DNA of 29,461 nt from a virus, in the IMG/VR virus record IMGVR_UViG_3300034760_000020, positions 1 to 29,461 of that record. One strand, 5' to 3'. Both the position numbers and the translations under genes were made by a program. This document shows, one piece after another, positions 1-29,461 of this stretch (position 1 is its first letter; each line of letters starts with the position of its first letter). Under the pieces are notes generated by a model, which did not search any database, had not been told where the DNA came from, and saw only the letters and a program-made list of their open reading frames with translations.

Positions 1-2
1 CC

Positions 3-203
3 GGCGCCGTTGTCGATCTGGACGACGGCAGCGCCCGGTGGTTGGCCGAACGCGAGTACGTCGACCTGGTCGACCCCGACCCCAACCCGCCACGCCGTAA
101 GCGCCGGCAACGTGCCACCCCACCCGATCCGGTCACGCACAGTGAGGCATCGGGGGTGGGGGATGACCCCCCGGCCGACCCTTCCACCACCGGAACGTCA
201 TAG
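3..203 (+). CDS. Partial hypothetical phage protein (C-terminus only)
   Basis: The frame is open from the first base of the window and ends at TAG 201-203, giving the last 66 residues of a protein. The visible part starts with a short ordered stretch (AVVDLDDGSARWLAEREYV). This reads like the small fold of phage head-associated proteins in which a hydrophobic-Asp pair precedes an amphipathic helix. It then becomes a Pro/Arg- and Asp/Ser-rich disordered tail. It sits 85 bp upstream of the small terminase gene. I do not recognise the family; it does not resemble the HNH endonuclease that often occupies this place. Confidence 0.6.
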   Translation, partial: GAVVDLDDGSARWLAEREYVDLVDPDPNPPRRKRRQRATPPDPVTHSEASGVGDDPPADPSTTGTS

Positions 204-288
204 CACCGCTGATCTTGTACGGGTTTCGGCCCCGTGACCCTTCACCGACCGTAACCGCGCCCCGGGCGCCGAACACCGGGAGGGCAGC

Positions 289-720
289 ATGGGCGAGCGC
301 GGACCCGTACCCAAGCGGGCAGACCAGCGGCGGCGCCGCAACGGCGACGACCCGATCACCCGAGTTGCAGCGGGTACTCCGGTTGTGGCTCCGCTGCTGG
401 CCTTCCCGGCGCACCCGATCGCGCAAGACTGGTACGACTCCCTTGCCCGGTCGGGACAGGCGCGGTTCTTCGAGCCGTCGGACTGGCAGGCCGCCCGGCT
501 GGTCGCCTACGACCTGACCCGGCACCTGCACGCCGGGCGGGTGTCCGCGCAGATGCTCGCCGCCATCTGGTCCGCGATGGGCGACCTGCTGACCACCGAG
601 GCGTCCCGGCGTCGGGTCCGTATGGAGATCGACCGGACCACGACCGCCGAGGTCGACGCCGCGCAGGCGGCCAAGGTCGCCGTGATGGATGAGTACCGCC
701 GTGGCGTCGGCGCGTCGTGA
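289..720 (+). CDS. terS: Terminase small subunit
   Basis: This 143-residue protein would recognise phage DNA ends and recruit the large terminase to start packaging. The N-terminus MGERGPVPKRADQRRRRN is the basic Gly-Pro-Lys/Arg-rich opening common in P27-type small terminases of actinophages and HK97-like phages. The rest is mostly helical and ends in an acidic helix. The ATG at 289 follows a GGGAGGG site at 279-284. Its 3' end overlaps the large terminase reading frame by 32 bp, as expected for a translationally coupled pair. Identification rests on this N-terminus and on position; sequence similarity in this family is low. Confidence 0.85.
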   Translation: MGERGPVPKRADQRRRRNGDDPITRVAAGTPVVAPLLAFPAHPIAQDWYDSLARSGQARFFEPSDWQAARLVAYDLTRHLHAGRVSAQMLAAIWSAMGDLLTTEASRRRVRMEIDRTTTAEVDAAQAAKVAVMDEYRRGVGAS

Positions 721-2323
721 CGCCCTGGGCGCGGTGGTCACCGGACCGGTCGGGCTACCGGAACGCACCCTCGGGTGGGCCATTCTGGAATGGACGGTGG
801 AGTACCTGCGCCAGCCGGACGGCCCGGACGCCGGTACGCCGTGGCGGTTCACCCCGGAACAGGTGCACATCCTGCTGTGGTGGTACGCGGTCGACCCGCT
901 CGGCCGGTTCGTTTACCGCCGCGCTGTCATCCGCCGCAGCAAGGGATGGGGTAAAGACGCGTTCGCCGCCGCGCTGGTGTGCATCGAGTTCATCGGCCCA
1001 TGCCGCTTCGGTGGCTTCGACGCCGCCGGGCAGCCGGTCGCCATCGGCCACCCGAACCCGTGGGTGCAACTCGCCGCCGTGAACCTGACGCAGACCCGCA
1101 ACACGATGACGCTCATTCCCGGGATGCTGGCCCCGGCCGCGTTCGATGACCACGGCATCGACCTGGGCAAAGAGATCATCTATAGCCGGGTCGGTGGTCA
1201 AATCCAGTCGGTGACCTCCTCGCCGCTGGCGTTGGAGGGCGCCCGCCCGTCGCTGTTCATCGCCAACGAGACACAGCACTGGTTGGCCAACAACGACGGT
1301 CACGAGATGGCCCGGGTGGCGCGGCGCAACCTGGCCAAGTCCCGCGACGGCTCGGCCCGCATGGTCGAGATCACCAACGCGCACGAACCCGGGTTGAACT
1401 CCGTCGCCGAGCAGTCCTACGAGGCGCACCTAGCGATGGTCGAGGGCCGCACCCGAGGCCGGGGCCTGCTGTACGACTCCCGCGAAGCGCCACCGGAAAC
1501 CGACCTGAAAGACCCGGCCAGCCTGCGCGCCGGCCTGGTCGCCGCGTACGGCGATGCGACCTGGGCGAACCTGGACCGCCTGGCCGATGACATCTACGAC
1601 CCGAACACCCCCGCGTCGGAGTCCCGGCGGTTCTACCTGAACCAGATCACCGCCAGCGAGGACGCGTGGACCACCGGCCCGGAGTGGGAGGCCTGCGCCG
1701 TGGCCGACCAGTTCGCCCCGGGCGACGTGGTCGCGCTCGGCGGAGACTTCAGCCGCACCGACGACGCGACGGCGTTGGTGATCTGCCGGCTGTCTGACGG
1801 GTTGCTCGACCTGGCCGGGGTGTGGGAACGCCCGACCGGCCCCGCCGGGGACGGCTGGGAAGTCAACCGCGACCAGGTCGACGGCACCGTGGAACACGTC
1901 TTCGGCACGTACCAGGTGGTGGCGTTCTACGGCGACGTGGCCGGCTGGGAGTCCTACATCGACGTGTGGTCGGTGCGCTACCGCGACCGGCTCAAGGTCA
2001 AGGCGTCGCCCCGGTCGCTGGTCGGGTGGGACATGCGCGCCCGCACCTCGGAATTCACCCGGCGCGGCGCCGAGGCCACGCACGCCGCGATCCTCGACGG
2101 CACCCTCAAGCACACCGGGCACCCGGTGCTGCGCCGCCATGTGCTCAACGCGCGGCGCCGGCCGAACCGGTGGGGCGTGTCCTTCGGCAAGCCGCACCGC
2201 GAAAGCCCGCTGAAGTGCGACGGATTGGCCGCAGGGTGCCTCGCCCGGATGGCACGCCAAGACGCCCTCGCCGCCGGCATCGCTAACAATGACGCCCGTA
2301 CCGGACAGGTTTGGGCGTTCTGA
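689..2323 (+). CDS. terL: Terminase large subunit
   Basis: This is the ATP-driven DNA packaging motor and nuclease, 544 residues and full length for the family. The ATPase domain shows a Walker A variant RRSKGWGKD (about residues 82-90) and a Walker B stretch SLFIANE (188-194), the latter with Asn-Glu where many have Asp-Glu. The C-terminal RNase H-like nuclease domain shows LGGDFSRTDDA (about 350-360), FYGDVAGWE near 415 and a late KCDGLAAG, which supply the expected acidic metal ligands. I chose ATG 689. GTG 701 is also possible because neither start has a strong ribosome site, and coupling to the preceding gene is likely. Confidence 0.95.
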   Translation: MSTAVASARRDALGAVVTGPVGLPERTLGWAILEWTVEYLRQPDGPDAGTPWRFTPEQVHILLWWYAVDPLGRFVYRRAVIRRSKGWGKDAFAAALVCIEFIGPCRFGGFDAAGQPVAIGHPNPWVQLAAVNLTQTRNTMTLIPGMLAPAAFDDHGIDLGKEIIYSRVGGQIQSVTSSPLALEGARPSLFIANETQHWLANNDGHEMARVARRNLAKSRDGSARMVEITNAHEPGLNSVAEQSYEAHLAMVEGRTRGRGLLYDSREAPPETDLKDPASLRAGLVAAYGDATWANLDRLADDIYDPNTPASESRRFYLNQITASEDAWTTGPEWEACAVADQFAPGDVVALGGDFSRTDDATALVICRLSDGLLDLAGVWERPTGPAGDGWEVNRDQVDGTVEHVFGTYQVVAFYGDVAGWESYIDVWSVRYRDRLKVKASPRSLVGWDMRARTSEFTRRGAEATHAAILDGTLKHTGHPVLRRHVLNARRRPNRWGVSFGKPHRESPLKCDGLAAGCLARMARQDALAAGIANNDARTGQVWAF

Positions 2324-2431
2324 GTACCACAGGGGTCGCGGCCTGCCTTCCATGGCCAGGCATCTATCTGGAAGCCCGCTGTTAACCATCCGTCCAACTA
2401 CCGTCCACCAGGGAGTCATAAAGTCCGACTG

Positions 2432-2665
2432 GTGATGGCAACCCACAACAACTCCCATAACGGACGGTCCGGACCAGGTCAGCAAGGCAGCGACTCGCCA
2501 GCCCAAGATGGCCCACCAGAGCGCCCCGACGGCTCGACCGCCCAGCGCGAGGAGCCGATCGACACGCACGATCAACTAGATGATCAGCGAAAGGGAGACG
2601 CGGACCAACGGGAACGGGACACTGACGAACGATGGCGCTACGACTCCCATGACCCAGGTGAGTAA
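2432..2665 (+). CDS. Possible small hydrophilic protein
   Basis: This 77-residue ORF lies in the 414-bp gap between the large terminase and the portal. The product is almost entirely polar (Asp, Arg, Gln, Gly, Pro, His) with no hydrophobic core, so it would be disordered. GC at third positions is lower than in the flanking structural genes. The only GGAG (about 2411) is some 20 bases from the ATG, a poor ribosome site. An antisense frame is also open here. It may be a late-acquired small gene or a chance ORF. Nothing else coding was recognised in 2324-2737. Confidence 0.3.
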   Translation: MMATHNNSHNGRSGPGQQGSDSPAQDGPPERPDGSTAQREEPIDTHDQLDDQRKGDADQRERDTDERWRYDSHDPGE

Positions 2666-2737
2666 CCCGCCCAGTTAGACCGCCGTAACCACAACCCCGT
2701 CCGGGCACCTCGCTCATGAACCGGAGGGGGTGACCTG

Positions 2738-4096
2738 TTGCTCAACCAGCGCGACGCCGTCGACACCGCCGCCCGCATCCTGCCGATGTACCGCGCGGAG
2801 TTGGACCGGCTGGACAAGATCGACCGGTACCTGAGCAACGAGCACGATGGCCCGTACATGCCCCGGTCGGCCAGCACCGAGTACAAGCTGCTCGCCAAGC
2901 GGGCGCGGACCAACCTGCTACCCCTGGTCGTCAACGGCGTGGCCCAAGCCCTGTACGTGGAGGGTTACCGGCGCTCCGACGGTGGCGACCAGGCGCAGGC
3001 GTGGCAGTGGTGGCAGGCCAACGGCCTTGACGCCCGGCAGTCCGCGATCCACCGGGCGGCGCTGTCCTACGGCACCGCGTACGTCACGGTGACCGCCGGG
3101 GTGGACGACCTGGGCGCCCGGCTGCCGGTCATCCGGGGGGTGTCACCTCGGCGGATGTTCGCCGTGTATGACGACGTGACCGCCGATGACTGGCCCCAGT
3201 TCGCTTTGCGGGTGGACCCGTCACAGGTTGGCTCCGACCGGCGCCTACTGCTGCGCCTGTATGACGACACGGCCGTGTACTTCCTGTCGGTTGACGCGTC
3301 CGGCGACCGCCCGGAGTACATCGAAACCCGCCGGCACGACATCGGGTTGTGCCCGGTGGTGGCGTTCCGCGACGTGCCCGACTTGGAAGGCCGCGCCCCG
3401 GGACAGGTGGAGCCGCTGATCCCGGTACAGGACCGGATCAATCAAACCGTCTTTGATCTGCTGGTCGCGCAGACGTTCGGCAGCTTCAAGGTCCGGCACG
3501 TCTCCGGGATGGCGCCGCAGCTCGACGCCAACGGCAACCCCAAACCCCTCGCGGTTGACCAGCGCCGGTTCCTGATGGCCGCCGACCCGGATACCCGCTT
3601 CGGGCAGCTCGATGAAACCGACCTGCGGCCCCTGCTGGACTCGGCCGACGCCGGGATGCGGCACATGGCCGTGATCTCGCAGACCCCGCCACAAGACCTC
3701 CTCGGGCAACTCGCCAACCTGTCCGCCGACGCGTTGACCGCCGCCCGCGACGGGCAGACCCGCAAGCGCGTGGAGTGTGAGCACATTTTCGGAGAGGCGT
3801 GGGAGCAGTCGTTGCGGCTGGCCGCCTACCTCGGCGGGGACACCGACGGCGCCCGGGACCGCTCCGCACAGGTCGCCTGGCGTGACGTGGAGGCCCGTTC
3901 GCTTGCGCAGGTCGCCGACGCCCTCGGCAAGATCGCCACCATGCTCGGCGTGCCGGTGGAGGCGCTGTGGCAGCGCATCCCCGGCGTGACCGCCACCGAC
4001 CTCGCGGAATGGCGCCGGCTCCGGCAAGCCGAGCAGGCCGCCGACCCGATGCGCCGCCTGGCCGACACCGTCGACCGGCAAGCCACCCCCACGTAG
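2738..4096 (+). CDS. Portal protein
   Basis: The portal forms the dodecameric ring at the capsid vertex through which DNA is packaged and ejected. The 452-residue product fits the SPP1 gp6-like portal family (Phage_prot_Gp6 type). It has an N-terminal helical part, a central core with PVIRGVSPRRMFAVYDD and LCPVVAFRDVPDLEGRAPGQ, then an IPVQDRINQTVFDLL helix typical of these portals, and a helical C-terminus. The start is TTG 2738, placed seven bases after a strong GGAGGGGG site (2723-2730). It lies directly between terminase and the MuF-like gene, which is the canonical order. Confidence 0.94.
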   Translation: MLNQRDAVDTAARILPMYRAELDRLDKIDRYLSNEHDGPYMPRSASTEYKLLAKRARTNLLPLVVNGVAQALYVEGYRRSDGGDQAQAWQWWQANGLDARQSAIHRAALSYGTAYVTVTAGVDDLGARLPVIRGVSPRRMFAVYDDVTADDWPQFALRVDPSQVGSDRRLLLRLYDDTAVYFLSVDASGDRPEYIETRRHDIGLCPVVAFRDVPDLEGRAPGQVEPLIPVQDRINQTVFDLLVAQTFGSFKVRHVSGMAPQLDANGNPKPLAVDQRRFLMAADPDTRFGQLDETDLRPLLDSADAGMRHMAVISQTPPQDLLGQLANLSADALTAARDGQTRKRVECEHIFGEAWEQSLRLAAYLGGDTDGARDRSAQVAWRDVEARSLAQVADALGKIATMLGVPVEALWQRIPGVTATDLAEWRRLRQAEQAADPMRRLADTVDRQATPT

Positions 4097-4111
4097 CGGA
4101 GGTGAGCGCCG

Positions 4112-5866
4112 GTGCCGATCTCCACCACCGGCGCCGCGCTCACCACCAAGCACCGCCGCGACCAGGCCAACATCCGCGCCGCGTTCGGCGTGGACTTCCT
4201 CACCGCCTGGCGCCTGCTCGACCCCTTCCAGCTCGACCCCACAACGGCGGCATGGCTGGCCGTGGTCGAGCAGCTCGTCAGCGGATGGCGCCGCACCTCA
4301 GCGACGACAACCGCCGGTTACTACACGGCGCACCGTGGCGCCGAACTGGCCGCGCTCGACACCGACCAGGCGCCGCCGCTGCGCCTGGTGGTGGACGGCG
4401 GGCCGGACCCGGCGGCGCTGCGGACCTCGCTGCTGGTCACCGGACCGGTCACGATCAAACGCCTGTCCGGGCACGGCGTCCCGGTGCCGGAGGCGGCGCG
4501 GGTCGCCGCCGTGCGCGCGGAAGCCGCCGCCGCCCGTCACGTCCTCGACGGCGGACGCGCCACCATGCGGGCCACGATCGCCGCCGACCCGGTCGCGCTC
4601 GGCTGGGCGCGGGTGACCGATGCTAACCCGTGCTGGCTGTGCGCGATGGCCGCCAGCCGGGGACCGGTCTACAAGACCCGCGACACCGCCCTGTTCCTCG
4701 ACAGAACCGGCGGGCAACCGTGGCACGACGGGTGCGGCTGCACAGCGGAACCGATCTACTCCCGCGACGCGGACTGGCCCGGCGATGGGCGGAACTGGGC
4801 GCGGCTGTGGGAGGAAGCGACCGCCGGACTGTCCGGGGAGGAAGCCCGCCGCGCGTTCCGTCGGGCCGTGGACGCCCAGCGCGGAACCGGAACACCGACC
4901 GGAACCGGCATCGACCGTGCCCCGGACGGAACCGGAACCGCAGCGACACGCGACCCGGAACCGGAACCGACCCCCCAGCGGCCGACGGAACCGGAAGCGG
5001 AAGCAGGCACGGAGGCGGAACCGGAAGGTGGCCGCGCTGACTGGGCGGAACCGGAACCGGACCCGCTGGGCGGCATTGACCTGGCGGAACTGTCCGACGA
5101 GGAACTGTTCGACCTGTTCGGGGAAGTGTCCGCCCAGGACGATCCGCCGGAATCGGCGCTGTGGGCGCTCGACGCCGAGATGGCCCGGCGGGAGGAAGCC
5201 GCCGCCCCGCCACCGCCGGCGGAATCCGATCCGCTCGACGGGGTCGACCTGGCGGAACTGGCCGAGGATGAGCTGTACCGGCTGTGGAACGCCCACCCGC
5301 ACCGGGCCGACACCGTCGCCGCGATCGGGGCGGAACTCGACCGCCGCGACCAGGCCGCCGCCACCTCGTCCGCTCCGCTGCTGGACGACGACGACGCGGA
5401 ACTGACCGAGGAACAACGGCGCGTTGACGACCTGGTCGCCCGGGGCTGGGACTACCTCGACGCGTACGCCGAGGTGTACCAGCACGACCCGGCAGAGCTG
5501 GCCCGCCAGCAACGCGCCGCCGCGCTGGACGCCGACCGGCGGGCCGGGGAAACCCGCGACCAGACCGCCCGGCGCATGTACGACGAATGGGTCCGCACGC
5601 AGCTACTCGCCGCCGAGGACGCCACACGCGGGAACCTGCTCACCAAGGCGGCGCAGGCCGCCGGCATCAAGGCAGTGGAACTGTTCTCCGGTCCGGCCGC
5701 GCGTGCCCGCAAGTGGGCAAGCGAGGACCTGAAACGATGGTGGGCCGACGGCAACCCCCGGCTGACCTACACGGAGTTTCGCGCCGAACTGCTGGGCCGC
5801 GACACCGACCGCCAGGCCGCCGAGCTGATCCGCGCACAGGGCAACGACAGGGATTTCGGACTATGA
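4112..5866 (+). CDS. MuF-like minor head protein with repetitive C-terminal extension
   Basis: This 584-residue minor capsid/head morphogenesis protein starts at GTG 4112 behind GCGGAGGTGAG, 15 bases after the portal stop. Residues 1-170 are the helical N-terminal part. A zinc-binding MuF signature follows: CWLC at 174-177 and WHDGCGC at 204-210 (Cys174, Cys177, His205, Cys208, Cys210). Residues about 255-320 are a Glu-Pro-rich linker. Two related DLAEL repeats occupy 317-364 and 373-416. The rest is a charged helical tail to the stop. MuF proteins bind the portal and are packaged in the head; some carry fused effector domains at the C-terminus. I see no recognisable toxin or protease domain in this tail. 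Confidence 0.85.
   Translation: MPISTTGAALTTKHRRDQANIRAAFGVDFLTAWRLLDPFQLDPTTAAWLAVVEQLVSGWRRTSATTTAGYYTAHRGAELAALDTDQAPPLRLVVDGGPDPAALRTSLLVTGPVTIKRLSGHGVPVPEAARVAAVRAEAAAARHVLDGGRATMRATIAADPVALGWARVTDANPCWLCAMAASRGPVYKTRDTALFLDRTGGQPWHDGCGCTAEPIYSRDADWPGDGRNWARLWEEATAGLSGEEARRAFRRAVDAQRGTGTPTGTGIDRAPDGTGTAATRDPEPEPTPQRPTEPEAEAGTEAEPEGGRADWAEPEPDPLGGIDLAELSDEELFDLFGEVSAQDDPPESALWALDAEMARREEAAAPPPPAESDPLDGVDLAELAEDELYRLWNAHPHRADTVAAIGAELDRRDQAAATSSAPLLDDDDAELTEEQRRVDDLVARGWDYLDAYAEVYQHDPAELARQQRAAALDADRRAGETRDQTARRMYDEWVRTQLLAAEDATRGNLLTKAAQAAGIKAVELFSGPAARARKWASEDLKRWWADGNPRLTYTEFRAELLGRDTDRQAAELIRAQGNDRDFGL
4876..5062 (+). repeat. GGAACCGGA-type low-complexity tract
   Basis: The nonamer GGAACCGGA and near-copies recur about a dozen times in this stretch, inside the MuF-like gene. 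In frame they encode Glu-Pro-Glu and, in shifted positions, Gly-Thr-Gly runs. The tract forms the flexible linker between the zinc-binding domain and the DLAEL repeats. Such tracts expand and contract by slippage, so length should vary among related phages. Confidence 0.75.
5060..5359 (+). repeat. Two diverged copies of a DLAEL protein repeat
   Basis: Within the MuF-like protein, residues 317-364 (nt 5060-5203) and 373-416 (nt 5228-5359) align as DPLGGIDLAELSDEEL and DPLDGVDLAELAEDEL. Each is followed by a shared pattern ending in (D/E)AEM-ARREE or GAELDRRDQ. An eight-residue linker separates them. The copies differ at many positions, so the duplication is old or the repeats were acquired as a pair. 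Confidence 0.8.
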
Positions 5867-6054
5867 CCATGCCGACCAGGCTCGAACGGTTCCGCGCCGC
5901 GCGCGCCGCCCGCTTCGCCGCCACCCGCGCCATGCCGATCACGGCCTGCCCGTACCGCATCGACGGCGACGCCCGACAACGCGTCCTCGTGCTCGTGTTC
6001 GTCCGCGAGTACCTGCGGCACCGCCCGGCAGACCCGGGCGACACCGCCATCTAG
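5863..6054 (+). CDS. 63-aa basic protein, Rmf/CrpP-like motif
   Basis: The ATG at 5863 overlaps the MuF stop (ATGA), a clear sign of translational coupling. The product has a basic N-terminal helix (RLERFRAARAARFAATRA) and then ACPYRIDGDARQRVLVLVFVREYLRH. The Cys/Asn-Pro-Tyr turn followed by an Arg-rich helix ending in a Tyr recalls the ribosome modulation factor/CrpP fold seen in small phage proteins. That resemblance is weak and is my inference. It could equally be a head decoration or host-takeover protein. It lies just before a strong hairpin that separates it from the scaffold gene. Confidence 0.75.
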   Translation: MTMPTRLERFRAARAARFAATRAMPITACPYRIDGDARQRVLVLVFVREYLRHRPADPGDTAI

Positions 6055-6066
6055 CACGCACGACGC

Positions 6067-6101
6067 GCGAGCCCCGTACCGCAGGCCGGTACGGGGCTCG
6101 C
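6067..6101 (+). terminator. Perfect 14-bp hairpin after the MuF operon segment
   Basis: GCGAGCCCCGTACC (6067-6080) pairs perfectly with 6088-6101 around the loop gcaggcc. There is no T-tract, which is usual for actinobacterial terminators. In a late operon it may act as a partial terminator or an RNA-processing barrier that sets the ratio of capsid to portal mRNA. Confidence 0.75.
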
Positions 6102-6145
6102 GGCGTATCCGCACACACCCACCACGCCCCAGGAGGGCCAACGCC

Positions 6146-6715
6146 ATGAGCGACACCAACACCGGCCAGGAGCCAACCGACACCACCCCGCTCGGGAGCG
6201 ACCCGGCTGGCACCGACGAGCGGCGCCCGCCGTGGGAGCGCACCGGCGAACCGTTCGACCCGGCCCGCGCGTGGTCGCTGATCGAGCGGCTACGCGGTGA
6301 CCTGGCCACCGCCCGCACCAGCGGACGGCCCGCACCGACCCTGACCCCGACCGCGACCACGCCGACCACCGCACCAGCGGCCCCGTCCGCACCCGTGCAG
6401 CCGACCGCGCCCAGCGGACAGCCGGGCGACGTTGGCGACCAGGTCGCCGCGCTGCGCGCCGAGCTGACCCGCGAACGGCTGGCCCGCCGCTACGGGCTGG
6501 ATGACGACCTGGTCGACCTGCTCGGCACGGGCAGCGACGAGCAGATCGAGGCCCGCGCCAAGACCCTTGCCGACCGGCTCAGCAAGCCGGGCGCGTCCGG
6601 CTCGCCGGTGCCGCGCCGCCCGATCGAGCAGTTGCGCGGCGGCGCCGACCCGACCAGCGACCCGGAGGAAACCGACCCGGAAAAGCTCGCCGCGAAGATC
6701 CGCCGCCGCTTCTGA
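6146..6715 (+). CDS. Capsid scaffolding protein
   Basis: Scaffold proteins guide coat assembly and then leave or are degraded. This 189-residue protein begins at ATG 6146 after AGGAGGG. It has a disordered Thr/Pro/Ala-rich first half. A helical segment follows (GDQVAALRAELTRERLARRYGL, about 92-113, a predicted coiled coil). A second short helix DEQIEARAKTLADRL comes next, and the protein ends in the basic AAKIRRRF, the type of C-terminal basic end that binds coat in scaffolds. Position immediately before the major capsid gene supports the call. Confidence 0.85.
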   Translation: MSDTNTGQEPTDTTPLGSDPAGTDERRPPWERTGEPFDPARAWSLIERLRGDLATARTSGRPAPTLTPTATTPTTAPAAPSAPVQPTAPSGQPGDVGDQVAALRAELTRERLARRYGLDDDLVDLLGTGSDEQIEARAKTLADRLSKPGASGSPVPRRPIEQLRGGADPTSDPEETDPEKLAAKIRRRF

Positions 6716-6793
6716 CCCCACCCCACCGCACGGCGAGATGCCCGCCACGGCAGCCGGTACGCGGACACCCCTTGACCCCATTGGAGGTACGCC

Positions 6794-7717
6794 GTGGCGA
6801 ACGCATTCCTCAAGCCGACCGTCATCGCCCGCACCGCGCTCGGGCTGTTGCAGCGCGAAATCGTCCTCCCGGCCCTGGTGTGGCGCGACGCGGTCGCGGA
6901 CTTCACCGGCGCCCAGGGCGACACGGTCACGCTGCGGGTACCGGCGCGGCTGACCGCCCGCACGATGCCGATGCGCGACCGCACCAACCCGATCGTCGTG
7001 GACGAGCTGACCGAAACCAAGGTCGACGTCTCCCTCGACACGCACGTCTACAACGCCGTCGCGGTCACCGACGAGGAACTGACCCTCGACATCTCCGATT
7101 TCGGCACGCAGGTGTTGCAGCCGCAGATCCGCGCGGTGGCCGAGGGCCTGGAGAACCAGCTCGCCGCCGAGATGGTCGCCGCCTCCTACGCGACGACGGT
7201 GACCGTGGACCGGGCCAAGCCGGAGGACACCGTCGTGGACGCCCGCGCCGCGCTCAACAAGGCCAACGTCCCGATGGGTGACCGGTTCCTCGTGCTTGGC
7301 GCGGACATGGAATCGGTGTTCCTCAAGGCCGAAGGACTCAAGAAGGCCGACGAGTCCGGTTCGGACTCCGCGCTGCGCGAGGCGTCCCTGGGCCGTATCC
7401 GGGGGTTCGGGACGTACGTGTCCAACGCCATCCCCGCCAACGTCGGATACGCGTTCCACCGCTCGGCGTACGTCCTCGGGATGCGCGCCCCGGTAGTGCC
7501 CGACGGCGCCGCGTTCGGCCGGTCGGAGTCCTACGCCGGTATGTCGATGCGCTGGCTGCGTGACTACGACGCCCTGTTCCTGCGGGACCGCTCCGTGGTG
7601 AGCGTGTTCACCGGCACCAACCATGTCGCCGACGGCGCGGACGGCCCCGACGCCGGCACCGCCCCCGACTTCGTCCGCGCGGTCAAGCTGGTCCTGCCCG
7701 CCTCGTCCCCGTCCTGA
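6794..7717 (+). CDS. Major capsid protein
   Basis: This 307-residue protein is the shell subunit. It starts at GTG 6794 after TTGGAGGT (6781-6788). The sequence shows an N-terminal LKPTVIARTALGLLQREI helix and a beta-rich GAQGDTVTLRVP segment. A long central stretch (TDEELTLDISDFGTQVLQPQ) leads into the spine-helix-like region AVAEGLENQLAAEMV, and a C-terminal SMRWLRDYDALFLRDRSVVSVFTG follows. This pattern fits HK97-fold coat proteins of the P22 coat-like family in actinophages. There is no obvious N-terminal delta domain, so assembly relies on the separate scaffold upstream. Confidence 0.93.
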   Translation: MANAFLKPTVIARTALGLLQREIVLPALVWRDAVADFTGAQGDTVTLRVPARLTARTMPMRDRTNPIVVDELTETKVDVSLDTHVYNAVAVTDEELTLDISDFGTQVLQPQIRAVAEGLENQLAAEMVAASYATTVTVDRAKPEDTVVDARAALNKANVPMGDRFLVLGADMESVFLKAEGLKKADESGSDSALREASLGRIRGFGTYVSNAIPANVGYAFHRSAYVLGMRAPVVPDGAAFGRSESYAGMSMRWLRDYDALFLRDRSVVSVFTGTNHVADGADGPDAGTAPDFVRAVKLVLPASSPS

Positions 7718-7734
7718 CAGATCGGGGGCGTGTG

Positions 7735-8217
7735 ATGGACCTGCCCCGCCTCGCGGCGCTCGACGCGTTGCTGTCACGCGTGGCCCGCCCGCTGTCCGCC
7801 GCGCAGCGCGGGCGGGCCGAGGCGCTGCTTGATGACATCTCCGCTGAGGTCCGCGACGCCACTGGCCGGACCTGGACCCTGCCGGACGGCACCCTGGACC
7901 CGGCGCGGCCGGCGCTGCTGGCTGTGGTGGTGCTCCGGGCTGCGAAACGGGCGCTGGACAACCCGAGCGAGCTGGCCGCCGAAACGGTCGGGGACTACTC
8001 CCGCCGCTTCGCCGACCAGGCCGACACCGGCGGGCAGCGGGGTGGGGTGTATCTGAGCGCGGGTGAGCGGCGGATGCTCGCCGCGCTGACCGGCGGGGGT
8101 GACCTCGTCTCGGTGCCCGTCATCCGGGACGTGAGCGTGTCCGACACGGTGTGGGTCCGTGACCAGTACGGCGGCGATGCCCTGCCGTGGCTGACTGGGG
8201 AGGAGGCCGGGCGGTGA
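7735..8217 (+). CDS. Head-tail connector (adaptor) protein
   Basis: The protein is 160 residues from ATG 7735; a GTG at 7732 adds one residue. It is mainly helical in its first 90 residues (DLPRLAALDALLSRVARPLS, VLRAAKRALDNPSELAAETVGDYS). This is the usual composition of the gp6/gp15-like adaptor ring that binds beneath the portal, including the helix-loop carrying a Gly-Asp-Tyr/Ser motif. It is the first of four small coupled genes between capsid and major tail protein. Its last codons overlap the next gene (GTGA). Confidence 0.82.
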   Translation: MDLPRLAALDALLSRVARPLSAAQRGRAEALLDDISAEVRDATGRTWTLPDGTLDPARPALLAVVVLRAAKRALDNPSELAAETVGDYSRRFADQADTGGQRGGVYLSAGERRMLAALTGGGDLVSVPVIRDVSVSDTVWVRDQYGGDALPWLTGEEAGR

Positions 8218-8540
8218 TCCTGCCGCACGCGCTGATCGTGCATCCGTCGGAGCTGACCACCGACGGCGACGGCAACCCGGTGCGGGTGCCGGCCCGGGTA
8301 GGGGTGCCGGCCGCCGGTTACGTCCAGCCGGTCACCTCCACCGAGGACACCGCCGCCGGGCAGGCGTCGGAGTCCCGGCACGTCGCGTACCTCGACCCCG
8401 ACACCCCGCGCCTCGACGCGTTCTCCCGCGTGCTGGTCGACGGCCTCGCCTACGAAACCGTGGGCGAGGCGCTGTGGTTCGCCAACCCGGAGGCCACCGT
8501 CACGTACTGGCGGGTGACGCTGCGGAAGGTGGGCGGCTGA
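8214..8540 (+). CDS. Head closure / stopper protein
   Basis: This 108-residue beta-rich protein starts at GTG 8214 within a GTGA overlap with the adaptor stop. It is preceded by GGGGAGGAGG. Features include PARVGVPAAGYVQPVTSTED, DAFSRVLVDGLAYETVGEAL and a final YWRVTLRKV strand. The small beta-barrel character and position match head-closure proteins (SPP1 gp16 / HK97 gp7-like), which plug the connector after packaging. An upstream in-frame ATG at 8187 is less likely because it would overlap the adaptor by 31 bp and has no ribosome site. Confidence 0.78.
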   Translation: MILPHALIVHPSELTTDGDGNPVRVPARVGVPAAGYVQPVTSTEDTAAGQASESRHVAYLDPDTPRLDAFSRVLVDGLAYETVGEALWFANPEATVTYWRVTLRKVGG

Positions 8541-8848
8541 TGGCATCCGTACCGCGCGATCTGGGCCGCCGGGTGGCGCGGCTGCCCGAGGTTCGCGCCC
8601 ACGTCCGTGCCGTGGCCGAGCGGGTGTTGACCGCCGCGAAGGCCCGCGCCGCCGCGCACAGCGACTCGGGCACCTTCGCTGACTCCCTGTCCGTGGTGCG
8701 CGGGCGCGTTGACGCCCAGGTCGAAAGCGACGACCCGCACGCGGTGTCCAAGGAGTTCGGCCACACCGAGGTTCGCACCGGCCGCCAGGTGCCCGGCATT
8801 CACGCCCTGGGCGGGGCCGCCGCCGACATCGCCGCCGAACGGGGGTGA
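8540..8848 (+). CDS. Tail completion protein, HK97 gp10-like
   Basis: This 102-residue protein starts at ATG 8540 in a TGATG overlap with the stopper gene. A basic N-terminal helical half (RAVAERVLTAAKARAAAHSD) is followed by strands and the closing motif HAVSKEFGHTEVRTGRQVPG. The EFGxxxxxTG-type ending with a bound His is characteristic of the HK97 gp10-like / DUF5403-type proteins that join the tail tube to the head. The gene order (adaptor, stopper, gp10-like, terminator) supports this. Confidence 0.8.
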   Translation: MASVPRDLGRRVARLPEVRAHVRAVAERVLTAAKARAAAHSDSGTFADSLSVVRGRVDAQVESDDPHAVSKEFGHTEVRTGRQVPGIHALGGAAADIAAERG

Positions 8849-8851
8849 GCC

Positions 8852-9256
8852 ATGTTGCCTGACGCCGAAGCGCTCGCCGTCGCCTGGCTACGCGGCGCAC
8901 CGGACCTGACCGGCATCGGGTTCGGCACCCAACGCCCGCCCGACCTGGCCGCCCGGCTGCCGTTCGTGGTGGTCGAGCGGATCGGCGGGACCGCCGAGGC
9001 CCCATCGTGGCGGGCCGGCGCCCTGGTCGACCGGGCCGGCATCAACGTGCAGGCGTGGGCCGGACCGCACCGCATCGACGCCCGACGACTCATCCACACC
9101 GTTGTCCACAGCCTGTTGTCCATACGCGGCGTAGCGCGACCGGGCGGGGTGATCGTGCGCGTGGCGATGCTCGCCGGCCCCACCGCGCTGCCCGACCCCT
9201 CCGCCCCGGACACCGTTCACCGGTTCACGACGTCGGTGCAGGTGACGGCGCATTGA
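8852..9256 (+). CDS. Tail terminator protein
   Basis: This 134-residue protein begins at ATG 8852, three bases after the preceding stop, with GGGGGTGAG as ribosome site. Tail terminators cap the tail tube once it reaches tape-measure length. The pattern LPFVVVERIGGTAE - INVQAWAG - ARRLIHTVVHSLLSI - FTTSVQVTAH is typical of the DUF3168/gpU-like alpha-beta fold. Its last 32 bp overlap the antisense membrane ORF. Confidence 0.82.
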   Translation: MLPDAEALAVAWLRGAPDLTGIGFGTQRPPDLAARLPFVVVERIGGTAEAPSWRAGALVDRAGINVQAWAGPHRIDARRLIHTVVHSLLSIRGVARPGGVIVRVAMLAGPTALPDPSAPDTVHRFTTSVQVTAH

Positions 9257-9419
9257 CGATCACTACCGGCGTCGGAACGGACGGCGTTTGCGGTCGACAG
9301 GCCGTCACCAGCATGGCGACTGCTTGAACAAGCGCCGCGAGCGCCGTTACGGCCGCGATTACACCCACTGATCGGTTGATCTGTGCGCGCTGGGGCCTGG
9401 GGGATGTCCGTCTCGGCAT
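9225..9419 (-). CDS. Small antisense membrane protein inside the tail module
   Basis: Reading leftward, 64 residues start at ATG 9419-9417. They comprise a basic Pro/Arg/Gln head (MPRRTSPRPQRAQINRS), one hydrophobic segment (VGVIAAVTALAALVQAVAML, about residues 20-40), a Cys, and a Pro/Val/Thr tail. The frame is open to an ATG at 9521, but the extra part has no fold-like pattern. The ribosome site is weak (GAGG about 14 bases away). It occupies an unusual 287-bp gap between tail terminator and major tail protein and runs against the operon, which fits a lysogenically expressed moron. It could also be a fortuitous ORF. Confidence 0.5.
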   Translation of the reverse strand: MPRRTSPRPQRAQINRSVGVIAAVTALAALVQAVAMLVTACRPQTPSVPTPVVIVNAPSPAPTS

Positions 9420-9543
9420 GGCGTTGGTCCATTCCTCAAGGGGTCCATATTCCGCTGCATGTGCCGCTCCCCTGGGGCTGTGAGACCTGCTGACAAAGAC
9501 GAGATTACGGGGCGGCGACAACCCTCATGTGAAGGAGTAAGAC

Positions 9544-10101
9544 ATGGCCTTGGACGACACCACGCTCGTGATCCCGGGCGTCGGCTACATCCACACCGCA
9601 CCGACCGGCACCACCCGCCCGGCCAACGCCGCCGCGCCGCCCGCGCCGTGGGTCGACAACGGTCACACCGCCGAAGACGGCTTGACGATCAACTTCGAGA
9701 TCAGCACGACGAAGCGACGCACCTGGCGGTCCCGCTCCGGTGTCCGGGTGTCCGTGGACGAGGTCAACTTCACGCTGTCGTGGACGGCGTTGCAGGTCGA
9801 CAACGACAGCCTGACGAACTACTTCGGCGGTGGCGATATCAGCCTGCCGGACACGTTCGGGGTGGTGAAGAACCCCGCCCCGGTCGAGCGGGCGCTGTTC
9901 ATTCGCCTGGTGGACGGTGACGACGAGGTCGACCTGTACGTGGCCAAGGCCGCGCTCGGCCCCGGCGGTGAGTCGACCGCCAGCCCGGAGGACTTCACCG
10001 GCTTCCCGATCTCGGCCGAGGTGCTCGACCACGCCGCCGCCGCGCACCTGGCGCAGTGGCTCGCCCCGCACCTGGGCGCCGCCTCCACCGCAACCCCCTA
10101 A
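9544..10101 (+). CDS. Major tail protein (tail tube)
   Basis: This 185-residue tube subunit is preceded by GAAGGAG. It opens with TLVIPGVGYIHTAPTGT, the usual start of actinophage tail tube proteins, in which the N-terminus reads like a value assigned to a tail contact. The middle has the GLTINFEISTTKRRTWRSRSG and VNFTLSWTALQVDN strands. The end, DFTGFPISAEVL, fits the beta-sandwich tube fold shared by phage lambda gpV and Hcp-like proteins. Position directly before the chaperone pair and tape measure is diagnostic. Confidence 0.92.
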   Translation: MALDDTTLVIPGVGYIHTAPTGTTRPANAAAPPAPWVDNGHTAEDGLTINFEISTTKRRTWRSRSGVRVSVDEVNFTLSWTALQVDNDSLTNYFGGGDISLPDTFGVVKNPAPVERALFIRLVDGDDEVDLYVAKAALGPGGESTASPEDFTGFPISAEVLDHAAAAHLAQWLAPHLGAASTATP

Positions 10102-10114
10102 CCGTCCCGTGTCT

Positions 10115-10154
10115 GCCCCGGGGCGGGTGCCGCAGACCCGCCCGCCCCGGGGCG
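10115..10154 (+). terminator. GC-rich hairpin after major tail protein
   Basis: CCCCGGGGCGGGT is matched by ACCCGCC(cg)CCCCGGGG on the other side of a short loop, giving a very GC-rich stem with a small bulge. A partial stop here would explain high tail-tube expression relative to the chaperones and tape measure. There is no T-tract. Confidence 0.6.
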
Positions 10155-10203
10155 CTCCACCACGCCCACCGGTCTGCCCCCTGCTTGTTGGAGGTCTGCC
10201 CTC

Positions 10204-10626
10204 ATGTCCGATGCTCTCGACGCCGCCGCTACCGAAGCCACCCGCGCCCCGGGTGAGCCGGTCCTGACCCACAACGCGCACGGCTACGTCTGGCGCTTCG
10301 GCCAGATCGACGTACGCCCGGCCCGGCTACGCCGTTACGCCGAGCTGGCCGAGTCCCTTGCCGGGCGTCGCCCTGATCAGATCAGCGGGCCGGAGGCTAT
10401 CGAGTTGTCCGCGACCGCTGAGGACATGCTGCGTTCCGCGCTGCCGGCCGCTGACCGGGCGCGCTTCGATGACGCCCCGTTCGGTGGTGCGGAAATCGGC
10501 GCGCTGATCTCCGACTACTTCGCCGCGCTCGGGATCGGCCCGGGGGAATCTGCGGCCTCGCCCGCCTCCTCGTCACCCACGGCGAAGCGGTCGAGGCCGA
10601 CCTCGCGCAGACGGGCACGCCGCTAA
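10204..10626 (+). CDS. Tail assembly chaperone, short form (gpG-like)
   Basis: This 140-residue protein begins at ATG 10204 behind TTGGAGG. It contains YVWRFGQIDVRPARLRRYAE and AIELSATAEDMLRSALPAADRARFDD, then an EIGALISDYFAALGI helix. The end (after about residue 113) turns into an unstructured Ser/Arg/Pro stretch typical of out-of-frame extension. In siphophages this protein is made in excess and coats the tape measure during tail assembly. The following frame (10545-10946) lacks its own good start and is joined by frameshifting. Confidence 0.88.
   Translation: MSDALDAAATEATRAPGEPVLTHNAHGYVWRFGQIDVRPARLRRYAELAESLAGRRPDQISGPEAIELSATAEDMLRSALPAADRARFDDAPFGGAEIGALISDYFAALGIGPGESAASPASSSPTAKRSRPTSRRRARR
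10542..10548 (+). other. Candidate -1 ribosomal slippery site
   Basis: Zero-frame codons ccG GGG GAA at 10540-10548 give the run GGGGGAA. A one-base backward slip lets the P-site tRNA re-pair on GGG and continues as GGA ATC TGC in the downstream frame. It sits just upstream of where the short form loses sensible sequence. The site is not a perfect X XXY YYZ heptamer, because the A-site tRNA would re-pair only partly, but it is the best candidate in the overlap. Confidence 0.65.
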
Positions 10627-10946
10627 CCGACCTGTGGACCGGGCGGCTGAGCCTGCGCCGGCTGCTGGTCCTGGTCCGGGAACTGCCCGCAACGTCCCGC
10701 CTGGCTGTGGCGGTGCGCGGCGGCCCGGCCCATGACGGCTGGGGAGTTGAGGCGTACCTGCTGGCCGCGTTGCTGGACGCGGTGCAGGCCAACACGCACG
10801 CGCTGATTCAGGTCAACAGCCGCAAGAAGGTCCGGCCCCCGGCCCGGGTGCCGCTACCCGGCAAGCCGGATCAGCGGCGGCGCACCGTGCGCGTCGCCGA
10901 GCTGCCCGGCGCCCGACCCACCGCACACCCGCCCGCGTCTGCCTGA
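10545..10946 (+). CDS. Tail assembly chaperone, frameshifted extension (gpT-like)
   Basis: This frame is one base behind the upstream chaperone and is open from at least 10545 to TGA 10944-10946. It reads ICGLARLLVTHGEAVEADLA, then TDLWTGRLSLRRLLVLVREL, GWGVEAYLLAALLDAVQA and a basic C-terminus. The downstream part is typical of gpGT extensions in actinophages and has no ribosome site of its own. The mature product would be residues 1 to about 114 of the short form followed by these roughly 133 residues. It links chaperone and tape measure. Confidence 0.85.
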   Translation, partial: GICGLARLLVTHGEAVEADLAQTGTPLTDLWTGRLSLRRLLVLVRELPATSRLAVAVRGGPAHDGWGVEAYLLAALLDAVQANTHALIQVNSRKKVRPPARVPLPGKPDQRRRTVRVAELPGARPTAHPPASA

Positions 10947-10969
10947 CGCACCTATCCCGGGGAGGTGGC

Positions 10970-13540
10970 GTGGTGGCCGGTCCCGGTGGAGTGCAGGCCG
11001 GGCGCCTGGCGGTTCGGGTGTTGCCGGACACCACGGCGTTCGCCCGGTCCCTGCTGCGCTATCTCGACCGCATCGAGGCCCGCACCGTGCTGCGGCTGGG
11101 CACCGACCTTGACGGCGCCGCCCTGGTCGAGCAGGCCCGGCAGGTCGCCGCCGCCGCGCAACGCGCCGCCGCCGTGCGGCTGCCCGTCGGCATCGACGCC
11201 GACGGGGTGGTGCGTCAGGCCCGGCAGGTCGCCACGGTCGCCGAACGCGCCGCCCCGGTCCGGCTGCGCGTGGACCTGGACGTCGACAAGCTCGCCGCCG
11301 GGGCGGCCCGCCTTGCGTCGATGGCCGCGACCGGTGCGCGCCTCGGGCTGGTCGCGGCATCGCTGGCCGGCGCGGTGGTGCAGGCCGCGAACCTCGCCGC
11401 CGCGCTGGCGCCGGCCGCTGGTGCGCTGGCCGCGATCCCGGCCCTGATGGTCGGCGCGGTCGCCGCCGCCGGGGTGCTGCGGTTGGCGTTCGCCGGGGTG
11501 GGCGAGGCGATCCAGGGCAAGCCGGAAGCCCTCGCCCGGCTGGCCCCGGCCGCCCGCACGGTCGTCGACGAGCTGCGCGCCGCCGCCCCGGCCGCCGACG
11601 CGCTGCGCCGCACCGTGCAAGGCGCCGTGTTCGGCCCGCTGATCGGTGAAGCGTCCGCCCTGGCCGGGACGTGGCTGCCGCTGCTGACCGCCCGGCTGTC
11701 CGGCATCGGCGCCCAGTTCGGGGCGCTGTTCGCGCAAATGGCCGCCGGTGCCCGCACCCCGCAGTTCATCGCCGGTATCGACGCCGCGTTGCGTTCCACC
11801 GGCGCCGGGATCGGCGCGCTGCGCTCGGCTGCCGTTCCGGCGATGCAGGCCCTCGGCGCGGTGATCGGCGCGTTCGCCCCCATGCTGGCCGGCGCCGGCA
11901 CCGGGTTGGCCGGGCTGGGGCGGGAGTTCTCCGCGTTCATCCTCGCCGCCCAACAGTCCGGCCAACTGGCCGAGTTCGTCACCGCTGTGGCCGGCACGCT
12001 GCGCAGCATCGGCGGGATTCTGGTGCAGCTCGGCGGGATCATCGCCGCCGTCATGTCCGCCGCGAACACCGCCGGTGGCGGGCTACTCGGCAACCTGGAA
12101 CAGATCCTCACCGCCGTTAACGCGTTCCTCAGCGCGGGTGAGGGGCGCACCGCCCTGCAAGCCCTGTTCGCGTCGGTGTCGCAGGTGATCGGGGCGCTGC
12201 TGCCGATCCTGGCCGATCTCGTTGGCGCGCTCGGCCCCGGCATCGCCGCGCTACTCGGCCCGTCCGGGCTCGCCGGCGCACTCAAGGCGCTGGCCCCGGC
12301 CGCGAAGCCGGTCGGCGCCGCGCTGTCGGCGCTGGCCGCTGCCGCCGCGCCGCTGCTGCCGCTGCTCGGGTCGCTGCTGGCCAACGCGCTGACCGTGGCC
12401 GCCGGGATGGTGCAAGTCCTCGCCGCCGAGTTCGGTCCGATCATCGCCGTGGTGGCCCAGGTCGGCACCGCCCTGGCGCAGCAACTCCTACCGGTGCTGA
12501 CCACGCTGATCTCCAACGGGCTGCCGGCCGCCGTGGCGTTGGGCACCGCCCTGGCCAACGCCCTCGCACCGCTGGTCCCGGTCATCGTGGAGATGGCCTC
12601 GACGTTCCTGTCCGTGCTGCTGCCAGCGCTGACCGAAGTGCAGGCGACCCTCAACGGGGCGTTGTTGCCGGTCATCACGCAGGCCGCCGCGAGCATCGGC
12701 GGGGCGCTGCTCGACGCGCTGCGCCAGCTCGCCCCGCACATCCCGGCCCTGGCCCGCGCGTTGGCCGGGCTGGCGCTGGCCTGGGTGCAGATCGTGACAG
12801 CGATGCTGCCCCTGGTCCCGCTGCTGGTGCAGGTCGTGACCTGGCTGATCGGCAACAACACCCTCGGCCCCGCCTTGCAGGTCGTCACTGTGCTTGCCCG
12901 GGTCCTGGCCGCGACGCTGGGGGTGGTGGCCGAGGCGCTGCGCGTCGCGGTCGGGTGGCTGTCCACGACCGCCGGGTGGGCTACCCGCACCGGTGCGGCG
13001 ATCGGGTCCGGGTTCGGTGCCGCGCTGCGCGTCATCGCCACCCTGCCCGAGCAGATCCGGCGGGTGTTCACCGGCGCCAGTTCGTGGCTGGTCGGCGCCG
13101 GCCGCGCCATCGTGGACGGGTTGCTGTCCGGCATCCGGCAGATGGCCGCCCGTGCGATCCAGGCCGCCCGCGACGTCGCCTCATCGATGCTGAACGCCGC
13201 GAAAAACGTGCTCGGTATCCGCTCACCCTCGCGGGCATTCGAGCAGATCGGCGCCCAAACGGTGGCCGGGTTCGTCGCCGGGATCGACCAGGCGAGGCCC
13301 GCCGCGTCGCGGGCTATGGCCGCTGTGCTCACCCCGCCGGCCGCCGGCCCGTTCGGGATCGCCGCCGCCGGGCTCAGCGGTCCGACGGACCTGCGCGACC
13401 CGGTCGTCAACCTCACCGCGCTGGTCCGCGTCGGCGACGGGCCGGTCATCGACGCCGTGGAGTCCGCCGTGTCATCCGACCCCGAGCGGTTCGCCCAACA
13501 CATCCGCGCCGGTGAGCGGGGGCTGACCCGCCGTGGCTGA
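10970..13540 (+). CDS. Tape measure protein
   Basis: This 856-residue protein sets tail length and occupies the tube lumen. The start is GTG 10970 after GGAGGT. The first 120 residues carry repeated Ala-Arg-rich modules (VEQARQVAAAAQRAAAVRLP and VRQARQVATVAERAAPVRLR), a visible tandem repeat. Long Ala/Leu/Gly-rich hydrophobic helices follow throughout 130-680. The C-terminal part (about 720-760) holds AINAARDVASSMLNAAK-like helices and GIRSPSRAFEQIG, a signature of actinophage tape measures. By the usual ratio of about 0.15 nm per residue the tail would be near 130 nm, so a siphovirus with a rather short tail. Confidence 0.94.
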   Translation: MVAGPGGVQAGRLAVRVLPDTTAFARSLLRYLDRIEARTVLRLGTDLDGAALVEQARQVAAAAQRAAAVRLPVGIDADGVVRQARQVATVAERAAPVRLRVDLDVDKLAAGAARLASMAATGARLGLVAASLAGAVVQAANLAAALAPAAGALAAIPALMVGAVAAAGVLRLAFAGVGEAIQGKPEALARLAPAARTVVDELRAAAPAADALRRTVQGAVFGPLIGEASALAGTWLPLLTARLSGIGAQFGALFAQMAAGARTPQFIAGIDAALRSTGAGIGALRSAAVPAMQALGAVIGAFAPMLAGAGTGLAGLGREFSAFILAAQQSGQLAEFVTAVAGTLRSIGGILVQLGGIIAAVMSAANTAGGGLLGNLEQILTAVNAFLSAGEGRTALQALFASVSQVIGALLPILADLVGALGPGIAALLGPSGLAGALKALAPAAKPVGAALSALAAAAAPLLPLLGSLLANALTVAAGMVQVLAAEFGPIIAVVAQVGTALAQQLLPVLTTLISNGLPAAVALGTALANALAPLVPVIVEMASTFLSVLLPALTEVQATLNGALLPVITQAAASIGGALLDALRQLAPHIPALARALAGLALAWVQIVTAMLPLVPLLVQVVTWLIGNNTLGPALQVVTVLARVLAATLGVVAEALRVAVGWLSTTAGWATRTGAAIGSGFGAALRVIATLPEQIRRVFTGASSWLVGAGRAIVDGLLSGIRQMAARAIQAARDVASSMLNAAKNVLGIRSPSRAFEQIGAQTVAGFVAGIDQARPAASRAMAAVLTPPAAGPFGIAAAGLSGPTDLRDPVVNLTALVRVGDGPVIDAVESAVSSDPERFAQHIRAGERGLTRRG

Positions 13541-13558
13541 CGACAAGGGGGTACAGGG

Positions 13559-14440
13559 GTGACGTTGTATCTCGGCCGGCCCGGCCGGTGGTTAGTGCTG
13601 CCGGACCCGGCGCCCGGTGTCGGCGCGTCGCTGGTGCGCCCGTTCGGGGAACACACGACGCTGGACGGTGGGCGGGTCATCGACTTCGCTGGCGCCGGCC
13701 GCCGGGTGTTCACCCTGCGGTGGCAGCGGTTGACCGATGACGAGTACGCCGTGCTGGAACAGGTCCACGGCGGCGCCCACGGTCCTGGCCCGTTCGTGCT
13801 GCTGCCGACCGGGTTGCGGTGGAACTACTTGTCCGCGTGGCAGGCCGCCTCCGGTGGCATCGGCACCTACCCGGCCGGGTTCTACCTCAGCGACGCCACC
13901 GAATGGTGGGCGCTGGCCAGCACCCCGCACCCGGTGCTGCGCGGCCCGCGTGCGATCGCGTGGCAGCTCACCCCCGGCACCCTGGCCGGTCGGATGCGGC
14001 TGCATTCCCCATCGGGCGGGACCGGCTGGCCGGTGGTGCCCGGGTTGGCGTGGACGTTCACCATCGCCGCGCAAGCCGACCCGCAGGCCGGTATCCCGGT
14101 GCGCGTGACGGTGCTGCTGCGCTGGTTCGACACCGACGGCGCCGAGGTCACCACCACACAGGTTGAGGCCACCGTCACGCCCGGCGCCTGGTCGCCGCTG
14201 CTGGTGTCCGGGACGCCGCCGTCGGCTGCGGTGACCGTGCACCCGGAGGTGATCGTGGCCGACGCGTCAGTCACCGCCGAGACGGCGCTGTACCTGGACA
14301 CCCCGGCGTTGGAGATCGGGCCCGCGCGCGGGTGGCTGCCCGGCCGTGGCGTGCCGGTGGTGAGCATGGTCGAGCTGAGCGACACCTACGCCTGGCACGA
14401 CCTGCACGACTGCGAAGCGACGTTGCGGGAGGTGGCCTGA
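13559..14440 (+). CDS. Distal tail protein (Dit-like minor tail protein)
   Basis: This 293-residue protein starts at GTG 13559. It joins the tail tube to the tip. The N-terminal domain shows YLGRPGRWLVLPDPAPGVGA and RRVFTLRWQRLTDDEYAVLE, the latter a Dit-like hydrophobic pattern in which a Trp-Arg strand precedes a Leu-rich helix. A beta-sandwich or carbohydrate-binding-like middle follows (FTIAAQADPQAGIPVRVTVL, TVTPGAWSPLLVSGTPPS), which may bind surface glycans. The last residues overlap the next gene as TGATG. Position after the tape measure is the main support. Confidence 0.8.
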   Translation: MTLYLGRPGRWLVLPDPAPGVGASLVRPFGEHTTLDGGRVIDFAGAGRRVFTLRWQRLTDDEYAVLEQVHGGAHGPGPFVLLPTGLRWNYLSAWQAASGGIGTYPAGFYLSDATEWWALASTPHPVLRGPRAIAWQLTPGTLAGRMRLHSPSGGTGWPVVPGLAWTFTIAAQADPQAGIPVRVTVLLRWFDTDGAEVTTTQVEATVTPGAWSPLLVSGTPPSAAVTVHPEVIVADASVTAETALYLDTPALEIGPARGWLPGRGVPVVSMVELSDTYAWHDLHDCEATLREVA

Positions 14441-16689
14441 TGCTGTGGGTGAACCCTGCCGTGGAGGTGGCGATCCTGTCCGCCGAGCGGCACGCGAGCG
14501 TGTGGCTGTGGGTCGACTGGGACGGCGACGAGCGAGGCCAATGGGGCTCCATCGAGGACATGTCGGCGTTGGTCACGTCGTACCGGCTGGAACGCTCCCT
14601 GGACGGGGAGCTACCCGAGCAAGTCCGCATCGTGGCCGGCGCCGGAGCCGCGCTCGCCCGCGTCACCCTCACCGGCACCGGTGGGCTGTCCGGCGCGGCG
14701 TACTTCTCCCCACTCAATCCCGCCTCGCCGCTGGGGCGGACCCGCGTCGGGCGCTCCGCGTACCTGGCGATGCTGTGGGACTCCTCCGACGGCCCGCGCC
14801 TCGTGCCACGCCTGGTCGGCTCCACCCGGGCCGTGAGCGTTAACGCCGCCAGCCGCCAAGCCACCCTGACCATGCTCGACAACCGCGAACGGTTGCGCGG
14901 GCTGGTCGCCCTGCCGCCGATCGAGGGCGCCCGGTACGGCGCCAACGCCACCTGGATCATCTCGTGGGCGCTGGCGGTGTGTGGGTGGACGGCAGCGCCG
15001 CGCCCGCGCAACATGCGCCGCCTCGGCCCGGTCGCCAACGCCCGATGGATCAGCGACGCCGCTGTCTGCCTACCCCTGCACGGTTCGCTCTGGCCGTGGT
15101 TTCGTGGCCTGTCGCACGGCGGTGGCCTGCCGCCTGACCTGCAAACGGTCAGCGCCAACGGCGGCGCACCCGTGCCGACCCGGCCCCGGTTCGTGCCCGG
15201 CCCGTTCCTGCTCGGCGCGTACGCCGGGGCGACGGCGGCGAACCGGTACACCGCCATCCGCGCGACCCTGCCCGCCTCCGACGGCGCCAAACCGGTATTC
15301 GAGACACCCGCCCGCACGGGGCGGCTGGAAATGTGGGTGCGCGGCGACGCCTACCCGTTCACCGGCAACCCGTCGGAGCGCGCTGTGGCGTTCAGCGCGC
15401 ACGGGTTCAACGGCCAACCCGTCTTCACTGTCGGGGTGTGGCGTGACCGGCGAGTGTTCGCCGAGCTGCTCGACGGCGCCACCGTCCGGTTCCGCGTGTC
15501 CAACTTGGAACTGCCCGAGGACGGCAAGTGGCATTTCGTCGGCATCGCGTTCCGGCTCTCCGGCAGTCAGCCGCAGGTTGTGCTCTGCGTCGATGACGAG
15601 AGCGAAACCATGCCCGTCACGCTGAGCGGGTCGCCAGCGGTGACCGACCTGTACACCCTGACCGCGTACCTGCCGCTGGCCGACCTGCAACTCACCGCAA
15701 CGCCGCTGGACACGGCATGGCTCAACGACGGCATTACCGAGCGCACCGAGTGCGACATCGACCCGTCCGGGTTGGAGCTCGACGCCGTCATCGAGCGTGA
15801 CCAGCGCGAGGCATGGGGGCTGCTGCGCGAGATCGCCGCCGCCGAACAAGCCGTAACCTTGTGCGACGAGTTCGGGAACTTCGCCTACCGCACCCGCGCC
15901 CGGCTGGCCGCATCCACCACCCCGGTCCTCACGCTGACGGCCGCCAACGCCATCACCGACATCACCGTCACCGAAAGCCTCGACACCGTCCGCACAGTGG
16001 TCGAAGTCCCGTACACCGCCCCGACCGTCGGCGCCGGGTACGCGTGGAGTCTCGACCAGCCCGTCCACGTCCCCCCGAACGGGCGGGTCACCATCCCGGT
16101 CGTCCTGGACGCCCCGGCCGTACAACTCAAGCTGAACCCGCTGCTCATCTCGGGCGGGGCGCCCAGCATCCCGGACTCCTACTTCCGGGCCTACAGCAAC
16201 CCCGACGGCACCGGCGCCGCCATCACGTCCGGGTTCAGCGCGTCCGGGGGTTCGTTCACCACCACCGGGCAGGGCACCGTGCAGTTCAGCAACAGCACCG
16301 GGCAAGGCGTCTACGTCACCGAGGCGCGGCTCGCCGGGCGGGTCATCCGCACCCGCCCCACCGGCGCCGCCGTGGCCGAGCACCCCCGGCTGGCCACCAG
16401 CGGCGAGCAACCGCAACCGCTACGGCTGCCGGACTCGCAATGGGTCCAGCGTCACGACGTGGCCGCCGCCCTGGCCGCCGCGATCCTGCCCGACGTGGCC
16501 GACCCCCGCCCCGTCGTGACCGACCTGGCCATCCGGGGCGACCCTCGCATCCAGCTCGGGGACCGGGTGCGCCTGGTCGACCGCGACGGCATTGGCGTTG
16601 ACGGCGACTGGTGGATTACCGGCATCACCGAAACCCACGAACCGACCAGCGGCTACGCCATGCGGATCACCGCCCGTCAAGCCGGCTAA
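14440..16689 (+). CDS. Tail tip / baseplate hub protein with LamG-like domain
   Basis: The protein is 749 residues from ATG 14440, in a TGATG overlap with the Dit-like gene; an in-frame ATG at 14332 would overlap it by 108 bp and is rejected. The N-terminal hub part (VWLWVDWDGDERGQW, TSYRLERSLDGELPEQV) and the C-terminal part (LGDRVRLVDRDGIGVDGDWW, near 715-735) are typical of siphophage Tal/hub proteins. Between them, about residues 285-400, is a laminin-G/concanavalin-like lectin domain ending in the characteristic LPEDGKWHFVGIAFRLSGSQ motif followed by VVLCVDDES. This middle domain probably contacts host-surface sugars and would be a host-range determinant. Confidence 0.87.
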   Translation: MLWVNPAVEVAILSAERHASVWLWVDWDGDERGQWGSIEDMSALVTSYRLERSLDGELPEQVRIVAGAGAALARVTLTGTGGLSGAAYFSPLNPASPLGRTRVGRSAYLAMLWDSSDGPRLVPRLVGSTRAVSVNAASRQATLTMLDNRERLRGLVALPPIEGARYGANATWIISWALAVCGWTAAPRPRNMRRLGPVANARWISDAAVCLPLHGSLWPWFRGLSHGGGLPPDLQTVSANGGAPVPTRPRFVPGPFLLGAYAGATAANRYTAIRATLPASDGAKPVFETPARTGRLEMWVRGDAYPFTGNPSERAVAFSAHGFNGQPVFTVGVWRDRRVFAELLDGATVRFRVSNLELPEDGKWHFVGIAFRLSGSQPQVVLCVDDESETMPVTLSGSPAVTDLYTLTAYLPLADLQLTATPLDTAWLNDGITERTECDIDPSGLELDAVIERDQREAWGLLREIAAAEQAVTLCDEFGNFAYRTRARLAASTTPVLTLTAANAITDITVTESLDTVRTVVEVPYTAPTVGAGYAWSLDQPVHVPPNGRVTIPVVLDAPAVQLKLNPLLISGGAPSIPDSYFRAYSNPDGTGAAITSGFSASGGSFTTTGQGTVQFSNSTGQGVYVTEARLAGRVIRTRPTGAAVAEHPRLATSGEQPQPLRLPDSQWVQRHDVAAALAAAILPDVADPRPVVTDLAIRGDPRIQLGDRVRLVDRDGIGVDGDWWITGITETHEPTSGYAMRITARQAG

Positions 16690-16728
16690 CAACCCGCGCG
16701 GCGCCGGCCGCCACCACACAACCGACCA

Positions 16729-16757
16729 GGCCGCCGAGGCACCCGCCCGGCGGTCCT
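16729..16757 (+). terminator. Hairpin between tail and lysis genes
   Basis: GGCCGCCG (16729-16736) pairs with CGGCGGTC (16748-16755), one pair being G-T, and is followed by ctttc. It lies in the 98-bp gap after the hub gene and before the endolysin ribosome site. This is a modest stem, probably a weak or partial terminator. Confidence 0.5.
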
Positions 16758-16787
16758 TTCGTGCTGCCCAAGGAGGGCGACTCAGCC

Positions 16788-17678
16788 ATGACCGACATCC
16801 GCCCCGACCCGTCCAACGCCCCGCCCCACGCGTGGCTCGACGGCGACCCCTACGGCACCGCCGGCACCGCCACCGGCGACACCGCGCCGCGCCTGGCCGT
16901 GATGGCGCTGGCCGCGTGTACCTGTGTGCCCGCGCCCGGACTGGACATCGAACGCAAGCGCCTCGCCGCGATCGGCGGGCGGTGGCTCGGTACCTGCGGT
17001 GACCGGAACCACACCTATGGGTTCCACGTCCCGGCGTGCCGCCTGCCCAGCTCCGACTACTCGATGCGCGGCGCGGCGAACCGTCCGGCTGATAACCGGT
17101 ACGGCTGCGCCATCGACATCGGGATGAACTGGCCCGCCGCCCGGACCTGGCTGCGCTGGCTCATCAAGGCCATCGCCGACGACCGGATCACCGGCATCGC
17201 CGAAGTCATCGGCTCCTACGACGGCCGCAACGTGCGGTACTGGTCCGACGCCACCGGCTGGCACACCGACGGCGTCAAGTACACCGGTTCGGGTCACGAC
17301 ACGTGGACCCACGTCGCGGTCTACCGCTCCACCGCCACCCGCGATCACAAGTTGCTCGCCGGCTGGACCGCCACCACCGGCCCCGGCACGACCACCCCGC
17401 CGAAGCCCAAGCCGCCCACCCCGAAGCCGCCGGCCGTGCCACCGTTCCCCGGTCGCGTCCTGGCCTACACCCCGGGCCGCCCGCTGATGAGCGGGCAGGA
17501 CGTACGCCAGTGGCAACAGCGCATGAAGGCCCGGGGCTGGAACATCACCGTCGATGGCGTGTACGGGCCGAAGTCCCGCGACATCGCCACCGCTTTCCAG
17601 CGCGAAAAGCGCCTCACCGTGGACGGCAAGGTCGGCCCGCAGACCTGGCGCGCGGCATGGACCGCACCCGTGACCTAA
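16788..17678 (+). CDS. Endolysin: M15-like peptidase domain plus peptidoglycan-binding domain
   Basis: This 296-residue lysin starts at ATG 16788 after AAGGAGGG. Residues about 70-180 carry a candidate zinc peptidase site: His80 in YGFHVPAC, Asp110 in GCAIDIGM and His175 in DTWTHVAVY. This is the H-D-H order of M15-type D,D/L,D-peptidases, but the spacing is unusual, so the catalytic class is inferred. A Pro/Lys/Thr linker (198-220) joins it to a C-terminal PG_binding_1 domain (about 227-292) with SGQDVRQWQQRMKARGWNI, VDGVYGPKSRDIATAFQ and VDGKVGPQTWRA. It lacks a signal peptide, so release depends on the holin downstream. Confidence 0.88.
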   Translation: MTDIRPDPSNAPPHAWLDGDPYGTAGTATGDTAPRLAVMALAACTCVPAPGLDIERKRLAAIGGRWLGTCGDRNHTYGFHVPACRLPSSDYSMRGAANRPADNRYGCAIDIGMNWPAARTWLRWLIKAIADDRITGIAEVIGSYDGRNVRYWSDATGWHTDGVKYTGSGHDTWTHVAVYRSTATRDHKLLAGWTATTGPGTTTPPKPKPPTPKPPAVPPFPGRVLAYTPGRPLMSGQDVRQWQQRMKARGWNITVDGVYGPKSRDIATAFQREKRLTVDGKVGPQTWRAAWTAPVT

Positions 17679-17695
17679 CCAGAAGGGAGGTACCC

Positions 17696-18055
17696 GTGGC
17701 CGCGCTGGACATCTACACCGCCATCGCCGGGACCGGCGCGGCCACCACCCTCATCGGCGCCGTCATCGGCCACATCGCAGGCCGCAGCCGCACCCGCGCC
17801 GAAATCGCCCGGCTCGAAGCCGAACGCGATGTCCTGCGGGCGCAAGCCAGCCAGGCCATCGCAGAGGCGGCCGGCGCCCTGGCCGCCGAGCTGCGCGCCG
17901 AGCTGGACCGCCTGGCCGACGAGCTGGCCGCCGCCCGCGCCGCAGCCCAACGCGCCGAGTCCGAAACCGTGCGGCTACGCGTCGAGCTGGCCGCCGCCCG
18001 CGCCGAGATCACCCGACTGCGCACCACCCTCGACGCCATCACCCGCGACGGGTAA
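17696..18055 (+). CDS. Membrane-anchored coiled-coil protein of the lysis cassette
   Basis: This 119-residue protein starts at GTG 17696, seven bases after GGGAGG. An N-terminal membrane segment (about residues 6-25, AIAGTGAATTLIGAVIGHIA) is followed by an almost unbroken Glu/Arg/Ala/Leu coiled coil to the end (ARAEIARLEAERDVL, ELRAELDRLADELAAARAAA). Standing between endolysin and holin suggests a role in lysis, for example a holin partner or a spanin-like factor. No family match is clear, and actinomycetes lack a typical outer membrane for classical spanins. Confidence 0.8.
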   Translation: MAALDIYTAIAGTGAATTLIGAVIGHIAGRSRTRAEIARLEAERDVLRAQASQAIAEAAGALAAELRAELDRLADELAAARAAAQRAESETVRLRVELAAARAEITRLRTTLDAITRDG

Positions 18056-18131
18056 CCGGCGCGTCAACCCAACTGCCGGTACCGCTCGCCACCGTTCGAT
18101 CGAGCCAAGTTCCGCCACCTCGGAGGAAGCA

Positions 18132-18395
18132 ATGAAAAGCAACCCGACCGGCTACGGCGCCACTATCTCGGTCGCCGCTAAAGCCGTCCTTGTCGCCCTG
18201 GTCGCCGTCGGCGCCCTGCCCTGGGACGACGCTACCGTTGGCGCCGTCGCCCTGGCCGTGGCCGCCCTGGTCGACCTGACCATCTATCTCGGACTGGTCC
18301 GGCCATGCGTGACCCCGGTCGCCGCGCCGAAGGACAACAACGGCACGCCACTGGTGCCGGTCTACAACCCCGCCAATCCGAACACCCTCAACTAG
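18132..18395 (+). CDS. Holin (two membrane segments)
   Basis: This 87-residue protein starts at ATG 18132 behind GGAGGAAG. It has two hydrophobic helices (about residues 12-32, TISVAAKAVLVALVAVGALP, and 36-58, TVGAVALAVAALVDLTIYLG) joined by a short DD turn. A polar Pro/Asn-rich C-terminus follows. This is the topology of actinophage holins that release endolysin. It is the last gene of the late operon before a strong terminator. Confidence 0.87.
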   Translation: MKSNPTGYGATISVAAKAVLVALVAVGALPWDDATVGAVALAVAALVDLTIYLGLVRPCVTPVAAPKDNNGTPLVPVYNPANPNTLN

Positions 18396-18438
18396 GTATC
18401 AACAAACGGCCCATCGATAAATTAGCCTCATTCGTCAA

Positions 18439-18482
18439 GTGCCCCACCTACTCGCTTTCCCAATCGCGAGCAGGTGGGGCAC
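18439..18482 (+). terminator. Convergent terminator at the end of the late operon
   Basis: Arms 18439-18455 and 18466-18482 (GTGCCCCACCT(a)CTCGC against its complement) form a 17-bp stem with one A-C mismatch and a 10-base loop. CTTTC follows. It lies between the holin and the end of the leftward PAP2 gene and probably stops both transcripts. Confidence 0.85.
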
Positions 18483-18516
18483 CTTTCGGCATTCCACGTC
18501 CAAGGAACGGCAGGGG

Positions 18517-19188
18517 TTACTTTTTATCGATAGTCATGGGACGGATCGACGCCTGCATAAACCGGACTACGAAATATGCTCCTAAGCCAGCAAAAATTCC
18601 GGCTGCGGTGTCAGTAAGCCAATGATGCCCCGAGACGACTGTGGCTACTGAAGTTGCCGTTGCCGCTGAAACCTGGATAACCCGTCGAGCTGCAGACGTT
18701 AGCACCTCGGCTACCAGAACCATGGCCAAGCCATACCAAACGACGGAGTTGGCCGCGTGCCCCGATGGGTACGACTGACACTCCGGCCCGCCGCAGAATT
18801 GCTTACTGTAGAACTCAACGGCGGTGGCTAGCGGGTCACCTGGCGCGCCGCGTCGAAACAGCACCTTGGCCGGCGCCACAAGCGCAATGAGCAGGGCAAA
18901 GGTGGCGCCCCAAAGTATGAAGGGTTTGAGGGTCCGAGTACGCCATACCTGGACGACTGCGAGGATGAGGGTCGCAGCGGCAAGTGGGCCACCCTGTCCC
19001 AAATGTGCGACAACCCCACTCGTATCAACAATCCATCCAGGGGTACTTTCTTTGGTCCAGTTCCTGACACTTAGGTCGAAGCCAGAGAGCCAGCCGGTGG
19101 CTACGAGTGCGGTAATCGCGGCGTAGACGGCGATCGCCGCACCCGCAGCCACCAAGCCGCGATGGTGGCGGCTGTTGGGTTCGCTCAT
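18517..19188 (-). CDS. PAP2-family membrane phosphatase (moron)
   Basis: This 223-residue integral membrane protein starts at ATG 19188-19186. It has five or six hydrophobic segments and PAP2 phosphatase motifs in order: AKVLFRRGAP near 107-116 (C1), SYPSGHAAN at 139-147 (C2, PSGH) and SGHHWLTD at 186-193 (C3, with His189 and Asp193). PAP2 enzymes dephosphorylate lipid phosphates, commonly undecaprenyl pyrophosphate or phosphatidic acid. A prophage copy could remodel envelope lipids or support superinfection exclusion; that role is inferred. The region is less GC-rich than the structural genes. The ORF extends further upstream to 19296, but overlap with the secreted-protein gene makes the inner start more likely. 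No strong ribosome site was found. Confidence 0.85.
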   Translation of the reverse strand: MSEPNSRHHRGLVAAGAAIAVYAAITALVATGWLSGFDLSVRNWTKESTPGWIVDTSGVVAHLGQGGPLAAATLILAVVQVWRTRTLKPFILWGATFALLIALVAPAKVLFRRGAPGDPLATAVEFYSKQFCGGPECQSYPSGHAANSVVWYGLAMVLVAEVLTSAARRVIQVSAATATSVATVVSGHHWLTDTAAGIFAGLGAYFVVRFMQASIRPMTIDKK

Positions 19189-19252
19189 GCCGAGGGAGGC
19201 TACACTACGCCGCAAACGCGGACTGGCATAGCTCAACCATTGGCAACGCCAG

Positions 19253-19603
19253 TCAGTTGTTGCTGATGGTCCCCCAGCAGTTGTAGTTGCTGACAAACAG
19301 CTTGTATCGGTTCCTTAGGTTTCCCACTCGCCGGGAGCTTTCTCCGTCATAGACCTTGCCACTCGCAACAAGGGCATTGTTGTCGAAGTCACGCAGAGTC
19401 CAAGAGCACCAAATGGACCCCGCCACATCCGCGAGGCGGACCCTAACGTCGATGTAGTGACCATGCCCATTGGCGAATACCGGCCGGGTCGTACATTCCC
19501 CTCGGCAGCTTTCACTGTCAGCAAGAGCAGGGGAAGCCATTAGCGACAGGGCGAGACCCCCGGCCGTAAAGACAGATCCAACTCTCAAAGCCCATTTGCG
19601 CAT
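19253..19603 (-). CDS. Secreted small Cys protein
   Basis: This 116-residue protein starts at ATG 19603-19601 with a perfect GGAGG seven bases upstream on the minus strand. The N-terminus MRKWALRVGSVFTAGG continues into a hydrophobic segment ending MASPALA, a clear Sec signal peptide with cleavage after AxA. The mature part of about 85 residues has four Cys (SCRGEC, WCSW, NCWG), suggesting two disulfides, and a beta-rich pattern. No family was recognised. It precedes the PAP2 gene by 64 bp in the same direction, so the two may be co-transcribed. A longer ORF start at 19690 would hide the signal peptide and is rejected. Confidence 0.82.
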   Translation of the reverse strand: MRKWALRVGSVFTAGGLALSLMASPALADSESCRGECTTRPVFANGHGHYIDVRVRLADVAGSIWCSWTLRDFDNNALVASGKVYDGESSRRVGNLRNRYKLFVSNYNCWGTISNN

Positions 19604-19746
19604 AACAATCCTCCATGTTAGCCGGGAAACCGACGCATCTCCATGGCCACAAGCAGCCAACGCGGAGGACGCTACGGAAATAGCACCCATGGATCAACCT
19701 TATCGTGACTTCTATCACTTATGCCCGTTTAGGGTGGCTAAATACG

Positions 19747-19778
19747 TAGGCGCGACTTAACGTCACGAGTTGCGCCTA
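19747..19778. promoter_or_regulatory. Inverted repeat in the divergent intergenic region
   Basis: TAGGCGCGACT (19747-19757) is complementary to AGTTGCGCCTA (19768-19778) apart from one G-T position, around a 10-base spacer. It lies in the 364-bp space between the leftward secreted-protein gene and the rightward promoter at 19854. It could be an operator or a small hairpin RNA. The rest of 19604-19853 holds no convincing gene. Confidence 0.5.
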
Positions 19779-19853
19779 TACGGAGGAATCGATTTCCGAA
19801 TTCATGAGCGGCGGTCGACCAACTACCGCAGGACAACGCAGGGCCCACTCACC

Positions 19854-19888
19854 TTGACATTCGCAGTACGCGTACTATCATACGCGTA
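19854..19888 (+). promoter_or_regulatory. Strong promoter with two TACGCGTA boxes
   Basis: TTGACA (19854-19859) and TATCAT (19876-19881) are separated by 16 bp, close to the sigma-70/HrdB consensus. Two identical palindromic octamers TACGCGTA lie at 19867-19874 (within the larger palindrome AGTACGCGTACT, 19865-19876) and 19881-19888. The first fills the spacer and the second overlaps the -10 and start site. This is the layout of a tightly repressed promoter. The repressor is unknown; the XRE protein at 20879 or a left-arm repressor are candidates. Confidence 0.8.
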
Positions 19889-19896
19889 AAAAGAAC

Positions 19897-19932
19897 GGCC
19901 CCGGTCGGGTGCGGGAACACCAAACCGGGGCC
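19897..19932 (+). promoter_or_regulatory. Structured 5' leader hairpin
   Basis: GGCCCCGGT (19897-19905) pairs perfectly with ACCGGGGCC (19924-19932), with an 18-base loop. It starts about ten bases after the expected transcription start of the 19854 promoter and ends well before the AAGGAG ribosome site of the 19968 gene. It could stabilise the leader or attenuate transcription. Confidence 0.65.
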
Positions 19933-19967
19933 TCGCAACGGAACTGACCCTTAGCCAAGGAGTCCCG

Positions 19968-20621
19968 ATGCTTGACCTCGACTTTACCGCCGCCGCCAAC
20001 GTGCGCCGCGTCCGCTGGATCGCCCTCGGGTCCGCCGAACTCATGTCCGCCGTGGGCGAGTTCCACCTAGCTACCGAGATCGGCATTGCCCCCTGGCTCG
20101 CGTGGCTGCTGCCCGTCGCGCTCGGCATCTACGGGTACTGCGCCTTCGCCGCCGGCAACCGCGCCGACGTGTGCGCCGCCCTGGCGCTCATGGTGATCTG
20201 CCAAGGACTGGCTCACCTGCTCGCCGTCGAGCTGATTCCCCGGCACTGGACGCTGATCATCGCCGTGTCGGCCGTCGCCCCAATCGTCTGTTGGCGCGTC
20301 CACCACCTCGGCCAGCACACCCCCGAGGCGCCCGCCCCAGTCGACGCCGCCCCAGTCGCCGGCATCAGGCCCGTCATGGTCGACAAGCCTGCGGCGCCAG
20401 TGCCGCCGATCGACGCACCCGCGCCCATCCCGGCCGAACCCACCGCCGACGACAGCGACCACGGCGCGGCGCCCACGCGGCCCGTGCGTCGCCCCGCAGC
20501 GGAAACCCGCAAGCTCGCAACCGAGATCGCCGCGACGGAACCCGGCATCACCCGGGAGCAACTTGCCGCCCGCCTGAACATCAGCCCACGCCGCCTGCGC
20601 ACAGTTCTTAACGCCGCCTGA
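19968..20621 (+). CDS. DUF2637-like membrane protein fused to a C-terminal HTH
   Basis: The protein has 217 residues and starts at ATG 19968 after CCAAGGAG. Residues 13-112 hold four hydrophobic segments (starting near 17, 41, 68 and 94) with the VRRVRWIALGSAELMS opening typical of DUF2637 proteins. These occur widely on actinobacterial plasmids and integrative conjugative elements, where related membrane proteins take part in spread or host control. A Pro/Ala linker (115-178) leads to a helix-turn-helix (about 180-215, ITREQLAARLNISPRRLRTV) like that of winged regulators. A membrane-anchored DNA-binding protein is implied. It has its own promoter and terminator, so it is an independent unit. 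Confidence 0.75.
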   Translation: MLDLDFTAAANVRRVRWIALGSAELMSAVGEFHLATEIGIAPWLAWLLPVALGIYGYCAFAAGNRADVCAALALMVICQGLAHLLAVELIPRHWTLIIAVSAVAPIVCWRVHHLGQHTPEAPAPVDAAPVAGIRPVMVDKPAAPVPPIDAPAPIPAEPTADDSDHGAAPTRPVRRPAAETRKLATEIAATEPGITREQLAARLNISPRRLRTVLNAA

Positions 20622-20636
20622 CCTTTCGCAAACGAA

Positions 20637-20670
20637 GGTCCCCGCCCTAGGTTTACCCCGGGCGGGGACC
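20637..20670 (+). terminator. Perfect 11-bp GC-rich terminator hairpin
   Basis: GGTCCCCGCCC (20637-20647) and GGGCGGGGACC (20660-20670) form a perfect stem with a 12-base loop, 16 bp after the stop of the DUF2637-like gene. It also lies 28 bp past the end of the leftward DUF397 gene, so it probably serves both. Confidence 0.85.
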
Positions 20671-20697
20671 ATGTTGTCGTAGTAGGGCCTGCTCGCC

Positions 20698-20892
20698 TTA
20701 CGCGGGAAGGTCGAACGCTCCGTCCTTTAAACCGTAGACGAACGAGGACCAGTCTTCGGCGCTGAAGGTCAACACCGGCCCGTCCTTGTCCTTACTGTCC
20801 CGCACGTCGACCGTCGGGCCAGTGTCCTTAGCCTCCACACACTGACCGTTGTTGCCGGATCGGCTGGCCTTGACCCACTCATTCCGCTTCAT
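20698..20892 (-). CDS. DUF397 protein
   Basis: This is a 64-residue protein of the DUF397 family. It has the signature EWVKASRSGNNGQCVEAKD, VDVRDSKDKDGPVLTFSAEDW and FVYGLKDGAFDLP, in which W-K-S-S-x-S and V-R-D-S-K motifs recur. In streptomycetes such proteins are encoded beside XRE regulators (the whiJ/whiJ-like and abaA-type loci) and are thought to antagonise or modulate them. Its ATG lies within the last 14 bp of the XRE gene, so the two are translated together. Confidence 0.92.
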   Translation of the reverse strand: MKRNEWVKASRSGNNGQCVEAKDTGPTVDVRDSKDKDGPVLTFSAEDWSSFVYGLKDGAFDLPA

Positions 20893-21736
20893 TAGCGCGC
20901 TCCCTGATGAACTTTACGGATTCCGCTGGCGACATGGCCAGAGTTTTTAGGTGGTCGTACACCGAGTCTAGCCGTTCAATTTCCTTGGCGCTCTCAAGGA
21001 AGAGTTCGCCCGCTAGCGTCTCAATGTATCCGAGGGCCGGTTCGTCTTGTTCGAACGTAAGCACCGCGAAACCACCGCGTGTTGCGATATGTGCCCCTGC
21101 GGCGAACCGCAACACCTGGATTGTGACGTTAGGGAGCCGCGACGTGGCCGCGACGTGTTGAAGTTGCTGGCGCACTATGTCGGCGCTTCCGACTTCTACC
21201 GTCAAAGCGGCTTCGGAAAGAATTGTGTGCATCCGAAGGGGCTTTGGCGTGCGCTTCAATACCTCCTGGCGCTTGAGTCGAGCCGTGACAAGCTGTTCTA
21301 TTGCTTGAGGCTCCATCTCCCTTCCGACACTAATGACCTCCCGCGCATACGCTTCGGTTTGTAGCAGTCCCGGAAACAGTGTTGGCTCGAAGTTGCGGAG
21401 TTCAACCGCTTCCGCCTCGTAGGCGATGAAGGTTGCATACCTGCTGGACAAGGCGTCAAGGCGCTGCCACCAACCCGACTCCCGTAGATCTCGGGTCAGC
21501 GCCACGAGCGACTTGCCCGGTTCGCTGTCCAGCGGCAGCCCGTAGGCAACCAGGAGTTCCATAACGTCGCCAGGTCGGGGCTTTATCTCGCCTGACTCGA
21601 TGCGGCTCACTCGTGACGGTGAGCAACCAAGCAACTTGCCCACTTCATCAAGATTCTTCCCCTGGCTGTCGCGCAGCCGCCGCAGCTCTCGCCCAAGTCG
21701 GCGGGAGCGGGGTGTCGGTGGAGTGAAGCGAGCCAT
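20879..21736 (-). CDS. XRE-family regulator with DUF5753 domain
   Basis: The protein has 285 residues from ATG 21736-21734, which has TGAGGGAA upstream; ATG 21754 would add six residues. The N-terminal HTH (about 15-70) reads GRELRRLRDSQGKNLDEVGK then CSPSRVSRIESGEIKPRPGD. The rest is a DUF5753 ligand- or partner-sensing domain, with FEPTLFPGLLQTEAYAREVI near 114-133, VTARLKRQEVL, and VTIQVLRFAAGAHI with GGFAVLTFE. Together with the DUF397 gene it forms a regulator pair common in actinomycetes. Here it faces the methyltransferase operon and may control it or serve as a phage regulator. It is not obviously a classical immunity repressor. Confidence 0.92.
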   Translation of the reverse strand: MARFTPPTPRSRRLGRELRRLRDSQGKNLDEVGKLLGCSPSRVSRIESGEIKPRPGDVMELLVAYGLPLDSEPGKSLVALTRDLRESGWWQRLDALSSRYATFIAYEAEAVELRNFEPTLFPGLLQTEAYAREVISVGREMEPQAIEQLVTARLKRQEVLKRTPKPLRMHTILSEAALTVEVGSADIVRQQLQHVAATSRLPNVTIQVLRFAAGAHIATRGGFAVLTFEQDEPALGYIETLAGELFLESAKEIERLDSVYDHLKTLAMSPAESVKFIRERANEAE

Positions 21737-21852
21737 GCCCTGATCTTCCCTCATGTTGCGCCCGTCCTCATAGCGGAGCGTGACCGTGATGCTCAGCGCT
21801 TGCGGGTGGAGCGTATCCGGACCATCAAGGCCTGCGTGTCGGGGGTTGCCGA

Positions 21853-21866
21853 GCATCATTTGATGC
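21853..21866. promoter_or_regulatory. Palindrome in the divergent promoter region, possible operator
   Basis: GCATCA-TT-TGATGC is a perfect 6+2+6 palindrome midway between the XRE gene and the rightward operon starting at 21948. It is a candidate binding site for the adjacent XRE regulator. No sharp -35/-10 pair was identified on either strand here. Confidence 0.45.
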
Positions 21867-21947
21867 GGGACGATGGGCCTCGAACCAGCCAGGCGGCGCG
21901 AAGAGTCACCAGGTGGGCCAAAGCACTACAGGGTTGGAGATCTGCCG

Positions 21948-22124
21948 ATGTGGGCTACCGCCGTACTAGGCGCATTGATCTTGGGGTTTCTACCGGGAGC
22001 TCTGGCCTTCAAGCGGTCCGACAGGTGGGCGAGGTTCTGCGCCACCTGCGGTGTCACCAATACGTGCCCACTCGGACATACCGACAAGACCCCTGCCACC
22101 GTACGGAGGCGACACCATGACTAG
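21948..22124 (+). CDS. Small membrane protein with Cys/His tail
   Basis: The product is 58 residues from ATG 21948 with GGAG nine bases upstream. An N-terminal hydrophobic helix (WATAVLGALILGFLPGALAF) is followed by a basic turn and a possible metal-binding knuckle, FCATCGVTNTCPLGH (CxxC then CPxGH). It is the first gene of the rightward operon and overlaps the start of the next gene by 8 bp. A longer reading from 21873 lacks a ribosome site. Function unknown; small membrane proteins of this type often accompany XRE-DUF397 loci in actinomycetes, as far as I recall. Confidence 0.72.
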   Translation: MWATAVLGALILGFLPGALAFKRSDRWARFCATCGVTNTCPLGHTDKTPATVRRRHHD

Positions 22125-22698
22125 CTTGACGACACAGCTTCCCCGGCGGGTGCGTGGGGCGTCGCTGCCACCGGCAGCGAGACGCGCCATCGGTCGCGCC
22201 ACTGTCGTGTATCCGGACTCGCGTTGGTCTACGGACCTCGTGACGCTGGCGTGCTTGCTGGAAGCGCTGAGGGCCTGGAATCCCGACGAACTACCGGCGG
22301 CGGCCGTTTACACGCGTGAGCGTCCACTACGTCAAGTGATCCCACGGCGGCCCTCCGGGCCGGTCAACGGCCACGCCGGGAACGAGGCGTACGGACACCC
22401 GCCGCTGCCTGCCGCAGCTCCGATCCTGCCGCCCGTCACGCCGGCCGATGATCTGCCCCGGTTCGTGATCCATCTTCCTGTGGCGGTGCGCGACCTGGAC
22501 GCCGCGAAGCAGTACGCGCGGCAGCTCTGCGCATCGCTCGCCCACCTGCCCGAGATAGACGCGGAGCAAGTGACGGTGTCTTACGAGGACAGCCAGCACG
22601 AGCACCACCGCGTCTTCTGCGGCCTTCCCATGCAAGGCGGCGTTCCGTGTTTTTGCGAGCATGGGCACCCAGGGGCTTGCGGTGTTTCCGATGACTGA
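22117..22698 (+). CDS. Hypothetical protein with Cys-rich C-terminus
   Basis: The protein has 193 residues from ATG 22117 behind CGGAGG. The first half is helical with a WSTDLVTLACLLEALRAWNP segment, and the middle is Pro-rich. The second half contains FVIHLPVAVRDLDAAKQYAR and EIDAEQVTVSYEDSQHEHH, an alpha-beta pattern. The end is CGLPMQGGVPCFCEHGHPG ACG, with four Cys and several His that could bind a metal. It is the second gene of the operon. No known family was recognised. Confidence 0.72.
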   Translation: MTSLTTQLPRRVRGASLPPAARRAIGRATVVYPDSRWSTDLVTLACLLEALRAWNPDELPAAAVYTRERPLRQVIPRRPSGPVNGHAGNEAYGHPPLPAAAPILPPVTPADDLPRFVIHLPVAVRDLDAAKQYARQLCASLAHLPEIDAEQVTVSYEDSQHEHHRVFCGLPMQGGVPCFCEHGHPGACGVSDD

Positions 22699-22957
22699 GC
22701 CACTTCGGCCGACTCCGGGGGCCGTCTTGCGACTCTCCGAAGATCAGTACAAGTTCGGTAGCGGTCCGCTGCTTTGCAAGGTTGAAACGGTGATTGCGCT
22801 GGTTCAGTTCGACGGGTTTCCGTGGTGGCACCTGCGTGGAGAATGCGCGCATGGCACACGGGACCGCCACAGCTCTTGGTTTACGCGAGAGTTGTATGTC
22901 GTAAGCACGGCTGTACGGAACAAGCAGACCAGGGAGGGCACCAATGTTGCGCAATAG
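22691..22957 (+). CDS. Small hypothetical protein (WHLRGECAHGT motif)
   Basis: The product is 88 residues from ATG 22691, overlapping the previous gene by 8 bp. A compact beta-rich body contains VETVIALVQFDGFPWWHLRG and ECAHGTRDRHSSWFTRELYV. The Trp-His-Leu-Arg-Gly and Arg-Glu-Leu-Tyr-Val elements look conserved, and in my recollection similar small genes stand beside XRE-DUF397 and methyltransferase genes in other actinomycetes. Function is unknown. The stop overlaps the next start by 14 bp. Confidence 0.75.
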   Translation: MTEPLRPTPGAVLRLSEDQYKFGSGPLLCKVETVIALVQFDGFPWWHLRGECAHGTRDRHSSWFTRELYVVSTAVRNKQTREGTNVAQ

Positions 22958-23150
22958 CCTTGTCACGTTGGCGAGCGAATACGACAATAATCCGGTCGCC
23001 GTGAGCCTCGAAGGATTCCTTATAGAGGTTGTTTCCGTTGCCGAGCAACGGGGGCAAATCGTGCTCAATCTCGACCCGGAAGAACTGAGGGCAACACTAA
23101 GGCAAATTACGCCGGGGCGGGTGGGGTCGGAAAACCGGCCGGGCGAGTAA
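22944..23150 (+). CDS. Small hypothetical protein
   Basis: The product is 68 residues from ATG 22944 behind AGGGAGGG. A short helical N-terminus with VTLASEYDNNPVAVSLEGFL is followed by a VSVAEQRGQIVLNLDPEELR segment and a polar tail. The acidic helix and small size could suit a partner or leader-binding protein. It lies directly before the Lys-rich peptide gene in a tightly spaced operon. No family was recognised. Confidence 0.7.
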   Translation: MLRNSLVTLASEYDNNPVAVSLEGFLIEVVSVAEQRGQIVLNLDPEELRATLRQITPGRVGSENRPGE

Positions 23151-23184
23151 CTAAGTGCACCGTTTAAGGGGAGGTATGCCGGTT

Positions 23185-23304
23185 ATGGCAAAGCATGACA
23201 ACACCACCGACAAAGGGCGATCAAACAAGGAAGACCCCCCGAAGATTAGCAAGCCGAAGGATGACGGCGGGAAGCACTCCGGAGGCAAGGGCGGCAAGAA
23301 GTGA
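23185..23304 (+). CDS. Lys-rich 39-aa peptide, candidate imiditide-type RiPP precursor
   Basis: The start is ATG 23185, ten bases after GGGGAGG (23168-23174). The ATG at 23176 is only one base from that site and so is unlikely. The 39-residue product has ten Lys, no hydrophobic core, and one Asp-Gly site in KPKDDGGKHSGG (Asp27-Gly28). A Gly/Lys tail follows. Asp-Gly is the sequence most prone to aspartimide formation. The stop overlaps the methyltransferase start (GTGA). In imiditides a PIMT homologue methylates one Asp of a linear, highly charged precursor, which then cyclises to aspartimide. Assignment as precursor is inferred from charge, the DG motif and this neighbour. It could also be a basic accessory protein. 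Confidence 0.75.
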   Translation: MAKHDNTTDKGRSNKEDPPKISKPKDDGGKHSGGKGGKK

Positions 23305-24437
23305 AGCCACCCCATCAAGAACTTGTTGACGCACTCGTCAAGGACGGCCACCTTGCAGGCGAATGGGTGCTCCCTTTCACGGCGACCCCGCGTAGCCCTT
23401 TCGTTCCGTTGGTCGCATGGGTTGACACTGGCAAGGGCATGAAGGAAATCAGGCTGGCTGACGATTTCGACGGCTGGTTGGCGGCAACGTGCGAGGATCT
23501 ACCCATCGTCACGCAATGGGATGATGGAGCTTCACCCCTAGGCCCCATCGATGACCGCACCCCGACTTGCTCAATATCGCAACCGTCGATCGTTGCTGAC
23601 ATGCTGCGGGAAACACTAATCGAAGACAACAACCGGATTCTGGAAATCGGGACCGGTACAGGGTGGAACACGGCGCTACTGGTGCAACGGCTTGGGGAAG
23701 ACAACGTTTACACGGTCGAGATTGATCCCAAGCTCGCGCAGCAAGCGCGAGACAACCTCGCCACAGAAGGCCGGCACCCCAATGTCATCACCGGCGATGG
23801 AGCGGAAGGCTACCCGCCCGGCGCTCCGTATGACCGGGTGCTGTCCACCGCCTCGGTGTTCACCGTGCCGTACCCGTGGGTGGAGCAGACCCGGCCCGGC
23901 GGCTATGTGGTCACACCGTGGCGTACAGCCCTGATCAACGGCCTACTGCTGCGCCTGATGGTCAACGACGACGGCACCAGCGCCGGCCGCTTCGTCGGTA
24001 CCGCGTCGTTCATGCCCTTGCGCTCGCAGCGCGCCCCAACCGAAGACGTGGACATCTCCGGTCATGGCGTGGACAGCGTGACGAGCGTGCACCCAAGCGG
24101 GCCGCTCAGTGTCGGTGACGCGCAGTACGCCATCGGCATGTTGGTTCCCGGTTGTTACCAGTGGTTACAGCATGAGCCGGACGGCTATGTCGTTCGGATG
24201 GAGGACGCGGGCACGCAGTCATGGGCAACCGTCACTGTTGCCGCTAGCGACTCGGAGGGGCGGCACGCTGTGAGGCAGGGCGGCCCCCGGCAGTTGTGGG
24301 ACGAAATCGTCTCGGCTTACGACTGGTGGCGTGACGCGGGCGAACCAGAGATGACCCGCTTCGGGGTGACCGTCACGCGGGAGGGTCAGACCGTGTGGCT
24401 AGACCATCCTGTGAACGTCGTCGCGCCTTCGTTGTAG
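23301..24437 (+). CDS. PIMT-like O-methyltransferase of the RiPP-associated type
   Basis: This 378-residue protein starts at GTG 23301, four bases into the end of the peptide gene. Residues about 90-225 are the protein-L-isoaspartate methyltransferase fold: TCSISQPSIVADML (89-102), SAM-binding LEIGTGTGWNTALLVQRLG (114-132), VYTVEIDPKLAQQARDNL (136-153), GDGAEGYPPGAPYDRVL (165-181) and RPGGYVVTPW. Repair-type PIMTs are about 210 residues. This one adds a long C-terminal part that ends WWRDAGEPEMTRFG (342-355) and VTVTREGQTVWLDHP (356-370), the motif I know from PIMTs linked to lasso peptides, lanthipeptides and imiditides. The protein is acidic, as expected for recognising a Lys-rich substrate. 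The product would be a methyl ester converted to aspartimide. Confidence 0.85.
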   Translation: MKPPHQELVDALVKDGHLAGEWVLPFTATPRSPFVPLVAWVDTGKGMKEIRLADDFDGWLAATCEDLPIVTQWDDGASPLGPIDDRTPTCSISQPSIVADMLRETLIEDNNRILEIGTGTGWNTALLVQRLGEDNVYTVEIDPKLAQQARDNLATEGRHPNVITGDGAEGYPPGAPYDRVLSTASVFTVPYPWVEQTRPGGYVVTPWRTALINGLLLRLMVNDDGTSAGRFVGTASFMPLRSQRAPTEDVDISGHGVDSVTSVHPSGPLSVGDAQYAIGMLVPGCYQWLQHEPDGYVVRMEDAGTQSWATVTVAASDSEGRHAVRQGGPRQLWDEIVSAYDWWRDAGEPEMTRFGVTVTREGQTVWLDHPVNVVAPSL

Positions 24438-24982
24438 CCGCAAATTAGTCGGCCATGCCGCACGGAGGGATATGGGCGGCTGCGGTCTCGACGCAACTAC
24501 GCCCGCCTTGGGTGGACCGGGATTCCCTCGTTCCTCGGTGCACTTTGTCATGTGGGCCGGACGTGTTTAAACGGTGCTCGATAGCCACAGCAGGGAGGAG
24601 GGGCGTTTACACGCCGCCCCGGTGAAGGGGGCGCAAGGCCACATAGGCAGCGGCTCAAATGGGTGCCGCAGTGCCTTCTATTGGCATGTCCAATTTTGGG
24701 TTTAGCTTCAACACAGGCGGCGAGACGTTCGCCAGATTCTGATCAATGTTGAAGATCGCAGAACAACCGGCAGGACGACCGGCAGAACGCCACCAGGCGG
24801 TTGACAGAGGCCGATGTCGTGAGTAGACCTGATGGAGCTATAGCGACCCATTGGGAAGCGCGGGCGGCATCGTGAGTGCTGCCCCACGATCGCGCATATG
24901 GGGCCGACCTGTCGCCTAACCACGATTTGCTAGCTCAATGCGCGACCGAGAGCCCACTACGCCCACAACGAAAGGACCTGTC
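24438..24982. other. 545-bp intergenic region without a convincing gene
   Basis: The leftward ORF at 24708-24923 is Arg/Pro-rich, has no recognisable pattern and no ribosome site, so I regard it as chance. A direct repeat of about 12 bases, aaccggcaggacg/gaccggcagaacg, lies at about 24764-24788. GTTTAAAC at 24566-24573 is an AT palindrome, apparently without meaning. A possible promoter for the secreted protein downstream is listed separately. An untranslated RNA cannot be excluded. Confidence 0.5.
24801..24829 (+). promoter_or_regulatory. Possible promoter for the secreted protein gene
   Basis: TTGACA at 24801-24806 is followed after 17 bp by TAGACC (24824-24829). The -35 is perfect and the -10 weak. 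The leader to the start at 24983 would be about 150 bases. Confidence 0.4.
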
Positions 24983-25588
24983 GTGCGACGAATCCTAACG
25001 GTAGCGCTAACCGCGCTGGCCATGATCGCGGTAACCGGGACCGCAGCACAAGCGGCACCGGCCGACACCGAACCGCCTGAACCGCAAACCACCACGGTCA
25101 CCTACCAGATGCCACCGAAGAAGATGAACCTTCGCGCATCTTTTTCGACCGCCGATGCGGCAAAACGACAAGACCCCCCGCTGGGGGGCTGCAATTGGCA
25201 TGATATCAGTGGGACGGTCGTCGCGTCCTACGTCAATGGCAGAATTGTAGGCACCAACAGCACATGGTCCGCTAAGGCGTTCTGCACAACCACGGCCCCG
25301 GGTCAGGCAATGGCCGGCATCGTCATTGACTCAACGCTGTGGTATTTGGGTCGCAACGTTGCTCCCGGAAGGCCGTTCGCTTGCCAAGACTGCAACCTAG
25401 GTAACTCGACCGGAGATTACGCCATGCCTGGCGGTTCTGGGTCGTACTGGGTGTCCGGCATCTTTGCCTTTTTCCTTCCGGACGGCTGGATTTGGACGGG
25501 CCTCCCGGACGGTTGCTCCCTCATTGACGCTCACATACTGGAGTGTGGAAGCATCAGCGACACGGTTTACGTCCCCCCAACATGGTGA
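24983..25588 (+). CDS. Secreted Cys-containing protein
   Basis: The protein has 201 residues from GTG 24983, eight bases after AAAGGA. The upstream ATG 24938 would place a polar tail before the signal and is less likely. The signal peptide VRRILTVALTALAMIAVTGT leads to AAQA cleavage. The mature part has six Cys (GGCNW, FCTTT, ACQDC, DGCSL, ECGS), likely three disulfides. It contains an aromatic-rich C-terminal half (SYWVSGIFAFFLPDGWIWTG) that reads like a secreted beta fold. No known family was recognised. Near-terminal position by the attachment site is typical of lysogenic conversion genes. Confidence 0.78.
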   Translation: MRRILTVALTALAMIAVTGTAAQAAPADTEPPEPQTTTVTYQMPPKKMNLRASFSTADAAKRQDPPLGGCNWHDISGTVVASYVNGRIVGTNSTWSAKAFCTTTAPGQAMAGIVIDSTLWYLGRNVAPGRPFACQDCNLGNSTGDYAMPGGSGSYWVSGIFAFFLPDGWIWTGLPDGCSLIDAHILECGSISDTVYVPPTW

Positions 25589-25687
25589 CGTAGGCGGGTA
25601 GGTGTGCGCCCATGGTCGGTCGCTTTTGCGCGACGACTGTGGGCGCTACACTTCGTGCGGCATCGTAGACCAGATGGGAGATGCGAC

Positions 25688-26368
25688 ATGGATGGGCGCA
25701 GCTACCTTAAAAACCTGATCGATAAAAGAATCAGCCAGGCAACCAGTAGCCCGGAACCATCACAAGCAATCGACCGCAGCGAAATACGCGGAATCGCAAC
25801 AGGACTTACCGTGGCCGGAGTTCTCACCCCGGCAGACAAAGATGATCTCTTGGCGCGGCTCGACACGACGTTGATCGAGACAGGACTGATGCAGGTTCGC
25901 CACATCGAGATGAAAGCTGCCCCAAGCAGCGACGATCGCCTCCAGATGGCGCTAGCCGCATCCCGGTTCAACCGAGGCAACGATGGGCCACGGCGGGATC
26001 CCCAAGGCGAGGCGGATGCACCGCAGCTCCTGCGCGTGGTGCCCTTGCATGGCCGACGGATCGACACCCCTGGGGGTCGCGTCGTACTGGTCAGCCTGGA
26101 GGTGTGGACGCAGTTTGTTACATTGCGCATCGGCTACCTGAACTCTCTCGCAAGCGCCGCTGACCGAATGATTAATCACAAGAAGTGGCACGGCAGAGAT
26201 GACACGCTCACAACATACGCGGAGTCCCACAGCTATTGGTCGGACTCGCACGGTTGCATCCTGGAGACGCGCGTCTTCACGCCCAGCCCGCCCCCGGCGG
26301 CTACAACGCTCACTCTGCAAGCGGACACCCTGGACGGGGTAGACCGCCTAGACGTCCCCCTAGCGTGA
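25688..26368 (+). CDS. Hypothetical protein next to the attachment site
   Basis: The protein has 226 residues from ATG 25688, with GGGAG about seven bases before it. The first part is helical (SYLKNLIDKRISQATSSPE, RSEIRGIATGLTVAGVLTPA, DDLLARLDTTLIETGLM) and the second half is beta-rich (RRIDTPGGRVVLVSLEVWTQ, HGCILETRVFTP). It is the last phage gene before the host tadA remnant, and its stop is 28 bp from an inverted repeat. I do not recognise the family. It is not a recognisable integrase or excisionase. Confidence 0.75.
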   Translation: MDGRSYLKNLIDKRISQATSSPEPSQAIDRSEIRGIATGLTVAGVLTPADKDDLLARLDTTLIETGLMQVRHIEMKAAPSSDDRLQMALAASRFNRGNDGPRRDPQGEADAPQLLRVVPLHGRRIDTPGGRVVLVSLEVWTQFVTLRIGYLNSLASAADRMINHKKWHGRDDTLTTYAESHSYWSDSHGCILETRVFTPSPPPAATTLTLQADTLDGVDRLDVPLA

Positions 26369-26390
26369 CGGCGCAGCCCCAGCCATGCAG

Positions 26391-26439
26391 GCCCTTCACA
26401 GGGTGCCGGGCGCCCAGTGCTGCCGTGGCTGTGAAGGGT
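26391..26439 (+). terminator. Inverted repeat at the prophage right end
   Basis: CCCTTCACAG (26392-26401) pairs with CTGTGAAGGG (26429-26438), with one further G-T pair and a 27-base loop rich in GC. It lies 23 bp after the stop of the 25688 gene and just before the attachment junction. It could terminate that gene or be an attP arm site for the integrase. The sequence also supplies the new stop codon of the broken tadA. Confidence 0.6.
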
Positions 26440-27043
26440 GCCTCTTACGTCTGTTGACTTTGCCGCAGCCGGTCCCGCCGGTCACCAGGTAGGCGAGGCG
26501 GGCCGCGACGATGCCGGCGAGAACGGGCGCCACGTCGGCCGGCACGCCACCATGACCGACCAGCTCGTCCAGCGTGAACGGCCGCTGCCGGAACGTCCGC
26601 AGGGACAGGTACGGCCCGGCGGTGCCGACGGGCGGCAGGACCGCGTGCAGCCGGGTGCCGTCGGGCAACCGGGCATCGGCGTACGGGCAGCCGTCGTCCA
26701 ACCGCCGCCCGCAACTGGCCGCCAGCCGCTGCGCGAGGCGACGTACGTCGTCCACCCCACCGACCGACACGGCGACGCGATGCAGTCCAGCGCCCCGGTC
26801 CACCCAGACCTCGGTGCCGTTGACGAGCACGTCGGTGACCGCCGGGTCGGCCAGTAGCGGCGCCAGCGGGCCGGCCCCGACCAACTGGTTGCGCACCTGG
26901 GAGGCCAGATTGAGGACGGCCGTGTCGCCGAGCACGGCGGCCGCCGGCTCCCGCCGCACCGCGGCCACCACCGCGGCGGGGGTCGCCTCGGAACCCTCGG
27001 CGGCGAACCGCCGCCGCACCCGGTGGGCGAGCTGGTCACTCAT
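26396..27043 (-). pseudogene. tadA: tadA/cpaF pilus ATPase, truncated by prophage integration
   Basis: The remnant starts at ATG 27043-27041, overlapping the ssd stop as ATGA, and runs 215 residues. The first about 195 are the N-terminal domain of a TadA/CpaF secretion ATPase: PLAPLLADPAVTDVLVNGTE (with the VTDVLVNG motif), RRLDDGCPYADARLPDGTRL, LHAVLPPVGTAGPYLSLRTF and GIVAARLAYLVTGGTGCGK at the end. The last 20 residues are phage-derived and stop at TGA 26398-26396. The Walker A threonine and the whole C-terminal ATPase core are missing, so the product cannot hydrolyse ATP. The 3' part should be on the far side of the prophage, beyond the left edge. Confidence 0.9.
26440..26475. other. Right attachment site (attR) inside the tadA Walker A codons
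   Basis: On the minus strand, TadA-like coding is intact up to GGC GGG ACC GGC TGC GGC AAA (26479 down to 26459) and becomes unrelated from GTC AAC onward. TadA should continue as Lys-Thr-Thr-Leu-Leu. The join therefore lies within or just beside GCGGCAAA. The exact core and dinucleotide cannot be fixed without attL or attB. This is inferred from protein continuity. Confidence 0.8.
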
Positions 27044-28137
27044 GCCGCGGCCTCGCGTACCCCGCCGGCCAACTCGCCGACCAACCGTTGGCACAGCGCC
27101 GCGAGCGGGCCCCGTCCGCTGGCGGCGGGCGCCTCGCCGCGTTCCAGCGCCTGACACAGCGCGGCCTCCGGACGCAGGGTGCCGCCCAGCGGAAGATTGA
27201 GCGCGCGGGCGACCTCGCGGGCCTTGAGCCGACCGGGCGCCGGCCCACGCACGATCACGGACAGCTCACCGCAGTGCTGGGCGGCCAGCGCCGCCACCCG
27301 GGCGGCCGCCGCGGTCGCCCGCAACTCCGCGGGCACCACCAGCAGGGCGCGGTCGGCGGCCTGCAACGCCAGCACAGCGGCGTCGTCGAGCTGACGCGGC
27401 AGGTCCACCACCACCAGATCCCGGCCGCGACGGGCGGCGTCCAGGGTGGCCGCCATCGCCTCCCCCGGCACCACGAGGAAGTCGTCCCGGTCGAAGGAGA
27501 GCAGCACCAGGTCACCGCGCTGCGGCAGCGCCCGCACCAACGCCGGCGGGTCGACCCTGCCGCCCGCCTCGGCCAGCGCGGCCCACCGCAGACCCTCCAT
27601 CTGCTCCCAACCGAGGACCAGATCCAGGCCGCCGCCGAGCGGATCAGCGTCGACCAGCAGGGTGCGCAACCCGGCGCGGGCGGCGGTGACCGCAAGCCCA
27701 CCGGCCAGGATGCTCGCGCCAGCGCCACCCCGCCCGCCGATGACCGTCACGATCCTGGCCGGCTCCGGCCCGCCCGCCGCCCGCTCGGTGAACCGGTCGA
27801 CCAGCCACGGCTCGGCCGCCGGCAGCACCGCGACATGCTCCGCGCCGAGCAGTTCGGCGACCTCCCACGGGGAGTCGGCGCGCTGCGAATGGCCCACCAC
27901 GACGACGCGCGTCCGACGCGGCAGACGGGCCCGCAGGCAGGCCTGGGCCTGGTCGACGCCGATCAGGACCAGCGGCGCGCCGGTGTAGCGGGATCGGGCC
28001 GCCGCCGGGTCGGGCGCCACGTCGACGTCGGTGCCGCCGGCGGCGGCGAGCCGTAACAGTTCGTCAAGCAGGTCGGCGTCGGCGGTCACGACCAGCGGCA
28101 GGCGTGGACCGGAACGGACGGAGGTACGGGGCGGCAT
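27040..28137 (-). CDS. ssd: Ssd / CpaE-like septum-site and Tad-locus protein
   Basis: The protein has 365 residues from ATG 28137 behind a GGAGG. Residues 1-125 are a receiver-like N-terminal domain (LPLVVTADADLLDELLRLA, VVVVGHSQRADSPWEVAELL). Residues 125 onward form a MinD/ParA-like domain with the deviant Walker A IGGRGGAGAS (133-142) lacking the usual lysine, followed by LLVDADPLGGGLDLVLGWEQ. This matches Ssd (Rv3660c-like), encoded first in actinobacterial tad loci. It links pilus assembly, septum placement and cell morphology. The gene is intact and transcribed toward the broken tadA. Confidence 0.93.
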   Translation of the reverse strand: MPPRTSVRSGPRLPLVVTADADLLDELLRLAAAGGTDVDVAPDPAAARSRYTGAPLVLIGVDQAQACLRARLPRRTRVVVVGHSQRADSPWEVAELLGAEHVAVLPAAEPWLVDRFTERAAGGPEPARIVTVIGGRGGAGASILAGGLAVTAARAGLRTLLVDADPLGGGLDLVLGWEQMEGLRWAALAEAGGRVDPPALVRALPQRGDLVLLSFDRDDFLVVPGEAMAATLDAARRGRDLVVVDLPRQLDDAAVLALQAADRALLVVPAELRATAAAARVAALAAQHCGELSVIVRGPAPGRLKAREVARALNLPLGGTLRPEAALCQALERGEAPAASGRGPLAALCQRLVGELAGGVREAAA

Positions 28138-28524
28138 CGCGGCCTCCAGCGGCGGGGAGCGGGGGTACGACGCCCACCGTGGCCCCCACGCCCGAGCCGT
28201 TCAACCGCTCATCCACCGACCTGTGGATAACTTTCCGCCCTGTGGATAACTCCGTGGATGGCACACCACCTGCTATAGACGTCGGAAGGTCAGACGAGGC
28301 CCTTGAGCGCCGGTGGACCGAGCAAATGGCCGACGACCGCGCACTGGTGGCCTGTCCTCCGCACCAGGGCGCACGAGTCAGCGAAACTCCACCGTCCAGC
28401 GGCCGAGCTGCCCTCCTCCAGAAGTGGCAACCCGCGACATTCAACACACACAATCAACGACCAACCCACCACCCGTTACAAAGATCTTGAAATTTAGTAC
28501 TGGTGAGCCCCCAAAGACGCCGAC
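28138..28524. other. Intergenic region upstream of ssd
   Basis: Apart from the DnaA-box-like cluster at 28209-28260, no gene was recognised here. Rightward ORFs that cross it (for example 28104-28490) lack family-like patterns and good ribosome sites. The ssd promoter should be in the left part, but no clear -35/-10 pair stands out. The end (about 28430-28500) becomes A/T-rich. Confidence 0.6.
28209..28260. promoter_or_regulatory. Cluster of DnaA-box-like sites upstream of ssd
   Basis: Two perfect copies of TGTGGATAA (reverse of TTATCCACA) lie at 28222-28230 and 28241-28249, 19 bp apart. A third partial copy, cGTGGATG, follows at about 28253-28260, and an inverted partial copy TCATCCACC lies at 28209-28217. 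DnaA protein binds such nonamers, so the ssd-tad promoter may respond to replication state. Confidence 0.65.
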
Positions 28525-28567
28525 GCGGAAAGCGGCGGGCGCCGTTCGGGCGCCCGCCGCTTTCCGC
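28525..28567. terminator. Perfect 19-bp terminator hairpin
   Basis: GCGGAAAGCGGCGGGCGCC (28525-28543) is perfectly complementary to 28549-28567 with the loop gttcg. On the minus strand it follows the immunity-like gene, which ends at 28621. The rightward side continues as an A/T-rich gctatatta. It probably stops transcription in both directions. Confidence 0.88.
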
Positions 28568-28620
28568 GCTATATTATCGAGCTTTACCATGCCCTGATTT
28601 GACACTCACCGGGCTTTACC

Positions 28621-29160
28621 TCATGGGCGCCACTGGAGCTCCTCGACCACGCCTTCCGGTTCCCGCCAGTCCGCGTCCGCCACCCAGCGGTGATAGGCGC
28701 CCGCCCCTCCGAGTCTAATCCCGAAGTGCCACATGGGGTCAGCGAAGATGGGCCATGCGTTATACAGCTCAACCTCCACGCATCGCACGATACCTGCTAC
28801 TGGGTCTGAATTGGCGGTGGTTGCATACCGGATGCCGGTTATAGGTAATGGCGGGCCCGCCGTGTCGAAAAAGAGGTGGCCGATTGAGGCTACCGCGAAT
28901 TCTTCGTCCTCCCCGGCGAGCGCCTCAGGAATCACAAAATCTGACACCACACCCATCGTGAGCTGCCCGCTGTCGCCGAGTCCTTCAATGTGCAGGAATC
29001 CCTCATCCAGCTCAAGGTACGCCGAACGCGGCAAAGCCGAAAATCGGGGATGGCGTCCCTGATCACGGTCGATATAACCGGGAATGTGGACGTCATGAAC
29101 CGGCGTTTCCCGCAGCCGGCAGAAAAGGCTTTCGAGAACTTCCACGCTGACCCCGATCAC
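28621..29160 (-). CDS. Putative immunity protein of a polymorphic toxin pair
   Basis: The protein has 179 residues from GTG 29160-29158, which overlaps the toxin stop as GTGA. The sequence VIGVSVEVLESLFCRLRETP begins a mixed alpha-beta protein with acidic character: FSALPRSAYLELDEGFLHIE, FVIPEALAGEDEEFAVASIG, and AVIRCV-like VRCVEVELYNAWPIF. No precise family was recognised. The overlap, the acidic composition and the position just 3' of a toxin-like C-terminus fit an immunity protein. The upstream ATG at 29214 lies inside the toxin frame and is rejected. Confidence 0.7.
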   Translation of the reverse strand: MIGVSVEVLESLFCRLRETPVHDVHIPGYIDRDQGRHPRFSALPRSAYLELDEGFLHIEGLGDSGQLTMGVVSDFVIPEALAGEDEEFAVASIGHLFFDTAGPPLPITGIRYATTANSDPVAGIVRCVEVELYNAWPIFADPMWHFGIRLGGAGAYHRWVADADWREPEGVVEELQWRP

Positions 29161-29461
29161 TTTACCATCACAATTGCAAGGTCTTTGCCGGCACCCGTCG
29201 TGAGAAGGGTCCAAAACTCTCCGTTCGTCCTGAGAACGAGGGTGACGCCTTCGCCCCTGAAGACGTGTCCCGCCGGCTGGTCCTTCGCCAAGGTCCCGAG
29301 GCCATTGTATTTTAGCTTTCCCGACTTGACCATCTCGTGAAGGTCGTTCAGGAATTCCGCGCCCTCATCGCCCTTCCACTTCGGGTACGTCTTTCCGAGG
29401 GCTTTCTCCAGCAGTGCGCGATGGTCAAGATAGTGCTTCTTAAACCTCGATAGATTAGACC
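29157..29461 (-). CDS. Toxin-like C-terminal domain, partial (runs off window)
   Basis: The minus-strand frame is open from the window edge to TGA 29159-29157, giving about 100 residues. It includes SRFKKHYLDHRALLEKALGK, YPKWKGDEGAEFLNDLHEMV, then GLGTLAKDQPAGHVFRGEGV, TLVLRTNGEFWTLLTTGAGK and LAIVMVK. A His/Lys-rich helical start, a central G-x-x-FRGEG strand and a NGEFWT strand near the end recall the small BECR-type nuclease toxin domains at the C-termini of polymorphic toxins. The catalytic residues cannot be assigned and the N-terminal delivery part is outside the window. Confidence 0.65.
   Translation of the reverse strand, partial: SNLSRFKKHYLDHRALLEKALGKTYPKWKGDEGAEFLNDLHEMVKSGKLKYNGLGTLAKDQPAGHVFRGEGVTLVLRTNGEFWTLLTTGAGKDLAIVMVK

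Follow-up and report, generated by a model that had tools for sequence, protein, structure and literature searches.

The window, the whole stretch of 29,461 nucleotides of virus DNA that was analysed, contains a two-gene cassette on the plus strand with the following features:

23170..23174, plus strand, GGAGG ribosome-binding site of the peptide gene, 10 nt ahead of ATG 23185 (from the sequence)
23185..23304, plus strand, precursor peptide gene of a putative imiditide/pamtide, 39 aa (from the sequence, its homologues and a survey of upstream ORFs)
23301..24437, plus strand, PAMT, a RiPP-associated PIMT homologue of 378 aa with the SAM motif EIGTGTGW at residue 115 and WxxxGxP at 343 (from Pfam, NCBIfam, PHROGs, tree and AF2)

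The first gene is a Lys-rich ORF of 39 codons at 23185-23304, running from ATG 23185 to the stop codon TGA at 23302-23304, and its product is MAKHDNTTDKGRSNKEDPPKISKPKDDGGKHSGGKGGKK. ATG 23185 was taken as the start because the rival ATG at 23176 is badly spaced from the GGAGG and relatives of the peptide also begin MAKH. The end of this gene overlaps the GTG start of the methyltransferase gene (23301) as GTGA. The coordinates and translation confirmed the initial annotation of a Lys-rich 39-mer coupled in this way to a PIMT homologue of 378 aa. The peptide has 10 Lys, 1 Arg and 6 Asp/Glu among its 39 aa, a G+P content of 26% and a net charge of +5, which agrees with the size and composition of type I pamtide precursors (~45 aa, rich in Gly, Pro, Asp and Lys). 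The Asp-Asp-Gly-Gly site given in the same annotation occurs once, as claimed, but it does not hold the sole Asp of the peptide, which has five (5, 9, 17, 26 and 27). Type II pamtides (cysimiditides) were ruled out as a class for this peptide, which has zero Cys where theirs is a CxxCxGxG zinc-ribbon precursor.

The enzyme matched PCMT of Pfam over residues 91-243 and methyltransferase family 13505 of PHROGs over its full length (345 bits). A C-terminal extension of more than 100 aa (residues 246-378) carries WxxxGxP as W343-R-D-A-G-E-P, and the RiPP-type C-terminal motif that had been claimed for the enzyme, WRDAGEPEMTRFGVTVTREGQTVWLDHP, was found from W343 onward. The AF2 single-chain model had a mean pLDDT of 93.4, and its best PDB match was the C-terminally extended T. 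maritima PIMT 1DL5; a C-terminally extended PIMT structure accords with the structural description in PMC10787088. PADLOC gave no noteworthy defence-system match, only mad2 on the generic methyltransferase part.

We placed the enzyme in a 68-protein tree, in which a 100/100 branch split it from E. coli Pcm and the viral repair PIMTs and it grouped with five Micromonosporaceae PAMTs at 99/95. The separation from repair-type enzymes had been set beforehand as a test of the annotation, and the enzyme came out on the RiPP-associated side. Viral contigs can also carry repair-type PIMTs (L220-L247), and in principle the gene could encode a repair PIMT of the phage, or a PAMT whose substrates are phage or host proteins; in either case the small ORF would be incidental. 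However, the viral repair PIMTs in the tree are ~205 aa long, have no C-terminal domain and lie on the opposite side of the 100/100 branch, while the small ORF has a homologue in the locus L161 and a peptide precedes the enzyme in 91 of 99 loci, so that we regard this explanation as extremely improbable. The catalytic methyltransferase fold is shared with repair PIMTs (E. coli Pcm, PDB 3LBF; T. maritima 1DL5), and 1DL5 is also C-terminally extended; unlike a repair PIMT, the window enzyme is separated from Pcm at 100/100 and is coupled to a dedicated peptide.

The highest NCBIfam match was TIGR04188, the ATP-grasp-system methyltransferase, over residues 8-365 with 305.7 bits, under the cut-off of 380. 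TIGR04364 (FxLD lanthipeptide) matched partially with 110.7 bits against a cut-off of 320. Assignment as a graspetide methyltransferase was rejected on the missed cut-off and the failure to find an ATP-grasp neighbour, and assignment as an FxLD lanthipeptide methyltransferase on the missed cut-off, the partial match and the absence of lanthionine enzymes. The TIGR04188 match, together with the many distant Micromonosporaceae relatives that sit behind an apparent ATP-grasp gene, would fit a PAMT that makes a secondary modification in another RiPP class (graspetide or class I lanthipeptide) and whose partner enzymes have been lost. We consider such a loss very improbable: both scores fall below their cut-offs, the scan of neighbouring ORFs with Pfam, NCBIfam and PHROGs showed no ATP-grasp, LanB/LanC or lasso enzyme, the graspetide PAMTs formed a separate clade (99/95) that excludes the window enzyme, and peptide and enzyme are coupled as in type I pamtides. 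Graspetide and lanthipeptide systems associated with PIMTs thus share with the window a homologous PAMT of equal overall length, and differ from it in their ATP-grasp or lanthionine enzymes.

The nearest relative, L161, has an enzyme 54% identical to that of the window and was found in 1 of the 68 genomes of its genus. This enzyme is directly preceded by MAKHDTTGDGHKKGIDPSRITKPKDDRGKHSGGDQGGKGGKK, a homologue of the window peptide with 62% identity over 32 aa (tblastn E 5e-6). The two precursors have in common MAKH...KPKDD-(G/R)GKHSGG...GGKGGKK, and their codons compare as 17 identical, 9 synonymous and 12 non-synonymous. Two more small ORFs of the window are conserved in the same order upstream of the L161 cassette:

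21948..22124, plus strand, small ORF, 58 aa, conserved upstream of the L161 cassette (tblastn to L161:11810-11646, 38%)
22661..22957, plus strand, small ORF, 98 aa, conserved upstream of the L161 cassette (tblastn to L161:11455-11168, E 2e-12)

The other precursors of the clade open with MGKH or MAKH. Among 99 related loci, 91 have an upstream ORF of 28-75 aa, rich in G, P, K, D and S, immediately before the enzyme, and the 4-nt overlap seen in the window is the commonest arrangement of peptide and enzyme. The homologue before the L161 enzyme and the presence of such an ORF in 91 of the 99 relatives show that the small ORF is more than a chance reading frame. Retention of a peptide upstream of the enzyme in relatives, also fixed in advance as a test, was thereby observed. 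One related locus, L163, has an intact enzyme gene and, upstream of 9877, a precursor frame that keeps only the C-terminal part GGGGKRSGGSGGAGGGKKK, the N-terminal half with all Asp being gone. In the IMG/VR contig L181 a PAMT is present, and a recognisable precursor was not found.

Comparison of the precursors points to Asp26 or Asp27, just before GGKHSGG, as the likely candidate site of modification, with Asp9 less likely; an Asp is present at position 9 in 4 of 5 clade members. Asp17 is unable to close an imide because Pro comes next. The proposal that Asp27 is the site is upheld insofar as Asp27-Gly28 is the best candidate and chemically favourable, but Gly28 is not conserved: L161 has Asp-Arg at this place, and L162 has no Asp there. 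The pattern DD-x-GKHSGG is common to the window and L161 and absent from L162, L164 and L165. Of 19 representative precursors, 10 have an Asp shortly before G-x-K-H, where shuffles would give 1.2, for a pattern picked after inspection. One of these 10 is a Streptosporangium peptide with Asp-His at this place; Asp-His has been reported for NmaA as well.

Type I pamtides (PMC10787088), also named imiditides (PMC13001092), consist of two genes, with a WxxxGxP PAMT and no other RiPP enzyme. In SpaA and NmaA the PAMT methylates an Asp, and an aspartimide or isoAsp follows (PMC10787088, PMC13001092). In the window the precursor gene likewise adjoins the PAMT gene, with no further primary RiPP enzyme among the scanned neighbours, and neither an exporter nor a leader protease could be recognised next to the cassette. 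The imiditide-type reading of the initial annotation is supported by the two-gene layout, the WxxxGxP domain and the absence of other recognised RiPP enzymes, and we hold it to be quite probable that this locus represents a type I pamtide/imiditide cassette on a phage. Compared by description, it resembles NmaA/NmaM and SpaA/SpaM in its two-gene form, its short linear precursor with abundant Gly, Asp, Lys and Pro and its WxxxGxP PAMT. It differs from them in lying on a prophage, and its modification is a predicted one. Its precursor also has no proline-rich PDGGP core of the kind common in Streptomyces and instead has the MAKH start and DDGGKHSGG.

The carrier of the cassette was identified from the following features:

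689..18395, plus strand, phage head, tail and lysis genes (terminase, portal, MuF-like protein, capsid, tape measure, endolysin 16611-17678; PHROG matches)
26455..26465, no strand, right prophage-host junction (attR region), in the tadA Walker A codons (tadA alignment)
26461..27043, minus strand, host tadA/cpaF-like ATPase gene, cut after the P-loop GGTGCGK (comparison with intact copies)

The PHROG matches were strong for terminase (1.8e-72), portal (7e-116), tape measure (2e-68) and endolysin (1.4e-26), while the MuF and capsid names come partly from reading the sequence and partly from phage similarity. The head genes showed nucleotide similarity to Streptomyces phage Attoomi. All 13 intact tadA copies compared aligned up to about window base 26460 and not past it, and base 26460 is, as judged from this alignment, the right prophage border. 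The tadA gene was present in 143 of 151 genomes of one genus, with up to 79% identity for full-length matches; we infer that the host is a soil bacterium, most likely Micromonospora. The prophage location given in the initial annotation is thus supported: the interruption of host tadA at 26460 places the cassette between this junction and the lysis module, in a window that covers the right part of the prophage, with the left border and the integrase outside it.

The GC content falls from ~0.73 in the head and tail genes to ~0.61 in the cassette region, and a lower-GC stretch between lysis genes and border is typical of later-acquired cargo. The same drop, which extends over 18-26 kb, could also mark a separate non-phage island beside the prophage, and the L161 cassette lies 3 kb from a tyrosine integrase with no phage structural genes in the scanned ORFs. 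However, 26460 is the sole host junction seen, no integrase was among the ORFs scanned from the lysis genes up to that point, and Austintatiousvirus and the IMG/VR contig L173 hold a like cassette in the slot between lysis genes and integrase; we judge such an island improbable, and the cassette is treated below as prophage cargo.

Two more cargo genes lie by the border, at 24938-25588 and 25604-26368. Neither had a family match; the first has a secretion-signal-like start, and no relative of it was found among viral contigs. The tadA/cpaF-like pilus ATPase is broken exactly at its Walker A codons, beside a cpaE-like gene (26455-28137), and integration of the prophage may switch off a Flp-pilus-type locus.

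A nucleotide search of the cassette region against 50,697 phage records gave zero matches, so relatives were sought by protein. The cassette is not a one-off of this prophage, since cultured Austintatiousvirus phages and other phage contigs carry such cassettes. The Austintatiousvirus phages, cultured temperate phages of Streptomyces venezuelae, have a full-length PAMT and an upstream peptide, MSGKHGG...SSDGSGPAK. Their cassette adjoins holin and endolysin and, in most genomes read, also a divergent HTH regulator with DUF397. Among IMG/VR contigs, the PAMT cassette of L173 lies between lysis genes and a serine integrase, that of L178 is 0.7 kb from a holin-like gene, and that of L180 shares its contig with terminase, portal and capsid; the PAMT of L181 is near an endolysin.

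Several further arrangements were observed. Saccharomonospora phage PIS 136 (L089) has a PAMT remnant at 2896-3617 that lacks its middle part and is split into two ORFs; an HTH/DUF397 pair lies next to it, and at 5196-5441 there is a separate small zinc-ribbon protein with an Asp between two Cys motifs. In six IMG/VR metagenome or genome contigs (L184, L186-L188, L190 and L191) a PAMT stands behind an ATP-grasp-like gene, and from this gene order these are possibly candidate phage-borne graspetide cassettes. Zinc-ribbon-like peptides resembling type II pamtides/cysimiditides lie upstream of PAMTs in two viral contigs (L189:11-160 and L212:7243-7686). The cargo of the post-lysis slot seems to differ among related phages (L086-L090, L291 and L292; Streptomyces phages Picard, Mojorita and Darolandstone), with the regulator alone in some and regulator, peptide and PAMT in others, at times with a tRNA gene ahead.

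The Austintatiousvirus type of PAMT is also common in Streptomyces chromosomes (23 of 296 genomes). The idea that this type is phage-specific was rejected, since 19 of the 20 Streptomyces stretches fetched had no similarity to two reference phages. On a 40-protein tree, where the label 'chromosomal' was judged only by lack of similarity to two reference phages, four changes of the phage label are required, and well-supported branches force each of them. We read these changes as four captures by phages.

Peptide biosynthesis as prophage cargo is known from other RiPP classes; sublancin is carried by the SPbeta prophage. In actinobacterial prophages, an antiSMASH survey found clusters in 0.6%, including class I lanthipeptides, which occur in Streptomyces prophages (PMC10023795); the RiPP class differs from that of the window, and the main text of that paper, as far as searched, names lanthipeptides and no PIMT-type methyltransferase. 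In the literature searched, where absence is not proof of novelty, no paper joined pamtides to phages, and neither PMC10787088 nor PMC13001092 mentions 'phage' or 'virus'. The cassette type is therefore already known, and the new part is its carriage by phages and the recurrence of that carriage, a carrier previously unreported in the literature searched.

A regulatory pair lies upstream of the cassette:

20698..20892, minus strand, DUF397 small protein, the regulator's partner (41-45% identity to DUF397 proteins of Austintatiousvirus, PIS 136 and L083)
20879..21859, minus strand, HTH regulator with DUF5753 sensor domain (WhiJ-like), divergent from the cassette (Pfam HTH_31 and DUF5753, 1.3e-52; like placement in relatives)

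The true start of the regulator may lie downstream of 21859. A DUF5753 regulator was found 1-3 kb upstream, mostly divergent, in 26 of the 53 host loci with full flanks, and the 3-kb upstream bin held 27 DUF5753 hits against 1-3 in other bins. The same placement was seen in the window, in two Austintatiousvirus phages and in PIS 136. XRE-DUF397 pairs govern antibiotic production and development in Streptomyces (PMC6262351, PMC10364602); PMC10364602 mentions neither methyltransferases nor RiPPs, and the related BldB paper PMC10294661 does not mention methyltransferases. These observations allow a different role for the product of an imiditide cassette, in which the modified peptide would be no antimicrobial but would act on the DUF5753/DUF397 pair as ligand or partner. 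We regard this role as possible but doubtful: the regulator may do no more than switch the cassette, DUF5753 genes are likewise found in phages with no PAMT match and 2.8-3.6 kb upstream in 4 of 27 graspetide-type loci, and in half of the loci a DUF5753 regulator was not found at the sensitivity used.

For the phage-borne imiditide cassette, the chemistry, site, regulation and biological role can be pictured as follows. In the lysogen, the acidic C-terminal domain of the PAMT would hold the basic peptide. Residues 246-378 of the enzyme contain 19 acidic and 7 basic residues (net -12), and the opposite charges of this domain and the peptide are consistent with charge recognition. A general charge match between PAMT and precursor was weakly supported: across loci the anticorrelation was weak (rho -0.26 to -0.30, not corrected for relatedness), and charge pairing does not hold in general, the Austintatiousvirus precursors being neutral or slightly acidic. 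The PAMT would methylate one Asp, most likely Asp27 or Asp26, and the methyl ester would close to an aspartimide that would partly hydrolyse to isoaspartate. The divergent DUF5753/DUF397 pair is the probable regulator of cassette expression. Since no exporter or protease was recognised nearby, the peptide would serve in lysogenic conversion, acting within the lysogen or once lysis has released it. An action on competitors, as the initial annotation also envisaged, would be pure inference.

The four inferred captures suggest a benefit to the carriers. Temperate actinophages might have captured imiditide cassettes repeatedly because the modified peptide benefits the phage and, with DUF5753/DUF397, forms a signal or switch by which lysogens sense or control each other or exclude other phages; we put this forward as a speculative and rather unlikely scenario. 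If true, a peptide signal or switch in lysogens would be the first biological function for imiditides, and a 2026 review named tying aspartimidylated RiPPs to biological function as the bigger challenge (PMC13001092). The cassette-bearing S. venezuelae phages Austintatious, PapayaSalad, Ididsumtinwong, Bioscum and Alderaan offer a genetically accessible setting in which to study what imiditides are for, and the link to DUF5753/DUF397 provides a second testable lead on their function.
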